Under the pieces are notes generated by a model. The model saw nothing but the letters and a program-made list of their open reading frames with translations, was not told the DNA's origin and ran no database searches. Below, in pieces: positions 1-64,000 of a DNA stretch of 64,000 nucleotides. Positions within the stretch are counted from its first letter, which is position 1. Each line of letters starts with the position of its first letter. Both the position numbers and the translations under genes were made by a program. Origin of the DNA: Leucobacter chromiireducens (GTDB taxonomy: Bacteria > Actinomycetota > Actinomycetes > Actinomycetales > Microbacteriaceae); contig NZ_RPDI01000009.1 of the NCBI RefSeq assembly GCF_003917135.1, forward strand, positions 1-64,000, in the 5' to 3' direction.

Positions 1-105
1 TACACCACTTTACGGGGCACCACTGTCAACACGTCACTCTCACCGCTTGGCGTGACTGAACTCATCAGGAACAGTCTCACCCGGATCGAGCCGGCGCTCA
101 GATCG

Positions 106-141
106 ATACTGCGTGATCATCTAGAAGGGATCACGCAGTCA
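106..141. repeat. Inverted repeat upstream of the relaxase gene
   Basis: The arms at 108-118 and 129-139 are perfect 11-bp complements (ACTGCGTGATC / GATCACGCAGT) around a 10-base spacer. The repeat lies about 190 bases before the relaxase start. MobF relaxases often act at an oriT with inverted repeats close to their own gene, so this could be part of an oriT; a regulator operator is equally possible. No nick-site consensus was recognised. The rest of 1-332 holds no convincing gene. Confidence 0.45.
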
Positions 142-332
142 GTATTGACACCTAGCTCGACCTTCCCGCTTCAAACTTCCATCCTGAGGGCGCCTCACCC
201 CACCCGCATCCAGCACCGCTTTCGCCCCGCGCATGCCTGCGGGAAGTGCTGACAGCATTGGTTTCTCCGGCCCTCCTGAATAAGCGCAGGCTAGGAGACG
301 GTAGGACCCAGCTTCAGGCGCACCTTCCGTGC

Positions 333-3300
333 ATGACGGTTTCGATGCGCGTGATGAGTGCCGGTGACGGCTACAAGTACCTCCTGGGCTCGATCGTCGC
401 GGGCGACGGAGACCGGAGCCTGTCGACGCCGCTCACTCGCTACTATGCCGAAGCAGGGAACCCTCCCGGCCGGTGGCTCGGCTCCGGCCTCACCCAACTC
501 GGCGAAGGCCGCATCACTCCCGGCGATGAAGTATCGGAGCAGCAGCTCCAGCTCCTCATCGGGATGGGCTGCGACCCGGTGACAGGCGACCCGCTCGGCC
601 GCGCCTACCCGGTGTACAAGACCCCGGCCGAGCACATCACCGAGCGCGTCGAAGCCCTCGACCCGAACCTTGGCCCGGCCTCGCGCGCGGAAGCGGTCGC
701 CGAGATCGAAGCCGAAGAACACGGACGCGGCACCCGGAAGGCCGTCGCCGGATACGACTACACCTTCTCGCTGCCGAAGTCGGCGTCGGCGCTGTGGGCA
801 GTCGCCGACGCCGGCACCCAAGCACTCATCGCCGAAGCCCACCACGCGGCGATCGCCGAAGTGATTGACTTCATGGAACGAGAAGTCGCCGCGACCCGCG
901 TTGGCATGACCGGCGCGGACGGTGGCGCGGTCGCGCAGGGCGACACTTTCGGGCTCGCCGCGACCGCCTACGACCACTACGACTCCCGCAGCTCCGACCC
1001 GCACCTGCACACGCACGTCGTCGTGTCGAACAAGGTGAAGACCACGCTGGACGGGCGGTGGCGGTCACTCGATGGGCGGCCGATGCACGCCGCGACCGTT
1101 GCGCTTTCCGAACTGCACGAGGCGACCATCGCCGACCACCTCACCCGGCTGCTCGGCGTGGAATGGGAAGCGCGGGATCGAGGCCGCGACCGCAACCCCG
1201 CCTGGGCGATCAGGACAGTGCCGGAAGAACTCGTGCTCGAGTTCTCCACCCGCGCCCGCCAGATCGACGCCGAGAAAGACCGCCTCATCGCCGAATACGT
1301 TCAGAAGCACGGCCGGCAACCTTCGGCGGCGGCGATCATCAAGCTCCGCGCCCAAGCCACCTTGTCCACCCGGCCCGAGAAGCAAGTGCGATCCCTCGCC
1401 GACCTCACCACCGAATGGCGCAAGCGCGCCACAGCGCGGCTGGGGCGGGATTCGTCGGACTGGGTGCGAGGGGCGATCCCGGCAGCACCCGTGCGAGTGC
1501 TGCGTGCCGACGACCTTCCCTTGGACGGGATCGAGAAGATCGGCCGCGAGGTCATGAATGCGGTGGGTGAGAAGCGGTCGACCTGGCACCGCTGGAACCT
1601 GACCGCCGAGGCGGCACGGCAGACGATGGAGTACCGCTTCGCGACGACACGGGATCGGGAGGCCGTCACCGGCATGGTCGTCGATGCCGCCGAGCGCGCC
1701 TCGCTGCGACTGACGCCACCGGAGCTGGCGTCGACGCCGGTGCGGTTTCAGCGGCCGGATGGGTCGAGCGCGTTCCGCCCACGCCACGGCACCTTGTATT
1801 CCTCCGAGGCGTTGCTCGATGCGGAGAAGCGGCTCCTCGAACGCTCCCGCACCATGACCAGCCCCGAGCTCCCGCTCACCCTCATCGAGAAGGTCACGAG
1901 GCGGCCGGATCGGGAGGGGCGGATGCTCGGCCCCGACCAGGCCGATGCGCTCACCCGGATCGCGGTCTCCTGCCGGCAGCTTGATCTCCTCGTCGGCCCC
2001 GCAGGCACCGGGAAGACGACCGCGATGCTCGCGCTCCGCACCGCATGGGAACAGCAGCACGGCGCGGGCTCGGTGGTCGGGCTGGCCCCGTCGGCGGTCG
2101 CGGCGGAAGTGCTCGCCGGGGATCTCGGGATCAAGACCGAGAACACCGCGAGATGGTGGACGCTGCACCTCATGACCGGCCGAACCTTCCAGGCGGGTCA
2201 GCTCGTGATCGTGGACGAGGCGAGCCTCGCCGGCACCCTCGCCCTCGACCGCATCACCGGGGCCGCCGCGAAAGCCGGAGCGAAGATTCTCCTCGTCGGC
2301 GACTACGGGCAGCTCCAATCCCCGGCCGCGGCCGGCGCGTTCGGGCTCCTCGCCGGCGACCGCACGGACACCCCCGAACTCTCCACGATCCACCGCTTCA
2401 CGAACGAGTGGGAGAAGCGAGCATCGCTCAGGCTCCGCCTCGGGGAACACAACGTGATCGATGTCTACGAGGACGCCGACCGGATCATCGGCGGCACCAC
2501 CGACGACATGACCGCACGAGCCTACGAGGCATGGCGCGCAGACCGAGAAGCCGGGATCGCCTCGATCCTCGTCTCCGACTCCGGCGAAGCCGTTGCCGCG
2601 CTGAACCTGCGCGCCCGCACCGAGCTCATCCTCGCCGATGTCGTCAACCCGCTCCGAGGCGAAGTCACCCTGGAAGGCGGCGCCACGGCCGCTGTCGGTG
2701 ACACGGTGATCACGCGGAAGAACGAGCGGAAGCTGCGCACCCGCTTCTCCTGGGTGCAGAACGGGAACCGGTGGACGATCACGAAGATACGCCGCGACGG
2801 CTCAGTGATCGTGCGCCCCGCCGGCCCAGGCCGTGGCGAGTCGATCGTGCTCCCCGCCGACTACGTCGCCCAGCACCTCGACCTCGGCTACGCCGTCACC
2901 GCATACCGGGCGCAGGGCGTGACGGTGGACACCTCGCATGTGCTGGTCGACCCCTCGATGACCCGCGAGAACCTGTACGTCGCCTTGACCCGCGGCAAGG
3001 ACGCCAACCTCGCCTACGTCGCGACCGACACCCCGGATGACGCGCACGCGCACCCGCACGAGGCCGAAGACATGAAAGAGGCAGCCCGTCGTGTGCTCTA
3101 CGGGGTGCTGCATCACTCCGGGGCCGAGCTCTCCGTACACGAGACGATCCAGGCGGAGCAGGAACGGTGGGAGTCGATCCTGCAGCTCGCCGCCGAGTAC
3201 GAGACGATCGCCACCGAAGCCCAGCACGACCGCTGGGCCACCCTCATCCACGAATCCGGCCTCACCGATATGCAGGCAGAATCCGCGCTCGCGTCGGAAG

Positions 3301-3893
3301 CGTTCGGGGCACTCGCCGCCGAGCTGCGCCGGGCCGAGGCGAACCATCACGACGTCGACCAGCTCATGCCCCGCCTGGTAGCCACGCGCGGCTTCGAGAA
3401 CGCCGACGACATCGCCTCCGTGCTGCACTGGCGCGTCGCAAACGCCACCACCCAGCCCGCGAGCGCGGGGCGTACCCGACGGGCACCGAAACTCATCGCC
3501 GGCCTCATCCCCGTCGCGGCCGGGATCACCGACCCCGACATGAAGCAGGCGCTCGCAGAGCGGCACCAGCTCATCGAGAACCGAGCCGCCACCCTCGCCG
3601 AACAAGCCCTCACCGATGATGTTGCGTGGACTCGTGCTCTCGGTGCTCGCCCCGGCGAACCGCGCAAGCAGGAAGCCTGGAATCGGTATGCCCGAACGGT
3701 CGCCGCCTACCGTGACCGCTACGCGATCACCAGCAGCAACGCTCTCGGGCCGGAGCCTGACGGGGTCGCGCAGAAGATCGACCATGCCCGCGCTGCACAG
3801 GCAATCCAGCGCGCCCGTGTACTCGCGGCTGAACATCCTCGGCCGCAGGCGGGCGGGCGAACGTCCGCGAGGGAACGAGGACGCACTCTCTGA
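333..3893 (+). CDS. traA: MobF-family conjugative relaxase/helicase (TraA type)
   Basis: The 1186-residue protein would nick and unwind plasmid or ICE DNA for conjugative transfer. The N-terminal TrwC-type relaxase domain shows the tyrosine pair in TRYYAEAG (Y37, Y38) and the metal-binding cluster DPHLHTHVV (H224, H226, H228). A superfamily 1 helicase follows, with Walker A GPAGTGKTT near residue 555, a VDEAS Walker B near 627, and late motifs (YAVTAYRAQG, VALTRGK) before a helical tail. The start is taken at the ATG giving MTVSMRVMSAGDG, the usual opening of actinobacterial TraA; an in-frame ATG 87 bases earlier adds atypical residues. Length and motifs look complete. No other transfer genes are adjacent except a small membrane protein, so the element may be mobilizable or partly deleted. 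Confidence 0.93.
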   Translation: MTVSMRVMSAGDGYKYLLGSIVAGDGDRSLSTPLTRYYAEAGNPPGRWLGSGLTQLGEGRITPGDEVSEQQLQLLIGMGCDPVTGDPLGRAYPVYKTPAEHITERVEALDPNLGPASRAEAVAEIEAEEHGRGTRKAVAGYDYTFSLPKSASALWAVADAGTQALIAEAHHAAIAEVIDFMEREVAATRVGMTGADGGAVAQGDTFGLAATAYDHYDSRSSDPHLHTHVVVSNKVKTTLDGRWRSLDGRPMHAATVALSELHEATIADHLTRLLGVEWEARDRGRDRNPAWAIRTVPEELVLEFSTRARQIDAEKDRLIAEYVQKHGRQPSAAAIIKLRAQATLSTRPEKQVRSLADLTTEWRKRATARLGRDSSDWVRGAIPAAPVRVLRADDLPLDGIEKIGREVMNAVGEKRSTWHRWNLTAEAARQTMEYRFATTRDREAVTGMVVDAAERASLRLTPPELASTPVRFQRPDGSSAFRPRHGTLYSSEALLDAEKRLLERSRTMTSPELPLTLIEKVTRRPDREGRMLGPDQADALTRIAVSCRQLDLLVGPAGTGKTTAMLALRTAWEQQHGAGSVVGLAPSAVAAEVLAGDLGIKTENTARWWTLHLMTGRTFQAGQLVIVDEASLAGTLALDRITGAAAKAGAKILLVGDYGQLQSPAAAGAFGLLAGDRTDTPELSTIHRFTNEWEKRASLRLRLGEHNVIDVYEDADRIIGGTTDDMTARAYEAWRADREAGIASILVSDSGEAVAALNLRARTELILADVVNPLRGEVTLEGGATAAVGDTVITRKNERKLRTRFSWVQNGNRWTITKIRRDGSVIVRPAGPGRGESIVLPADYVAQHLDLGYAVTAYRAQGVTVDTSHVLVDPSMTRENLYVALTRGKDANLAYVATDTPDDAHAHPHEAEDMKEAARRVLYGVLHHSGAELSVHETIQAEQERWESILQLAAEYETIATEAQHDRWATLIHESGLTDMQAESALASEAFGALAAELRRAEANHHDVDQLMPRLVATRGFENADDIASVLHWRVANATTQPASAGRTRRAPKLIAGLIPVAAGITDPDMKQALAERHQLIENRAATLAEQALTDDVAWTRALGARPGEPRKQEAWNRYARTVAAYRDRYAITSSNALGPEPDGVAQKIDHARAAQAIQRARVLAAEHPRPQAGGRTSARERGRTL

Positions 3894-4043
3894 TGTGAGG
3901 GTTCCCGTTCGCACCGCTTCGACGTACAGTGGAAGCAGAGCGGTCACCCCTGTGATCAACATTTCCGCCTTCCGGGCAGGCCTTCGGGCAACTTCTCTTA
4001 GCACCGCTTCTGAATAGCTCTGCGCTAACGAGAGGAACCCATC

Positions 4044-4448
4044 ATGTTCAGCGGCATCATCGCGGGAGTGATCAACGCTTTCGGCTTCCTGGCCCGGTAC
4101 CTGCCCAGCCTCCGGCTCATCATTCGGATCATCCACCGCCGCGACAGCCACAAGTGGGGCGTGCTCGCAATGCTCCTCGCGGCTCCCTACTTCTTCGTTG
4201 CGAACATCTTCAAGGAACTCATCGAGGGCGGCGGCGAACCGTGGCTCAGCATTCCGATGCTCTGGTGCCTCGTCATGGGCCTCGTCTTCCTGGCGATGGG
4301 ACCGGCCAGCCTGATCATCCTCGCGAAAGCGCGGATACGGGAGGCCGCAGCCCGGCGGAGCGCACGGCGTCGCGCGAAGGCGGAAATGGAGAATGATGAG
4401 GGCGCCGATATGGCACCCTCATCCCCGCACAATGGGGTGGCGTTCTGA
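4044..4448 (+). CDS. Small membrane protein next to the relaxase
   Basis: The 134-residue protein has an amphipathic start and two likely membrane segments (about residues 32-50, VLAMLLAAPYFFVANIF, and 66-90, MLWCLVMGLVFLAMGPASL). A basic tail rich in Arg and Ala follows (about 92-115). A purine-rich ribosome site (GAGAGGA) precedes the ATG. It lies 150 bases after the relaxase stop on the same strand, so a role in the transfer element is plausible, but I do not recognise the family. Confidence 0.7.
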   Translation: MFSGIIAGVINAFGFLARYLPSLRLIIRIIHRRDSHKWGVLAMLLAAPYFFVANIFKELIEGGGEPWLSIPMLWCLVMGLVFLAMGPASLIILAKARIREAAARRSARRRAKAEMENDEGADMAPSSPHNGVAF

Positions 4449-4553
4449 CTCCGGGTTCTGGCTTGAAGCGGACGTTCTGCTGACTGGGTGGAAAACACCG
4501 AGCGGAGGTCTGCGACTCCGACCGCAGTTCCGTTGCGTCTCTGATGAGCAGGT

Positions 4554-5154
4554 TCAGATTTCGGGTCCGCCAGGGCAGAGCTCGCTGAGGATGCTCACGA
4601 CCACGTTCAGCAGCGCGCTGGTTTCCGCGGGCGTCACGGTCGGGTGGCTTGGGACGACCGTCAGGAAGCGCGACCGGGCTGTGCCCGGTGGCAGTCGGCC
4701 CGCATTGACGAGACGAGGCAGCGCGGTGCCAAGATCATCTGACTGCGCGAGAGCACCGCGGCCCGTGAGCATGTGGGCGATTGCGGATCAGGCCACCAGC
4801 ACCCCCGCGAGATCCGAGCCTGCACGATGACACGAGCACGCCTTCTTGACCTTCGCATCGATCTCCGGCGGGGTCTTCTTCGGGGCGTGGGGAACGACCG
4901 GCGTCTTCTTCTTTCGAGGCGGCTAGGATGGTGGCACCGGCATGGGCTGGAACTCCATCTTCGCCAGCAGAGCTGCCATACCTGCCGAGGGGCGTGAGCC
5001 AGGCCCGCCACTGCTTCCCGTACCCGCGATCGAGCTGGATCAGGCCTCGTCCAGCCAGTGACGCCGCCGTCTGCTTGTAGCGTTCGACGGGTTCCTCGCC
5101 AGCGACGCAGCCAGCGGCAAACCATTCCAGAACCGCGTCCTGGCGATCGTTCAT
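4554..5154 (-). pseudogene. Frameshifted winged-helix-like hypothetical protein
   Basis: The first ~75 residues (start MNDRQDAVLEWFAAG, with GTGTGAGG upstream) read in one minus-strand frame and closely match the gene at 11508-11969. After the LTPLGRY segment the frame is lost. A plausible continuation (MAALLAKMEFQPMPVPPS, then a Lys/Pro-rich stretch) is in another frame and hits a stop. The last 72 residues (4554-4772, GRLPPGTARSRFLTVVPS) are again open in a third. Three coding-like pieces in order on one strand indicate a decayed gene. The opening segment looks like a small winged-helix DNA-binding domain; this is inference. Confidence 0.6.
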
Positions 5155-5157
5155 CGC
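5001..5157. repeat. Direct repeat, copy 1 (second copy at 11816-11972)
   Basis: About 157 bases match 11816-11972 with roughly ten differences by eye, in the same orientation. The repeat covers the start and first ~50 codons of two related minus-strand genes. Together the copies bracket the adhesin and the LuxR-type regulator. Confidence 0.75.
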
Positions 5158-5647
5158 AGGCCTCACACCAAGACTGCGCAGCGACTGTGAGAAAGATGCG
5201 CATCTCGACCGCTCAAACCTAAGTGCGTAATCGGACAGCCCGAGCGTGCAGCGGAGCTTTCCGCACGCAAGAAGTCTCGGCAACCATTCCTGTAAGTGTG
5301 ACCCGGGAGCCACGCCGGAAAAGTATGAAACCAGGTATGAAACTCACCGAGTGCAGTTCAACCTTCACCTGAACTCCTGCTTTCGTAGAAGTTGGAACTG
5401 GAAGTTTCCTCAGAAGCGTCCGGAATGTTGCGACGACTCCCCGCTCTGCGGCGTAGCCGACGACATCCGTTGCCTGGCGGTATGCAGTACGCATCCAGGC
5501 GGACACGCGCAGGTAGGTTGAGGCGGCTTCCGATGCACGACATTGATTTGAAAACGGGGGAGCTTTGACTGTGCACACTACGGCGCGCAAATGCCATCAC
5601 ACGACGTTCGAGGACACGCAGCAGCGTGCCGCAGAAGAGGGCGCAGC
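5158..5647. other. Gap before the adhesin gene
   Basis: I see no convincing gene in these 490 bases. The tandem words TATGAAAC-CAGG-TATGAAAC lie near 5325-5345. The stretch probably holds the adhesin promoter and untranslated leader, but no clear -35/-10 pair could be assigned. Confidence 0.4.
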
Positions 5648-8600
5648 ATGAACGCATCAGCCATCGCCGTTGAGCACCCTTCTCGCCTGAAACTGGTCCT
5701 CGGCCTTCTCCTCTCGCTGATGGTCGTCCTCGGCCTCGCCGTCAACGCACCCGCGCCTGCGAACGCCGCGACGGCCATGAGCATCGACAACGTGTACTTC
5801 GAGAATGACTCGTTCCCCGACGGGTCCCGTCAGGCGCTGCACATCAACTGGAGCCTTCCGGACAACGCCTCGGCTCCCGCGACCCTGGTGCTCGACCTTC
5901 CGGAAGAGATCAGGGGCTACGCCGACTCCTTCACGATGGTCGGCCCGAACGGGGAGGCCGCCGGCACCTGCACCGTGACCGCTGCGCAGGTAGTCTGCGA
6001 AGTAGATGACGCGTTCATCCAGGCCAACCCCTACAGCGTCTCCGGTGAGTTCTGGTTCGACGTGTCGACCCAGCTGAAGAACAAGGAAGACACCACCCAC
6101 ACCTTCGACTTCGGCGAGTTCAGCCAGACGGTCGACGTCGAAGCGAACCCGAACTGGTGCACCGACAACTGCGAGTACACGGGGCAGACCCACAGCAAGT
6201 GGGGTACCTACAACAATGCTGACGACACGATCATCTGGACTGTCAGGCTCCCCGCCCCGCAAGACGGCATCGAGCCGGGCAAGCAGATCACCGTCACCGA
6301 TCAGCTCGACACGTCGAAGTACGAGATCGTGGTCGCAGACGGCTACCCGCGCGTGCGGGAGGGCGGCAGCTACTCCTACAACGAGTGGGGCAGGCAGACC
6401 GTCAACGTCATCACAAAGCCCGCCAGCGAGGTCACCTGGAACGGCGATCACACGACCGTGTCCTTCGAGTCGGCCCCCGGCTGGGCAGGCGACCCCGACC
6501 TTGCAGAAGGCGAGGTCGGCACCACCGGCTCCTTCTACACCGTGCAGTGGAAGGTGAAGGCGCTCGACGGCGGCAAAGCAGGCAAGTACACCAACACCGC
6601 CTCCTACACGATCGAGGGCGAGGACGAGGCCTCCACGAGCGGTTCCGCGACCCGCTACTCAGGCGGCGCAACGGTAGTCGGGCAGAACTTCGGCAAGTTC
6701 CAGGTCACCAAGGAGCTCATGGGCGATACAGTCCTCAACCCGACCTTCACCGTGAACTACGTCGCCTACGACGACACCGTAGACCCGAACACACCGATCG
6801 ATCAGGGCAGCTTCCAGATCAAGAGCGGCCAGTCGTACATCAGCGGCGAATACTTCAAAGGCACCCGCATCGTGCTCACCGAAGTGCAGCCCACCGACCC
6901 GCAGAACGTCACCTGGGAAACTCCGGTCTTTGTCGACGCCGACGGCAACCCCATCACCGAGCTGACGTTCTCAGCCGACAACGACAACCTCGGGAAGATC
7001 ACCGAGATCCGCCTCGTGAACGAGGCGAACCTCATCAAGAGCCCGATCACGGCACGCAAGGTCGTCGAAAACCCGGACGGGGTGACCACCGGCGTCGATT
7101 CGTTCCGCATCGGCTACTCCCGCGAGAACGCCATCGAGAAGGGCATCCAGAACCTCACCGGCGGCCAGTTCATCCTCCCCGCCGACGGCACGGAAATATC
7201 GCTCGACCTGCCCGCAGATGTCCGGTACAGCTTCTTCGAGTGGTTCACCCCGGCACCCGCCGGCACGACCTGGGCCGACCCCGTCTACACGGTGAACGGT
7301 GTGACATACACCGAGAACGAGCTCGTGAACCTGCCACTCGACGGCTCGATCGACCTCACCGTCACGAACACGATCACGCAGAACGTTGGCGGTTTTGCCG
7401 TCACGAAGAGCGTGTCGGGCGAAGGCGAGTCGCTCGTGCCTGCGGGCACCGAGTTCACGGTGAACTACTCCTACACCGCCGTCAACGGCTTCGACGCCGG
7501 AAGCGGCACCGTCACGGTCCGCGCAGGCGAGACGTCGCCGACCATCGAGGGCATCCCGGAGGGCGCCGTCGTCACGCTCGACGAGGTCACCCCGGTCAAC
7601 CCGGCCGGCGGCACCTGGGGCGAACCGCAGTTCGACGTCGCCGAGTTCACGGTCGTGAAGGATCAGGTCGTGCAGATCTCGCTCGACAACCCCATCACGT
7701 GGAACAACGGCAACTTCTCGATCGTGAAGTCCGTGACGGGTGACGGCGCCGGCCTCGTCGGCGACGATGTCGCCTTCGAGATCGATTACAGCTACGTGCT
7801 GCCCGAGGATCTCGGCATCACGCCGGGCACCGGAACTGGCACCCTCACCGTGCTGAACGATAGCACCGCCGTGACGAGCGCCAGCCTGCCCTATGGCACC
7901 GAGGTGACGCTGTCAGAGGCGACTCCGCCGGCGATCGCGGGCGGCACCTGGACGGCAGCCGAGTTCGACCATTCGACCTTCACCATCGGGGATCAGACGA
8001 CCTTCGCGGTCGCGCTGACCAACACGATCGAGCGTGATCTCGGCTCGTTCAGCATCGAAAAGAGCGTTACCGGGTCCGGCGCGCACCTCGTCCCCGGCGG
8101 CACGGTCTTCACCGTCGACTACTCCTACCCGGAGGGGCCCGGATTCGACGCAGGTTCCGGCTCGGTCGAGGTCACCACCGGTGAGCCCGCAGTGGTGACC
8201 GGCATCCCCGCCGGCGCGGTCGTGACGCTCACCGAGGCCACCCCCGCAAGTGTCGAGGGCGGCACCTGGCAGCCCGCGCAGTTCACGGACGGCAACGTCA
8301 TCACGATCGTGAAGGACGAGACCACCCAGGTGGGGCTTGAGAACGCCATCGATCTGAATACCGGCGCGTTCAGCGTCGCGAAGAAGATCGACGGCACCGG
8401 CAAGGGACTGGTCGGTGACGACGCGACGTTCACCGTACAGTACGCCTACCCTGCCGCGAACGGCTACGACGCCGGCTCAGGCGAGCTCGTCGTGGCCGCC
8501 GACGGCACCGCTGTCTCGAGTGCCCCGATCCCGTACGGCGCCGAAGTGACCCTGTCCGAAGACGCTCCGGGCGTCGTGCAGGGCGGCAAATGGACGGGCG

Positions 8601-8815
8601 CGACGTTCAGCACTGACACCCTCACCATCGGCGACGGAACGGTCGCCGAGGTCGTGCTCACCAACACGATCGCGAAGAACGCTGCGACGGGCGGCCTGCC
8701 AGCCACCGGCGCCGGTGCGGACAACCTGCTGGCGCCTGCGGCACTCCTGCTGCTCGCAGCCGGCGGCACGCTCCTCGCAATCGTCCGCCGACGGAAGCAG
8801 AACGCGACGGCGTAA
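5648..8815 (+). CDS. LPXTG cell-wall adhesin with DUF5979-type repeats
   Basis: The 1055-residue protein is exported and wall-anchored. A signal peptide spans about residues 1-40 (basic start, LVLGLLLSLMVVLGLAV, cleavage after PANA). MSCRAMM-like Ig-fold domains follow to about residue 350. Six repeat modules of the DUF5979 type come next. The last four are close copies built on GxFxVxKSVxGxGxxLV, then YxYxxxxGxDAGSG, then GxxVTLxExTPxxxxGGTW. The end is a sorting signal: LPATG near residue 1017, a hydrophobic helix and RRRKQ. The start is set at the second ATG, since the upstream extension is arginine-rich and would spoil the signal peptide. A strong terminator follows. The ligand is unknown; no sortase gene is in the window. 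Confidence 0.9.
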   Translation: MNASAIAVEHPSRLKLVLGLLLSLMVVLGLAVNAPAPANAATAMSIDNVYFENDSFPDGSRQALHINWSLPDNASAPATLVLDLPEEIRGYADSFTMVGPNGEAAGTCTVTAAQVVCEVDDAFIQANPYSVSGEFWFDVSTQLKNKEDTTHTFDFGEFSQTVDVEANPNWCTDNCEYTGQTHSKWGTYNNADDTIIWTVRLPAPQDGIEPGKQITVTDQLDTSKYEIVVADGYPRVREGGSYSYNEWGRQTVNVITKPASEVTWNGDHTTVSFESAPGWAGDPDLAEGEVGTTGSFYTVQWKVKALDGGKAGKYTNTASYTIEGEDEASTSGSATRYSGGATVVGQNFGKFQVTKELMGDTVLNPTFTVNYVAYDDTVDPNTPIDQGSFQIKSGQSYISGEYFKGTRIVLTEVQPTDPQNVTWETPVFVDADGNPITELTFSADNDNLGKITEIRLVNEANLIKSPITARKVVENPDGVTTGVDSFRIGYSRENAIEKGIQNLTGGQFILPADGTEISLDLPADVRYSFFEWFTPAPAGTTWADPVYTVNGVTYTENELVNLPLDGSIDLTVTNTITQNVGGFAVTKSVSGEGESLVPAGTEFTVNYSYTAVNGFDAGSGTVTVRAGETSPTIEGIPEGAVVTLDEVTPVNPAGGTWGEPQFDVAEFTVVKDQVVQISLDNPITWNNGNFSIVKSVTGDGAGLVGDDVAFEIDYSYVLPEDLGITPGTGTGTLTVLNDSTAVTSASLPYGTEVTLSEATPPAIAGGTWTAAEFDHSTFTIGDQTTFAVALTNTIERDLGSFSIEKSVTGSGAHLVPGGTVFTVDYSYPEGPGFDAGSGSVEVTTGEPAVVTGIPAGAVVTLTEATPASVEGGTWQPAQFTDGNVITIVKDETTQVGLENAIDLNTGAFSVAKKIDGTGKGLVGDDATFTVQYAYPAANGYDAGSGELVVAADGTAVSSAPIPYGAEVTLSEDAPGVVQGGKWTGATFSTDTLTIGDGTVAEVVLTNTIAKNAATGGLPATGAGADNLLAPAALLLLAAGGTLLAIVRRRKQNATA

Positions 8816-8827
8816 GCAGCCACCTCT

Positions 8828-8862
8828 GAGCGCCCCGTCGGACATGTTCGGACGGGGCGCTC
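8828..8862 (+). terminator. Terminator after the adhesin gene
   Basis: A perfect 12-bp stem (GAGCGCCCCGTC / GACGGGGCGCTC) with an 11-base loop lies 13 bases after the adhesin stop. The tail after the stem is only moderately T-rich. Confidence 0.85.
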
Positions 8863-8970
8863 GTCATTCAAAGGTACGGAGCGAAGGCGCTGCCGCAGTC
8901 GGCGCCCCATCCGTTGCGCGCTGGAGTGGCCGGGAAACTTACCTGATGCGACGACCATGCGCTCACTAGA

Positions 8971-11493
8971 ATGAACAGCATGGGGGGCTCGGCTCAAGGA
9001 CGCGCACCCGTCGGACGCGCTCCGAGACTCGCCCCCGGTTATCTGCGTCGAGACCGCCTTATCACCCAGCTCGATGCTGCTCTCGGATCGAGCGTGATCC
9101 TGGTGCATGCTCCGGCAGGCGGCGGCAAGACGAACTTCGTGGCCGACTGGGTGAATCTGCGAGCGGACGATCGCACGACGGCATGGACTCGGGTCGAACG
9201 CGACACGACGACCGCCGGACTCCTCTGGGCCACTGCAGGAAGAGCCCTCGGCGTGATCGATGGCACCGTGCCGGGCAGCGCGAGCGAGCTGGCCGCCGCA
9301 CTCAATGCCGACGGTTCGGACATCTCGCTGGTGATCGATGACTTCCAGTACGCCACCCCAGATGTGCAGCGCGAAGTGATGAAGTTCGCAGGCATGCTGC
9401 ATACCGGGCGAATCGTGCTGCTGACACGCAGCCTCGATCCGCACCTGCTGTCTCTGCTCCGCGTGCAGCTGCACATCTCGATGTTCACCGCACAAGACCT
9501 GGCCTATACGGAGTCGGAGATCGCGAGCCTCATCACCAGCCGCGATACTTCTGCCGATGCGATGCAGCAGAGAGACGCTGCGACGCTCCTTCACCTCACC
9601 GGCGGCATCCCGATCCTCGTCCGCCTGCTTCTCGACATGGGCACCGAGCCCCCGCCGCAGGGCTGGGGTAGAGCGATCGACGCATGGGTTTCGGAGCTGG
9701 TCGTCGATGAGTATCGGGACGCCGCACTGCGGCTCTCGCTCGTTCCAGCGGCCGACGGAGCGCTTACCCAGCACCTGACGGGGCACGAGCCGCCACAACG
9801 ACTACTTGAAATGCTCGCGCGCGACGGCCTCGGCCATGTGGACCGGCACGGATACTTCGAGTTCCACGAAGTCATCCGGTCAGCGCTGCAACGTCAGGCC
9901 CGCAACGTGCTCCCTGACGCCACTATTCGTGAGTTGCGCACGGCTGCGACCAGGTATCTCAGTAACGACGTGAATCAGGTAGGGCGCACGCTCGCGCTCC
10001 TCACCGAATCGGGCCGGAGCGGCGAACTCTGGCCGTTGTTCGCGGCCACGTTCGCCGACATCGTGCCCGAAGGCGCCGGAGCCTCGTTGTCTTCCATGCT
10101 GCCGAGCACCTTGAGCACCGACGCGACCGTCGCTGCCATCACCGCCGTCATCCAGAGCGCGCGGGAACCCATTCCGTCGATCGCGCTACTCCGCATGGTC
10201 GATGAGGCTCTCGCCGACCTGGAGAGCCAGCCCCCGCCCAGCGACCCCGAGTCAGCGGTATACCGCGAGCTCGCTATCCTCGCCCTGCTCAGATCCGCGA
10301 AACGCCACGTCGCTGGCGCTACACGAGTGCACCGACTCGTCGAACTCGTCGGTGCGCTCGACCCGCACTCCACCACCGGCGTGTGGGACGCCGCCTATTG
10401 GGGGCTGCTCTATTCGACGGTCACACTGGCTCTTGCCGGAAACCTGGTACGGGCGGAGGAGATCCTGCCAGCACTCGGTGCCGATCAGGACCAACGGCGC
10501 ATCACTCGTGGCATCGCGCAGCGAGCATTCATCTACGCCAATCGTGGTGAGATCGGGCCCGCAGCCGTGCTGCTGGATCAGGTCGGCGACGAGCTCTCAG
10601 GCTTCACACCCTGGGAGGGCAGGCTAGCGATCACCCGGGCAGCGGTGCAACTCGAAGAGGGAGACGCGAGGCAGGCTCAAGCCACCCTGCGTGCCATCGA
10701 ACCCAAGCTCCACGAAGTGCTCGAGTGGCCCTATGCACTGATCGTGCTCTCCCGCACGCACATCGCCCTCGACCCCACCGCCGGCATTGAGGACCTGGAC
10801 CGTCTCATGCGCATCCACGGGAGACAGCCAACATCGCCCGCAGTGCTTGATCTGCTGAAGTCGGCGCTGGGAGACCTCGCACTAGCCGCAGGCGATGTGC
10901 AGCGCGCGATCCGAACGGTCGGAAACCCGGCTGAGGCCGACATCGCCAGGCGCCTCACCGCCGCACGCATCGGACTCATCACCCGCAACCCCGACAACGT
11001 CACAGACCTGCAGAAGCTGACCCAGCAAGAAGACGTCTGGCCGCGACTGCGTGCGCAGGCATTCTTGCTGCTCGCCGTTCACCTCCATCGCCAAGGAGAC
11101 GCGCAACACGCCGGACTCGCACTCAAGCGGGCACTCACGATCACATCGGGACAGAAGATCCGCCTGATCCACTCCCTCACCCCATACTCGGAACTCCAGG
11201 CAATCGCGTCGGTGGCCGGCATCGAACTACCGGCCAACGTCAACAGCACGAACCCCCTCGAGCTCCCGCTCACCGAGGTCGCCCTGACCGAACGCGAATC
11301 GAACCTGCTCCGCCGACTCGCCTCACCCGACCGGCTCCGAGACATCGCGGAGCAAGAATACGTCACCTTGCACACCATCAAGTCCCAGGCCTCGAGCATC
11401 TACCGCAAACTCGGCGTGAAATCCCGTCGGGCAGCCATCAACGAGGCCCACCAACGCGGGCTCCTCGACGGGCGAGAAAACCGCGAAATATAG
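8971..11493 (+). CDS. LAL-type LuxR-family transcriptional regulator
   Basis: The 840-residue regulator has MalT-like layout. An N-terminal STAND ATPase has Walker A HAPAGGGKT (residues 46-54) and a Walker B-like LVIDDFQYA. A long helical TPR-like middle follows. The C-terminal LuxR helix-turn-helix (about 770-835) reads LTEVALTERESNLLRRLA, then LHTIKSQASSIYRKLGVKSR. Such proteins bind a ligand and ATP and then activate promoters. It follows the adhesin on the same strand but behind a strong terminator, so it is probably transcribed separately. Regulation of the adhesin is an attractive guess without direct support. A second ATG (MGGSAQG) three codons in is an alternative start; neither has a strong ribosome site. 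Confidence 0.88.
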   Translation: MNSMGGSAQGRAPVGRAPRLAPGYLRRDRLITQLDAALGSSVILVHAPAGGGKTNFVADWVNLRADDRTTAWTRVERDTTTAGLLWATAGRALGVIDGTVPGSASELAAALNADGSDISLVIDDFQYATPDVQREVMKFAGMLHTGRIVLLTRSLDPHLLSLLRVQLHISMFTAQDLAYTESEIASLITSRDTSADAMQQRDAATLLHLTGGIPILVRLLLDMGTEPPPQGWGRAIDAWVSELVVDEYRDAALRLSLVPAADGALTQHLTGHEPPQRLLEMLARDGLGHVDRHGYFEFHEVIRSALQRQARNVLPDATIRELRTAATRYLSNDVNQVGRTLALLTESGRSGELWPLFAATFADIVPEGAGASLSSMLPSTLSTDATVAAITAVIQSAREPIPSIALLRMVDEALADLESQPPPSDPESAVYRELAILALLRSAKRHVAGATRVHRLVELVGALDPHSTTGVWDAAYWGLLYSTVTLALAGNLVRAEEILPALGADQDQRRITRGIAQRAFIYANRGEIGPAAVLLDQVGDELSGFTPWEGRLAITRAAVQLEEGDARQAQATLRAIEPKLHEVLEWPYALIVLSRTHIALDPTAGIEDLDRLMRIHGRQPTSPAVLDLLKSALGDLALAAGDVQRAIRTVGNPAEADIARRLTAARIGLITRNPDNVTDLQKLTQQEDVWPRLRAQAFLLLAVHLHRQGDAQHAGLALKRALTITSGQKIRLIHSLTPYSELQAIASVAGIELPANVNSTNPLELPLTEVALTERESNLLRRLASPDRLRDIAEQEYVTLHTIKSQASSIYRKLGVKSRRAAINEAHQRGLLDGRENREI

Positions 11494-11507
11494 CAACGAA
11501 GCCATAC

Positions 11508-11969
11508 TTAGGCGGTCTTGCCAAACCCGACCCCTGAACGGCCCCAGTAGTCCGGTGGCATGACGTTGCGCGCAAATGCGATACTTCTAGCGGGCATCCC
11601 GTTGCTTGTCATGAGCCAGATCGGTTTTGCGCTCCTTGCACTTGATAAACCGGCCTTCGCCTTCATGATCAGGCGGCGATTGATGAACTCCGCATCCGAC
11701 AGCGAATCGCTCACCTCGGCAGGCTCTGGCCCGGTCTCGATCAGCGGTTCCAGCACCGTGCCCGCGGGCGGATAGGAACGGTGCTCGATCCAGTACCGGC
11801 CCGGTGGCGTGAGACAGGCCCGCCACTGCTTCTCGTACCCGCGATCGAGCTGGATCAGGCCTCGCCCAGCCGGTGACGCCGCCGTCTGCTTGTAGCGTTC
11901 GACGGGTTCTTCGCCAGCGAGGCGGCCAGCGGCAATCCATTCCAGGACCGCGTCCTGGGGATCGTTCAT
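11508..11969 (-). CDS. Hypothetical protein, winged-helix-like N-terminus
   Basis: The 153-residue protein starts MNDPQDAVLEWIAAG, with a GAGGT ribosome site eight bases upstream. The segment EEPVERYKQTAAS followed by AGRGLIQLDRGYEKQWRA and LTPPGRYWIEHR has the helix-helix-wing look of a small DNA-binding domain; this is a fold impression. Its first half is almost the same as the decayed gene at 4554-5154. The last ~50 residues (after INRRLIMKAKAG) do not resemble that copy's tail and may be a frameshifted read-through. The stop lies 14 bases from the convergent LuxR gene. Confidence 0.55.
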   Translation of the reverse strand: MNDPQDAVLEWIAAGRLAGEEPVERYKQTAASPAGRGLIQLDRGYEKQWRACLTPPGRYWIEHRSYPPAGTVLEPLIETGPEPAEVSDSLSDAEFINRRLIMKAKAGLSSARSAKPIWLMTSNGMPARSIAFARNVMPPDYWGRSGVGFGKTA

Positions 11970-11972
11970 CGC
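11816..11972. repeat. Direct repeat, copy 2 (first copy at 5001-5157)
   Basis: Same orientation as copy 1 and about 94% identical by eye over 157 bases. It covers the 5' part of the gene at 11508-11969. Confidence 0.75.
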
Positions 11973-12195
11973 TGACCTCACACCACGATTCTCCCGCCAG
12001 CACCAGCTATTGGCCAGGACGCAAGCGAACACGGCTCCTGTAGCAGACCCGTCTATTGGATGCGCTACAGCTTTCCTCAGCGGTGAGGGCCGCCCGGTTC
12101 TGAGCCTGGATCTGCCGCTCCAGCCACACACTGCGCCCCGCCGGTAGGATCACGCAGAGGATCAGCCAACGCGAGAGGCGAGAGGGAAGGGGCAG

Positions 12196-12441
12196 ATGAA
12201 GAAGCGGATCATCGATCGGGCTGCGATCAAGCGTGCCACCCAACGCTCCACGTGCGACTCAGCAGCCCTGGAAGATCGCGTCGTGCCTCCGGGATTCGAG
12301 CGTTCCGATCAGGCGGAAAAGTATCTGGCCGAGTGCCGCGAACGCGCCAGCAATCATGCGAGTTCAGTCAGGCCCGCACCGCAGCTCCTCCGCCGGCTGT
12401 ACCCAGGTTCCGGAGCAGTCAGCTTCGCCAATCTGGACTGA
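12196..12441 (+). CDS. Small hypothetical protein upstream of the integrase
   Basis: The 81-residue protein starts MKKRIIDRAAIKRATQRS and has a strong ribosome site (GGGAAGGGG) just upstream of the ATG. It is basic at the N-terminus and has no recognised domain. It lies 75 bases before the integrase on the same strand, where an excisionase is often found, but no helix-turn-helix of that type is visible. Confidence 0.45.
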   Translation: MKKRIIDRAAIKRATQRSTCDSAALEDRVVPPGFERSDQAEKYLAECRERASNHASSVRPAPQLLRRLYPGSGAVSFANLD

Positions 12442-12516
12442 TGCAATCAATCCAGAGAATCACTTTCCGGCACCACCCTAGAGTCCCCGCCTCATGCTGC
12501 ACGCGCGAGGTGCGGC

Positions 12517-13698
12517 ATGGCTAGGCCCCGCACTCCGATCGGCACCTTCGGGAAGATCAGCCACCGCAGGATCAAGAAGGGCGTGTGCCAAGCTCGAGCA
12601 CGCTACCGCGATTGGGATGGGAAGCTGCGAGCGGTGCAGTGCACCGGGACGACGAAAGCGGCAGCCGAGCTCGCACTCAAACGTAAGCTCTCCGAACGGT
12701 CGCTCTTCCAACCAGGGTTTGCCGGACTCAGCGCCGACAGCACGTTCGCGAAGCTCGTGGACTACTGGCTTGAGGACATGGAAGTCGAAGACCGGCTCTC
12801 ACGAACCACCCGGAACCTCTACGAGCGAAACATGCGAACCCTCGTCGCTCCGTCGTTCGCTGAGCTCACGCTACGCGAGATTGGAGTCGCACGTTGCGAC
12901 TACTTCCTGAAACAACTCGCGAAGCAAAGCTATAACCGTGCCCGTCAGGCTCGCGTGGTTCTGCGCCTCGCGCTCGGACTCGCAGTGCGGCACGAAGCGA
13001 TCCCACGCAATCCAATGGATCACGTTTCCCGGCTGCGCCGACCCGCCCGCACTCCTGATGCGTTCGAGGACTCGGAGATCGAACTGATCCGCGAGGCTGT
13101 GCGCGACTGGGAAGAGCGGAAGATCATGGCTGGCCCGAAGCCAGACGGACAGCTCGGGCAGATCATCGAAGTGCTCCTCGGTACTTCTGTTCGGATCGGC
13201 GAAGTGCTCGCGATCCGTATCCGAGACCTCAACCTCCGGGGCGCGATCCCGACAGTACGGATCACAGGCACGATCGTCAGCAGGAAGGGTGAACCGACCC
13301 ACCGTCAAGATCATCCGAAGACCTCACGCTCGGTGCGGACGATCGCACTGCCGCAGTTCGCGGTGGCCGCGATCCGCGCACGGCTCAAGAAACGGCTCTC
13401 GATTGACCCCGATGCGCTCCTGTTCTGCAACCGCAACGGCGACCCACTCACAACGAACAACGTCCGCCGCCGACTCCGCGACGTGATGGATAAAGCAGGG
13501 CTGAGTGGCGTGACCCCGCATCGATTCCGTCGTACCGGAGCGACTGCAATCAACAAGGCCGGCGGTATCGGCCTCGCAGCCGAACTCCTCGGGCACACCG
13601 ACTCACGGATCACGATCCAGCACTACATCGTGCGTGATGATCTCGTGAACCCCGCCACCGCCCGGATGCTCGAAGAACGATTTGGGGGGAGGGCGTAG
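12517..13698 (+). CDS. int: Tyrosine site-specific recombinase (phage/ICE integrase)
   Basis: The 393-residue integrase looks intact. The N-terminal arm/AP2-like part (YRDWDGKLRAVQ) is followed by a SAM-like core-binding domain (about 70-175; SRTTRNLYERNMRTL). The catalytic domain carries R226 in GTSVRIGE, H335 and R338 in PHRFRRTGATA, H360 in LLGHTDSR and the nucleophile Y370 in QHYIVRD. The start follows a GAGGT ribosome site. Its N-terminal half is closely related to the chimeric gene at 21306, so both probably derive from the same integrase family. It could act in trans on the neighbouring element, whose own integrase lacks the catalytic domain. Confidence 0.93.
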   Translation: MARPRTPIGTFGKISHRRIKKGVCQARARYRDWDGKLRAVQCTGTTKAAAELALKRKLSERSLFQPGFAGLSADSTFAKLVDYWLEDMEVEDRLSRTTRNLYERNMRTLVAPSFAELTLREIGVARCDYFLKQLAKQSYNRARQARVVLRLALGLAVRHEAIPRNPMDHVSRLRRPARTPDAFEDSEIELIREAVRDWEERKIMAGPKPDGQLGQIIEVLLGTSVRIGEVLAIRIRDLNLRGAIPTVRITGTIVSRKGEPTHRQDHPKTSRSVRTIALPQFAVAAIRARLKKRLSIDPDALLFCNRNGDPLTTNNVRRRLRDVMDKAGLSGVTPHRFRRTGATAINKAGGIGLAAELLGHTDSRITIQHYIVRDDLVNPATARMLEERFGGRA

Positions 13699-13830
13699 TT
13701 CAGAGTCGGAAGCATGCCCATTGCGAGTGTGCGCCGCTCGACTTGCGTGGTAAATGTCTGAGGTTCATGCGATGGTGTTACCGCGAGCACCTACCAGTCT
13801 TAAGAACACAATGAGGATAGGGTGGTAATC

Positions 13831-14988
13831 ATGTCAGATGCATCGCGCAAAGGTTACCAATCGGAGGGCGGTCTGGAGCGAGCCGTCATTGATCTGGTGA
13901 GGGTCGGTACTCGTGGCCATGGTGCAGGGGTTCGGCAGGTTGCATCGCGCCTGATGCGTGCGGTTCCTCCTGGTGTTGAGGATGTTGAGTCGTTTCGAGA
14001 TGCGATGCACAGCGCGATCTCCGCGGGAGTTGACGGTACCGGGCTGAGGTACGTTGCCGGCGCCGTACCGACCGAGGATGACAGTGCCAAACCGTTGGTC
14101 GACATCGACCTCCTCCCGGATGGTGATGGGCTGATGCTCGCCGACGACACGATGAGCCAGCTTCGTGAGGTAGTCCGTGAACGCGAACGAGCGGACGACC
14201 TCCGCCGAGCCGGAGTGGGACTCACTCGAACGCTTTTGCTGAGCGGTCCTCCTGGAGTGGGGAAGACAATGACAGCGCGTTGGCTTGCTCAATCCCTTGC
14301 TCTTCCGTTGCTCTCGCTCGATCTGTCCTCGGTCGTGTCAAGCTATCTTGGGACTTCCGGACGGAATATCAAGTCTGTCCTGGACTATGCCAAGACAGGT
14401 CCCTGCGTTCTTCTGCTGGATGAATTCGACGCGATCGCGAAGAGACGTGACGATGATTCCGATATTGGGGAACTCAAACGAATCGTCAACGTCATTCTGG
14501 TTGAGCTTGATCGGTGGCCTGATACGAGCTTACTGATCGCAGCTACGAATCACCCTCAACTGCTGGATGCCGCAGTCGGACGCCGATTTGATCGCGCTCT
14601 CGCGCTGCCGCTGCCTGGTCGGGTCGAACGAGCAGCAATCCTTGCCAACCTCGCTGCGACAGCTCAAGCTGTCGATCAAGAAATCCTTGAACTTGTGACG
14701 GAACTCACCGCTGACCAAAGCAGCTCCGACCTCACTCGGTTCTGGTCTCTTGCAAACCGGCGTTCCGTGCTCAACGATTCCAACTTGTCAGATGAATTGA
14801 TTAGTGAACTAGCCCGTCAAGTCCAAGACACGGGTGCGGGACGTGACCGGCTTTTCCTTGCGATGCGCGACATACTAAAGGTGTCGAACCGGCAGATCGC
14901 AAGTCTGACCGGCGTTAGCCACCCCACCGTGGCTAATGGCATCAAGCGAGCAGAAGGAGCCAACGATGGCGGCCGTTCGGAGCACTGA
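13831..14988 (+). CDS. ietA: AAA ATPase of an IetAS-type defence pair
   Basis: The 385-residue AAA+ ATPase has Walker A SGPPGVGKT (about residues 138-146), Walker B VLLLDEFDAI, sensor 1 in LIAATNHPQ and an arginine finger in GRRFDRA. Its layout resembles FtsH/Cdc48-type ATPases that remodel or feed proteins. It overlaps the next gene, a subtilisin-like protease, by 23 bases. This ATPase plus S8 protease pairing is the IetAS system, known from plasmid stability work and as an antiphage system. The last ~35 residues (VSNRQIASLTGVSHPTVANG) look like a helix-turn-helix. The start is the ATG giving MSDASRKG; a GTG nine bases earlier is an alternative. GC is lower than in the flanking chromosome. 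Confidence 0.82.
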   Translation: MSDASRKGYQSEGGLERAVIDLVRVGTRGHGAGVRQVASRLMRAVPPGVEDVESFRDAMHSAISAGVDGTGLRYVAGAVPTEDDSAKPLVDIDLLPDGDGLMLADDTMSQLREVVRERERADDLRRAGVGLTRTLLLSGPPGVGKTMTARWLAQSLALPLLSLDLSSVVSSYLGTSGRNIKSVLDYAKTGPCVLLLDEFDAIAKRRDDDSDIGELKRIVNVILVELDRWPDTSLLIAATNHPQLLDAAVGRRFDRALALPLPGRVERAAILANLAATAQAVDQEILELVTELTADQSSSDLTRFWSLANRRSVLNDSNLSDELISELARQVQDTGAGRDRLFLAMRDILKVSNRQIASLTGVSHPTVANGIKRAEGANDGGRSEH

Positions 14989-17350
14989 CGGGATCTCACG
15001 TCCACTACTCGTCAACGGCGAAGCCCTACGCCTCGATGTTCAGGCCCCCAACCCAGGTGGCGGTGACAAGTACGAACCTCAGACCGTAGAGGCGGCTCAA
15101 GAACTGCTCATCCCACAGATCAACGAGGCAGCAGAGCAGGCGGAAGCCCTCTCTCCTCGCCTGCGAGCAAGCGACCGCGTGTATGTCGAAGCGAAACTGC
15201 TCCCCAACTACCTCGCCGCTTCGTATTTTCCGACCGAGTTGCTATCTCACGTCGGTGCTACCCCGGTTGGCTCACGAGCTGATACCGGGCTGTATGTCAC
15301 CAAGAAGAAGAGAGTCAAGAGTCAGACGAGGCGGCTCATCTTCGCTGTCTCCGATGACGGCTTGCGTGAGCTTCGCCGACTCATCACCCAGGGCGGACGG
15401 AACCGCACCGAGAACCAAGCTTTCGCCCAAATCCGCGAGTTAAGCGAAATCTCCTTACCGCGGCAGTCCGATGTACTTCGCACACCGGATCAGAGCGCAG
15501 ATGCATCATCGCTTCGGCGAGTCTGGGAGGCCGTGCTGCACCCTCGCGCATCCAGCCTGGGCGACGCGATACCGCTGGAGGACGACACACTCGAGCGCTG
15601 GTTCGACCTCATCGGTAGCGAAGGCGGTGAGGTGCACCGCGACTTCGTTCGTACCGTTGGCGGCCTCACATTCACCCCGGTGAGCCTCGACGCTGATCGG
15701 GCCGAACATCTCTCTCGTTTCAACCCGTTACGTGTTCTTCGACCCATGCCGGCGATCCGACCTCGGCCCCGTTTTGGTACTCGGAGTGTTCTGCGTCTTG
15801 CTGCGCCGGCCTCACGCCAACCTGTGATGACCGACGTGTCTGTAGCTGTCTTCGATGGTGGTGTTGACACCGCTCGACGCGCCAATGGTCTTTTTTCCGT
15901 TGCAGCCAAAGACCTCACCCCTGAGCCGGCCGACCAAGGCGAACTCGATCACGGCACCGGCGTGACCGGAGCTGTTCTGTACGGCCTCGTAGAGCCGGGC
16001 GATCAAGCGCCCACACCGCCGCTGCCCGTGGCCAGCTATCGTGTCCTTCCTGCTCCGCAGATCCCTGGCGATCTCGAAGGCTACTGGGTGCTCGACCGCA
16101 TCAAGGAATCGATCAAGGCCGGTGGCCACCGACTCGTCAACCTGAGCCTGGGCCCTACTCTGGCTGTCGAAGATGACATGGAACCGAACCGTTGGACGAG
16201 CGAACTCGATCAGCTCGCATGGGACGATGACGTGCTTTTCGTGGTCGCTGCGGGCAACGATGGTGACCAGGATCGAGATCTTGGGTTGCACCGGGTGCAG
16301 GTCCCTGCGGACATGGCCAATGGCCTCGCGGTCGGCGCCTGCGACGCTCCGTCTCCGGAGAAGCCCTGGGCGCGTGCACCTTACTCATCCATGGGGCCAG
16401 GGCGCCACGGCGCTCGCGTTCAGCCGCTGGGTGTCCAGTTCGGTGGAGCAGAAAAACGCATGTTCAACATCGTTCGTGCTGACGGGAGTTTCCTCGAAGC
16501 CGCTGGCACGAGCTTCGCTGCACCCGTGACCACGCACGCGCTCGCAGACCTCGTCACGCGACTCCCCAGGGTCAACAGCAGCGTCCTGCGCGCATTCGCC
16601 ACTCACTTCGCGGAGCGCCCAACTCAGCATGTGAAGCTTCGCGACGAGGTCGGGTACGGGCGACAGCCTCTGACTTTTGAAGACCTGATGGAATGTGGGC
16701 CCAACGAAGCTCACGTTCTCTATGTCGATGACATCGAGCGAGGCGATTTGCTCGGCTATCAGATCCCGGTCGCGGGGCAGCTTTCGAGCGACGTGAAACT
16801 GCAAATCACTCTCGCATACGCGTCACCCGTCGATCCAACACAACCCACCGAATACACCAGTGCCTCACTCGAAATGGTGATGCGACCACACCATCGCATG
16901 CATTCGTTCCGCCCGCCCAAGGGATCGAACGCGAAGAGTCGGACTCTTGACATCAGCGGCCTGGACGCGCGCGCACTGCTCACTCAAGGATGGACGCCCA
17001 GTCAGGAACCGGTTACCAAGACCCTCGGCAGCGCCAAGGCTGGAGCATCCGAGGCGCAACTGCGTGATAGCGGCAAGTGGGAGACCGTGCGACACTACCG
17101 CGTGACGCTGAAACCCGGGGAAGTAGAACTACCCCGCCTTGAGGTGTCATACGTCGCACGTCGAAGCGGGGCACTAGATAACTCGCCGACAACCATTCCG
17201 TTCGCCTTGATCGTATCCGTTGTTGATGAGTCATCAACCGATGACATCTACGATTCTGTCCGAGCACAGTTCACCGCGCTGAGGCCAGCTCAACGTGCAC
17301 GCACGCGGCTTCGGCCCCGAGGATCTGGCGCCGATCCCCACTGGTACTAA
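14966..17350 (+). CDS. ietS: Subtilisin-like serine protease of an IetAS-type pair
   Basis: The 794-residue S8-family peptidase has all catalytic residues visible: D297 in AVFDGGVD, H329 in ELDHGTGVTG, the oxyanion N431 in VVAAGNDGD and S516 in AAGTSFAAPV. No signal peptide is seen, so it should act in the cytoplasm, as expected for a defence protease. An N-terminal region of about 290 residues precedes the protease domain and a beta-rich region of about 250 follows. AAGGAG lies just before the ATG, inside the end of the ATPase gene, so the two are translationally coupled. The protein target is unknown. Confidence 0.83.
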   Translation: MAAVRSTDGISRPLLVNGEALRLDVQAPNPGGGDKYEPQTVEAAQELLIPQINEAAEQAEALSPRLRASDRVYVEAKLLPNYLAASYFPTELLSHVGATPVGSRADTGLYVTKKKRVKSQTRRLIFAVSDDGLRELRRLITQGGRNRTENQAFAQIRELSEISLPRQSDVLRTPDQSADASSLRRVWEAVLHPRASSLGDAIPLEDDTLERWFDLIGSEGGEVHRDFVRTVGGLTFTPVSLDADRAEHLSRFNPLRVLRPMPAIRPRPRFGTRSVLRLAAPASRQPVMTDVSVAVFDGGVDTARRANGLFSVAAKDLTPEPADQGELDHGTGVTGAVLYGLVEPGDQAPTPPLPVASYRVLPAPQIPGDLEGYWVLDRIKESIKAGGHRLVNLSLGPTLAVEDDMEPNRWTSELDQLAWDDDVLFVVAAGNDGDQDRDLGLHRVQVPADMANGLAVGACDAPSPEKPWARAPYSSMGPGRHGARVQPLGVQFGGAEKRMFNIVRADGSFLEAAGTSFAAPVTTHALADLVTRLPRVNSSVLRAFATHFAERPTQHVKLRDEVGYGRQPLTFEDLMECGPNEAHVLYVDDIERGDLLGYQIPVAGQLSSDVKLQITLAYASPVDPTQPTEYTSASLEMVMRPHHRMHSFRPPKGSNAKSRTLDISGLDARALLTQGWTPSQEPVTKTLGSAKAGASEAQLRDSGKWETVRHYRVTLKPGEVELPRLEVSYVARRSGALDNSPTTIPFALIVSVVDESSTDDIYDSVRAQFTALRPAQRARTRLRPRGSGADPHWY

Positions 17351-17448
17351 GCCCTCTCTGAGCCGGAGATACTGATCGCGTTCCGGGCAACGAAACACTG
17401 AACACGTATAAGTAGGCTTGGAGCCCAGAGATGAAGAAAGGTGCGTGA

Positions 17449-18693
17449 ATGTCGAGTCAGCTGCGCATCGGCCCAGGAGTTCCGGTCGAGAAGGAAGCAA
17501 CAACCGGTATCTCGATCGATCGACTCCGAACGATCATCCAAGATTCCCACCTGAATTTTCTTATCGGCGCAGGTACCTCCGCACCATTTTTCGAACCTCT
17601 CGGAGATGTCGAAAAAGCGCTCACTGCACTTCGGACTGCTGACGAAGAAACCAGACTTGCTCGGGCCTCAGTGCAGGGATACTTCTTCCACAAGGTGCTC
17701 GTCCCGAATGCCAAACTTCTGAATGCCCGTACTGACGCCGGCGCGCAGTCGCTGATCAAAACCTACGCGCGGTTCATGGCCGTTCTCAACCGCGTCCTGT
17801 TGCGGCGACGGAGCACTCTCCTCGGCAAACAAGTCAACTTGTTTACGACCAACGTCGACATGGCGTCAGAAGTGGCACTCGAACTCCTCGAGATTGATAC
17901 CAATGACGGGTTCTCCGGCAAAATTCGACCACGTCTCGACCTCGGCGAATACAGCACCCTCCGATATAGACAAGGGGGCCGTTTCGAGTACCGATCAGAG
18001 ATCCCCACTGTCAATCTCTTTAAAATTCACGGTTCGGCCGCCTGGCGAGGCGAAGGCGACGACATCTATTTTGACCACCAGCTCAAACTGGTGCAAGGGG
18101 TGCAAGCGGCGTATGAGGCGGCGAGGCCCTCCTTGATTCGCATCACTAGGCCTGCTCAGGTAGACGCGGTCAGGCTGAGGAGACGGGCAGCAGGAAAAGT
18201 GCGTAGCGATGAAGTCAAAGATTTCGTCAAGGCATACTCGCGACTCCAGATCGTCAACCCCGAGAAAACCAAGTTCGCGAGCACGGTTCTGAATAAGACC
18301 TACTATGAGCTCCTTCGTCGCTTTGCGAACGAGCTTGAGAAGGAAAACAGCGCCCTGTTCGTTCACGGTTTCTCGTTCCGCGACGAGCATCTTCTTGATC
18401 TAGTGACGCGGGCAGCTGCGACCAACCCTACTCTTCAAGTGATTGTCTTTTGCTACGATCGCGACTCCTACAAAGAGATCAAACAACTCTTCCCCATGGA
18501 ACGGGTCAAGAACGGCAACATCCTTTTCGTGCGTCCTGCGGAACCCGAAAAGGGCGAGGATGAGCGGAAGCTCTCACTCGGTACCGTTGTGGAGGACTTC
18601 CTTGAGCAAGTGCTGATTGAGAAGACACCGTCTCCAGACCACATCATCGAGCTCAAGCTTGACTCCGCTGCCGGGGATTTGGCCAGTGTTTGA
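17449..18693 (+). CDS. SIR2-domain NADase of a SIR2-HerA defence system
   Basis: The 414-residue protein has a SIR2 fold. The nucleotide-binding GAGTS lies at residues 40-44, the NAD-contacting TTNVD at 133-137 (N135, D137) and the catalytic His in FKIHGSAAW is H194. A late FVHGFSFRDEHLLDLV motif is typical of SIR2_2-like defence proteins. In SIR2-HerA systems (also called Nezha) this subunit degrades NAD+ upon phage infection. The next gene overlaps its 3' end by eight bases and encodes the HerA partner. GAAAGG precedes the ATG. It starts 98 bases after the protease gene on the same strand, making a compact defence island. Confidence 0.85.
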   Translation: MSSQLRIGPGVPVEKEATTGISIDRLRTIIQDSHLNFLIGAGTSAPFFEPLGDVEKALTALRTADEETRLARASVQGYFFHKVLVPNAKLLNARTDAGAQSLIKTYARFMAVLNRVLLRRRSTLLGKQVNLFTTNVDMASEVALELLEIDTNDGFSGKIRPRLDLGEYSTLRYRQGGRFEYRSEIPTVNLFKIHGSAAWRGEGDDIYFDHQLKLVQGVQAAYEAARPSLIRITRPAQVDAVRLRRRAAGKVRSDEVKDFVKAYSRLQIVNPEKTKFASTVLNKTYYELLRRFANELEKENSALFVHGFSFRDEHLLDLVTRAAATNPTLQVIVFCYDRDSYKEIKQLFPMERVKNGNILFVRPAEPEKGEDERKLSLGTVVEDFLEQVLIEKTPSPDHIIELKLDSAAGDLASV

Positions 18694-20623
18694 CGAGAAT
18701 GCGACTCTGAAACGAGATGCCGTATTCAGTGTTGGACGAGTCGTCGCCGTAGAGGGGCGACAAATACGTGTTGCCGTCGACAAACTCAAGAACAGTGCGC
18801 ATCTTCTCTACCAGGGAGAGATCGTACGGAACATCGCCGTTGGGAGCTACATCAAGATCGCCAAGGGATTTGGAGAGCTTGTAGCCTCGGTCGACGGTGA
18901 ACGCATACGAGAAGAGCGAGTCGCCTCGCCCGATTACAAGCGAAACGTCGACAGCCTTGTGCGTGAGCTCGAGGTGAGCCTGGTTGGATACTTCGAGAAC
19001 GGCCGCTTCCAGAGAGGCGTCCGAGAGATGCCTCTCCTCGATAACGAATGCTTCATCCTCAGTGAGAACGAGTTCCAGGCTATTCACACATTTGCTGACG
19101 CGAAGACCCCAACGATCCCGCTGGGTGTCCTGGCAATGGAGCCTACGCAGCCAGTCAGCATCGGGGTTGACAAGATATTCGCAAGCCACATCGGAGTGTT
19201 CGGAAACACAGGAAGCGGCAAGTCATATTCGCTCGCGAAGCTCTATCACGAGCTCTTCAAGCAGTACGGCAGTCAGCCAGGTTTCCTATACAGATCCCAG
19301 TTCGTGCTCATTGACTTCAACGGCGAATACGTCAACCGTGACGCCGAAGGTGACGATGACCATGGCGCGTCGGTAATCATCGAGGACGAACTCAAGGCTG
19401 AATACCGCTTATCAACTCGAACGACCTCCGGGGATCGCTTGCCGCTTCCCTCGTCCGCCGTAAACGATCCCGTGTTCTGGTCGATCTTGCTCGGCGCTAC
19501 AGAGAAGACTCAAGCGCCGTTCGTGTCGCGTGTTCTGAGAGGGGATTTCTGGGATCGCCTACTTCCAGATTCATCCGCACTGCTCGCGGTGATTGGAGAC
19601 ACTGTAGCGAGAGCAACCAAGAGCACCGACCCGTCAATGGATCGACTCCTGCCGCACAACTTCCTTGAAGAGATTGAAGAATGCCTGGGTGTAACGGCCT
19701 CTGGCTCTTTCAAAGCGATGGTTCAGGACTTCAAGACCAACCTGAACTATTTCACTCGGAACCACAACTTCTTTTGGGGAGGCCCAAACCCAAAATGGTC
19801 TTCCGACCAAGACTGGGAAGATTTCATCGCCAACAAGATCAAGGCTGTCACTCAAGACTTTTCCGCAGTGACCGACGTCGACCTTGTCAGGTTCAAACTC
19901 GTTCTGCAGTTCTATAAGGATGTTATTGGCGGGTTTGTGAACCGCGAGCACATTGGCCCGCTCATGAAGCGTCTTCACAGCCAGATCCACGGTATTAAAC
20001 GACTGATCACAGTCTCAGATGACACCGTAGCCTCGAAGCCGCTTACCGTCGTCTCGCTCCGTGACGTGAATCTTGAGATGCGCAAGGTCATTCCCATGAT
20101 CCTCTGTCGCCACCTCTACGAATCTAAGAAGATCACCGACCAAGCGAACGATCGCCACCTCAACCTCATCATTGACGAGGCGCACAACATCCTCTCACTG
20201 GACTCCTCTCGAGAAAACGAAGCCTGGCGAGACTATCGTTTGGAGACCTTCGAGGAAATCGTCAAAGAAGGCAGAAAATTCGGTGTCTTCCTAACTATCG
20301 CAAGCCAGCGTCCGCATGACATCTCGCCAACCATTATTTCGCAATTGCATAACTACTTTTTGCATCGTCTTGTCAATGACTTGGACATCCGGGCGATTGA
20401 GAAAGCGGTGTCCTATTTGGATCGGGTGTCATTCGAATCGATGCCGATTCTTCCAACTGGCACCTGCATCCTGTCTGGTGTCGCGGCGCAGATCCCTGTG
20501 ATGGTCAGTGTTGACGAACTGGAATCACGGTTTGCTCCCAATAGTCGAACTATGTCGATAACAACGGCATGGTCGAGTCCGCTCCCGCCACCGGACGCGA
20601 GTGGCGATGAATCGCCGTTCTAA
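18686..20623 (+). CDS. herA: HerA-type ATPase/helicase of a SIR2-HerA system
   Basis: The 645-residue protein starts at a GTG inside the end of the SIR2 gene (VFDENATLKRDAVF). A HAS-barrel-like N-terminus is followed by the HerA/FtsK-type ATPase: Walker A GNTGSGKS (173-180), Walker B NLIIDEAHNIL (D497, E498) and the TIASQRPHDIS sensor region with a likely arginine finger near the end. HerA forms a hexamer that in this pair assembles with SIR2 into a large complex. The overlap implies translational coupling. The C-terminus looks complete. It is the last gene before the tRNA-derived attachment site. Confidence 0.86.
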   Translation: MFDENATLKRDAVFSVGRVVAVEGRQIRVAVDKLKNSAHLLYQGEIVRNIAVGSYIKIAKGFGELVASVDGERIREERVASPDYKRNVDSLVRELEVSLVGYFENGRFQRGVREMPLLDNECFILSENEFQAIHTFADAKTPTIPLGVLAMEPTQPVSIGVDKIFASHIGVFGNTGSGKSYSLAKLYHELFKQYGSQPGFLYRSQFVLIDFNGEYVNRDAEGDDDHGASVIIEDELKAEYRLSTRTTSGDRLPLPSSAVNDPVFWSILLGATEKTQAPFVSRVLRGDFWDRLLPDSSALLAVIGDTVARATKSTDPSMDRLLPHNFLEEIEECLGVTASGSFKAMVQDFKTNLNYFTRNHNFFWGGPNPKWSSDQDWEDFIANKIKAVTQDFSAVTDVDLVRFKLVLQFYKDVIGGFVNREHIGPLMKRLHSQIHGIKRLITVSDDTVASKPLTVVSLRDVNLEMRKVIPMILCRHLYESKKITDQANDRHLNLIIDEAHNILSLDSSRENEAWRDYRLETFEEIVKEGRKFGVFLTIASQRPHDISPTIISQLHNYFLHRLVNDLDIRAIEKAVSYLDRVSFESMPILPTGTCILSGVAAQIPVMVSVDELESRFAPNSRTMSITTAWSSPLPPPDASGDESPF

Positions 20624-20840
20624 GACGAAACGGGGAGCGCCTGGGACCGAATTAGGGATCGTCGCCGAGCCGGCTGACGTAAACCCCACATAAACTCATC
20701 TCGTGGCGTCGCCGGAACTGCGATTCTAGTGGGCCAATCTAGTGGCCAACGTCCTGCAAAGCATGAAATCTGTGACGCGCTGTGCAACGTGAGAAAGAGA
20801 ATAACCCCGGTCAAGTGGGGTAAATCGGTCAGCTTCTTAC
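20624..20840. other. Gap before the attachment site
   Basis: No gene is seen here. Two near-identical words (TCTAGTGGGCCA and TCTAGTGGCCA) lie around 20725-20750, about 100 bases before the tRNA-derived site. They could be integrase arm-binding repeats; this is inference. Confidence 0.3.
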
Positions 20841-20884
20841 CTGGGGGTCAGGGGGTCGCAGGTTCAAATCCTGTCAGCCCGACC
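20841..20884 (+). other. attachment site: 3' part of a tRNA gene, probably tRNA-Pro(GGG)
   Basis: The stretch reads as an anticodon loop with GGG, a variable region, a T arm (GCAGG-TTCAAAT-CCTGT), the acceptor 3' strand CAGCCCG and the discriminator region ACC. The bases upstream do not pair to give a 5' half, so the tRNA is not complete here. A tRNA 3' end next to excisionase and integrase genes is the classic footprint of tyrosine-integrase insertion. An 18-bp core (20852-20869) recurs at 28128-28145. Confidence 0.75.
20852..20869 (+). repeat. att core direct repeat, left copy
   Basis: GGGGTCGCAGGTTCAAAT is identical to 28128-28145. It covers the variable region and T arm of the tRNA fragment. 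The two copies would be attL and attR of a 7.3-kb element. Confidence 0.75.
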
Positions 20885-20885
20885 G

Positions 20886-20921
20886 AAAAGCCGCGGAAAC
20901 TCAAGGGTTTCCGCGGCTTTT
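20886..20921 (+). terminator. Perfect intrinsic terminator after the tRNA 3' end
   Basis: The 15-bp perfect stem AAAAGCCGCGGAAAC / GTTTCCGCGGCTTTT has a 6-base loop. The T-run at its 3' edge fits a Rho-independent terminator. It sits right after the tRNA acceptor end, as expected for the original tRNA gene. Confidence 0.9.
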
Positions 20922-21052
20922 GAGGTTGGTAGATTTGATCTTCCCGACGAAAACCCGACGAAAACTCCTCCCGACGCAGGTGTTCTCGACTTCCCCGACC
21001 GGATACTTCCCGTTGGTTCCGGTCGCTGTTTCAGGGTGTGCACCTGTCCTCC

Positions 21053-21301
21053 ATGGATACGCAGCACCCCACCCCTCAGCCCCCGCCGGGGCTCGAACCG
21101 CTCCTCAGCATCGAGGAGTTGGCGACGTACCTCGGCATCCCCATTTCGACGCTCTACGACTGGCGGGTGCGCGGCCACGGCCCACGCGCGCATCGCTTCG
21201 GCAAGCATCTGAAGTTCGCGCTCTCCGACGTGCGCGCATGGATGGCGACGCAGCGCGAGCCAGAACCCGCTGCCGAGCCGGCATCGCTGGATCGGGGGTG
21301 A
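21053..21301 (+). CDS. xis: Excisionase-like helix-turn-helix protein
   Basis: The 82-residue protein has a MerR/excisionase-type winged helix (LLSIEELATYLGIPISTLYD, then WRVRGHGPRAHRFG and KFALSDVRAWM). Such proteins bend DNA at attachment sites and direct the integrase to excise. It lies between the tRNA-derived site and the integrase-like gene, four bases before the latter, the usual order in actinobacterial integrative elements. The ATG giving MDTQHPTPQ is preferred; a GTG 15 bases upstream is possible. No strong ribosome site is seen for either. Confidence 0.82.
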   Translation: MDTQHPTPQPPPGLEPLLSIEELATYLGIPISTLYDWRVRGHGPRAHRFGKHLKFALSDVRAWMATQREPEPAAEPASLDRG

Positions 21302-21305
21302 TGGC

Positions 21306-23420
21306 ATGAGTAGGCCCCGCCTCACCATCGGCACCTACGGCGACATCGGCTATCAAGCCGCCTCCTCCGGACGCATGACCGCCTACGCGCGTTACCGCGA
21401 TTGGGATGGAATGACCCGAGTTGTGCAGGCCACCGCGCAAACGCAGAAGGCCGCAGAGCGGGCGCTGAAAGCGAAACTCGCCGAGCGCACCCTGTACCAG
21501 CCGACGGCGGGCACGCTGACCCCAGATAGCCCGTTCGAGGACTTGGTTGCCTACTGGCTCGCTGACCTTGACCTAGACGACCGCCTCTCGCCGAGCACGC
21601 GGCAGTTGTACGAGCGGAACATGCGCACACTCGTGACCCCCGCGTTCAGAGGGCTCACGCTTCGCGAGATCGGGGTCGCGCGGTGTGACCAGTTCTTGAA
21701 GCACCTGTCGAAGCAGAGTTACAACCGAGCACGACAGGCTCGCGTCTCGCTTCGGCTCGCGTTCGCCCTCGCCGTGCGCCACGAGGTGTTACCGAGGAAC
21801 CCGCTCGATCACGTCGGACGCTTGCGGAAACCACCGCACACGCCCGACGCGCTCCCGGCAGTCGGTCGTGGTGGTGTGCTCGAGACGGCGATCCACGCGC
21901 GCGGACGCAGTTACGACATGACCGAACTCCACCGCTGCATCAGCCCCGAATACGCGGCATTGACGCTCACGATGCGCGACCGGGAGAACCCCGACGATGT
22001 GTTCGACAAACTCGCCGCGATGGGGCTCGTGACCCTGCACGAGAGTGAGGACGAGGCCCGGGACCAGATCACCGAACAAGCCCAAGACGGTGAGGTGATC
22101 ACCGTCGCAACGAACGAGGAAGCCGCCGCCTTGAACGAGCGCATCCGCGTCGCACGCGTCGAGCACGGCGAGGTCGACGACACGTTGACCGCGACCGGGA
22201 ACGATGGCCTCGCGATGGGCGCGGGCGACCTGATTCAGGCCCGCAAGAACGACACCACGATTGGGGTCGCGAACCGGCAACAGTGGATCGTGCGTCAGAT
22301 CACCGAGGACGGTACTGTGTACGCCCGAGAAGTCGGTGACCGCGGCAAGAAAGCGCTCCGCATCGTCGCGCTCCCGCCCGAGTATGTGGCCGAGCACATG
22401 CACCTGTCCTATGCCGCGACCGCGTACGGCGTCCAGGGCACGACCGTTGATACCTCGCACACGATCCTCTCTAGTGCGACGAGTGCAGCGGGCGTCTACG
22501 TCGGCATGACAAGAGGCCGCGAGACCAACCGGCTGCACGTCGTGGCCGAGAACCTGAATGACGCTCGCGCGCAGTTTGTCGCCGCGATGGGACGCGACTC
22601 TGCTGACCGTGGCCTCGACCACGCCACACAGCAAGCAAAGGAGGCCGTGCGTGGCCTTATCGCGGACGGCCCAGTGCAGCGAGTCAATGAAGCAATCGCC
22701 AGACTGACCGCCGAAGTCGAGAAGGCTGAGCAGTCTGCGGCACGCTGGACACAGAGCGCCGCGAAGTTCGACGCACAGCGCGCGGCGCACCGAACAGAAC
22801 GAGAAGAGCACGACGCACTTGTGCGCGAGGCCAAGGTCGCCGCTGAGTTGATGCGAGCCGAGGTCACCGAACCTCTTGCGATTGAGGCCGAAGCGGATGG
22901 AGCCGCCGCTATTGCCGCGTCGGACGCCGAGATGGCAGCGACAGCGCGACTCGCGAACGCAGGCCGGTTCGGGAAGCGCAGGGCTCGCGCCGAGCAGCGC
23001 GCCGCGACCGATCACGTCGATACTGTCCGGGCACAGGTGCGCGCCGATTGGGGTACCGAACCGCCGTACACCGCCGAGTTGCTTCCGGCGTGGGCGGCGC
23101 GCCAAGCCGCGACTCGTGCCGAGCGAGACCCGCGCGTGCTCGACGCCGCACGAACAGTAGGGGTCCTGACCGCAGACGGCACAGCGATGGTGGAGCGGCA
23201 GGAGCAAGAGCGTCGCGCGCTGGGAATTCGCGAGTACGGCCCAACCCAGGCGCGGCGTATGCGGAACGGCATGGGTGGGATCAAGCCGCACAGCAAAGCC
23301 CGAGAAGCCGCCTCTAATGCCGCCATCGCGCGGCGGGAAGTCGAGGAGCTGCGCGCCCTGCCAGTTACCGAAGCCGCCACGCGGCTCGACGCGCAACAGG
23401 CGGCCTCTGAGGAATCTTGA
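21306..23420 (+). pseudogene. In-frame chimera: integrase N-terminus fused to relaxase C-terminus
   Basis: The 704-codon open frame joins two unrelated proteins. Residues 1-183 match the arm and core-binding domains of the integrase at 12517 (RDWDGMTRVVQ, LYERNMRTLV, ARCDQFLKHLSKQSYNRARQ). The match ends at TPDAL. From residue 184 it is a MobF relaxase C-terminal half, entering inside helicase motif III (PAVGRGGVLE) and continuing through the late helicase motifs (YAATAYGVQGTTVDTSH, VYVGMTRGRETNRLHV) and a coiled tail. The integrase catalytic R-H-R-H-Y residues, the relaxase nuclease domain and Walker A/B are all missing. A deletion that happened to keep frame is the simplest origin. It is typed as a pseudogene because neither activity can remain; a residual DNA-binding product is possible. 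Confidence 0.8.
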
Positions 23421-23569
23421 CGCCTCGCCGACGTGCGCAGGCGGCGGCTTGGCGACCCGTTCGTACGCGGCTCGGATCGCACCGACCCGCGCCGAGAAGG
23501 CCCAGGCCGCAGCCTGTGAAGCACCCCACCTCCTGTTCAGATAAAGAACCTTCGGCGTACACTGAGAGC

Positions 23570-23824
23570 ATGTCTATGGACGTTGCCGAGGTTGAGCAGG
23601 CGATGCTCGCGCTAGACAAGCGCGACCTCGCCGCGCTGATCCATCGCGGCATTCAGGCTCTTGATGAGATTGAGACGGAAGCGCCGCAGTCGGAAATCGA
23701 TGCGGCGTGGAACGCGGAGTTCCGCCGTCGCATTGACGAAGTCGATTCGGGGCAGGTCGAACTCTTGACCGCTGACGACGTTGACGCGAGTGTGAACGAA
23801 CTCCTGGCGAAGTTCCAGGGCTGA
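23570..23824 (+). CDS. Addiction-module antitoxin (RelB/Unstab_antitox type)
   Basis: The 84-residue acidic protein has the pattern of small addiction-module antitoxins: an N-terminal helix (VEQAMLALDKRDLAALIHRG) followed by EIDAAWNAEFRRRIDEVDSG and a C-terminal toxin-binding strand/helix. It would neutralise the toxin encoded 14 bases downstream and repress the operon. A second ATG two codons in is an alternative start. The pair lies between the chimeric gene and the ABC-3C operon, where it would stabilise the element. Confidence 0.8.
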   Translation: MSMDVAEVEQAMLALDKRDLAALIHRGIQALDEIETEAPQSEIDAAWNAEFRRRIDEVDSGQVELLTADDVDASVNELLAKFQG

Positions 23825-23838
23825 TCGCTCTGCTCCGC

Positions 23839-24138
23839 GTGCATCCTGAGACGGCAGAAGAACTCCTCGACGCGATCCAGCACTATGAAGAGTGGGCTGG
23901 GTCTGAGGCGGCGTTCGCTGTCGCCGCGAAGAAGGCCCGCACCGATGCCGCGGAGTCGCCGAATGCCTGGCCTCCTGTCGAGCACTGGAAGCCGCCGCCG
24001 CTGGTTCGTAGTCGTCGAATCGGCAACTTCCCCTACCGCGTCATCTACTACTCGCGCGGAGATGTGGTGGCAGTGATCGCCTACGCACACGAGAAGCGTC
24101 GCCCCGGCTACTGGGGCCGTCGTGCTGAACGACGATAA
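23839..24138 (+). CDS. RelE/ParE-type toxin
   Basis: The 99-residue protein has the RelE/ParE fold signature: an N-terminal helix pair (ETAEELLDAIQHYEEWAG) and a beta-rich C-terminus ending in FPYRVIYYSRGDVVAVIAYA and HEKRRPGYW, the usual tail. Whether it is an mRNA interferase or a gyrase poison cannot be told. The GTG start leaves a 14-base gap from the antitoxin; a more upstream non-ATG start would overlap the antitoxin. Confidence 0.82.
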   Translation: MHPETAEELLDAIQHYEEWAGSEAAFAVAAKKARTDAAESPNAWPPVEHWKPPPLVRSRRIGNFPYRVIYYSRGDVVAVIAYAHEKRRPGYWGRRAERR

Positions 24139-24237
24139 CCCAGTCAGCACTTCGCGAGAAGACGACCTGATGCCTTGACCGGCAACTCGTAGGTCTTGGA
24201 TAGGCTTGAGAAAGCGAAGGAGCTGGAAGGAGAGCCT

Positions 24238-25266
24238 GTGAGCCAGAATATTGCCGTAGTTGGAAATGGCGATGTTGACTTCCGCTTTCTTGAAGTGAGA
24301 TTTGCTGGCGAGGCAGGTGCGCGCGAGGCGTTTGAGCGTCTTGTCGCCGACATCGTTGGGATCGTGCATCCTGATGTTCGAGAGATCCAGGCGAACCCAG
24401 GCGATTGGGGTATCGACGCTTACGTGGGTGATCTCGGACAAGATGGTGAGGTGCATATCTGGCAGTCGAAGTTCTACATGAACGGATTTGGCGCAACGCA
24501 GCAAGATGATGTCCGCGAATCGTATTCTTCGGCAATAGAGGCCTCGAAAGCCAATGGATACAAGATCAAATCATGGACTCTCTGCATTCCGTGCGAACTT
24601 GACGCCCCGATGTTGAAATGGTGGACAGGCTGGAAGAGGAGAAAAGAAAAAGAACTTGGCATCGTAATCCAGTTGGAAACAGCGGGGAACCTGCGACGCC
24701 GATTACAAGCGCCAGCTGGGCAGTCCGTGCGTGAGATGTATTTTTCTCCGTTGTTCAATGTGCCTCAAGAAGATGATGGCGAAGCTCCGACCCGTGGACT
24801 TCAAATGCTCCCCGAAGAGGCTGAATACGATGATGCCTTGTTCGTGCATCAGCTGAATGAAGCGGGTATCTCAGAGACAAACTCCGCTCGGGAAGCATTC
24901 TTTAACGCAGAGATACTGGAGCGTGAAATCGCGGATAAGGGCATCGGCAGAGAGCTCACCGGGCTCGCCACGTGGCGTGTTCGCGTTGCTTCTACCTGGT
25001 CAAATGCGTTCATTTCGGCATGCGAAACACCGGGGCAGCGATTGTTGCCAGGCCTCTACTCCAATGTCGTACGTTCAATCGAGAATGAACATGCCACCGA
25101 AGCAAACGCACTCAGAGCTCATGTGCTTCACGGGGTCGGACTGCTTCATCAGTCCGTGGATAACGGGAAAGCAGGTTGGGTGCGCGATTGGAGAAGAGTC
25201 GCCGCAGACTTCCTTGATGGCGCGCTAAGTAACATCTCTGAAAGCGAAGGGGAGCAGGATGGTTGA
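24238..25266 (+). CDS. Mrr-like restriction-endonuclease-fold protein (effector of an ABC-3C-like system)
   Basis: The 342-residue protein has a PD-(D/E)XK nuclease core near its N-terminus: GDWGIDAYVG (D60), E71 and the IWQSKFY strand with the Q-x-K pair (Q76, K78). This is the arrangement of Mrr-type nucleases. The rest is helical without a recognised domain. AAGGAG sits before the chosen GTG; a TTG 42 bases upstream is less likely. Its stop overlaps the next gene by eight bases. Gene order nuclease, small middle protein, Rad50-like ATPase is that of ABC three-component conflict systems, where the first gene is the effector. Base composition is distinctly less GC-rich than the flanks. Confidence 0.75.
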   Translation: MSQNIAVVGNGDVDFRFLEVRFAGEAGAREAFERLVADIVGIVHPDVREIQANPGDWGIDAYVGDLGQDGEVHIWQSKFYMNGFGATQQDDVRESYSSAIEASKANGYKIKSWTLCIPCELDAPMLKWWTGWKRRKEKELGIVIQLETAGNLRRRLQAPAGQSVREMYFSPLFNVPQEDDGEAPTRGLQMLPEEAEYDDALFVHQLNEAGISETNSAREAFFNAEILEREIADKGIGRELTGLATWRVRVASTWSNAFISACETPGQRLLPGLYSNVVRSIENEHATEANALRAHVLHGVGLLHQSVDNGKAGWVRDWRRVAADFLDGALSNISESEGEQDG

Positions 25267-25864
25267 GAAGCCCGACGCGCAGAAAGAAGCCGTTCTCCCA
25301 TTTCGCGCTGAATCGATTCCTGCGTTTAGGATGGCACAGCTTTTGCTCGTCTTAGAGAGCGCCCTCCAGCACGAGAAGAAACTTAACTTGGAACGCCTGT
25401 CCGTGATTGAGTTCCTTGCCGCAAACCCTTTCCTAGTTCTTCCGGCGGGCTCAGAAGCCTCCAACAGACTAAGGCTGCAGGGCTTTGGTCGACATTCCAT
25501 CGACTATGCTTCACCAGGCCAGCGGTATGTCTCTCGACGCGAAAGAATTTCTTCGGATGCTGCTCAACTGGTCTCTTTAGGGCTAGCAAGCATCTCTGCG
25601 TTTGACGGGCAAAGGGTGATTACCATCACTCAATCCGGAAATAATGCGGCGGATACTCTTTGCTCGGTGTACGCCGACGCTTACCGGCAAAGCTTGCAAG
25701 CGGTTCTTCCAATAGTTACCAAACTCACATCAAAGAAGTTGCGCGAGAAATTGGAAGATTGGCTTCGTGTGGATTCAGTTCTCTTCGATCTTTTTGACGC
25801 ACCATCAGCTGACGAGCTAGGCGCCGAGCTCTCATCGCTTCCTCTTCCAGGCGCTCTTTTCTAG
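25259..25864 (+). CDS. ABC-3C middle component-like protein
   Basis: The 201-residue protein has no catalytic motif. It looks like a helical, winged-helix-type adaptor (LNLERLSVIEFLAANPF; RISSDAAQLVSLGLASISAF; VITITQSGNNAADTL). Its size and place between an effector nuclease and an SMC/Rad50-like ATPase fit the middle component of ABC three-component systems, thought to link effector and ATPase. The ATG overlaps the nuclease stop and the ATPase begins 10 bases after its own stop, so all three are one operon. The function is inferred from context. Confidence 0.65.
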   Translation: MVEKPDAQKEAVLPFRAESIPAFRMAQLLLVLESALQHEKKLNLERLSVIEFLAANPFLVLPAGSEASNRLRLQGFGRHSIDYASPGQRYVSRRERISSDAAQLVSLGLASISAFDGQRVITITQSGNNAADTLCSVYADAYRQSLQAVLPIVTKLTSKKLREKLEDWLRVDSVLFDLFDAPSADELGAELSSLPLPGALF

Positions 25865-25874
25865 GAATCACAGC

Positions 25875-27944
25875 ATGACATCCCCCGCATTCAATATTCG
25901 AGCTCTTCGACTGGTGGGCGCCCTTCGCTCATATCAAGTTAATTTCACCGATTCGGATGATGCCGATCGTATTCGCGACCTTTCCATCATTGCTGGAGAG
26001 ATCAGCACAGGTAAGACGACCGTGCTGGAGTTTATCGACTGGTGTCTAGGTGCAAAAGAACATCCTGAACACGATGAAATAGTGGCGAATGTGCGTTCGG
26101 CTCAGCTCGCTATTGATATCTCGCAGTCAGAAGAAGCTGAAGCGAAGCAACGCCGATACGTTATCGAACGGCCGTTGGGCATGGCGTCCACGAAAGCATT
26201 CCTCTATGAGGGGGATTTCGACTCAATGGTCGCCCCTCCCGTGCGCTCATTCACATACGATCCCGCCGAATCGGAATCCCTTTCTCATTACCTGCTTCAG
26301 TTATGCGGACTAAGTGGCCTACGGCTTGACCAAGCCCCAACGCAGGTGGATTCGAAAACTAGCGTACTGAGCTTTCGAGACCTGCAACCGCTGTGGTTTC
26401 TCACGAATCGACGTCTCGACAATGGCAATCTGGCTCTTGAACATCATCCTCATCGATCGATCAAGTTGAACCAAGTCGTCAACATTCTTTTCGGGGTCTC
26501 AGACAATGATGGTTCTTACTTGTCGCGCGCTGTCGAGGAACTTGGGGCTGAAGAACGGGAGCTTGGCCGCGCCGTTCAAACACTGCGTGCGTTCATGTCC
26601 GACGCAGGGTTCACTAGCATCGAAGAGCTGGACGAAGAAAGCGACAAACTAAGGGTTCAGTCGGCTTCCCTTTCTGCCCGAATTAGAGTTATCGATGATC
26701 GAGTCGCGGCAAGAAGCGACTTCACATCCGAACTTCGTGGAGAGTACGCAAGCGCGCAAAGAGAAGCGCAACGTGTTCAGCTTAAGTTACGTGATCGGGA
26801 GACGCTTGCGAGCAGGCTTGAGCCTTTGAGAGCGCAGTATGCAGATGAGATCCGTCGACTTGACCTGGTTGCGGAATCCATCACCCTGTTTGATTCTCTA
26901 ACAGTGGTTACCTGTCCAGTGTGCCAGAGCAAATTGGAGGACTCTCCTTGCGTTGAAGATCAACGCTGCTCACTTTGCCATACAGAACTCACTCCCGGCG
27001 AAGCCAGCACGCCACTTGATCTCTCTTCAGAACACCGAAGCCTCACGCTTCGGTTGAACCAACTCTTGAAGTTCTCTCAGGAGGTTCGTTCCGAGGCCGA
27101 ATCGCTTCGGAATGATCTAGACGAGGTGCGCAAACGCGCGGCTCGTGCGCAGGACTCGCTTGATTCAGCATCAGCGGAGGTTATATCTCCCTATCTTGCC
27201 GAGCGGGATCAGATTCAGCGAGAACTGGTGCAGGTTCAGGCAAGCTTGAAAACTTTGCAAAAGGCGCGGCAGATGCTCCTGCAATTGCGTCAAAGAGAAT
27301 CCGAGTTGCTACAAGTTTCGTCGGCGTTGAAGGACGCGAGAGCGCGCAAAGCGAACTACCTGGCGGAAGCTAATCCCCGGGACACAATGCTTGCTGCGGT
27401 TGCCAATCGCATGCACGAGATTCTTGTCGACTTTGAATATCCGAAGATTGATCTCGTGCGTCTCGAGAAGAATCTTGTTCCTCACGTTAGAGGAAAACGT
27501 TACGACAAAGTAGGCTCCTCGGGCGCCATGACTCTTATAGCTCTTGCATGGGAGTTGGCTCTGTTTGAAATCGCGTTTGAGAAAGGCTCGGGGCACCCCG
27601 GCTTCCTGCTCGTTGATAGCCCGCAAAAGAACTTGGTGCCCGGCTCCGTGTCGACGGTAGGCGATGCAGAAGTTGCAGAGTTGAACGCCTCGATCGCGAC
27701 TCGACGCAGACATATTGTCGATAATATCTACGCGCATGTGGAGCGCTGGCTTGCCGCGCATACCGGGGCTCAGATTATCTTTGTAGACAACCAGCCTCCA
27801 AGCAACATGGATTTACATGTGGTGATTCGTTATTCTCAGCACCCGGATCAGCCGCCGTATGGGCTGATTGACAATGAGGACGGGCGTGAAGCTTCACGTG
27901 AGTTGGAGGCGAAGGTGACCGAGCTCGGTCCGGATTCCGAATGA
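25875..27944 (+). CDS. Rad50/SMC-like ATPase of an ABC-3C-like system (DUF3732 type)
   Basis: The 689-residue protein has an ABC ATPase split by a coiled coil. Walker A is GEISTGKTT (41-49). Coiled-coil segments span about 215-345 and 385-505. A zinc-hook-like cluster lies at the apex (C347, C350 in TCPVCQSK; C365, C368 in CSLCHTEL). The C-terminal half has the signature region GSSGAMTLIALAWELALFE and a Walker B-type FLLVDSPQKN, where Asp is followed by Ser rather than Glu, as seen in DUF3732-type proteins. It probably senses DNA or a phage structure and gates the nuclease. The gene ends ~180 bases before the right att copy. Confidence 0.78.
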   Translation: MTSPAFNIRALRLVGALRSYQVNFTDSDDADRIRDLSIIAGEISTGKTTVLEFIDWCLGAKEHPEHDEIVANVRSAQLAIDISQSEEAEAKQRRYVIERPLGMASTKAFLYEGDFDSMVAPPVRSFTYDPAESESLSHYLLQLCGLSGLRLDQAPTQVDSKTSVLSFRDLQPLWFLTNRRLDNGNLALEHHPHRSIKLNQVVNILFGVSDNDGSYLSRAVEELGAEERELGRAVQTLRAFMSDAGFTSIEELDEESDKLRVQSASLSARIRVIDDRVAARSDFTSELRGEYASAQREAQRVQLKLRDRETLASRLEPLRAQYADEIRRLDLVAESITLFDSLTVVTCPVCQSKLEDSPCVEDQRCSLCHTELTPGEASTPLDLSSEHRSLTLRLNQLLKFSQEVRSEAESLRNDLDEVRKRAARAQDSLDSASAEVISPYLAERDQIQRELVQVQASLKTLQKARQMLLQLRQRESELLQVSSALKDARARKANYLAEANPRDTMLAAVANRMHEILVDFEYPKIDLVRLEKNLVPHVRGKRYDKVGSSGAMTLIALAWELALFEIAFEKGSGHPGFLLVDSPQKNLVPGSVSTVGDAEVAELNASIATRRRHIVDNIYAHVERWLAAHTGAQIIFVDNQPPSNMDLHVVIRYSQHPDQPPYGLIDNEDGREASRELEAKVTELGPDSE

Positions 27945-28127
27945 GAATCAGTGGCGACGAGCCATGCTCCCCGCACCCGACGAATACCCGACGGAATCGT
28001 CCGTGACGGTTCCCAGGCGATCGGCTACACTCGGAACAGGCGATGTGCCTACTCCCTATGTAAATCAAGCGAACCCAAGACAACCCAACGCAATCAAAAT
28101 AGCCTCTGATCAGGCATTTTGACCCAA
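27945..28127. other. Gap between the ABC ATPase and the right att copy
   Basis: No gene is seen here. The sequence becomes AT-rich toward the right att core (for example CAATCAAAATAGCC near 28090). Confidence 0.3.
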
Positions 28128-28145
28128 GGGGTCGCAGGTTCAAAT
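28128..28145 (+). repeat. att core direct repeat, right copy
   Basis: GGGGTCGCAGGTTCAAAT is identical to 20852-20869. The bases beyond (TCAGGTAACGCC) do not continue the tRNA acceptor arm, so this is only the core and not a tRNA gene. Confidence 0.72.
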
Positions 28146-28170
28146 TCAGGTAACGCCGCCTTGCGTTGAA

Positions 28171-28205
28171 GCACGAGGTGCGTCATACCAAGACCTCGCG
28201 TGGGG
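28171..28205 (+). pseudogene. Remnant of an integrase 5' end
   Basis: Bases 28171-28200 match the ribosome site and start of the integrase at 12503-12532 at about 22 of 30 positions (CGAGGTGCGTCAT against CGAGGTGCGGCAT). The expected start codon is ATA, and the reading after it (P-R-P-R-V-G) resembles the M-A-R-P-R opening. It is 26 bases right of the att core. A leftover from another integration event is the likely explanation; the stretch is short, so this is tentative. Confidence 0.35.
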
Positions 28206-29924
28206 CTAAATCAAACCGCGCAAGCGCTCCCGCAACGCCGGGTCGCAGACGTAGACGTACGTGCCGCGGATTCCCCGGGTGAGGAGCACCGTGTAGATGT
28301 TGCGGACGTACTGTAGGAGGTCCTCGTCCGTGTACTCGATGCCGCGCTTCGGGTTGTTCTCGCGGCCCTTCTTGTCGTGGTACTCGGCTCGGTCAAAGAC
28401 GACGGTTCCGGTTGCCGCGTCGAGGCGGAGGTCCTTGCCGATGATCACGCCCGCGTAGTTGAGGTCGTATCCCTGCACCGTGTGGATCGAGCCCACTTCG
28501 TTGATCGAGTCGGGGGAGTTGATCCAGTCCTTCTGCGTGGAGTTCCAACGCAGCTGCTCGCCGTCGAGTTCGATATCGAACGCGCTCTGGTCACGCTTGC
28601 TCCGCCACGGCCAGGCGTATCCCGCCACCAGACGCGCCAGCCCGTGCTCCGCATTGCGTTGCAGGATCTCATGGCGCATCTCACCGAGGTCGTCGAAGAA
28701 GCGGAGATCGTATCCAGGGAATGACGCGCGGTGCGCCGGGGGAGCGCCGCCGAGCAACGCTCGGACGTAGCCAACGTAATCGGCGTCAGCCGCGATCCGC
28801 ATCTGCGAGCGGAGCGGGTAGACGCGACCGTTCGCGCCGACCTCCCTGAGCAGCGCCGTAGTGGTCTCCGCCGAGAGATCCGCGGGGCGCACGCTCTGCT
28901 CCGTGTCGAGCATGAGGATCGTGTGGGTGCTGAGTTTCCGGATCCAATCGAGCTGGGTGAGTTCCGGATCGTCGTGCCCGAAGAGCTTCTCGTTGATCGC
29001 CGCGAACTTCTGGTTCAGCGGTCCGGACGCCTGATTTGCGCGCTGGTTCAGTCGATGCGCCTCGTCCACGATGAGGAGGTCGAAGGGGCGATCGCTCTCA
29101 CCGACCGTGAACGGGGTAAACACCATGCTCTTGTCGAGGCCGGGAGTGAGCGCGAACACCTTCGCGATCGACTCGCGCAGCGACTGCTGCGGAACGACGA
29201 TGCCGACCCGCAGTGTCTCGAGGAGCTCCGCGTGCCCCGGCGTGAAGAACTCACTGAAGAGCGAGTCGCTGTCGGGGGCCTCATCCGCGCGGTGGCGGCG
29301 AATGTCCTCCAACAACTTCAGCAGGTAGATCGCCACAACAGTCTTGCCGGTGCCAGGATTTCCCTGCACCACGACTGTGCTGGGGGCGCCCGTCTCAAGA
29401 TCCGTGAACAGCCCCGAAAGGATGTCCTCGACGGCCACAGCCTGGTCGTGGTTCAGCGCCTTGAACGGCGAAAGCTTGAACAGATCACTGTTGATGATCT
29501 CCGGCAGCGTGCGCTGAAACAGGTGCTCGTTGGTGCGCAGCTGCTCGAAAACCGTATCGAATGTGCGGCGGTAGCGATCCCGATCGAAATAGTCGGCGTC
29601 GGTGATTCCCGCGTTCTGGTTGAGGACCTGCAGTCGCCCGTCCCCGGAGAACATGCGGATCAGGAAGGACTCGAGATCGAGGCAGGCTGACTTGTTGAAC
29701 GTCTCATCGAGAACGACGCGCACCCACTCGAGCTGCCGCTTCTCGACGGAGTCGAGGTGCTGGCGCATCCGCCCCTCGGCGTTGAGCGACTCGCCGACGT
29801 ACACCTCGCGGTCGTTCGACATGACGTAGACCACGGGCCAGTTGCGGTGCTTCGCGCTCGCTGCGCCCCAGGCCCTGATCTGTTCCGAAGCAAATGGAAA
29901 CCGCTGGATCTCAGAGACGGTCAT
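28206..29924 (-). CDS. GIY-YIG nuclease domain fused to a DUF2075 (Schlafen-like) helicase
   Basis: The 572-residue protein combines an N-terminal GIY-YIG fold (VVYVMSN...VYVGES...GRMRQHL, about residues 31-57) with a DUF2075 ATPase: Walker A GNPGTGKTVV (188-197), Walker B DLLIVDEAHRLN, a SQMR motif, and late helicase elements around GSIHTVQGYDLNYAGVIIG and TVLLTRGIRG. Such proteins are DNA/RNA helicases or nucleases of uncertain job, often near defence genes. The ATG start overlaps the upstream pyrophosphohydrolase gene by 14 bases, so they form one operon. A longer open frame upstream is only the antisense side of that gene region. Confidence 0.83.
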   Translation of the reverse strand: MTVSEIQRFPFASEQIRAWGAASAKHRNWPVVYVMSNDREVYVGESLNAEGRMRQHLDSVEKRQLEWVRVVLDETFNKSACLDLESFLIRMFSGDGRLQVLNQNAGITDADYFDRDRYRRTFDTVFEQLRTNEHLFQRTLPEIINSDLFKLSPFKALNHDQAVAVEDILSGLFTDLETGAPSTVVVQGNPGTGKTVVAIYLLKLLEDIRRHRADEAPDSDSLFSEFFTPGHAELLETLRVGIVVPQQSLRESIAKVFALTPGLDKSMVFTPFTVGESDRPFDLLIVDEAHRLNQRANQASGPLNQKFAAINEKLFGHDDPELTQLDWIRKLSTHTILMLDTEQSVRPADLSAETTTALLREVGANGRVYPLRSQMRIAADADYVGYVRALLGGAPPAHRASFPGYDLRFFDDLGEMRHEILQRNAEHGLARLVAGYAWPWRSKRDQSAFDIELDGEQLRWNSTQKDWINSPDSINEVGSIHTVQGYDLNYAGVIIGKDLRLDAATGTVVFDRAEYHDKKGRENNPKRGIEYTDEDLLQYVRNIYTVLLTRGIRGTYVYVCDPALRERLRGLI

Positions 29925-30228
29925 ACTTCTCGCTTCGCCCGCGGGCCTTCTCGATCGGGTACTTGGCGCGCGTGTGCGCGAGCTTCTCAGTGACAATCGT
30001 GTCGGGATCGAGCCCCAAGCGGTCTGCGAGCAGCAGACAGTAGGTGAGCACGTCAGCGAGTTCGTCGCGGGCCGAGGCGAGGTCCGCGTCACCCCACTGG
30101 AAGCACTCCAGGAGTTCGCCCGCCTCGATGCTGATGCTCTTGGCGAGATTCTCCGGGGTATGGAACTGGGCCCAGTCTCGCTCGGCGACAAACTCGCGAA
30201 GCGCCTCGCGTGTGGGGTGCTCATACAT
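29911..30228 (-). CDS. MazG-like nucleotide pyrophosphohydrolase
   Basis: The 105-residue all-alpha NTP pyrophosphohydrolase has the metal-binding pattern E-x-x-E...E-x-x-D: SIEAGELLECFQW and RDELADVLTYCLLLADRLGL. Members hydrolyse (d)NTPs to monophosphate and pyrophosphate, for house-cleaning or to deplete nucleotides. The end overlaps the DUF2075 gene. The ATG giving MYEHPTREAL is chosen; a TTG nine bases upstream is possible. Confidence 0.85.
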   Translation of the reverse strand: MYEHPTREALREFVAERDWAQFHTPENLAKSISIEAGELLECFQWGDADLASARDELADVLTYCLLLADRLGLDPDTIVTEKLAHTRAKYPIEKARGRSEKYDRL

Positions 30229-30266
30229 GGCTCTCAACTTACCAAGAGGAATGGTCTGGAAATCCG

Positions 30267-30713
30267 CTACTCGACGCCGTCGCCGGCCGCCAGTATTGCC
30301 GCGTAGCGATTCGCTGCGCCCGCCGCGTCAAGCTCCGCGATCTCGGACTCGGGCACCCCGAGGCGTGTCAGCTCGCGGTACAGGTGGAGCGGGATCGGCT
30401 TCCGTGCTGTGCGCGGCTTGGGAGCGCCACGATCCGGCAGCACCTGATCCTCCACGCACGCCCAGAACGATGCGGTATCGACCTCGAGCTGCGCACGCAG
30501 AATGTGAGCCCACATGCTCGCCGGGTATTCGGAACCGTCCACCGGCCGTGAGAGGCGTGTGCGAAGCACCCGCCCGTCCCAAAGTCGCAGGATGTAAGTG
30601 CGGTGATGTCGGACGGGCTGTCCCGTCGCGCCCCGCTTGAGTTCCCACTGCTCCGTCGTGCAAAAGCTGTCGTGGTGCTCGCGCGTCGCTGGCGGATGCT
30701 TACGCCCCGCCAT
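30267..30713 (-). CDS. Probable toxin partner of a Phd-type antitoxin
   Basis: The 148-residue basic protein starts MAGRKHPPATREHHDSFC and carries a conserved-looking VRHHRTYILRLWDGR segment. Similar actinobacterial proteins are annotated as cytotoxic translational repressors of toxin-antitoxin systems; I rely on memory of that family, and no catalytic motif is obvious. Its start lies 14 bases inside the end of the upstream antitoxin-like gene, the usual antitoxin-first coupled order. Confidence 0.65.
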   Translation of the reverse strand: MAGRKHPPATREHHDSFCTTEQWELKRGATGQPVRHHRTYILRLWDGRVLRTRLSRPVDGSEYPASMWAHILRAQLEVDTASFWACVEDQVLPDRGAPKPRTARKPIPLHLYRELTRLGVPESEIAELDAAGAANRYAAILAAGDGVE

Positions 30714-31125
30714 GCTCGAACCAATCACGAAGCTCGTCGTCTGTCGATAGCAAGATCAGCTGGACCAATGGCCAGTGCTCAGCGTGGTTCGGAGCGTCGG
30801 TGAGGTGATCACGCCAGTCTGCCGCGTACTCCCGAAGCGACTCCACCATGTCTGCGAGCGCGTCATCAACCGTGCGTCCCTCCGAAACGAACGGGCGTGA
30901 CCGCATGAGCGCGATGACCCGCCCTTCCTCGTGAGCGATCTCCAAGAGCGGTGGAACAGTGCGGAACAGGAAATCCCGGAGCTTCGTCGCGGAGACCACT
31001 GCGGAGACGTCCGAACCGCGAGACACCGTCACCATCTGGCCGGCGCGTGCGCGATCCAGCACCTCCTTCAGGTGAGTGCGGGCGCTTGAGAAAGTCGGGT
31101 AGTCGGCGGCCGGCGCGTGAGACAT
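30700..31125 (-). CDS. Phd/YefM-type antitoxin
   Basis: The 141-residue protein begins with a Phd-like DNA-binding fold (YPTFSSARTHLKEVLDRARAG then MVTVSRGSDVSAVVS), in which an Arg/Gly turn and a 'VSRG..VAVV' strand are typical. The long C-terminal part would bind the toxin. The ATG giving MSHAPAADY is chosen. A palindrome of GTAC words 33 bases upstream (31158-31191) is the likely autoregulatory operator. Confidence 0.75.
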   Translation of the reverse strand: MSHAPAADYPTFSSARTHLKEVLDRARAGQMVTVSRGSDVSAVVSATKLRDFLFRTVPPLLEIAHEEGRVIALMRSRPFVSEGRTVDDALADMVESLREYAADWRDHLTDAPNHAEHWPLVQLILLSTDDELRDWFEHGGA

Positions 31126-31157
31126 TCTCCGCTCCATTCTTCGTTGTGGCTCCAGGG

Positions 31158-31191
31158 AGGTACGTAATGTACGCAGTGTACGTCACGTACC
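31158..31191. promoter_or_regulatory. Palindromic operator before the Phd-type toxin-antitoxin operon
   Basis: The arms AGGTACGTAATGTAC and GTACGTCACGTACCT pair at 13 of 15 positions around a four-base centre. The sequence contains four GTAC words. Position between the divergent antitoxin and the gene at 31314 fits antitoxin autoregulation. Confidence 0.6.
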
Positions 31192-31313
31192 TGCACTTCG
31201 GGGGAGCGAGTATCGCTCAGCGCCATGTGCGATCGGCGCGGTGGACGGGCGAGTTCGGCGCTGGTGCTGGCGTGCGTGATGCGGAGCAGTCCCCTCCATG
31301 CGATGCTGGGGTC

Positions 31314-31862
31314 ATGGGATCACCGCAGACGCTCAGCGAATCCGACCGCCGGCTCGTCGCCCACTGGGCAGCCGATTGCGCTGAACGTGTCCTTCCGCTG
31401 TTCGAGGTGGAAGCCCCGGAGGACGGTCGGGCGCGAGACGGAATCGCACGTGCTCGCGCGTTCGGGAGGGGCGAGCTCGACGCCGCAGGTGAGATCCGGC
31501 GCAGATTTGAGGCTGGCCGCGCAGCACAGTCGGCGTCCGGTGCTGCTGCCATTGCGGCAGCACGCGCGGCGGGGCAGGCGGCCGGTGTCGCGCACATGGG
31601 CGCGCACGCACTCGGCGCCGCCGCGTACGCCGCCAAAGCCGCTGGGCTCGCGGCCGATGATGAGGCCGCCGGTCGTGACGCGGAAATTACCTGGCAGCTC
31701 GAACGCATGAGCCCAGAAGTCCGCGCCGCGCTTGCGCAGCTCCCGCTCCTCGGCGAGGACACGTCCGGGCCGCTGGGCAAGGGGCTGCTCGCGTCGGGCG
31801 TGCTCGGCGAGGTGATCCGCGAGATTCAGACTGGAGTTTGGAGCGGGTCTGATCCGGTTTGA
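31314..31862 (+). CDS. Putative immunity protein (Imm-5-like)
   Basis: The 182-residue, mostly alpha-helical and alanine-rich protein starts MGSPQTLSESDRRLVAHWA. The middle (AAARAAGQAAGVAHMGAHAL followed by GAAAYAAKAAGLA) recalls proteins annotated as putative immunity proteins, where such AAxAA helices stack. It ends with an EVRAALAQLPLLGED segment. No toxin gene of a polymorphic system is next to it, so its role may differ. A much longer open frame upstream is antisense to the antitoxin and was not used. Confidence 0.65.
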   Translation: MGSPQTLSESDRRLVAHWAADCAERVLPLFEVEAPEDGRARDGIARARAFGRGELDAAGEIRRRFEAGRAAQSASGAAAIAAARAAGQAAGVAHMGAHALGAAAYAAKAAGLAADDEAAGRDAEITWQLERMSPEVRAALAQLPLLGEDTSGPLGKGLLASGVLGEVIREIQTGVWSGSDPV

Positions 31863-32071
31863 GCGTCCATAGCGGATCGGAGTCGCACGAATCCGTGTGA
31901 GGTGGTGTGGCCGGCCATCGGGCGGGGATCGTGAGCGGGGGAGCGCCGCTCCCAAGAAAGTGGAGTGAGTACGATCCGCTTGTGGGGCGGTGAATCGGAG
32001 CAAACTCGCACTAAGTGATTGGTGGGGGTGGCGGGGGCAGGCCGGGGCCGGCCGGGCGGGTGGCCGGGCCG

Positions 32072-32410
32072 TCAGGCGAGCGCGGCAGCCGCCTCCTCGA
32101 CGAGGGCGATGAACGCCTCCTCGTCGAGTCTGTCGTGCTCGCGGAGGTCGATCGCGCGGCGCGTGCCAGCGTCGAGGCTCGCGTTGAACAGGCCGGCCGG
32201 GTCAGCGAGGGAAGCTCCCCGCGCAAACGTCACCTTCACCTTGTCCTTGTACGTCTCAACCGTGCAGATGAGCCCGCCGTGCGAAAACGTGGGAACGCCG
32301 GCGGGGTTCGTGGGCTTCACCCACTTCGCCTCCTCGGTCACGCCGGGAACGGCGCGGAGAATGAGGGAGCGGATCTCCGCAACGCGGTTCGTGCGCCAGT
32401 CGTCAGTCAT
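32072..32410 (-). CDS. DUF1801 domain protein
   Basis: The 112-residue protein starts MTDDWRTNRVAEIRSLIL and has the YdhG/DUF1801 core: EEAKWVKPTNPAGVPTFSHG, LICTVETYKDKVKVTFARGA and a final LVEEAAAALA helix. The alpha/beta fold resembles iron chaperone frataxin-like proteins; no enzymatic role is established. It is divergent from the MmcQ-like gene with a 93-base gap. Confidence 0.8.
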   Translation of the reverse strand: MTDDWRTNRVAEIRSLILRAVPGVTEEAKWVKPTNPAGVPTFSHGGLICTVETYKDKVKVTFARGASLADPAGLFNASLDAGTRRAIDLREHDRLDEEAFIALVEEAAAALA

Positions 32411-32503
32411 GTCGGGATCATACTCCTCGCGGGCCCAATGTCGGTGGCTGCACGTACAGTGGGGCCCAACGACGAAGCCGCCATCTCGATCTTGGAGGGA
32501 CTC

Positions 32504-32890
32504 ATGAAGGGAGCCACCCTGCAGAGATACGCCCGCGAACGCGTTGCGGAACTTCCCGGCGCGGGGCTCGAGTACCCATTTGGCCCGGACTGGGAGGTGT
32601 TCAAGGTGCGCGGCAAAGTCTTCATGCTGTTGACCGAGACCACGGGGGCGCCCTGCGTGATCGTCAAGGCGGATCCGGCGGACAGCATCGCGCTCCGCGA
32701 GCAGCACCAGAGCATCACGCCCGGCTACCACATGAACAAGCGGCACTGGATCACGCTGAATCCTGGTGGTGGCCTCGATCGAAGCCTCGTGGAGGCGCTG
32801 GTTACCGAGTCGTATCTGCTGGTCGTGGAGAAGCTGCCACGGGCGCAGCGGCCGGTGAACCCGGCAACCTTTGGCAGGCGGGACTCATGA
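32504..32890 (+). CDS. MmcQ/YjbR family protein
   Basis: The 128-residue protein has the MmcQ/YjbR (CyaY-like) fold: LEYPFGPDWEVFKVRGKVFM, a strand with VIVKADPADSIALREQH, then TPGYHMNKRHWITLNPGGG and a closing helix. Members are thought to bind DNA but their role is not settled. The ATG has TTGGAGGGA just upstream. rarA follows 40 bases later on the same strand. Confidence 0.82.
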   Translation: MKGATLQRYARERVAELPGAGLEYPFGPDWEVFKVRGKVFMLLTETTGAPCVIVKADPADSIALREQHQSITPGYHMNKRHWITLNPGGGLDRSLVEALVTESYLLVVEKLPRAQRPVNPATFGRRDS

Positions 32891-32930
32891 CGCTCCGTCG
32901 GGGCTCCGATCCCTCGCAGAAAGGCAGATC

Positions 32931-34259
32931 GTGAACGAACAACCGAGCCTGTTCAGCATCGAGGACGCGGATCGGCCGCTCGCGGATCGGCTGCGCCCGC
33001 AGCGGCTCGCCGACGTCGTTGGGCAGGACCACCTGCTCGCCGAGGACGCGCCGATCGGCAGGATGATCGCAGCTGGACGGCTCGTCTCGATGATCCTGTG
33101 GGGTCCGCCCGGGTGCGGGAAGACGACGATCGCCCGGCTCCTCGCCGAGCAGACGAACCTCGCGTTCGAGCCGCTCTCCGCGACATTTTCGGGCGTCGCC
33201 GACCTCAGAAAGGTGTTCACGGCCGCGCAGCGGCGCCGGGAGATCGGGCAGGGGACCCTCCTCTTCGTCGACGAGATCCACCGCTTCAACCGCGCCCAGC
33301 AAGACTCCTTCCTGCCCTACGTCGAGGACGGCACCATCATCCTGGTCGGCGCGACCACCGAGAACCCCAGCTTCGAGCTCAACGGCGCGCTGCTCTCGCG
33401 CAGCCAGGTGTGCGTGTTGAAGCGGCTCGACGAGGCGGCGCTCGCGACGCTCATCGAGCGAGCCGAGGAAGTGCTCGGCGGACCGTTGCCGCTCGACCGG
33501 GAAGCGCGGCAGGCACTCATCGCCATGGCGGACGGCGATGGCCGGTACCTGCTCAACATGGTGGATCAGGTCCAGGCGCTCCCCGCCCCGCTCGATACCG
33601 CGACGCTCGCCGCGGCGGTGCAGCAGCGCGCGCCGCTGTACGACAAGTCGCAGGAGGGGCACTACAACCTCATTTCCGCGCTGCACAAGTCGATGCGCGG
33701 CTCAGACCCGGACGCCGCCCTCTACTGGTTGTCGAGGATGCTGCTCGGCGGTGAGGACCCCCTCTTCATCGCCCGGCGCATCACTCGATTCGCGAACGAA
33801 GACATCGGCATGGCCGACCCGCAGGCCGTGCAGCAGGCGCTCGCCGCCTGGGATGTGTACGAGCGCCTCGGCTCGCCCGAGGGGGAGATCGCGCTTGCGC
33901 AGGCGGTGCTCTACCTCGCCACCGCGCCGAAATCGATCGGCGTGTACCGCTCATTCAACAGGGCGCTCGCAGCGGCGAAGAAGACCGGGTCACTCATGCC
34001 GCCAGCGCACATTCTCAACGCTCCCACCCGCCTCATGAAAGACCTCGGCTACGGTGCGGGATACCAGTACGACCCCGACACCGAGACCGGGTTCTCGGGC
34101 GCGAACTACTTCCCGGACGGGATGCCCAGGCAGACCTTCTACGAGCCGACGACCGGCGGTTACGAACGCGACGTCTCCGCACGCCTGCGATACTGGGCTG
34201 AACTGCGCAACGGCCGGTCGGAAACGGCCGGCCCCGAACACACAACGGAGCAGCCATGA
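32931..34259 (+). CDS. rarA: Replication-associated recombination protein RarA (MgsA) AAA ATPase
   Basis: The 442-residue AAA+ ATPase acts at stalled replication forks and resembles clamp loaders. It shows PLADRLRPQRLADVVGQDHL, Walker A GPPGCGKTT, Walker B LFVDEIHRFNRAQQD, sensor GATTENPSFELN and the C-terminal tetramerisation region with SLMPPAHILNAPT. The GTG at 32931 (VNEQPSLFSIEDA) is chosen because the PSLFS opening resembles a clamp-binding motif and AAAGGCAG precedes it; an upstream ATG lies inside the MmcQ gene. The next gene overlaps its stop by four bases. Confidence 0.93.
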   Translation: MNEQPSLFSIEDADRPLADRLRPQRLADVVGQDHLLAEDAPIGRMIAAGRLVSMILWGPPGCGKTTIARLLAEQTNLAFEPLSATFSGVADLRKVFTAAQRRREIGQGTLLFVDEIHRFNRAQQDSFLPYVEDGTIILVGATTENPSFELNGALLSRSQVCVLKRLDEAALATLIERAEEVLGGPLPLDREARQALIAMADGDGRYLLNMVDQVQALPAPLDTATLAAAVQQRAPLYDKSQEGHYNLISALHKSMRGSDPDAALYWLSRMLLGGEDPLFIARRITRFANEDIGMADPQAVQQALAAWDVYERLGSPEGEIALAQAVLYLATAPKSIGVYRSFNRALAAAKKTGSLMPPAHILNAPTRLMKDLGYGAGYQYDPDTETGFSGANYFPDGMPRQTFYEPTTGGYERDVSARLRYWAELRNGRSETAGPEHTTEQP

Positions 34260-35059
34260 GTCGCGCGTTTATCACCGGGGCGACCGGGATCGTCGGCAGC
34301 TCCGTGCTGCAACACCTGCTGGATCGCGGCGAGCAGGTCATCGCCGGCGTGCGCGACGACACCGCGGAGGTGCCTGCGGGGGCGGAGAAGAGGCGTTTCG
34401 CCTTCGGGGATGCGCCGGAAGAACTGCGGGCCAGCATGGCGGGGGCTGATCGCCTGTTCCTGATGCGGCCGCCAGCGATCGCCGACGTGGCGCAGTTCCT
34501 GTTCCCGGTGATCGATGCCGCGCTCAGTCTCGGAATGCGGCAGATCGTATTCCTCTCCCTTCAAGGGGTGCAGGGCAACCGGAAGACCCCGCACCACGCG
34601 GTCGAGCAGTATCTCCGCCGGATCGACGCCCCCTCCACGTTCCTGCGCCCCAACTTCTTCATGCAAAACCTCTCCACCGTGTACGCGCCCGGCATCCGCG
34701 AGCGCGGCGAGATCTTCGTGCCGGCCGGGCGCTCGCGCACCGCGTTCATCGACGCCAAAGACATCGGGCGAGTGGCCGCAGCGGTCATGACCGAGCCGGG
34801 GCATCTCCGCCGCGCCTACACACGGCCGAGCGAGCGTGAATACCTCGACGCGCTCGCCGCAGCCGGGGCACCCGCCGACTACCTCGACGTGCAAAAGATG
34901 ATCCACCGCGTCGTGCGACTGAACATCTCCGCGATCCCGAACCGCAGCATCCGCGCGCTCACCGGGCAACCAGCCACACGCTTCGAACAGTTCGTGCGCG
35001 AGAACCGCGACGCATGGGATCCAGTCCCGCCCGGGTCACAGGACCCGGGCTTCCGCTGA
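34256..35059 (+). CDS. NmrA-like NAD(P)-binding protein
   Basis: The 267-residue Rossmann-fold protein of the atypical short-chain dehydrogenase group has the dinucleotide motif ITGATGIVGSSVLQHLL (GxxGxxG) at the N-terminus, then an FLSLQGVQGN strand, STFLRPNFFMQNL and a FIDAKDIGRVAAAVM segment, as in NmrA/QOR2-like proteins. These reduce quinones or sense redox state. It is translationally coupled to rarA by an ATGA overlap, though no functional link is evident. Confidence 0.85.
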   Translation: MSRAFITGATGIVGSSVLQHLLDRGEQVIAGVRDDTAEVPAGAEKRRFAFGDAPEELRASMAGADRLFLMRPPAIADVAQFLFPVIDAALSLGMRQIVFLSLQGVQGNRKTPHHAVEQYLRRIDAPSTFLRPNFFMQNLSTVYAPGIRERGEIFVPAGRSRTAFIDAKDIGRVAAAVMTEPGHLRRAYTRPSEREYLDALAAAGAPADYLDVQKMIHRVVRLNISAIPNRSIRALTGQPATRFEQFVRENRDAWDPVPPGSQDPGFR

Positions 35060-35316
35060 GCCTGGCAGGCGTCGCGCCACTGTCCCCAGAGCGGAACAAA
35101 GCGGAGCGGAGCGGCCGAGTGAAGCTGTATGCCGCCTATGCGCTTCGTGCTCACTGTGATTGAATAAGTGTGTTCCCGGCTGAGTTCCCTGCTCAGCCAC
35201 TGAACCTCGCGACGAGGGCACCCCAGCGATGCGGTGCGGGGATCTGTATTTCTGGGGGAATACGAGCGGGTCAACAGCTTGCTGCAGTGCCTCCGCTACG
35301 ACGATTGGACGTCCGG
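35060..35316. other. Gap before the LPETG surface protein
   Basis: No gene is called in these 257 bases. The purine-rich stretch near 35085-35120 (repeats of GCGGAGCGGA) is the only marked structure. Confidence 0.3.
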
Positions 35317-38300
35317 ATGCCACGTGCGAAGAAGCTGTCGATCGGCATGACGATCGTCGTCGCCTCGCTGCTCGGTACGCTTGCCCCAGCCCCCGCGTTT
35401 GCCGAAGCGGGCGCGGCCCCGCCCGCCGTGGTGACCGAGCAGCCGGGCGCAGGAGCGCCAGCCACGGACACCCCGGAAGCCCCAACTCCGGACGCCGCTG
35501 AGGCCCCCGACACTGCGGACATCACGGTCGTTGAGGACGCGCCTCCTGCCGACGAGGCGCCAACTCCCGCCGAAGCGCCGCCCGCAGCCACGGACACCCT
35601 TGCTCCCGAGGCGGAGCAGCCGGGGGCCGCGGCGGAGGCCCCGGCCGCACGCCAAGCCCAGGCCCAGGCCGCGGACGAGTCCGCGCCGCAGCCCCCGACG
35701 TTCACGCGCACCGGTGCCAGCGGGAACGCCGCGTACTTCAACTGGAGGTACGCGGAGGGTGACCCTCAGACGAGCGGCGGCGTCCGAGTGACCGTCTGGG
35801 ACGCCGAGGTCGGGGGCACCCCCGTGGACACCTGCTCCGTCGGGGTCCCGCAGACCTTCTGTACCGTCTCGGGCCTCACGCTGTACCGCGAGTACTGGGT
35901 CTCCGCGCAGCGGTGGCTGCCCGGAGATGTGAACTCGGAGCCCACCGCGCGGGTGATGGTGAAGCCCAGGCTGGTCCCGGGCACTCCGCAGAATGTTACC
36001 GCCCGCATCGTTGGCAACAGCATTGAGGTCTCCTGGGATCGAGTGGCGGATCCGATCGATGCACCCGTGACGCAGTACGAGGTGTTCGTCGGGAAGTCGA
36101 ATGGGGCCGGACACTCGGGATATCTCGTGCGGGCGGGGGCCACGGCAAGTTCTCTGAGTGTTGATGTCTCCGGGCCCGGGTATGTGGACCTTCACGGGGA
36201 GATCCCGACGATCTTTGTCCAAGCCGTGAACGAGGTGGGCACTGGCGCGAACAGCCCGAGCCTCACGCTCACGGAGCGGCTCCCGGCGACGGGGCTATTC
36301 TTCGCGTTCGGCACGCCTGTTCCGACCGCCGACGGCTTCACCGTCGAAATGACCAACTACGACCCGACATTCCAGTACTCTGCGGTCTCACCAACGGGCA
36401 CCGTAGCAGTGAGCGGGAAGACCATCACGGTCAGCGGCCTCACCCCGGGCGATACCACGGTCGCGACCGTGACCGCCACGAAGGCAGGTCACTTCTCGAC
36501 CTCGGCGCAGGCCTGGGGCGTCGCCGGGTTCGCACAGGCCCCGGCATCGCTGACCACCCCGGTGTCGACGGCGGACGGGTTTACCACGCGGATCACCAAC
36601 TTTGATGATCGCTTCACCTACGCGCTGGCGGTGGCGAACGGCGCAAGCAGTGTCCGCGTCAGCCGTGATGGAGACGTGATCACCGTGTCGGGCATGGCTC
36701 CCGGCACCTCCGAGACGGTGAGCGTGCGAACGTCGCGGGACGGCTGGCGGTCCGCAACCACCGAGGTCTCCGGATTCTCGCTGCGCGCAGCGACGGGCGC
36801 CCCGACGTTCTCCGCTCCGCAGGGAACAGCGGACGGGTTCACCGTCCAGATCCTGAACTGGGATCCGCAGGTGAGCTATCGCCTCGAAGTGTTAGGTGAC
36901 GCGACCGCGGCCCTGCAAGCCGGGGTGCTGACGGTCACGGGACTCGCCGCGAATCGCTACGCAGCCGTTGATGTGTTCTCGACTCGCGCGGGGGAGGCGG
37001 AGGGGCGTGCGACCGTGGTCGGGCGGTCAAACCTGCACCCGCCCATCCGATTCGCGCTGGGTGCCGTGAGCCCGACCGCTGACGGCTGGACCGCGCCGAT
37101 CGTCGACTACGACACGCTCGCCGACGGAAACACCTCATTCATGCTGATGACCACCGACGGCACCGGAACGATCACCGATGATGGCGTCGTGATCGTGCGC
37201 GGACTCGCCCCCGGGCAGGCAGCGAGCGTAACGGTGACGCTCCTTCGCGCCGATACCACGCTCTCCACAGCGGACGCGAGAGGCACCGCACTCGCCGCGC
37301 ACACCGTCACGTTCGACGCGGACGGCGGCGAACCGGCGACGAGCACCGCGGCCGTGAGGCACGGGGGCACGGTGAGCGAGCCCGCGCAGCCGACGCGCGA
37401 GCGGCACGCGTTTACTGGCTGGTTCACCGATCCCGATCTGCGGGTTGCCTACGACTTCGATGCGTCAGTGACCGCCGATCTCACCCTGTACGCGGGGTGG
37501 CGCGTGAGCGCGTACGCGGTGACCTGGGATGAGAACTGGCCGGGCGCCGGGGACCCCGTCACGAGCGTGGTGTCCGGGGACACGGTTGGAGTGCTCCCTG
37601 ACCCCTCCGCGGCCGGGTGGGTGATCACCGGCTGGAACACGGAGCCGGACGGATCGGGCGCCGCCGTGCTGCCCTACACCTCGCTGGCCTCGGTGGCTTC
37701 CGGCGCCGACGTGACGCTGTACGCACAGTGGGAGCGGCGGACGCTGTCACTCGCGGTGCCGGATCCGGTCGTCGCGTCGGGCAGCGACGTTGTGGTCACG
37801 GCGACCGCGAACGCAGCGTTCGGCGGCACCGTCGATGCGAGCGCCGACGTGGAGATCACGTCCTCGATCCCGAGCGACACGGTGACGGGCAACACGGTGC
37901 GGGTCACGGCGGCCGGCGCGCGCACGCTCACCGGCACCTTCGACGGGGCGACCGCGACCGCCGAACTCGAGGTCGTCGCTGGCCCGCTCGCCAGCCTCTC
38001 GATCACAGCCTCCGCTGCGACGGTGGCGCGCGGCGGTTCGCTCGAGTTCGCCGTCACCGGCGCTGACGCGAGCGGCAACCCGGTCGTGCTCGACCCGAGC
38101 GACGTGACGCTCACGAGCGACGTCGCCACCGACGTGGTGGACGGGCTGACGGTCACGTTCCCGACGGCGAGCCCGCACACGATCACCGCGACGGTGGGCG
38201 ACGTGGTCGCGTCCGTGCTGGTGGAAGTGCAGGACGACACGGCGGTCGAGCCAGGCGCCCCGAAGCCCCCCACTGAGCCCCCGACGGAGCGCGGTGGCCA

Positions 38301-38469
38301 GGCGACCCCGCCCACGGCTGGCGACGCCGCGGCGAAGCTGCCCGAGACGGGCAACGGCCCGGCAACGGGGGCTGCGGCGGCCGGCGCGATGCTGCTGCTC
38401 GCTGGGGCGATCCTGCTCGGGGTGCAGCGGCGGAGGAGTGGGCTCGGCGGGGACCGCGCCACGCGGTGA
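35317..38469 (+). CDS. LPXTG surface protein with FN3-like and InlB-type repeats
   Basis: The 1050-residue cell-wall protein has a signal peptide at about residues 1-29 (KKLSIGMTIVVASLLGTLAP, cleavage after AFA). An Ala/Pro/Glu-rich stalk runs to about 115. Fibronectin type III-like domains (about 120-320) and several TADGFT-containing Ig-like repeats follow. Two InlB B-type repeats (TVTFDADGGEPATST to TLYAGWR; AVTWDENWPGAGD to TLYAQWE, about 660-810) precede Big-like domains and the LPETG sorting signal (about 1008) with a hydrophobic helix and a QRRRSG tail. The ATG giving MPRAKK is used because it starts the signal peptide; the open frame extends upstream. A role in adhesion is inferred. 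Confidence 0.88.
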   Translation: MPRAKKLSIGMTIVVASLLGTLAPAPAFAEAGAAPPAVVTEQPGAGAPATDTPEAPTPDAAEAPDTADITVVEDAPPADEAPTPAEAPPAATDTLAPEAEQPGAAAEAPAARQAQAQAADESAPQPPTFTRTGASGNAAYFNWRYAEGDPQTSGGVRVTVWDAEVGGTPVDTCSVGVPQTFCTVSGLTLYREYWVSAQRWLPGDVNSEPTARVMVKPRLVPGTPQNVTARIVGNSIEVSWDRVADPIDAPVTQYEVFVGKSNGAGHSGYLVRAGATASSLSVDVSGPGYVDLHGEIPTIFVQAVNEVGTGANSPSLTLTERLPATGLFFAFGTPVPTADGFTVEMTNYDPTFQYSAVSPTGTVAVSGKTITVSGLTPGDTTVATVTATKAGHFSTSAQAWGVAGFAQAPASLTTPVSTADGFTTRITNFDDRFTYALAVANGASSVRVSRDGDVITVSGMAPGTSETVSVRTSRDGWRSATTEVSGFSLRAATGAPTFSAPQGTADGFTVQILNWDPQVSYRLEVLGDATAALQAGVLTVTGLAANRYAAVDVFSTRAGEAEGRATVVGRSNLHPPIRFALGAVSPTADGWTAPIVDYDTLADGNTSFMLMTTDGTGTITDDGVVIVRGLAPGQAASVTVTLLRADTTLSTADARGTALAAHTVTFDADGGEPATSTAAVRHGGTVSEPAQPTRERHAFTGWFTDPDLRVAYDFDASVTADLTLYAGWRVSAYAVTWDENWPGAGDPVTSVVSGDTVGVLPDPSAAGWVITGWNTEPDGSGAAVLPYTSLASVASGADVTLYAQWERRTLSLAVPDPVVASGSDVVVTATANAAFGGTVDASADVEITSSIPSDTVTGNTVRVTAAGARTLTGTFDGATATAELEVVAGPLASLSITASAATVARGGSLEFAVTGADASGNPVVLDPSDVTLTSDVATDVVDGLTVTFPTASPHTITATVGDVVASVLVEVQDDTAVEPGAPKPPTEPPTERGGQATPPTAGDAAAKLPETGNGPATGAAAAGAMLLLAGAILLGVQRRRSGLGGDRATR

Positions 38470-38555
38470 CGCGGGTGCCGGGCTGGCGATGATTCAGAGC
38501 TGATCGGGATCGCGCCTGCGCCGGCGTCGGGGTCGGCGTCAGGGGCGCGGGCCCG
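38454..38555. repeat. ~100-bp direct repeat flanking a toxin-antitoxin pair, left copy
   Basis: It matches 39165-39266 at about 95 of 102 positions by eye. The left copy begins in the last codons of the LPETG gene. The toxin-antitoxin pair lies exactly between the two copies. Confidence 0.8.
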
Positions 38556-38609
38556 GCGGGACGCTCACTCTCGTCGCGAGCCAGGGGGAGTTGATCGCGT
38601 GGGGACCCC

Positions 38610-38637
38610 TTGCCCAGCCAGTATTTTCGTTATACAT
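38610..38637 (+). promoter_or_regulatory. Candidate promoter of the CopG-type toxin-antitoxin pair
   Basis: A TATACAT -10-like element (38631-38637) lies eight bases before the ATG, which would give a nearly leaderless transcript. A TTGCCC -35-like element (38610-38615) is 15 bases upstream. The AT-rich island stands out in GC-rich surroundings. Confidence 0.4.
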
Positions 38638-38644
38638 TAATGGC

Positions 38645-38908
38645 ATGAGTGAGCGCGAGACGATCAATGGGGCTCCCGTCACCGAGGAGCAGATCGCTGC
38701 CTGGGCTGCCGAAGCAGAGGCGGGCTATGACGCTGCGGCCTTGAAGAAGCGCGGTCGGGGACGCCCCGGTCGCGGCGCTGAACCATCCCAGGTCGTCGCG
38801 CTCCGGCTCACCCTTGAGGAGATCGCCGCGATCGACGAACGCGCTGAACGGGAGGGCAAGTCGCGCTCGGAGATCATTCGCGAAGCGCTTCACCTGTTGG
38901 CAGCGTGA
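38645..38908 (+). CDS. Ribbon-helix-helix (CopG-type) antitoxin
   Basis: The 87-residue protein has a C-terminal ribbon-helix-helix (VVALRLTLEEIAAIDERAE followed by GKSRSEIIREALHLL). The N-terminal part (EEQIAAWAAEAEAGYDAAAL) is a toxin-binding type helix, and a basic GRPGRG linker joins them. The stop overlaps the GTG of the downstream toxin-like gene. It probably represses its own promoter. Confidence 0.85.
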   Translation: MSERETINGAPVTEEQIAAWAAEAEAGYDAAALKKRGRGRPGRGAEPSQVVALRLTLEEIAAIDERAEREGKSRSEIIREALHLLAA

Positions 38909-39144
38909 ATGTTCACGGCTCGGCGTTGAAGCACGGTGTTCTCCGTGAGGACGCGATTCATGCAGCGACATGGGCGGTATGGATCGAAGATCTCGATGAG
39001 AACAGTCCCGCGCGTCAGCTGCGGCTCGGCTTCGACACTCGGGGTCGGCTCTTGGAGACGGTCGTTCTCGTATTCGACAGCGGCAATGAGCTGGTGATCC
39101 ATGCGATGAAGGCTCGGCCGCAGATGATCGATCTGCTGCCGTAG
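38905..39144 (+). CDS. Toxin-like partner of the CopG-type antitoxin
   Basis: The 79-residue protein (MNVHGSALKHGVLREDAIHA, RLGFDTRGRLLETVVLVFDS, ELVIHAMKARPQMIDLL) resembles small actinobacterial toxins paired with CopG antitoxins. The HAMKAR motif near the end recalls BrnT-like RNase folds. The GTG start overlaps the antitoxin stop. Toxicity is inferred from the pairing. Confidence 0.72.
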   Translation: MNVHGSALKHGVLREDAIHAATWAVWIEDLDENSPARQLRLGFDTRGRLLETVVLVFDSGNELVIHAMKARPQMIDLLP

Positions 39145-39164
39145 CCTGATGTGTCGTTCGGTAC

Positions 39165-39266
39165 CCGCGCCACGCGGTGACGCGGGTGCCGGGCCGGCGA
39201 TGATCCCGAGCTGATCGGGATCGCGCCTGCGTCGGGGTCGGGGTTTGCGTCAGGGGCGCGGGCCCG
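39165..39266. repeat. ~100-bp direct repeat flanking a toxin-antitoxin pair, right copy
   Basis: It matches 38454-38555. The right copy runs into the last codons of the minus-strand gene at 39250-39546. Confidence 0.8.
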
Positions 39267-39546
39267 TGGGCGCCTCGTCGGCGGACGGGAGTCGCGAGTC
39301 GCGCCGGTCCAGCGGGTCGGCGTCCTCGGCGACGTCGATCCGGCGCGACTGCTCCTCGATGACCTGCACGGCCGCGTGCTGCGCGGGCTGGAAGACCTCC
39401 ACTGCGACGCCGAGGATCGCGCCGCCCCCACCGCTCGGCTTCTTCTTCCGGTAGTACACCCAGCCTCGTGCCTCGGCCCAGAGTGCGAGCCGGTCGAGCG
39501 CCCAGAGCGCGACAAGGACCAGGGAAACGGTCACCCACCACGTCAT
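39250..39546 (-). CDS. Small membrane protein, DUF6191-like
   Basis: The 98-residue protein has one N-terminal membrane segment (MTWWVTVSLVLVALWALDRL). A cytoplasmic part follows with KKKPSGGGGAILGVAVEVFQ, PAQHAAVQVIEEQSRRID and an acidic tail. Actinobacterial proteins of this form carry the DUF6191 label; the function is unknown. The start is chosen to begin the membrane segment. Confidence 0.65.
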   Translation of the reverse strand: MTWWVTVSLVLVALWALDRLALWAEARGWVYYRKKKPSGGGGAILGVAVEVFQPAQHAAVQVIEEQSRRIDVAEDADPLDRRDSRLPSADEAPTGPRP

Positions 39547-39643
39547 GCGGGGCCTCCTCGGTGTGTCGATCTCAGCGTTGCTGCTCGGGACTCCATGATC
39601 CGTCACTCCCCGGTGGGGCGCAAGGCGGGTGCGGGCTGAGCGA

Positions 39644-40120
39644 TCAGCGATCCTTCGCACGCGGGTCAAGGACTTTCGCATAGAACACCCGGTCAAAACC
39701 GTGCTCCGTGCGACGGTCCACCTCAACATACCCTCGGCGAGGATAGTAGGACAGATTCTCAGTCATCTTGGCATTCGTGTACAGCCGCAGCGTTCCGAGG
39801 CCGAGCGCACGCGCCTGCGTTTCAGCGTGGTCGAGCAGCAGCGCGCCGATCCCGAGCCCCTGCGCGTCCGGGGAAACGGCGACATTCTCGATCAGGAGGG
39901 CATCACTACTCGCTTCAGTGACGAGCACGCCGATCACCCGCTCGCCGTCCACGGCGAGGATCACGCGGCCGGCCTCCACGGCCTCGCGGTAGTCCGCGCT
40001 CATGGGGGCCGGTTCGCGCCCGATCCGTTCGACGTACGGCTCGTAAGCCGCGCGTACGAGGGCCTCAATCGCGGGCACATCGACGCCGGTGGCCTGGACG
40101 AGACTCGGTTGCTGCGTCAT
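39644..40120 (-). CDS. GNAT family N-acetyltransferase
   Basis: The 158-residue protein has the GNAT fold, with motif A as ENVAVSPDAQGLGIGALLLD (acetyl-CoA pyrophosphate loop QGLGIG) and motif B as LRLYTNAKMTENLSYYPRRG. The substrate cannot be predicted. It sits between the DUF6191-like gene and the broken LAL regulator on the same strand. Confidence 0.9.
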   Translation of the reverse strand: MTQQPSLVQATGVDVPAIEALVRAAYEPYVERIGREPAPMSADYREAVEAGRVILAVDGERVIGVLVTEASSDALLIENVAVSPDAQGLGIGALLLDHAETQARALGLGTLRLYTNAKMTENLSYYPRRGYVEVDRRTEHGFDRVFYAKVLDPRAKDR

Positions 40121-40163
40121 GGCCCCCAGTATTGCAGGTGAGTTCTTGACCGGGCCCCGTCAC

Positions 40164-42819
40164 CTACATCGACTGGGCCGAGAAGTGGTCCTTCGGGGCC
40201 GGCATCGGTGCGGCCGCGTCGCCGTTCACGCGTCGGACGTACTCCGCCAGGGCAGCGCGGTTGCTCAGACCCGTCTTCCGGATGATGCGCCGCATGTGGC
40301 TCTCCACGGTCCGGACGCTGAGCACGAGCCGCGCCGCGATCTCCTTGTTGGCCAAACCCTCAGCGACGAGCTGGCCGATCTCGAGCTCGCGATCCGAGAG
40401 CGTGATCGCGACCGCGAGGAAGCGTGTGCTGTCCATACGCTCGGCCCCGACCTCCTCGAGCAGGTCCTGGCGCGTGCGGTCGGCGTCCTCGGCGGCCGCC
40501 GCGTCGCCCTGTTCGCGCAGCAGCTCGGCCGCCTCCTCGAGCGCCCGCTGGGCGAGGCCAGGGCGGCCGGTGCTCATGAGCGCGTCGACCGACTCGATGA
40601 GCAGGCGCGGATCCCCGGTGATCCGTGCCTCAAGGTAGCGCAGGTGCGGCCAGAGGTAGGCGCTGTCCAGCTCGCTCACGCGTGCCCGCGTCAGCTCGAG
40701 CAGCGCGGTGTCGTCGGAGATCTCAAGGCTCGTGAGGTTGCCGAGCGCCGCGGTGAACCGCGCCCCGCGGTTCCACAGTCGGTCTGCTTCGGCGCTGAGC
40801 GCCGCGGCAGCGCCCTGCGTCTGCCCGTTGAACGCGGTGAGCTGCGCGGCCGGCCACGCGAGCGTCTGGGGAGGAAGCGGGCCGTCGAGCAGGTCGAGCG
40901 CCTCCACCTCGGCGAAATAGCGCTCGCCCACCTGCAGCTGTCCACGACGCACCGCGACGACGGTCGCCACACTGAGGAGCGCCAACTGCGTGTGCACGAG
41001 CAGCGGTGAGGGCTCGCCGATCGCGAAGAGGGTGTCGAGGAGTGTCTCGGTTGCGGGGTAGTCGCCCGCGATCGAGAGCCCCAGCGCGGCGAGGGCGCCG
41101 TGGCCGAGCGTGGCGTCGGCGTCGAGTAGGCCGTGCGCCTCGTCGAGTCCGCGGTGCGCCCAGCGCATCGCCTCTTCGTACTGCCCCTCGCCGAGGAGGA
41201 GGTAGCCGTGCAGCTGATTCGCCGTCGAGCTCGCGTGGTTCTTGACGCGCTCGGGCAGGGCCGAGAACACTCGCCTGGCGTCACCGAAGCGGCCGAGTGT
41301 GATGAGCACGAGCAGCTGAGCCTCGCGGAGCTCCGTCGCCACGGCCTCGGGGAGCACCTCGGTGACTTCGAGCCGGGCCGCGAAGTCCTCGGGAACCGCC
41401 CGCATCAGGGTCTCAAGTCGTACCGCGACGGCATCGAGGACGCGCGCCCAGTCGCCCAGGCCCTCGCGTGCGTCGGCCAGATCGGCGAGCGCGCCATCCA
41501 GATCCCGCTCGACGACCGCGCGCCACTCCGCACGGAGCGCGGCGAACGCCGCTCGGCCTTCCTCGCCGCCGCGCGCAGGATCCGTCTCCTCGAACACCGA
41601 GATGATCTCGTCCCGAGTGTCCGGGGTCTGCAGCAGCGCAGTGACGTAGTGGGCCGCCGTGCTCGGCTTGGGATTGTCGAGCCACTCGGCGTGCGCGACG
41701 ATGCGCCGGGTGCGTGCGCGCTCCTGGAGAAGCCGCACGAAGAGCGCGTCGTCCTCGCTGACGTCGCGCTCGGGACCGGAGTGGTGCGCGAGCAGCAGGT
41801 TGACGGGACTCGCTGCGCCGAGCCGGTCGACGATGAGCTCGGTGAGGTGAATTCGACGCGTCGCCAACGGCTGGTTGCGGAAGAACTCCACCAGGAGCGG
41901 GGGCACCACAGTGACGAGCTGCCGGCTCGCGCTCGGGATCAGCTTGACCATGGCACGCTCTTCCAGGAGCTCAAGCGTCTCCCAGGAGATGAGCTTCCGC
42001 ACGGTTTCGACGTCCGCGACCCCGACGAGTGCGATCACTTCGAGCGCGTCGCGCGCTCTCGCTGAGATTCTCGAGGTGCGCCTCGAGGATCCCGCGCAGC
42101 GCAGGGCTCCAGAGATCGCGGGTGGCCGACCAGCCGGTCGGGGTCTGGACGAGGCGCCCCTCGCGGGCGCCCGCGTCGGCGAGGCTCCGCGCGAGGCCGA
42201 CGATTCCGCCGGACTTCGCGTAGAGCCGGCTCATCGTGCCCACCTCGATCGGCCCGCCCAGGTGCTCGGCGAGTGCCTGCTCAAGCTCCTCGAAGCGGAT
42301 CGGGTGGAGATCGATGACGTAGGAGGGCTCAAGCGTCGACGCCTGGAGCCCGCTTGGCGTGTGTCGCGCTCGGAGGCCCTGCAACCGCGAGATGATGAGC
42401 GGCAGGTTCGTGCGCCGGCGCACCGCCTCGGCGACGCCCCACGACGACTCGTCAAGGTCGTCCCAGTCGTCGAGGAACAGCACCGACTTCTCCTGGCGGG
42501 TTGCATCGATCAGCGCGTCGGCGGTGCTCTGCAGCGTCGACGTCACGCGGGTATCGGCCGGGCCCCCGATTCCAGCGAGGTGCATGGCCGCGAGCGGGTG
42601 CTGGCGGAGCGAGGCGACGCCGCGCACCGAGATGACGCGCCAGCCGTCGTTCTCGAGCCGGGTGCGGAGCGCGCTCAGGAAGGCCGTGCGGCCGCTGCCG
42701 CGACTGCCAACGACGTCGACGCTCCCGCCGCGCTGCAGCAGGCTGAACGCCGTTGCAAGGTCAGTTTCACGTCCAATAACCACCGGCGCTCGCTTCCGTA
42801 CGATCTCTTCGACGAGCAT
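40164..42819 (-). pseudogene. LAL-type LuxR regulator interrupted by a frameshift
   Basis: Two overlapping minus-strand frames add up to one regulator of about 885 residues. The 5' part starts MLVEEIVRKRAPVVIGRETD, has a degenerate Walker A (GSRGSGRTAFL) and Walker B (VLFLDDWDD), and runs to LENLSESAR. The 3' part begins in the other frame with ALEVIALVGVADVETVRK and continues through TPR-like helices to a LuxR helix-turn-helix (ITLSDRELEIGQLVAEGLAN, then SVRTVESHMRRIIRKTGLSN). The frame changes in a GCGCGCG-type run near 42045-42060, by one extra or two missing bases. Both parts keep good coding quality, so the event is recent or a sequence error. Confidence 0.8.
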
Positions 42820-43012
42820 ACAATCACTCCACACACTCTGCGTGGAATACTCCACGTGGCCAGGCCTGTGACAGTTCCGCCGCGATCGCACGGGGAGCCC
42901 CCCGCGCCGGCCTCTAGACGCAGGTCAGGCCAGTCAACGGCACAACGCAGGCCCCCGAATCACGATCCGGCACCGGTGCCGTGGAACGCCCCGGAATCGC
43001 CTCGCGGGTTCC

Positions 43013-43309
43013 GTGCTGGGGCCGTCGGATTGCGTGTGCGCGGGCTGCCACCGCATGCGGAGTGAGCGTGCCGAACGCGGGCGAGCGTGTGCGGCGTGCG
43101 CGCTGACGTTCGCTCCGCGAATCAACCCAGGCGCTGAGGTCTCAGACGGGTCTGGGGAGCACCGCGAGTGGAGACTCGATCCAGCTCCTGTGCTCGACCC
43201 GCCCGTCACGGTCACGCACGTCGTCGGCATCTGGCCGAAGGACACGTCGCTCACGCCGCGCGCCTCGGCGCTGCTCGACTTCGCCGAGGAGACGTTCGCG
43301 GCGGCCTGA
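43013..43309 (+). CDS. Small protein with paired CxxC motifs (or regulator remnant)
   Basis: The 98-residue frame starts at GTG. The N-terminus has CVCAGCHRMRSERAERGRAC followed by AAC, a possible zinc ribbon. The C-terminal VVGIWPKDTSLTPRASALLD recalls the end of a LysR effector domain. It may be a genuine small protein or a composite remnant; no ribosome site is convincing. Confidence 0.35.
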   Translation: MLGPSDCVCAGCHRMRSERAERGRACAACALTFAPRINPGAEVSDGSGEHREWRLDPAPVLDPPVTVTHVVGIWPKDTSLTPRASALLDFAEETFAAA

Positions 43310-43335
43310 TCTGGCACTCGGGTAGATCATCAGAT

Positions 43336-43354
43336 GTATTTGAGGGTAACCTTA
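43336..43354 (+). promoter_or_regulatory. Candidate DtxR/IdeR iron box, operon 1
   Basis: GTATTTGAGGGTAACCTTA matches the TTAGGTTAGSCTAACCTAA consensus at about 13 of 19 positions, including an intact TAACCT half-site. It lies about 30 bases before the binding-protein gene. Confidence 0.45.
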
Positions 43355-43385
43355 TGCTCGGAAATTCCGATCGCTAAGGAGCCTG

Positions 43386-44438
43386 ATGTCCGCGCACCGC
43401 CCCCGCCCCGTCCGCCGTTCGCTCGGCGCGCTCGCCGCACTGACCGCCGCAGCCTTCGCGCTGACGGCGTGCGCGGCGTCCCCGTCGGCATCCGAGGAGA
43501 CGGGCGGGGGCGAGGCGGCGGGCGATGGCGTATTCCCCACCTCCGTCGAGCACGTCTACGGCACGACCGAGATTCCCGCGCAGCCCGAGAGGGTCGGCAC
43601 GATCGGCTGGGGCAGCTTCGACGCGGCCATCGCGCTCGGGGTCGTTCCGGTGTCGATCGGTACGTCGAGCTTCGGCGGCGACGCCGAGGGGTACCTGCCC
43701 TGGACGCGTGAGGCGATCGAGGCCGACGGGGCGAAGCTCCCCGCGCTGCACGACGAGCTCGACGGCGCGCCGTACGAGGTGCTCGCCGACGCGGGCGTCG
43801 ACCTGATTCTCGGCACGAACTCGGGCCTGAGCGAGCAGGAGTACACCACGCTCAGCAAGATCGCGCCCACCGTCGCGTACGAGACCACGCCGTGGGGCAC
43901 CCCGTGGCGCGACAGCACCCGGATGGTGGGGGCGGCGCTCGGCATGCCAGACGCCGCAGCGCAGCTGATCGCCGACACCGAGGAGTTCACCGACACCGAG
44001 ATGGCGAAGTACCCCGAGGTCGCCGGGAAGACCGGCATGGTGATCTGGGTGGACGCGAAGGACGCCGGCAAGGTGCAGTACTACACGCCCAACGACACCC
44101 GCCTCCAGTACCTCACCGACCTCGGGCTGGAGATCGCACCGTCCATCGTGAAGCTGTCCGAGGGCTCCGAGGAGTTCGTCTCGTCGATCAGCGCGGAGGA
44201 GGCCGACACGCTCGACGCCGACGTCGCCGTGGTGTTCGTGCAGGGTGGCGGGGACCTCTCCACCCTGCGCGAGGACCCGCTGCTCAGCAAGATCCCCGCG
44301 GTGCAGTCTGGCGCCCTCGTGTACATCGAGGATGACGCCCAGCTGATGGCCATCTCCTCGCCGACCCCCCTGTCGATCCCGTGGGCACTCCCGGCATACG
44401 CGAAGCAGCTCGGCGAGGCCGCAGCACAGGTCAAGTGA
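43386..44438 (+). CDS. Iron-siderophore ABC transporter binding lipoprotein
   Basis: The 350-residue FecB/FepB-type protein has a lipoprotein signal peptide (LAALTAAAFALTACAASPS; lipobox LTAC). The mature part has the usual VYGTTEIPAQPERVGTIGWG strand, an LGTNSGLSEQEY segment and a helical backbone as in class III binding proteins. It captures ferric siderophores outside the membrane. AAGGAG precedes the ATG. Its last bases overlap the GTG of the first permease, beginning a five-gene operon. Confidence 0.92.
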   Translation: MSAHRPRPVRRSLGALAALTAAAFALTACAASPSASEETGGGEAAGDGVFPTSVEHVYGTTEIPAQPERVGTIGWGSFDAAIALGVVPVSIGTSSFGGDAEGYLPWTREAIEADGAKLPALHDELDGAPYEVLADAGVDLILGTNSGLSEQEYTTLSKIAPTVAYETTPWGTPWRDSTRMVGAALGMPDAAAQLIADTEEFTDTEMAKYPEVAGKTGMVIWVDAKDAGKVQYYTPNDTRLQYLTDLGLEIAPSIVKLSEGSEEFVSSISAEEADTLDADVAVVFVQGGGDLSTLREDPLLSKIPAVQSGALVYIEDDAQLMAISSPTPLSIPWALPAYAKQLGEAAAQVK

Positions 44439-45475
44439 CGCGTCCCACCGCGCCGCTCCGGGGCGAGGCGCGCCGACCCGCGCGCCTCGCCCCGGCCTGG
44501 GTGGTGGGCATCGCGCTCGCCGCGGTGGCGCTCGCCGCCGTGCTCTCGCTCACCATCGGGGTGCGCGACGTGCCGCTCGCCGCGGTGTGGGACGCGCTCA
44601 CGGCGCCGAACACCGAGAACATCGAGCAGGCCGCCGTGCTCGCGCGCATCCCCACGACCGTCACCGGCCTCGTCGTCGGGGCTGCGCTCGGGGTGGGCGG
44701 CGCGCTCATGCAGGGGATGGCGCGCAACCCGCTCGCGGATCCGGGGCTGCTCGGCGTGAACGCCGGCGCATCGCTCTTCGTGGTGCTCGGGATGAGCCTC
44801 CTCGGGCTCGAAGCGCCGCTCGCGATCGTGTGGTGCGCCCTCATCGGCGCCGCGGTCGCGGTGCTCGTCGGCTACGGCGCGGCGAGCGCGAGCCCCGCAG
44901 GGGCCACCCCCGTGACGCTCGCGCTCGCGGGCGCCGCGGTTGCGGCGATCGCCGCGTCGGTGATCTCCGCGATCCTCATCACCGACGAGTCGACGCTCGA
45001 GAACTTCAGGTTCTGGCAGATCGGCTCGCTCACCGCGGGCAATCTCGGCACGATCGCGCAGCTCGCCGGCTTCCTCGGCGTTGGCGCGGTGGTCGCGCTC
45101 GTCTGCGCCAGCGGGCTCAACGGGCTCGCCCTCGGCGACGATGTTGCGCGTGGTCTCGGGATCCGTGTCGGCGTCGTCCGCGGGCTCGCGGCGCTCGCCG
45201 CGGTGCTGCTCTGCGGCACGGCGACAGCGATCGCCGGCCCCATCGGCTTCGTCGGGCTCGCCGTGCCGCACGCCGTGCGCCTCATCGCGGGGAGCGACTA
45301 CCGCTTGGTCGTGCCGCTCTCCGCGTTCGTCGGTGCCGCGTTCCTCCTCGTCTGCGACGTGATCGGTCGCCTCATCGCGCGTCCTGGCCTCCTGGAGGTG
45401 GGCATCGTGACGGCGGTGGTCGGCGCGCCCATCTTCATCGTGCTGTTGCAGCGACGCACGGCGGTCGGCCTGTGA
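44435..45475 (+). CDS. FecCD-type siderophore permease 1
   Basis: The 346-residue protein has about nine to ten membrane helices. Family landmarks are RIPTTVTGLVVGAALGVGGA, MQGMARNPLADPGLLGVNAG, FWQIGSLTAGN, and GPIGFVGLAVPHAVRLIAG, the loop that contacts the ATPase. The GTG start overlaps the binding-protein stop by four bases. It should pair with the next permease to form the channel. Confidence 0.93.
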   Translation: MTRPTAPLRGEARRPARLAPAWVVGIALAAVALAAVLSLTIGVRDVPLAAVWDALTAPNTENIEQAAVLARIPTTVTGLVVGAALGVGGALMQGMARNPLADPGLLGVNAGASLFVVLGMSLLGLEAPLAIVWCALIGAAVAVLVGYGAASASPAGATPVTLALAGAAVAAIAASVISAILITDESTLENFRFWQIGSLTAGNLGTIAQLAGFLGVGAVVALVCASGLNGLALGDDVARGLGIRVGVVRGLAALAAVLLCGTATAIAGPIGFVGLAVPHAVRLIAGSDYRLVVPLSAFVGAAFLLVCDVIGRLIARPGLLEVGIVTAVVGAPIFIVLLQRRTAVGL

Positions 45476-46497
45476 GCGGGCAGCTCGCCGCGCGGCTGCG
45501 CAGCTCCCGTGCGGCGCGCGTGCGCCGCGATGCGCTCGTCTGCGCGGCCCTCGGCGCCGCCATCGTCGCGCTCATGGTCGTCTCGCTCGTGTGGGGCAAC
45601 TCGGTGACGCCGCTCGGCGATGTGCTGCGCGTGCTCGCCGGCGAGAACGTGCCTGGCGCCTCCTTCGTGGTCGGCGAGCTGCGCGTGCCGCGCGCGCTCG
45701 GCGCGCTCGGCGCCGGGATGGCGTTCGGGCTCGGCGGGACCCTGTTCCAGACCATGCTGCGCAACGTGCTCGCGAGCCCCGACGTGATCGGGATCTCCGC
45801 TGGGGCGAGCGCCGCGGCCGTGATCGCGATCGGCCTGTTCGGCGCCTCCGGCCTGCTCGTCTCCTGGGTTGCCGTGCTCGGCGCGCTCGGCGCAGCGCTC
45901 ATCGTGTGGGTGTGCGCGTACCGCCGCGGCCTCTCGGGGATCCGCTTCGTGCTGGTCGGCATTGCCCTCGCCGCGGCACTGCAGGCGGTGATCAACTACG
46001 TGCTCACCCGCAGCGACGTGAAGGGCGCGCAGGACGCCGTGGTGTGGCTCACCGGCTCGCTCAGCCGCAGCCTCTGGGATCAGCTGGGGCCGACGTTGCC
46101 GGTGCTCGCGCTGCTCATCGCCGCCGGCCTGCTCATCGCCTCCCGGCTGCACCCACTCCGGCTGGGGGACGACACCGCAGCGGCGCTTGGCGTGCGCGTG
46201 CCGGTGGCGCGGCTCAGCATCGTGCTCTGCGGCGTGCTGCTCATCGCGGTCGCCACGTCGCTCACCGGTCCCATCGCGTTCGTCGCGTTCCTCGCCGGCC
46301 CGATCGCGATGCGCCTCGTGCGCCGCGCGGAGACCGTCCCGCTCGCCGCCGCGCTCGTCGGCGCCCTGCTGGTGCTCGGCGGGGATGTGCTCGCGCAGCA
46401 TCTCACGCCCGCCGTGCTCCCCGTCGGCGTCGTCACCGGGATCCTCGGCGCCCCCTACCTGCTGTTCCTGCTCATGAGAGGACGCACACGCGTATGA
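45472..46497 (+). CDS. FecCD-type siderophore permease 2
   Basis: The 341-residue protein shows the same fold as its neighbour: LRVPRALGALGAGMAFGLGG, FQTMLRNVLASPDVIGISAG, VVWLTGSLSRSLWDQ and GPIAFVAFLAGPIAMRLVR. The GTG start overlaps the previous stop, and the next gene overlaps its own stop by four bases. A much longer upstream open frame is the shadow of permease 1. Confidence 0.93.
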   Translation: MSGQLAARLRSSRAARVRRDALVCAALGAAIVALMVVSLVWGNSVTPLGDVLRVLAGENVPGASFVVGELRVPRALGALGAGMAFGLGGTLFQTMLRNVLASPDVIGISAGASAAAVIAIGLFGASGLLVSWVAVLGALGAALIVWVCAYRRGLSGIRFVLVGIALAAALQAVINYVLTRSDVKGAQDAVVWLTGSLSRSLWDQLGPTLPVLALLIAAGLLIASRLHPLRLGDDTAAALGVRVPVARLSIVLCGVLLIAVATSLTGPIAFVAFLAGPIAMRLVRRAETVPLAAALVGALLVLGGDVLAQHLTPAVLPVGVVTGILGAPYLLFLLMRGRTRV

Positions 46498-47291
46498 CGC
46501 ACACGCTCCAAGCCCGCGAACTGGTGGTCGGCTACGACACGGCCCCGGTGATCGATGGGCTCGACCTCACCCTGCCGGACCGCGGCGTCACGATGATCGT
46601 CGGCGGCAACGGGTGCGGCAAGTCGACGCTCCTGCGCGCGCTCGCGCGACTGCTGCGGCCACGCGGGGGCGCGGTGCTGCTCGACGGGCAGCGGATCGCG
46701 CAGCTCTCCACGAAGCAGGTGGCCCGCACGGTCGGGCTCCTGCCGCAGGCCCCCATCGCGCCAGACGGGATCACCGTGGCCGAGCTCGTCGACCGCGGCC
46801 GCACCCCGCACCGCGGCGCGCTGGGCCGGCGCGGCGCCGGCGACGACGCGGTGGTCGCGGAAGCGCTCGAACTCACCGGCATGAGCGAGTTCGCTGAGCG
46901 GGGCGTCGACGAGCTCTCGGGCGGGCAGCGGCAGCGGGCCTGGGTGGCGATGGCGCTCGCCCAGGAACCGGAGATCCTGCTGCTCGACGAGCCGACCACC
47001 TACCTTGACCTCGCCCACCAGGTCGACGTGCTGGAGCTGCTCGTGCGGCTGTCGCGCGAGCGCGGAACGCAGGTGGTGGTCGTGCTGCACGAGCTGAATC
47101 TCGCCACCCGCTACGCGGACCACCTGATCGCCATGTCGGGCGGCGCCGTGGTCGCGCAGGGCAGCCCAGCGGACATCGTCACGGTGGAGCTCGTGCGCGA
47201 GGTGTTCGGGCTGGAGACGGTGGTCTGCCCAGACCCGGTGGCCGGCACCCCCATGATTGTGCCGATCGGCGCTGCCCGGAGCGCCGCATGA
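46494..47291 (+). CDS. Siderophore ABC transporter ATPase (FecE/FepC type)
   Basis: The 265-residue ATPase has Walker A GGNGCGKST, a Q-loop in LPQAPIAPDG, signature LSGGQRQR, Walker B LLLDEPTTYLD and a VLHELNLATRYAD switch. The order and the YLD D-loop are typical of iron-complex importers. The start ATG overlaps the permease stop and its end overlaps the reductase gene. Confidence 0.94.
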   Translation: MTHTLQARELVVGYDTAPVIDGLDLTLPDRGVTMIVGGNGCGKSTLLRALARLLRPRGGAVLLDGQRIAQLSTKQVARTVGLLPQAPIAPDGITVAELVDRGRTPHRGALGRRGAGDDAVVAEALELTGMSEFAERGVDELSGGQRQRAWVAMALAQEPEILLLDEPTTYLDLAHQVDVLELLVRLSRERGTQVVVVLHELNLATRYADHLIAMSGGAVVAQGSPADIVTVELVREVFGLETVVCPDPVAGTPMIVPIGAARSAA

Positions 47292-48250
47292 GCGGGCTCG
47301 GCGCGTACCGCCTGTTCCGCGTCCGCGTTGCCGCGGCGGAGCGGGTGACCCCCGGCTTCGTGCGCGTCAAGTTCACGGGGGACGAGCTCGACGAGTTCGG
47401 TTTCGTCGGCATCGACCAGCGCGTCAAGCTCCTGCTTCCCGATGCGCGAGGGGTGCTCCCCGAGCTGCACGGCGGCGGGGACTGGTACGCCGCGTGGTGC
47501 GCGCTGAGCGCGGCCGAGCAGCCGCCGATGCGCACCTACACGCCCCGACTGCTGCGCCGCGCGAACCCCGCGACCGGGGAGCCCGCGAGCCTCGTGATCG
47601 ACTTCGCGTGGCACCCGAACCCGGGGCCGGCCGCGGCGTGGGCCGCCGCTGCGAGGCCGGGCGACCTCGCAGCGATCGTTGGGCCGAACGGGGCATACTC
47701 GGCGAACACTCGCGCGGTGGGGTGGCTGCCGCCGCGGGACGCGACGCGGCTGCTGCTCGTGGGCGACGAGAGCTCGCTTCCCGCCATCGCGGCGATCCTC
47801 GAGGATCTCGACGCTGCGGCCTCGGTGCGCGTGCTGCTCGAACTGGGAGATCCGCGCGACGTCGCGCTGCTGGGCGACACCGACGGGGTGACGGTCGAGG
47901 TGCACGAGCGCGGCGGACGGCACCCGGGCGATGCGTTGGTCGACGCGGTGCGTGCGCTCGACGATCCCGCCTTTGCCCCCGCGGCGCGCGCTCGGTCGGG
48001 GCCGACGGCCAGCCCCGAGCTCGAGGACGTCGACCTCGACGCGACCGTGCTCTGGGAGGTGCCGGGGATCGACCCGGAGACGGGCATGCCGGCGGAGGAC
48101 GACGCCCGCTCGGCCCGCGCATACGCCTGGCTCGCCGGTGAGGCCGACGCGATCAAGCGGATCCGGCGCGAGCTCGTCGCCGAGCGCGGCATGCCGCGCG
48201 AGGCGGTGGCGTTCATGGGGTACTGGCGCTTCGGCCGCGCAGAACGCTAG
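47288..48250 (+). CDS. Siderophore-interacting protein (FAD-dependent ferric reductase)
   Basis: The 320-residue protein of the SIP/ViuB family has a ferredoxin-reductase-like barrel (VTPGFVRVKFTGDELDEFG), the flavin-binding MRTYTPR motif, VIDFAWHPNPGPAAAW, the NAD(P)-binding-side LLLVGDESSLPAIAAILEDL and the family ending AFMGYWRFG. It releases iron from imported siderophores by reduction. It is last in the operon and starts inside the ATPase stop. Confidence 0.92.
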   Translation: MSGLGAYRLFRVRVAAAERVTPGFVRVKFTGDELDEFGFVGIDQRVKLLLPDARGVLPELHGGGDWYAAWCALSAAEQPPMRTYTPRLLRRANPATGEPASLVIDFAWHPNPGPAAAWAAAARPGDLAAIVGPNGAYSANTRAVGWLPPRDATRLLLVGDESSLPAIAAILEDLDAAASVRVLLELGDPRDVALLGDTDGVTVEVHERGGRHPGDALVDAVRALDDPAFAPAARARSGPTASPELEDVDLDATVLWEVPGIDPETGMPAEDDARSARAYAWLAGEADAIKRIRRELVAERGMPREAVAFMGYWRFGRAER

Positions 48251-48286
48251 CCCGCGCTCGGAGAACTTTCAGCTCTGCGAGCAAAT

Positions 48287-48311
48287 CGCGCACCTTTGGC
48301 GTCAGCTTGCG
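48287..48311 (+). promoter_or_regulatory. Shared upstream motif, copy 1
   Basis: GCGCACCTTTGGCGTCAGCTTGCG (written here as 48288-48311) differs at two bases from 48623-48646, and both lie 55-80 bases before a start codon. Each ends in a -35-like CTTGCG and is followed by a GCTTG(T/C)TA-type element near the gene start. Confidence 0.55.
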
Positions 48312-48366
48312 TCCCCTTGGTGGTGGACCCCTCTGCATTCTGGACCGGGCTTGTTAGCGTGCTCGC

Positions 48367-48615
48367 ATGAACACATCTCGCCCCAGATCTGTGCGTGGTG
48401 CGCAGCGGTATCCCGCGACCGCGCGCCGAGCGACCTCGCCCCTGGCCGCCCCCGCAGCGGCAGCGGAGCCCTCCGGCGCGGCCGCTCCCGCGTCCCGCGC
48501 CCGAGCTGCGACCACGGAGATGTCCCTGGCCGCCGAATACCGCCTCATGCTCGAGCAGGAGCGACAGGCGTACGCGCGCACCTCCCAGGACGCCGAGGTG
48601 CCCACCGCTGAGTGA
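48367..48615 (+). CDS. Small hypothetical protein
   Basis: The 82-residue protein starts MNTSRPRSVRGAQRYPATA, with a low-complexity Ala/Pro/Arg first half and a helix TEMSLAAEYRLMLEQERQAY near the end. No domain is recognised. The strongest support is the upstream motif it shares with the surface-protein operon at 48702. Confidence 0.5.
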   Translation: MNTSRPRSVRGAQRYPATARRATSPLAAPAAAAEPSGAAAPASRARAATTEMSLAAEYRLMLEQERQAYARTSQDAEVPTAE

Positions 48616-48621
48616 GCAGAA

Positions 48622-48646
48622 CGCGCACCTTTAGTGTCAGCTTGCG
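48622..48646 (+). promoter_or_regulatory. Shared upstream motif, copy 2
   Basis: It is nearly identical to 48288-48311 (22 of 24 bases) and lies 55 bases before the GTG at 48702. It overlaps the sequence just after the stop of the small gene at 48367. Confidence 0.55.
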
Positions 48647-48701
48647 ACGCCTTCCCGGCGCACCCGGTTTGGCCGCACCGCACGCTTGCTACGTTGCTCG
48701 G

Positions 48702-49379
48702 GTGAAAGCATCTGAAACAAGATCATTGCTCGCCACCGGCCGACTCCTCGCGCTGCTGCTCGGGGCCGGCCTCGCGGGAGCTGGGGCACCGGCCGCCTCC
48801 GCCGCGCCCGCACCCAAGCCCATCACTCTGAGCGAAGAGGCTCCCGCTGGCACCACGCAGGTGTGGGCGGACCTCGAGGGCGCAGCCCCGGCAGATGTCG
48901 AGCTGGTCCTCACCTCCGGAACCAACGCCCCCCGCGCCGCCACCTGGGCCCCCACCGTCTCCGGCGCCGGCTTCCGCACCGCCGCGACGCCGGGCACGCT
49001 GACCGCAACGGTCACCGCCACCGACGCGGCGCTCGCGGCGAGGCCCGTACTCGCGCTCACCTTCGCCACCGACGCTGGGGTAGTGCTCGATGCCACCCGT
49101 GTTGAACTGAGGACGCAGACGGATGACTCGGGCACGGACGGCTCCGGCACCGATGACACCGGGACCGACGACGCAGGCACCGGGGGTGTGACGCCGGGAG
49201 GCTCTGGCGGATCGGCCAGCGGACCGCTCGCCACCACGGGTGACCAGACACTGCTCTCGATGGGGATCCTGGCCGCACTACTGCTCGTCACCGGCGGGGC
49301 CACGTTCGCCATCCGCACCGCACAGACGCGACGCGCGCTCGCCGCCGACATCACCGACACCGAGGAGCCCCGCGCATGA
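48702..49379 (+). CDS. LAXTG-type surface protein
   Basis: The 225-residue exported protein has a signal peptide (LLATGRLLALLLGAGLAGAG, cleavage near ASA). An Ig-like beta domain spans about 38-140. A Thr/Asp/Gly-rich spacer follows (repeats of GTDDTGTDD). The end is a sorting signal LATTG (about 176) with a hydrophobic helix and RTAQTRR. LAXTG motifs are the usual substrate of class E sortases in high-GC Actinobacteria. The GTG start fits the promoter spacing. The stop overlaps the next gene by four bases, so the two surface proteins are made together. Confidence 0.8.
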   Translation: MKASETRSLLATGRLLALLLGAGLAGAGAPAASAAPAPKPITLSEEAPAGTTQVWADLEGAAPADVELVLTSGTNAPRAATWAPTVSGAGFRTAATPGTLTATVTATDAALAARPVLALTFATDAGVVLDATRVELRTQTDDSGTDGSGTDDTGTDDAGTGGVTPGGSGGSASGPLATTGDQTLLSMGILAALLLVTGGATFAIRTAQTRRALAADITDTEEPRA

Positions 49380-52300
49380 GCCCGAAGCCGACGCTGAATC
49401 GCCTGCTCGCGGCAACCGCGGCGGTCGCCCTTGCTGGCGGCTTCGCCACCGCGGTCGCATCGCCAGCACTCGCCATGCCCTCCGACCTGCGCGAGGTCGC
49501 CGCGGCGAAAGACATCTTCACCCCCGTATCGGATCGACTGCCCGCGGCCGAGAGTTCACTCGGGTGGGGCGCAGGACTCGGCGCCACTGCCGGCGCTCGC
49601 GTCGCGCTGCCCGGACTCGCGGCCGGGAACACTGGCGCGCTCGTGCGCGTCTCGCTCGCTGCGTCCGACGCGCCGCGCACCGTATTCACGGGCACGGCCG
49701 AACACCCGGTTGCGATCCTCACCGTGCCAGCTGGCGAGGCGGCATCGACGACCTCGCTGCTGCGCGTCACCGATGGCACGGCATCGCTCTGGGCGTCCGC
49801 AAATACCGACGCACGCGTCGAGGTCATCGCAGGCCTTGCGGGCAGCGCGCCGCGGATCGGCGAGGACGGCACGCTGCTCGAAGCGGGGACCCCGGGCTCC
49901 ACGATCACGCTCGACGCCCCGGTGACTCGAGCCGACAGCGTGGCCGGACTGGGCGGGGCGGGGCTTGCGCCCGGCCGCCCGATGGACATCGGCGTCACCG
50001 GGGAGGGAGGCGTGCCCACCGCTGATGTGCGTGCCGTGTACGCCGCGCTCACCCTCGAGCTGCAGCGCGCAGCAAACGTCACCCTGGACGGCGCCACCCT
50101 GCACCTGCCAGCAGGCATCACCTCGCTCACCACCGTGGTGACCCCGGATGCGCAGGGGCTCGTCCGTGCGGAGATCGACGGGGGCGACGCCCAGCTGCGC
50201 ATGGACGTGCTCGGCTGGATGCCGAACGCCGACGAGTTCCACTCCCGGGTGAACGTGACGGGCGGCTTCGACCTCGCGAGCGACCGTGACGTGGAGTTCA
50301 CGACCACGGTGGGCCCGCGCGCTGCGGAGGTGCCCATCGGCGACACGAGCGAGGGTGGGTATGTCCTCGTGCTCGCGCAGGCGACCCCGGGAAGCGAGCC
50401 AGCGCTGCTCGACTTCGGCGCGGCACCGACGGGCCGCCCGGAAGGGGTGGTGGTCGACGCGGCGGCGGGTGCGATTCCGCAGCTGCTGCTCGCTCCAGCG
50501 GGTGAGGTCGAGCGGCTGCACCTCAACCGGGGCACCGCCGATGTCGGCCTGCACCTGATCGGTGAGTACCTGGGCGAGGCGACACCGGGTGCGAACACCG
50601 CGGCCGCCGTCGTGATCGACTCGCAGCGAAACGGTGCCGCGATCGATCTGAATGAGAACGGCTTCTTCGAGCTGGCGGGTTCGCTCAGCGCAGGCGACGA
50701 GAACGTTGATCACGTCGAGGTTGCGATTGCAGGTGTGGATGCCCCCGGGTTCAACCCGGCGGACTACCCGGAGGAGATCGGCCAGGACGGGTACATCGGC
50801 AACGCCGACGTCGTGGTCACCGATGACGGGGAGCTGCGCTTCACCACCGCGGTCGGCGCGCCGCTCGACGGCCGATACCGCTACACCGTGACCCTGGTCG
50901 ACCGTGCCGGGGCGCGCACCGCCACGAATATTGAGCTGCAGATCACCGCGGTCACCGAGGAGGCCGCGACCGTGAACGAGAACGCACTCGTGGTCAACGG
51001 CGCGGACGGCCCGGTCATGGACGCCACGAGCGACCCGCGCGTGGTGCGTTTTGCGGAACTCCCCGCTGAGCTCATGCTCGACAGCGTCATCGTCTCCCAG
51101 GCCACCCCCGGACTGCCGGATGGGTTCCTTGGGCGGATCGCGAGCATTGAACTGCGCGGCACCGACTGGCTCGTCCGTACCACCGAGGCCGCTCTCGGTG
51201 ACGTGGTGCTCAACGCTGCGATCGATGAGGAGCTTGAGTTCAACGCCGACACCGTCGGTCCGGACCTCGAGTCCCTCGCGCCGCTCGCCGGAGAGGCCGG
51301 TGACGATCCGCTTGAGGTGACGATCACCGACCCTGAGACGGGGGAGACCCTCACTCGCGACGACGTGACGTACGAGAACGAGCGCGGAGGAACGGGCGAA
51401 CTCGTCACGGGCGAAGACGCGGTCTTCGGCCATGAGCCGAGCGGTGCCGCGGTGCGTGCGGAGGACTCGGCGCGCGCTGGCAACTCCTGGGACACAGCAG
51501 CCGCACTCGAAGTGAACCCGGTGTTCTACCTGCTCGTTGGTGACGGCGGTGGCAAGAGTAACGTGATCGTTCGTACGATGACGAACGCGAAGAAAACAGA
51601 CGTCGACAACATTCTGACCCGCATCACCGATCACCCGGTCGATGGGCTCTTCGAAGCGATGATCAGCGCGGAGGTGAAGGCGAAGGCCGATGTGCACATC
51701 GCGCTTGACGTCACGCTGATCAGGAAACTGAAGGTGGTCCCCGCCGGTGTGCGTGTGAATGACTTCACCGTGCAGGCGGAAGTTGCCGCCGGGGTGGGGG
51801 TCGAGATCGCGGCGAACGGTTCCGCCAAGCGCGAGGTGACCCTCCTCGAACCGCTGAAGCGCACCGAGGTCGGGTCGTTCACCGTGTACCTCGGCCCGAT
51901 CCCCATCGTCGTCAAGAACTACGTGACGCTGACGATCGACGCGGAAGCGAGTATCCAGGCGAACGTGCACGTGACGAACCTGCGCTATGACCGGACGATC
52001 ACGCAGGGCTTTCGCTACAGCTCGGCGAATGGGATCACCACGGTGGAAGGTCAGAGTAGCGCGAAGATGACTGCGCCGACGGTTCGCGCACTGAACGGCA
52101 AAATCGCGCCCGAAGTCTCCGGCGCCGTGGCTGTCGGGCCAACGCTGAAGACCGAGACGCTCATCTACGGTGTAGCCGGACCGCAGCTGCTTGTGAAGCC
52201 GCGCGCCAACATTTCTGGCACCCTGACCGACACGGTCACGCCACCGGACACGCATAACCTGAGCCTCGCCGTGGGTGCGTGGGCGTCAGCTGAGGCGAAG

Positions 52301-52453
52301 TTCTCGGGCAAGCTGCGCATCTACAAGTGGGACATCGTGAATATCAACGCGGCAACGCCCAAGTGGGAGTGGGAGCTGTGGCGGCACTCTTGGTTCTGGA
52401 CGGTTCGCGGCAACTCGACGCCGCCTGCCGTGGCGGCGGACCCCGCGACGTAG
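49376..52453 (+). CDS. Large secreted protein of unknown function
   Basis: The 1025-residue protein has a clear signal peptide (LLAATAAVALAGGFATAVAS, cleavage after ALA). The mature part is beta-rich, with no family I recognise. About 35-400 has repeated jelly-roll-like strands, and 400-560 looks Ig-like (YTVTLVDRAGARTATNIELQ). The C-terminal third (about 700-1010) has amphipathic strands such as KADVHIALDVTLIRKLKVVP and YVTLTIDAEASIQANVHVTN. No sorting motif or membrane anchor is seen, so it is released or held by the LATTG partner encoded just upstream. A large stem-loop follows the stop. Confidence 0.78.
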   Translation: MSPKPTLNRLLAATAAVALAGGFATAVASPALAMPSDLREVAAAKDIFTPVSDRLPAAESSLGWGAGLGATAGARVALPGLAAGNTGALVRVSLAASDAPRTVFTGTAEHPVAILTVPAGEAASTTSLLRVTDGTASLWASANTDARVEVIAGLAGSAPRIGEDGTLLEAGTPGSTITLDAPVTRADSVAGLGGAGLAPGRPMDIGVTGEGGVPTADVRAVYAALTLELQRAANVTLDGATLHLPAGITSLTTVVTPDAQGLVRAEIDGGDAQLRMDVLGWMPNADEFHSRVNVTGGFDLASDRDVEFTTTVGPRAAEVPIGDTSEGGYVLVLAQATPGSEPALLDFGAAPTGRPEGVVVDAAAGAIPQLLLAPAGEVERLHLNRGTADVGLHLIGEYLGEATPGANTAAAVVIDSQRNGAAIDLNENGFFELAGSLSAGDENVDHVEVAIAGVDAPGFNPADYPEEIGQDGYIGNADVVVTDDGELRFTTAVGAPLDGRYRYTVTLVDRAGARTATNIELQITAVTEEAATVNENALVVNGADGPVMDATSDPRVVRFAELPAELMLDSVIVSQATPGLPDGFLGRIASIELRGTDWLVRTTEAALGDVVLNAAIDEELEFNADTVGPDLESLAPLAGEAGDDPLEVTITDPETGETLTRDDVTYENERGGTGELVTGEDAVFGHEPSGAAVRAEDSARAGNSWDTAAALEVNPVFYLLVGDGGGKSNVIVRTMTNAKKTDVDNILTRITDHPVDGLFEAMISAEVKAKADVHIALDVTLIRKLKVVPAGVRVNDFTVQAEVAAGVGVEIAANGSAKREVTLLEPLKRTEVGSFTVYLGPIPIVVKNYVTLTIDAEASIQANVHVTNLRYDRTITQGFRYSSANGITTVEGQSSAKMTAPTVRALNGKIAPEVSGAVAVGPTLKTETLIYGVAGPQLLVKPRANISGTLTDTVTPPDTHNLSLAVGAWASAEAKFSGKLRIYKWDIVNINAATPKWEWELWRHSWFWTVRGNSTPPAVAADPAT

Positions 52454-52475
52454 CGCGCGATTCCGCCGAAACGAA

Positions 52476-52544
52476 GCGGCACCGCACCACCCGAGCGCCA
52501 GCGTGGCGACGCCGGCCATGGTTGGCGGTGCGGTGCGGTGCCGC
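52476..52544. terminator. Bidirectional-looking hairpin between convergent genes
   Basis: GCGGCACCGCACC (52476-52488) pairs perfectly with GGTGCGGTGCCGC (52532-52544) across a 43-base loop. It lies between the stop of the secreted protein and the stop of the LysE gene on the other strand. A T-run is lacking. Confidence 0.55.
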
Positions 52545-53173
52545 TACGCGAGCAGCGGGGCGAGTTGCTCGGCGACGAGCAGCAGGCCGATCCCGATCAT
52601 CGAGACGCCGGCCACCCGCGTGATCACGAGGGCTGCGCGTGGCCGGGCACCGAGGACGCGGCGCGAGCCGTGTGCGATCGCGAAGTAGATGACGATGATG
52701 GTGGCGACGTAGAGCAGCCCGAGCACGAACATCTGCGCCTCCGGCCGCCACGGCGTGAGCGGGGACGTGAACTGGGGGAGCACCGCGAGGAGGAGGAGCA
52801 GCCCTTTCGGGTTGAAGCCGCTCACGCCGGCACCGCGGAGGAACTGGCTGAGGAAGCTGCCGCCCGGCGCCGCCGCGGTGTCCCCAAACGCCTGCGCCGG
52901 AGCGCGGAGCGTGCCCACCCCGAGAAAGACGAGGTACGCGGCGCCGAGCACCGTGAGCGCAGTGAGGAGGATCGGGAACGCCGTGATGAGCGCGCCAGCG
53001 CCGAGCGCGAGCACCGCGACCATCACGATGTAGCCGGCGGCCATGCCGAGCACCGACGGCACGACCGCGCCCGAGCGGAGCCCGGTGGAGATCGCGAACG
53101 CCCAGTCCGGGCCGGGGGTCAGCGCGAGGAGTACCGCGACGGCCCAGAACTGCAGTACGAGGGTGCCATCCAT
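52544..53173 (-). CDS. LysE family amino-acid exporter
   Basis: The 209-residue protein has about six membrane helices. It shows the LysE/RhtB opening (FWAVAVLLALTPGPDWAFAI), GLRSGAVVPSVLGMAAGYIV, and FLRGAGVSGFNPKGLLLLLA with the family NPK motif. It exports amino acids or similar small molecules. The ATG giving MDGTLVLQ is chosen. It is divergent from an Lrp/AsnC regulator, the classic regulator-exporter pairing. Confidence 0.9.
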   Translation of the reverse strand: MDGTLVLQFWAVAVLLALTPGPDWAFAISTGLRSGAVVPSVLGMAAGYIVMVAVLALGAGALITAFPILLTALTVLGAAYLVFLGVGTLRAPAQAFGDTAAAPGGSFLSQFLRGAGVSGFNPKGLLLLLAVLPQFTSPLTPWRPEAQMFVLGLLYVATIIVIYFAIAHGSRRVLGARPRAALVITRVAGVSMIGIGLLLVAEQLAPLLA

Positions 53174-53226
53174 TGCGTCTCCGGTTCGCCGTGCGTGCGC
53201 CGTGCTGCGCCCGCGTGAAGACTGTA

Positions 53227-53252
53227 CGGAGAATTCGGCGAAATGTGCTCCG
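53227..53252. promoter_or_regulatory. Candidate Lrp operator between lysE-like and lrp-like genes
   Basis: AATTCGGCGAAAT (53232-53244) is a near palindrome, with 11 of 13 positions self-complementary. CGGAG and CTCCG flank it. It lies in the 122-base divergent region. Confidence 0.35.
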
Positions 53253-53295
53253 CTTCTTCGAGCGAATCGCGGGAAGTGCTGGCAGAATCTTCCAC

Positions 53296-53751
53296 ATGGA
53301 CACACTTGACCGGGAGATCCTTTCGATCCTCCAGGAGGATGGGCGGATCACCGCGACCGACCTCGCCGCGCGGGTGGGCCTCAGCCTGTCGGCGTGCCAT
53401 CGCCGACTCAAAGAGCTCGAGCGATCCGGCGCGATCCTGGGGTACCGCGCGATCGTCGCGCCGGAGGCCGTTGGGCTCAGCTTCGAGGCGATCGTGTTCG
53501 TCACGATGCAGCACACCGCGCTCGAGGTGATCGCGGCGTTCGAGGCGGCCGTCGCCGAACTGCCGAGCATCGTTGAGGCGCAGCGCCTGTTCGGGCAGCC
53601 CGACTACCTGCTCCGGGTCCTCGCGCGGGATCTTGCCGACTACCAGCAGTTCTTCGACACGACGCTGACGGGCCTGCCCGGGGTCCAGCGGCTCACCTCG
53701 ACGATGGTCATGAAGCAGATCGGCGAGGAGCGGGCGGTGCCCATCCCGTAG
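53296..53751 (+). CDS. Lrp/AsnC family transcriptional regulator
   Basis: The 151-residue protein has an N-terminal winged helix (LDREILSILQEDGRITATDL, then ARVGLSLSACHRRLKELE) and a C-terminal RAM ligand-binding domain (VEAQRLFGQPDYLLRVLARD; TSTMVMKQI). It probably senses an amino acid and controls the divergent LysE exporter. The ATG giving MDTLDREIL matches the family start. Confidence 0.93.
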   Translation: MDTLDREILSILQEDGRITATDLAARVGLSLSACHRRLKELERSGAILGYRAIVAPEAVGLSFEAIVFVTMQHTALEVIAAFEAAVAELPSIVEAQRLFGQPDYLLRVLARDLADYQQFFDTTLTGLPGVQRLTSTMVMKQIGEERAVPIP

Positions 53752-53753
53752 CG

Positions 53754-55424
53754 TCAGCGTGCGCGCTGCACCCGCCCCTCGTCCCACACCGGCGTCGGCG
53801 ACTCGACGACCTCACCGTCCTCCTGGAACACCCAGAAGCGGTCGAAGTCGCGCGCAAACCAGCGGTCGTGCGTCACCGCGATGACGGTGCCCTCGAACGC
53901 GGCGAGCGCCTGCTGCAGCGCCTCGGCCGACTGGAGATCCAGGTGGTCGGTCGGCTCGTCGAGCAGTAGGAGCGTCGCGCCGGCGAGCTCAAGCAGCAGG
54001 ATCTGGAAGCGCGCCTGCTGCCCGCCGGACAGCGAGTCGAAGGCCTGCTCCGCGGACTGCGCGAGCTCGTAGCGCGCCAGGGCGCGGGCCGCGGCCTCGC
54101 GATCCCGCCCGGCTCGGTGCTCGTCGCCGCGGTGCAGGATCTCGAGCAGCGTGCGACCGGCCAGGTCGGGGCGCCGCTGCGTCTGCGCGAACCAGCCGGG
54201 GCGCACCCGCGCCCCGAGCCGCGCGCGCCCGGTGTGCGCCACCGGCTCGATGTCGAGATCGCCCACCGGCTCGTGCTCGAGATCGGGATCGCTGCCGCCC
54301 GCGGCGAGCAGCCGCAGGAAGTGCGACTTCCCCGATCCGTTCGCGCCGAGCACCGCGACGCGGTCGCCGAACCAGGCCTCGGCGTCGAACGGGAACATGA
54401 GGTCGGTGAGTTCCAGCTGCTCGCAGACCACCGCGCGCTTGCCGGTGCGCCCGCCCGAGAGTCGCATCTCGAGGCGCTGCTCGCGCGGCTGCTCGTGGGG
54501 CGGGCCGGCCTCCTCGAAGCGCGCGAGGCGCGTCTGGGCCGCCTGATAGCGCGAGCTCATCCCGTCGTTGTACGCGGCCTTCTCCTTGTACATGAGCACG
54601 AGGGCCTTGAGCTTTGCGTGCTCCTCGTCCCAGCGGCGGCGCAGCTCGTCGAGCCGTGCAAAGCGGGCGTCGCGCGCCGCGTGGTAGCTCGCGAAACTGC
54701 CGGCGTGGATCCAGGCCGTGCTGCCGGCGGCCCCGAGCTCGAGCGTGGCGATCGAGGTGGCCGAGCGGGCGAGGAGCTCGCGGTCGTGGCTCACGAAGAG
54801 CACGCCCTTCCCGGAGGCGCGCAGCTGATCCTCAAGCCAGCGCTTGCCTGGCACGTCGAGGAAGTTGTCTGGCTCGTCGAGGATGAGGAGGCCGTGCGGG
54901 CCGCGAATGAGCGCCTCGAGCACGAGCCGCTTCTGCTCGCCGCCGGAGAGCGTGTCGACGGGCCGGCTCGCCGCCCGCTCGAACGGGAGGCCGAGCGCGG
55001 CCTGCGTGCAGACGTCCCAGAACACCTCGGCGTCGTAGCCGCCCACCTCGCCCCAGGCGACGAGCGCGTTCGCGTACGACATCTGCGAGGCCTCGGAACC
55101 GACTTCCGCCATGCGCTGCTCGGCGGCGGCGACGCGCGCGCTCACCTCGCGGATCTCCGGCGCGGCGACGTCGAGGAGGAGATCACGCACCGACGCTCCG
55201 GTGAGGAACTGCCGCATCACCCCGAGCGTCCCGGTGCGCGCGACCGCTCCCTCGTCGGGCGTCAGCTCGCCGAGCGCGATGCGCAGCAGGGTCGACTTCC
55301 CCGCGCCGTTCGCGCCGATGAGCGCGAGCCGTTCGCCGTCGCCGACGCGCAGCGAGACGCTGTTGAGGAGCGGCCGGCCATCGGGAAGCCCGTAGCTGAT
55401 CGAAGACAGATCAAGATGGGACAT
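53754..55424 (-). CDS. ABC-F family ATPase
   Basis: The 556-residue soluble protein has two ABC domains and no membrane segments. Walker A motifs are GANGAGKST (about 35) and GANGSGKSH. Signatures are LSGGEQKR and LSGGQQAR. Walker B motifs are LLILDEPDNFLD and LLLLDEPTDHLD. The charged linker between them (AHKLKALVLMYKEKAAYN-like, about 265-290) would reach the ribosome. ABC-F proteins rescue stalled or antibiotic-bound ribosomes. The ATG giving MSHLDLSSISYG is chosen. A 629-codon open frame on the opposite strand is a shadow. Confidence 0.9.
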   Translation of the reverse strand: MSHLDLSSISYGLPDGRPLLNSVSLRVGDGERLALIGANGAGKSTLLRIALGELTPDEGAVARTGTLGVMRQFLTGASVRDLLLDVAAPEIREVSARVAAAEQRMAEVGSEASQMSYANALVAWGEVGGYDAEVFWDVCTQAALGLPFERAASRPVDTLSGGEQKRLVLEALIRGPHGLLILDEPDNFLDVPGKRWLEDQLRASGKGVLFVSHDRELLARSATSIATLELGAAGSTAWIHAGSFASYHAARDARFARLDELRRRWDEEHAKLKALVLMYKEKAAYNDGMSSRYQAAQTRLARFEEAGPPHEQPREQRLEMRLSGGRTGKRAVVCEQLELTDLMFPFDAEAWFGDRVAVLGANGSGKSHFLRLLAAGGSDPDLEHEPVGDLDIEPVAHTGRARLGARVRPGWFAQTQRRPDLAGRTLLEILHRGDEHRAGRDREAAARALARYELAQSAEQAFDSLSGGQQARFQILLLELAGATLLLLDEPTDHLDLQSAEALQQALAAFEGTVIAVTHDRWFARDFDRFWVFQEDGEVVESPTPVWDEGRVQRAR

Positions 55425-55493
55425 CCGTCCAGCGTACATCCCGGGCGTGGCGCGGCGTTTGACTGCGTCGGAAAATCAGCGCAGGATCGATGG

Positions 55494-56006
55494 GTGCACT
55501 CGACAGCGAATCGCCCAGCCATCCGCCCCTGCCGTGGTGCGGTGGAGTACCCGGCGCTCCAGGAGATCTGGCGGAGCGCGGTGCGCGCAACGCACGACTT
55601 CCTTGACCCGGCCGACTTCGCGCGCATCGACGCGCTGCTGCCCGCTGCCTACTTCCCGGCGGTCACTCTGGTGGTCGCCGAGCTGGACGGGGCGCCGGTC
55701 GGCTTCGCGGGCGTCGCCGATGGGTCACTGGAGATGCTCTTCGTCGCCGACCCTGTGCGCGGCCGCGGCATCGGCGGTGCGCTGCTCGATCACGCGGTCG
55801 CGCAGCTCGGGGTCACGGCGGTGGACGTCAATGAGCAGAACCCCGGCGCGCTCGGCTTCTACCTGAGCCGGGGCTTCGCGCGGGTGGGGCGCAGCGAGCA
55901 CGACGGCGACGGCCGGCCCTACCCGATCCTGCACCTCGCGCTCCGCCCCGCCTCACCGCGCCCCGCCAACCCAAGCGATTCGGCGAAAGCCAGCCGCCTT
56001 CGGTGA
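55494..56006 (+). CDS. GNAT family N-acetyltransferase
   Basis: The 170-residue protein reads IRPCRGAVEYPALQEIWRSA, then VRATHDFLDPADFARIDALL, as in YjaB-like acetyltransferases. The acetyl-CoA loop is RGRGIGGALLDHAV, and the family ends VNEQNPGALGFYLSRGF. The GTG start has AGGA at a good distance. The last ~12 codons and the stop lie inside a large hairpin. Confidence 0.85.
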   Translation: MHSTANRPAIRPCRGAVEYPALQEIWRSAVRATHDFLDPADFARIDALLPAAYFPAVTLVVAELDGAPVGFAGVADGSLEMLFVADPVRGRGIGGALLDHAVAQLGVTAVDVNEQNPGALGFYLSRGFARVGRSEHDGDGRPYPILHLALRPASPRPANPSDSAKASRLR

Positions 56007-56036
56007 TTCGGGCTGGCGGCAGCCGAATCGCTTGGG
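55970..56036. terminator. Long hairpin spanning the acetyltransferase stop
   Basis: CCCAAGCGATTCGGC (55970-55984) is a perfect 15-bp complement of 56022-56036. An inner GCCAGCC/GGCTGGC pair extends the structure. The stop codon at 56004-56006 sits in the loop. No T-run follows. It could be a terminator or a mobile palindromic unit. Confidence 0.6.
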
Positions 56037-56152
56037 ATGGGGCGGCGAAGCGGGCGCCCGACGCGCCCCAGCGCGCGCAGAAACGTTGCAGTTCGCGCAG
56101 CGCTCGCTGACGTGCAGCCGAGTGGGGGAGCACGCGCACGTACGCTCTGGGC

Positions 56153-57811
56153 ATGACCCAGAAATCTTCATGCCCACGATCCCTCGCGCTGCTCGTGGCC
56201 TCCGCGCTCGCGCTCGGCTGTGCCGGGCTCGGCCAGGCAAGCCCGGCACTGGCCGTCACGGTCGTCCAGCAGGAGCCGGCCCCTCGCTCAGAGACCGCGA
56301 CAACGCTGTCGGTCGACAAGATGCCAGCGACGTACGGCGACCTCCTCACTGTGAGCGCCACCGTTGAGCTGCTCGGCCCGTCGATAATCATCGGCAAGCC
56401 GATCGATTTCTACCTCGACGAAACGAAAATCGGCTCGAGTGTTCTATTGCTTCCGCGGAGCAGCACGAAAGTCTCCTCGATTTTCCCCGTGAGTGTCATG
56501 CCGGGCGCGGGGAGCGCAACGCTGACCGCGCGCTTCGCCGGGTCGGAGAGCGATGCCCCTGGCCTGCCAGGGGCGCTGCCCTCGGTCAGCGCTGGGACCA
56601 CAATCACGGTCGCCCAGGCGCCGACGCAGACGGCCATCGTCGAGATGCCGGACGCGCCCGCAGCGTTCACCCCCATCGACGTGACCGCGCAGGTGACTTC
56701 GCCGACGCCGGGCATCTCGGGCACCGCGGAGCTGCTCGCCGACGGTTCACCGGTGCAGCGCGCAGCAGTGGCCGCCGACGGGGCCGTTCGCTTCGCGCAG
56801 GCGGACGTGCCATGGGGCGTGAAAGAACTCGTCGTCGCCTACACCGGCGATGCTGCGGGGAACTGGGCACCCTCAGCATCAGAGCCGGCCAAGTTCGGCG
56901 CGCGAGTTCACGGGACCAGCGCGCAGCTCAGCCTCTCCGCGCTCCAGGTGCGCGCGCTCGACACGGTGACCGCTCAACTTGCGGTCCGCTCCACCGAGCC
57001 GGGCTCCCGGATCGACCCGCGCGGCGGGATCGAGATCCTCGTCGACGGCGAGGTCTTCTTCGCCGAGGCGTCGAGCGATGATCGCGACGCAACGCCGGGC
57101 GATGGCATCTCACGCTTCGAAGCGTCGCTGAGCGGACTCACCACAGGCCGGCACCAGGTGTCAGCGCGCTACTTCCCGGCCCCCGGCTTCGGCGGTGCTG
57201 AGATCGCACCGACGGAGGTGAACGTTCGCGCGGTGGAGACCGTGCTCACCCCCGCGCAGTCTGAACTGCGTGGCACCCCGGCGCACCCCGCGACGGTCGC
57301 CGTGTCGGTCTCCATTCTGGAGGACGAGCCGGGTCCCGACCCCGAGCCTGCTGCGCGACGCGACGGTGCGAACGCTGCTCCCGCTGAGACCCTCCATCCG
57401 AGTGGCACCGTGCAGGTGTTCGTGGGTGACGAGCCGCTGGGCGAACCGTTTATGGTATCCGACGGTGCGGGCACCTCTGCGCTCGCCGGTCTGCCCGTGG
57501 GAACGCACGAGATCAACCTGCGATTCGTGCCGGCCGAGCAGGGGCTGCTGCGCAGCTCCGCCACGGTGACCGCGATCATCGCTGCGGACGAGCCGGACCG
57601 CGGTACTGACGGAGGCACCGAGAGCGAAACCGACGGTGGCACCGACGACGGTGCCACCGTGGCACCCGAGACCCAGGGCGCGAAGGCCGGCAGTGCGCTT
57701 GCGCAGACCGGCGGCGCCGAGCAGGCCTGGATCCTGCTGGGGGGTGCCGCGCTGCTTCTCGGCGCCGGCGCGGTGCTCGCCGCGGCAGGCGCCCGCCGAC
57801 GCAGCTCGTAG
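56153..57811 (+). CDS. LAXTG-type Ig-repeat surface protein
   Basis: The 552-residue exported protein has a signal peptide (LALLVASALALGCAGLGQAS, cleavage near ALA). Four Ig-like (Big_3/Ig-repeat type) domains follow, with markers such as TATTLSVDKMPATYGDLLTV, KELVVAYTGDAAGNW, GRHQVSARYFPAPGFGG and GTHEINLRFVPAEQG. A Gly/Thr/Asp spacer and the sorting signal LAQTG (about 516) with a hydrophobic helix and ARRRSS complete it. A structural or adhesive role is inferred. Confidence 0.85.
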   Translation: MTQKSSCPRSLALLVASALALGCAGLGQASPALAVTVVQQEPAPRSETATTLSVDKMPATYGDLLTVSATVELLGPSIIIGKPIDFYLDETKIGSSVLLLPRSSTKVSSIFPVSVMPGAGSATLTARFAGSESDAPGLPGALPSVSAGTTITVAQAPTQTAIVEMPDAPAAFTPIDVTAQVTSPTPGISGTAELLADGSPVQRAAVAADGAVRFAQADVPWGVKELVVAYTGDAAGNWAPSASEPAKFGARVHGTSAQLSLSALQVRALDTVTAQLAVRSTEPGSRIDPRGGIEILVDGEVFFAEASSDDRDATPGDGISRFEASLSGLTTGRHQVSARYFPAPGFGGAEIAPTEVNVRAVETVLTPAQSELRGTPAHPATVAVSVSILEDEPGPDPEPAARRDGANAAPAETLHPSGTVQVFVGDEPLGEPFMVSDGAGTSALAGLPVGTHEINLRFVPAEQGLLRSSATVTAIIAADEPDRGTDGGTESETDGGTDDGATVAPETQGAKAGSALAQTGGAEQAWILLGGAALLLGAGAVLAAAGARRRSS

Positions 57812-57832
57812 TGCGGGCATCGCGGTGCTGCC

Positions 57833-58306
57833 TCAGCGCAGCACCGCGACACCGAGCACGGCGAGCACGCCGAACACCGTGCCCCAGAGGATGATCGAGA
57901 TGATCTGCCACAGGATCACCTGGTTCTTCGCGGCCCCGAACGACACCATGGCCGCAGAGGTGATCTGGCTCGGCAGGATGAGCTGGCCGAGCAGGCTCAC
58001 GCCGGGGACCCCGTACTGGTCGAAGCGCTGCTTCAGTTTCGCGCGGCGCGGGCTCAGCGGCGTCGCGTCGCGCCCCTTGGTCGCCTGGGTGCGCACGCCG
58101 TGCGCGGTGAGGACGAAGATCAGCATGGAGATGATGTTGCCGATCACGGCGACCCCGATCGCGAGGACGGGGCTCAGTCCGATCAGCACGCCAATCGCCG
58201 AGCCGAAGTAGGACTCAACGAAGGGGATCGCCGACACGAGCAGCACGCCGAGCCACTGGAGTACCTCGGGGAGCGACGCGGTGAAGTCTTGCAGGGTGGT
58301 GATCAT
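57833..58306 (-). CDS. Small multidrug export-like membrane protein
   Basis: The 157-residue membrane protein with four or so helices matches the small multi-drug export family in layout: VLLVSAIPFVESYFGSAIGV, LSPVLAIGVAVIGNIISMLI, YGVPGVSLLGQLILPSQITS and a final hydrophobic pair. True transport activity of this family is uncertain. It stands alone, divergent from the sensor kinase. Confidence 0.75.
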   Translation of the reverse strand: MITTLQDFTASLPEVLQWLGVLLVSAIPFVESYFGSAIGVLIGLSPVLAIGVAVIGNIISMLIFVLTAHGVRTQATKGRDATPLSPRRAKLKQRFDQYGVPGVSLLGQLILPSQITSAAMVSFGAAKNQVILWQIISIILWGTVFGVLAVLGVAVLR

Positions 58307-58477
58307 GACAGCCTTTCGGTTGGAGCGGTGATGGTTCTATCGTTTCGGGCCTGCGCGCTGAGCCCCAGTGCCGCCGTGTCACCCCGTGGGGTGCGTCCCG
58401 CAGGATCCACCCGTGACATCTGTCACACGGTGGCCCGAGTGCGCTGCCGAGCGCGCGCCGCCGCCTAGGCTGGACGC

Positions 58478-59722
58478 GTGACTGAAGCCTCCCCAACGCA
58501 AGCTCCTGGCGCCGGCGTCACCGCGACCTGGAATTACACGCTCGGCTCGATCGTGTTCCTGTTTCTCATCATTGACCTGAGCATCGTCGGCGATACGCTC
58601 GTGCGCGTGCTTGATCGGCCCGACCCGCTGCTCGGAGTCTGTGTCGTGCTGGCCGTGGTGTGCGCCGGGGTGCGACTCCGGGTTGCCTGGTTCCTCCGAG
58701 ACGCTGAGACCGCCGCTGCGCCGCCGCGCACCTGGTCCCTGCTCCTCATGCTCACCGCTGGGGCCGCCTGGGCGCTCGCGTTCCTCGACCCCAGCATCGC
58801 GGTGTTCGCCGCGGTACAGCTGTGGTTCTCGGGCACGCTCCTCGCGTGCTGGGTGCGCCGGCCGCGCCGCTGGCTCATGCTGTTCGGCCTGCTGCTACTC
58901 ACGCTCGTGCCGTTGCTCGCGCACGAGCTGCGCGAGCCCGGGGTGCTGCTCGCGCACGAGGGCCCACTGCACTGGCTCGTGGTGCTGTACGGGCTCCTGT
59001 TCCCGCTGATGCTGCTCACGAGCCTCTGGGTGTGGCAGGTGGTGCGCCGCCTCGACGAGGCCCGTCACCTCGCCGCCGACCTCGCGGTGACGCAGGAGCG
59101 GCTGCGCTTCGCGTCCGATCTGCACGACATCCAGGGCCACCACCTGCAGGTGATCGCGTTGAAGGCCGAGCTTGCTGAGCGCACGCTCGCGAGCGCGCCG
59201 GCCCAGGCGGCCGCGCAGGTGGGGGAGATCCGGCTTATCGCGAAAGAGGCGATGGAGGAGACGCGGTCGCTCGTCGCCGGGCTGCGCGAGGTGGGGCTCA
59301 CGGAGGAGCTCGAGAACGCGAGCGATGTGCTGACGCTCGCCGGGGCGGAGTGCCGGCTGACGGTCACGGGGATGCCGACGGACCCGCAGCTGCAGCGCGT
59401 GCTCGCGTTCGCCGTGCGTGAAGCGACGACGAACATCCTCCGCCACGCGCAGGCGAGCGAGGCCGAGCTGACGCTCACGCGGGCGAGGGGCGGCTTCCTG
59501 CTGCTGGTGAGCAACAACGGCGTGGGATCCGAGCCGAGCGAATCCGGCGACGGCGCCGTGCCGGGGTCCGGGCTTGCCGGGTTGCGCGAGCGGCTCGCCG
59601 CGGTCGGCGGGACGCTGAGCGCGGTGGTCGCCGAGCGCGCCACCGCAACCGAAGCGGGGCCGGGCGCGCCAGCGGCCCGGTTCGAACTGACGGCCTGGGT
59701 GCCGAATGGAGGAGCGCGATGA
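58478..59722 (+). CDS. NarL/DesK-type sensor histidine kinase
   Basis: The 414-residue protein has six membrane helices in its first ~190 residues. A HisKA_3 dimerisation domain follows, with the phospho-acceptor H216 in FASDLHDIQGHHLQVIALK, then a HATPase_c domain with N box REATTNILRHA and a late GSGLAGLRERL. It should sense a membrane signal and phosphorylate the regulator encoded next, with a four-base overlap. The start is GTG (VTEASPTQAPG). Confidence 0.9.
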   Translation: MTEASPTQAPGAGVTATWNYTLGSIVFLFLIIDLSIVGDTLVRVLDRPDPLLGVCVVLAVVCAGVRLRVAWFLRDAETAAAPPRTWSLLLMLTAGAAWALAFLDPSIAVFAAVQLWFSGTLLACWVRRPRRWLMLFGLLLLTLVPLLAHELREPGVLLAHEGPLHWLVVLYGLLFPLMLLTSLWVWQVVRRLDEARHLAADLAVTQERLRFASDLHDIQGHHLQVIALKAELAERTLASAPAQAAAQVGEIRLIAKEAMEETRSLVAGLREVGLTEELENASDVLTLAGAECRLTVTGMPTDPQLQRVLAFAVREATTNILRHAQASEAELTLTRARGGFLLLVSNNGVGSEPSESGDGAVPGSGLAGLRERLAAVGGTLSAVVAERATATEAGPGAPAARFELTAWVPNGGAR

Positions 59723-60366
59723 CCGACACCACGGTGCGCGAGGCGGCCGATCCGATTCGGTTGCTGATCGCCGACGATGAGCACCTGATCCGAGGCGCGC
59801 TGGAGGCCCTGCTCGGGCTCGAGCCAGACATCGAGGTGGTCGCGGGCGCCGACGACGGCGAGCAGGCGGTCGAGCGCGCGCTCGAGTGTGGTCCCCGCAT
59901 CTGCCTGCTCGACCTTGAGATGCCGCGCGCCGACGGGATCGAGGCCGCCGAGCGCATCATCGCGGCGCTGCCCGAGACCCGCGTGATCATCGTCACGCGG
60001 CACGCGCGCCCTGGTGTGCTGCGCCGCGCGCTCGCCGCACAGGTCGCCGGCTTCGTGCCGAAGTCCACCCCGGCTGGCGAGCTCGCCGATGTGATCCGCG
60101 ATGTCGCCGCGGGGAAGCGCTACATCGACCCGGAGATCGCGGCGGCCGCCCTCACCGCCGAGCGCTGCCCGCTCACCGAGCGCGAGCTCGATGTGCTGCG
60201 CGCCACGCGTGGCTCGCGCGGCACCGCGAGCGTGCAGGACATCGCCGAGCAGCTCTTCCTCTCGCCGGGCACGGTGCGCAACTACCTGTCGGCCGCGATC
60301 ACGAAGCTCGGTGTGTCGAACCGCCACGACGCGGCCGAGCACGCCTGGCAGCAGGGGTGGATCTAG
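59719..60366 (+). CDS. NarL-type response regulator
   Basis: The 215-residue protein has a receiver domain (LLIADDEHLIRGALEALLGL; phospho-acceptor D65 in CLLDLEMPRADG; K in GFVPKSTPAGEL). The LuxR helix-turn-helix (about 150-210) reads LTERELDVLRA and LSPGTVRNYLSAAITKLGVS. It overlaps the kinase gene and forms a two-component system with it. The target genes are not known. Confidence 0.93.
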   Translation: MTDTTVREAADPIRLLIADDEHLIRGALEALLGLEPDIEVVAGADDGEQAVERALECGPRICLLDLEMPRADGIEAAERIIAALPETRVIIVTRHARPGVLRRALAAQVAGFVPKSTPAGELADVIRDVAAGKRYIDPEIAAAALTAERCPLTERELDVLRATRGSRGTASVQDIAEQLFLSPGTVRNYLSAAITKLGVSNRHDAAEHAWQQGWI

Positions 60367-60389
60367 CGCGCTGCTACGATCATCATCTG

Positions 60390-61235
60390 ATGAATGCGTA
60401 TCGCCAGCCCGACTGGGCCAGCAGTGGGGCACGCCCGCCGGCGATTCGCGATCCATATCTTCTGACGACCGGTGTGGTGCGCGACGGTGACGTGCCCACC
60501 GATCGCCCCATCGCGCCGCCGCACACGCACCCGGAGGCCATGCTGGCGTGGTGCTATCGCGGCACCGTCTGGGTGTACCTCGAGGGCGCCATGTGGCAGC
60601 TCGGCCCCGGGCAGGGGATCTGGCTCCCGCCGCACACTCCGCACACCGCGCGGCACGAGGCCGACGCGACCGGCTGCTACACCTACCTGCCGGACGGCGC
60701 GCTGGGGGCGCCGGTCACCGAGGTGAGCCGGGTGGCCGTGCCACGCGCGGTGCAGGAAATGCTGCTCCATCTCGCGTCGAATGACATGGATCCCGAGCTG
60801 CGCATCCGCATCCAGGGCACGCTGATCGAGCTGCTGCAGTTGCCGGCGCACCACGTGGCCGAGGAGGTGGGCGAGGTTCCGGTCCCCGCCGATGAGCGCG
60901 TGCGCGGGCTCGTCGAGGCGGTGCTCGCCGAGCCGGGGGATCGGTGCACCGCGCGCGAGCTCTTCGCGCGGCACGGCCTGCACGAGCGCACCGTGCTGCG
61001 CGTGTTCACGAGCGACATCGGGATGAGCTTCGGGCAGTGGCGCGCTGGCGTCCGCATGACCGCCGCAGCGCGGCGCATCGTTGCGGGGGAGCCCATCGGT
61101 CTCGCGGGCCAGCAGAGCGGCTACGACTCGACGAGCGCGTTCTCCGCCGCGTTCAAGACGCGCTTCGGCGTGAGCCCGCGGCAGTACGTCGCGCGCGCCA
61201 GGGCGGACTCGGCGCAGCGCAGCTACTGGCGGTAG
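60390..61235 (+). CDS. AraC family transcriptional regulator
   Basis: The 281-residue protein has an N-terminal cupin (PPHTHPEAMLAWCYRGTVWV, then GQGIWLPPHTPHTARHEA) and a C-terminal AraC double helix-turn-helix (CTARELFARHGLHERTVLRV and AGQQSGYDSTSAFSAAFKTRFGVSPRQ in two parts). It precedes the second siderophore-uptake operon by 163 bases and may regulate it, as many AraC regulators do for siderophore loci. The ATG giving MNAYRQPDW is chosen. Confidence 0.9.
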   Translation: MNAYRQPDWASSGARPPAIRDPYLLTTGVVRDGDVPTDRPIAPPHTHPEAMLAWCYRGTVWVYLEGAMWQLGPGQGIWLPPHTPHTARHEADATGCYTYLPDGALGAPVTEVSRVAVPRAVQEMLLHLASNDMDPELRIRIQGTLIELLQLPAHHVAEEVGEVPVPADERVRGLVEAVLAEPGDRCTARELFARHGLHERTVLRVFTSDIGMSFGQWRAGVRMTAAARRIVAGEPIGLAGQQSGYDSTSAFSAAFKTRFGVSPRQYVARARADSAQRSYWR

Positions 61236-61314
61236 CGCGCGAGTGTCGGATTCGCAATAGAACTCGTCCACTCGGCAACACACGGGCGCGCGCGGCGATC
61301 GTACGCTTGATGAG

Positions 61315-61333
61315 TTAGGTGAGCCTTCCCTAC
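61315..61333 (+). promoter_or_regulatory. Candidate DtxR/IdeR iron box, operon 2
   Basis: TTAGGTGAGCCTTCCCTAC matches the DtxR consensus TTAGGTTAGSCTAACCTAA at about 15 of 19 positions. It lies 66 bases before the lipoprotein gene, between it and the AraC gene. Confidence 0.6.
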
Positions 61334-61398
61334 ATCAGACGTCGGTACTCCGGCGTGTACCGGCTCGCCCCACCCGCTCACTCTGCCGAAGGAGAACC

Positions 61399-62466
61399 AT
61401 GCCGCACGCGTTCGCGCGCCCCCAGATCCGACGGGCCGCTGGCCTCACCGCGCTGCTCGCCGCAGCCGCGCTCGCACTCACCGGGTGCGCGCCGAGCGCA
61501 CCGGGAGCCGACGCGGCCGAGCCGGCCCCCGTCGGTGACGCCGTCGTGATCGAGCACGCGCACGGCAGCACCACGATCCCCGCAAAGCCGAAGCGGATCG
61601 TCGCGCTCGGGTGGATGAGCCCCGACATCGTTGCGGCGCTCGGCACGAACCCGGTGGGGATCGAGGAGGTGTGGGGCGCGGACGAGAGCGGCTTCCAGCC
61701 GTGGTTCGAGGACTACGTGATGGCCGAGTACGGCGAGACACCCGAGATCATCCCGTACGCGGAGGAGGGCCCGAACTACGAGGCGATCAAGGCGCTCGAT
61801 CCCGATCTGATTGTGAGCCTGTACTCGGGCGTCAGCGACGTGGAGTACGAGCGACTGAGCGACATCGCTCCGACCCTGCCCTACCTCACGCGGCCGTGGG
61901 ATCCGAGCACGTGGGAGGACATGACGCGCACGCTCGGCACCGCGATGTCCGAGGACGAGCGGGCCGAGGAACTCGTCGCCGAGACCGAGGAGCTCGTGAC
62001 CTCCCTCGCCGACGCGCACCCCGAGTTCGCGGACAAGTCGTTCGTGTGGGGCCTCACCCTCACCGAGGGCGGCACCGACCTCGGCGTGTACCTCAACTAC
62101 GATCCACGCGTGCGCATCACGGAGGAGCTGGGCTTCACCTCCACCTCCGCGATGGACACCTTCCTGAGCACCGCGGAGGGCGACAACTGGTACACGGGCG
62201 TGAGCCTCGAGCAGCTCGGCGACGTTGACGCTGACCTCTTCGGCGCGTGGGGCGGCAGCGCCGCGGAGGCGAAGTACACGGTCGAGCACGCGGTGGTCTC
62301 GCAGTGGGAGCCCATCGCCGAGCAGTCGTACGTGATCTACACCGATCAGGCCGCCGCCTCGGCGATCAGCGCCCCGACGGTGCTCTCGCTGCAGTACATC
62401 CTGCCGCAGTACGTCGAGGACCTCGCGAACGCGCTGCAGGGCACCCCCACCATCACCGGGAAGTGA
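61399..62466 (+). CDS. Iron-siderophore ABC transporter binding lipoprotein 2
   Basis: The 355-residue FecB-type protein has a lipoprotein signal peptide (LTALLAAAALALTGCAPSA; lipobox LTGC). The mature part starts HAHGSTTIPAKPKRIVALGW and has LDPDLIVSLYSGVSDVEYER. AAGGAG lies before the ATG. Its stop overlaps the next permease start. Related to but clearly distinct from the protein at 43386, so a different siderophore is likely. Confidence 0.92.
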   Translation: MPHAFARPQIRRAAGLTALLAAAALALTGCAPSAPGADAAEPAPVGDAVVIEHAHGSTTIPAKPKRIVALGWMSPDIVAALGTNPVGIEEVWGADESGFQPWFEDYVMAEYGETPEIIPYAEEGPNYEAIKALDPDLIVSLYSGVSDVEYERLSDIAPTLPYLTRPWDPSTWEDMTRTLGTAMSEDERAEELVAETEELVTSLADAHPEFADKSFVWGLTLTEGGTDLGVYLNYDPRVRITEELGFTSTSAMDTFLSTAEGDNWYTGVSLEQLGDVDADLFGAWGGSAAEAKYTVEHAVVSQWEPIAEQSYVIYTDQAAASAISAPTVLSLQYILPQYVEDLANALQGTPTITGK

Positions 62467-63458
62467 TCGCTCGGGCAACGGGGCTCATCACCGCGGCGGT
62501 GCTCCTCACCGCCGCGGTGATCGCCTCGCTGGCGGTGGGGGCGAAGGCGATCGACCCGGCGACGGTGCTTGCGGCGCTCGCGTCCTTCGACGCCGAGAAC
62601 CCGCTCCACCTCACCGTGCTGGAGCTCCGGTTCCCGCGCACGGTGTTCGCCGTGCTCGTTGGGGCGGCGCTTGCCGTCTGCGGTGCGCTCATCCAGGCGT
62701 TCACACGCAACCCGCTCGCCGACCCTGGCATCCTCGGCGTGAACGCCGGGGCCTCGCTCGCGGTGACGTTCGCGGTCGGGGTGCTCGGGCTCACCGCGCC
62801 GGGTGCATACGTGCCCTTCGCGCTGTTCGGCGCGCTCGCGCTCACCGTGCTCGTGACACTGCTCGGTTCGCTCGGCCCCTCCGGGGGAACGCCGGCGAAG
62901 CTCACGCTCGCCGGTGTGGCGCTCGGCGCCGCGTGCACCGGCCTCACCACGGCGATCGTGCTCCAGCACCACAGCACGCTGCAGGTGATGCGGTTCTGGG
63001 GCGTCGGCTCGGTTGGCGGCCGCACGCTCGACCAGCTCGCGTGGGCCGGCCCGCTGATCCTCGCGGGGCTCGCGCTCGGCTTCGCCTGCGCACGCTCGCT
63101 CAACGCGCTGGCGCTCGGCGATGAGCTCGCCGGAGCGCTCGGGACGCGCATCGCCGCGACCCGCGTGCTCGTGGTGCTCGCGGTCACCCTCCTCGCCGGC
63201 ACGAGCGTCGCCGCGGCGGGCCCGATCGCCTTCGTCGGGATCATGGTGCCGCACGCCGTGCGCTGGTTCACGGGGCCCGATCAGCGGTGGGTGCTCGCGT
63301 ACTCCGTGATCGTCGGGCCCGTGTTCCTCCTCATCGCCGACATTCTCGGCCGCATCGCGCTGCCGAACGGGGAGCTGCGGGTCGGGATCGTCACCGGCAT
63401 CATCGGCGCGCCGGTGCTCGTCGCGCTCGTGCGCCGCAGGCGGGTGGTGGAGCTGTGA
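62463..63458 (+). CDS. FecCD-type siderophore permease 3
   Basis: The 331-residue membrane protein has the family landmarks RFPRTVFAVLVGAALAVCGA, IQAFTRNPLADPGILGVNAG, MRFWGVGSVGGRTLDQ and GPIAFVGIMVPHAVRWFTG. The GTG start overlaps the lipoprotein stop and the next GTG overlaps its own stop by four bases. Confidence 0.93.
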   Translation: MIARATGLITAAVLLTAAVIASLAVGAKAIDPATVLAALASFDAENPLHLTVLELRFPRTVFAVLVGAALAVCGALIQAFTRNPLADPGILGVNAGASLAVTFAVGVLGLTAPGAYVPFALFGALALTVLVTLLGSLGPSGGTPAKLTLAGVALGAACTGLTTAIVLQHHSTLQVMRFWGVGSVGGRTLDQLAWAGPLILAGLALGFACARSLNALALGDELAGALGTRIAATRVLVVLAVTLLAGTSVAAAGPIAFVGIMVPHAVRWFTGPDQRWVLAYSVIVGPVFLLIADILGRIALPNGELRVGIVTGIIGAPVLVALVRRRRVVEL

Positions 63459-64000
63459 GCCGGCCGAACGTGCACATCGACCGCGGCCGCCGCGAGGTGT
63501 GGATCGCGGGGCCGCGCGCCTCCGGCCGCGTTCCCGTTCGCGCGCTGTGGGTCAGCGCGGTGCTCGCGCTCATCGTGCTCGCGGCCGGGCTCGCGTCGAC
63601 CATGATCGGCTCGTACTCGCTCGACGTCGCGACGGTGCTGCACGCGCTCGTCGACCCGGCAGCGGATCCCGATGCGCGCCAGGTGGTGTTCGAGTGGCGG
63701 CTGCCGCGGCTGCTGTTCGCGATCCTGTGCGGGGCAGCCCTCGCGCTCTCCGGCGGCATCTTCCAGTCGCTCACGCGCAACCCGCTCGGCTCGCCCGACA
63801 TCATCGGCTTCGGGATGGGCGCGCAGTTCGGGGTGACGATCACGCTGCTCGTGCTCGGGCTCAACACCTACCTGTTCAAAGCGGCGGGCGCCCTCGTCGG
63901 CGGCATGCTCACCGCGCTGCTCGTGTACGCGCTCGCCGCGAAGCGCACCACGAGCTCCTTCCGGCTGATCGTCGTGGGAATCGGCGTCTCGGCCGGGCTG
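63455..64000 (+). CDS. FecCD-type siderophore permease 4 (cut by the window end)
   Basis: The first 182 codons are present. They read VSRPNVHIDRGRREVWIAG, a first membrane helix, then FEWRLPRLLFAILCGAALAL, GGIFQSLTRNPLGSPDIIGF and GMGAQFGVTITLLVLGLNTY. This is the partner of the preceding permease; an ATPase gene should follow beyond the window. Confidence 0.92.
   Translation, partial: MSRPNVHIDRGRREVWIAGPRASGRVPVRALWVSAVLALIVLAAGLASTMIGSYSLDVATVLHALVDPAADPDARQVVFEWRLPRLLFAILCGAALALSGGIFQSLTRNPLGSPDIIGFGMGAQFGVTITLLVLGLNTYLFKAAGALVGGMLTALLVYALAAKRTTSSFRLIVVGIGVSAGL

Follow-up and report, generated by a model that had tools for sequence, protein, structure and literature searches.

The open reading frame at 21306-23420 (+ strand) in the 64-kb stretch of Leucobacter chromiireducens DNA analysed here (the window) is very probably a fairly recent chimeric pseudogene, formed by an illegitimate join between the 5' part of the integrase gene of a tRNA-Pro island and the 3' part of a MobF relaxase gene. 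A 7.3-kb island (20852-28145) that carries a Lamassu defence system has the frame at its left end. On this reading it is a single case of a mobile defence island losing its mobility, in which the integrase was destroyed by an illegitimate join, the cargo and the ends stayed in place and the Lamassu system was left fixed in the chromosome. The context outweighs the fusion itself, as the island belongs to a family of small tRNA-Pro islands, in which the defence genes between the conserved ends differ from one to the next of three delimited members.

The frame is open for 704 codons, and its parts and the sequence immediately behind it are as follows.

21306-21854, + strand: integrase N-terminal part (residues 1-183), 64% to the integrase at 12517 and 77-78% to tRNA-Pro island integrases, with a PF14659 match
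21852-21854, + strand: junction codon CTC, which fits both parents on codon comparison with relatives
21855-23420, + strand: MobF relaxase C-terminal part by homology to relaxases, from what we take to be helicase motif III onward, with a premature TGA at its end
23421-23516, + strand: relaxase tail of 32 codons, with in-frame homology behind the premature stop (L064 match; 29/29 relatives have 28-40 residues there)

Both halves had been recognised in a first-pass annotation of this DNA, and both assignments hold. The alignment of residues 1-183 with the integrase encoded at 12517 is ungapped (118/183 identical, 64%), and these residues are nearer, at 77-78% identity, to integrases of tRNA-Pro islands from the same genus and family. 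From residue 184 the frame is a MobF relaxase, the homology covering residues 182/183-703 at no more than 66% identity over the whole stretch, with shorter partial matches of up to 71%. The best-matching plasmid records for the frame came from Microbacterium and Rhodococcus. The proposal that the catalytic parts of both enzymes are absent was likewise borne out. PF14659 (SAM-like integrase domain) is the sole Pfam domain left, and the frame has no match to PF00589, PF08751 or AAA_30; the full-length genes at 12517 (integrase) and 246 (relaxase) do carry PF00589 and PF08751 plus AAA_30, respectively. The frame thus has neither the catalytic domain of a functional tyrosine recombinase (PF00589) nor the TrwC relaxase and AAA_30 ATPase domains of a functional MobF relaxase.

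What is left of the integrase comprises an arm-binding domain (approximately residues 15-62) and a core-binding SAM-like domain (approximately residues 77-158). An AlphaFold2 model of residues 1-183, computed from an alignment with only one other sequence, has a mean pLDDT of 75 and displays a sheet of three strands with one helix at 15-62, followed by a helical domain at 77-158. Its best fold match in the PDB is lambda integrase (1z1b; E 7e-4, TM 0.50 by query length), the sole match at E <=0.001, followed by single integrase N-terminal domains; a PDB sequence search with the frame gave no match at E 0.01. Judging from the model, the product, if translated, could still bind DNA.

The two parents meet at the codon CTC (21852-21854), within GCG-CTC-CCG. 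That this codon would fit either parent had been suggested earlier and was confirmed by the relatives, since GCG-CTC-AC is present at the corresponding position in three integrases (L047, L051 and L059) and CA(A/G)-CTC-(C/G)C in most of the relaxase relatives listed. Other integrase relatives have GCA-CTC, GCG-CTG, GCG-TTG or TTC. By blastn, the match with the integrase gene on plasmid NZ_CP012698.1 stops at 21844, and that with the relaxase gene on plasmid NZ_CP064874.1 starts at 21851. The sequence shared at the junction amounts to 3 bases, or 4 if the relaxase parent had CAG, and we estimate that a 3-base match is only modestly above chance. The junction fits illegitimate end joining or slippage, both unproven as routes.

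The frame had also been described as open for 520 codons after the junction. It is open throughout its 704 codons but is not undamaged: relaxase homology runs on in frame past the TGA at 23418-23420 as far as 23516, and the full L064 relaxase matches 21849-23516 with this one internal TGA. Each of 29 aligned relatives has 28-40 residues beyond the stop column, and the window retains 32 codons of matching tail before the next stop. These 29 were derived from 42 relaxase rows, taken from matches spanning residues 640-1050 only, by removal of three with internal stops (L039, L069, L011) and ten repeats; some of the 29 (L061, L070, L018) are themselves interrupted or truncated at points upstream of the region aligned. 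Because all 29 relatives are longer past this column, the TGA at 23418 is read as a nonsense change in a once longer frame, in which decay has apparently begun. About 2.9% of single-base changes in the frame create a stop, and by a rough estimate that ignores indels one stop is the expectation from some tens of neutral changes.

Against a pseudogene stands the mildness of this decay, with 704 codons open and 65/69 relaxase and 70/75 integrase invariant positions kept. In a leave-one-out comparison, which counts changes at positions invariant in all other sequences, the relaxase part differs at 4/69 positions, the second-highest fraction of 30, and the integrase part at 5/75, the second-highest of 18. 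Within a closer subset of 13 relaxases the frame is third highest by changed fraction. Per branch length its private changes rank third of 30 (relaxase) and about sixth of 18 (integrase), and it is no outlier. This weak signal is compatible with a recent event. A recent event and weak constraint look alike in this frame, and the cut-off relaxase tail, which is poorly conserved, may be dispensable.

The island around the frame has the order core, xis, fusion of integrase N-terminus and relaxase C-terminus, antitoxin, toxin, Lamassu, core. Its other features are given below.

20852-20869, + strand: left attachment core GGGGTCGCAGGTTCAAAT, within a 3' fragment of tRNA-Pro(ggg) (approximately 20838-20884), an exact direct repeat of 28128-28145
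20943-20962, + strand: tandem CCCGACGAA repeats (copies at 20943 and 20954), probable left integrase arm sites by position
21053-21301, + strand: xis, excisionase-type helix-turn-helix protein (TIGR01764 'excise' above cut-off, PF12728)
23570-23824, + strand: antitoxin (PF09720; TIGR02574 below cut-off)
23830-24138, + strand: RelE/ParE-like toxin, start codon uncertain, 36-38% to the toxin downstream of related relaxases
24196-25266, + strand: LmuA (Lamassu), PADLOC E 2.9e-87
25259-25864, + strand: LmuC (Lamassu), PADLOC E 1.4e-38
25875-27944, + strand: LmuB (Lamassu), PADLOC E 3.1e-194
27976-27995, + strand: CCCGACGAA plus CCCGACGGA, probable right integrase arm sites by position
28128-28145, + strand: right attachment core, exact 18-bp repeat, with an inner flank of approximately 130 bp that aligns with four related islands

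The island family's conserved terminator stem follows the left core, and the intact tRNA-Pro(ggg), on another contig of the same genome (C53), contains an identical 18-bp core. The left end aligns with five relative islands and the right end with four. The xis gene adjoins the fused frame on its upstream side, the native xis-integrase start context being kept, and is 60-71% identical to the gene that precedes the integrase in 10 related loci. An attachment core present as a direct repeat, with one copy in a tRNA-Pro(ggg) 3' fragment, together with homologous ends, xis beside the left core and defence cargo, identify the stretch as a tRNA-Pro defence island; it has no intact integrase, the complete one at 12517 sitting outside the island. 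Nor was a complete relaxase found within 20852-28145, where the fragment in the fused frame is the only relaxase sequence. On the + strand of the window CCCGACGAA occurs at 20943, 20954 and 27976 only, with three distant copies on the - strand. Among the relatives listed it is replaced by AACCCATC-type sequence at the left end in 5/5 and at the right end in 2/5, so that it is the paired position of CCCGACGAA here, and not its presence in relatives, that suggests a role as arm sites.

Several further features were noted around the island. Directly to its left are IetA/IetS (13822-17350) and SIR2-HerA (17449-20623), both detected by PADLOC; SIR2-HerA is also found near the other relaxase type in two genomes (G186, G342). 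Further left, a 195-bp direct repeat (4979-5173 and 11794-11988, 91% identical) flanks LPXTG/DUF5979 and LuxR-type genes that precede the 12517 integrase on its left side. Immediately beyond the right core lies a gene for a GIY-YIG plus Schlafen-type helicase protein (28206-30224, - strand). A 76% relative of this protein is encoded approximately 2 kb outside the right core of the G255 island (L077), so it may be a preferred neighbour of the island. On contig C53, downstream of the intact tRNA-Pro(ggg), positions 1-345 (L071) encode the C-terminus of a further tyrosine integrase (PF00589), which points at the tRNA and is cut by the contig end; with this fragment beside the tRNA, further elements may sit at this site.

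Ten loci of close integrase relatives (L051-L060), two of them with short flanks at contig ends, were examined for comparison. A tRNA-Pro(ggg) was detected beside the integrase with ARAGORN in five of the ten, and the exact core in nine. Three relative islands could be bounded (8.7, 14.7 and 17.3 kb), and all three contain phage-defence genes, namely PDC-S56 plus a PDC-S37/Hhe-like protein in G299, a Type III methyltransferase with ResIII-type and DrmD-like helicases in G255, and a Type I restriction-modification system in G085. In a further genome, G073, the right core has one mismatch, and a search for the left core did not find it. The tRNA-Pro(ggg) island integrases (G299, G255, G085, G333 and others) resemble the island studied here in the N-terminal part, the xis-integrase order, the attachment core and the ends; they differ in keeping the catalytic domain that is absent from the fused frame, and their delimited islands carry defence genes other than Lamassu.

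The relaxase half has relatives of another kind. The MobF relaxases of the Microbacterium paraoxydans plasmid NZ_CP064874.1 and of equal-scoring Rhodococcus plasmids are 61% identical to the whole C-terminal part and, unlike the fused frame, are full-length relaxase-helicases without a fused integrase. On NZ_CP064874.1 the relaxase is followed by an antitoxin and then a toxin, as in the island, and the pair is annotated there as an addiction module and RelE/ParE toxin. The order relaxase-antitoxin-toxin on one strand recurs in three genomes (G275, G020, G340). The island toxin (23830-24138) has no Pfam or NCBIfam match of its own, its counterpart in NZ_CP064874.1 being the one annotated as RelE/ParE. 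The antitoxin search covered 124 loci; in G489 the pair runs in the opposite direction, in G096 the antitoxin lies approximately 7 kb away, and the examined loci of serine-recombinase elements gave no match to the pair. Overall, the closest relaxases are found on plasmids or at other loci with the toxin-antitoxin pair, or in serine-recombinase elements.

All three genes of Lamassu (LmuA-LmuC-LmuB), an independent, ABC-3C-like cargo, are present in the island by PADLOC. Relatives of this system were matched in 10 other genomes, of which three were examined (G768, G006, G140), and in these neither the relaxase nor the toxin-antitoxin pair was found beside Lamassu in stretches of approximately 20 kb. 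As the pair follows this relaxase type elsewhere but was not found beside the Lamassu relatives examined, the favoured reading of 21852-24138 is a single block that was imported, and that of the island interior a patchwork made up of cargo and two kinds of element. The arrival of the relaxase half with a toxin-antitoxin pair that follows its type elsewhere suggests that the parents of the fusion probably came from two kinds of element.

The first-pass annotation had instead proposed a short-homology deletion between an integrase gene and a relaxase gene of one element. Part of this stands, since there is a 3-base match at the junction and both halves lie inside one island bounded by attachment cores, as a deletion within one element requires. 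That the two genes originally belonged together is a different matter. A single conjugative or mobilizable element that possessed this integrase and this relaxase from the outset, and suffered one internal deletion, would account for two halves on one strand in one such island and for the 3 bases in common. Relaxases of this type, however, were not seen in the examined flanks of the ten close integrase loci (two of these flanks being short), they sit in plasmids and serine-recombinase elements, and the TrwC profile, which was the only relaxase search applied to the relative islands, had a match inside none of the three bounded ones. There were three TrwC matches in all in G299, G255, G085 and G073, those of G299 and G073 lying elsewhere. 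We therefore regard a common original element as unlikely. This possibility differs from the preferred reading only in how the two genes met, and the odds of the two overlap.

According to the preferred reading, a chimeric pseudogene with parents from two element kinds, a relaxase gene and its toxin-antitoxin pair would have entered the tRNA-Pro island. An illegitimate deletion at the 3 (perhaps 4) common bases would then have joined the integrase 5' part to the relaxase 3' part, in frame by chance, with loss of the catalytic domain of the integrase, of all that lay between the two genes, and of the ATPase and relaxase domains. The Lamassu island would thereby have been left without an active integrase of its own, and in the later decay of the frame a nonsense codon would have cut the last 32 codons off the relaxase part. 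The order of these events, deletion as opposed to other illegitimate recombination, and a product without function are what we infer from the arrangement. Neither missing half was found elsewhere in the genome: the full G342 relaxase (L064) matches nothing but the fusion and the relaxase of another type at 246, and the full G299 integrase finds only the 12517 integrase (66%), the fusion and two distant integrases. Chimeric pseudogenes generated by deletion are known in decayed mobile islands. The frame is like them in its short-homology join, in the loss of mobility genes and in being open but damaged, and unlike them in its parents, as here a gene for integration happens to be joined in frame to one for conjugation. 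From the model, a DNA-binding by-product of the integrase part is no more than conceivable.

The same junction was sought in other genomes in three samples with one genome per species, which overlap and each include the genome studied here. Among the matches listed, only this genome gave a match across residue 183 in the family sample (299 genomes, 135 with any match), the genus sample (54, of which 46 had any match) and the order sample (396, of which 169 had any match). The candidates scored were the best three per genome for the family, 21 for the genus and two for the order, and a fusion would be expected to rank first. None of the 678 matching plasmid records and none of the 45 matching phage records covered 80% of the frame, 20 and 10 of these records, respectively, being listed. 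A degenerate junction pattern had no match in viral contigs. The literature, as far as it was accessible in part, yielded no integrase-relaxase fusions or chimeric integrase genes, which is weak evidence.

Some candidates were considered and rejected. Eight matches of the degenerate pattern in genome contigs are due to chance, their in-frame translation showing no integrase upstream and no relaxase downstream, and when the halves were searched separately in viral contigs there were 4 and 20 pattern matches, none of which was confirmed. Ten truncated relaxases (G096, G320, G186, G426, G411, G489, G334, G670, G340, G631) were considered as parallel fusions and proved to be frameshifted, interrupted, partial or at a contig end, with no integrase N-terminus in their frames by tblastn.

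At one genome per species, then, the junction does not recur in independent genomes as that of a kept gene would. Uniqueness to this strain had been named beforehand as an argument against a functional fusion; it was found at this level of sampling, strains within the species lying beyond the sample. The suggestion that the protein is kept fared poorly, as it faces a premature stop relative to 29/29 relatives, uniqueness among the searched genomes and, as a weak indication, private changes that rank second of 30 and second of 18.

One way in which the fusion might nevertheless have been kept is as a catalytically dead integrase that binds the CCCGACGAA repeats and the attachment cores, and either blocks related integrases in trans or represses the xis promoter, locking the Lamassu island in place. 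The N-terminal domains are intact by sequence and by model, the native xis-integrase start context is kept, and so are both island ends and the paired repeats. These features must be set against a fusion unique among the genomes searched and an unrelated C-terminus of 521 residues that ends at a premature stop; an island that has lost its integrase would be fixed already, making an extra function needless. We consider such a role improbable. More improbable still is the specific case in which translation from the old xis-integrase start turns the fusion into a protein that binds att, lacks catalysis and stops related integrases from excising the Lamassu island. Were this true, a random deletion would have given rise to a lock holding a defence system fixed in its host, and binding of the fused protein to att would make it a testable case of a broken integrase turned excision lock.

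We also give very little credence to an assembly or library artefact, in which the two genes would not be joined in the cell. The genome is a draft of 93 contigs and the junction is absent from all other genomes searched. Three shared bases are too few for an overlap- or k-mer-based assembler to join two true sequences, and only 3 bases are common at this join. In addition, both sides are in the correct order and orientation between matching island ends, and the missing halves were not found in the rest of the genome.

Least credible of all is a functional relaxase part, which as a free fragment (helicase-C or coiled coil) would interfere with the conjugation of MobF elements resident in the same host: 65/69 invariant sites are conserved, and elsewhere such relaxases are split at about residue 430-460 while their C-terminal frame stays open (L111, and also L069, where the aligned stretch contains a further stop), but the part with the Walker motifs (AAA_30) is gone, the tail is cut off, the resident relaxase (246-3893) belongs to another type (34% over 264 residues), and the split relatives resemble frameshifts or insertions.

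Splits in relaxases of this type were observed near residue 420-462, between the relaxase and helicase parts, and consist of a frameshift in L069 and L111 and approximately 1.4 kb of extra sequence in L110. In related genomes this relaxase type also occurs in elements that have inserted into a different MobF element, within its relaxase-helicase gene. IMEs inserted in the oriT of ICEs have been published (PMC7563843), and IMEs in a conserved ICE gene are mentioned in a review (PMC5704250); within the partial literature consulted, no report of MobF relaxase genes as an IME target was found. One insertion site lies at codon ~880 of rel1 (L064, L065, L067, L068, L061+L085), with both halves of the interrupted gene seen in five genomes. 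The insert is 8.8-9.5 kb long, with TAG within one codon of the break (four genomes at base level), and a serine recombinase gene adjoins the break, that of G186 being frameshifted. A second site, near codon 592, at the Walker A motif, is occupied in two genomes (L063, L066+L086), with both halves seen in one, and the elements at this site carry a distant recombinase, 28-31% identical.
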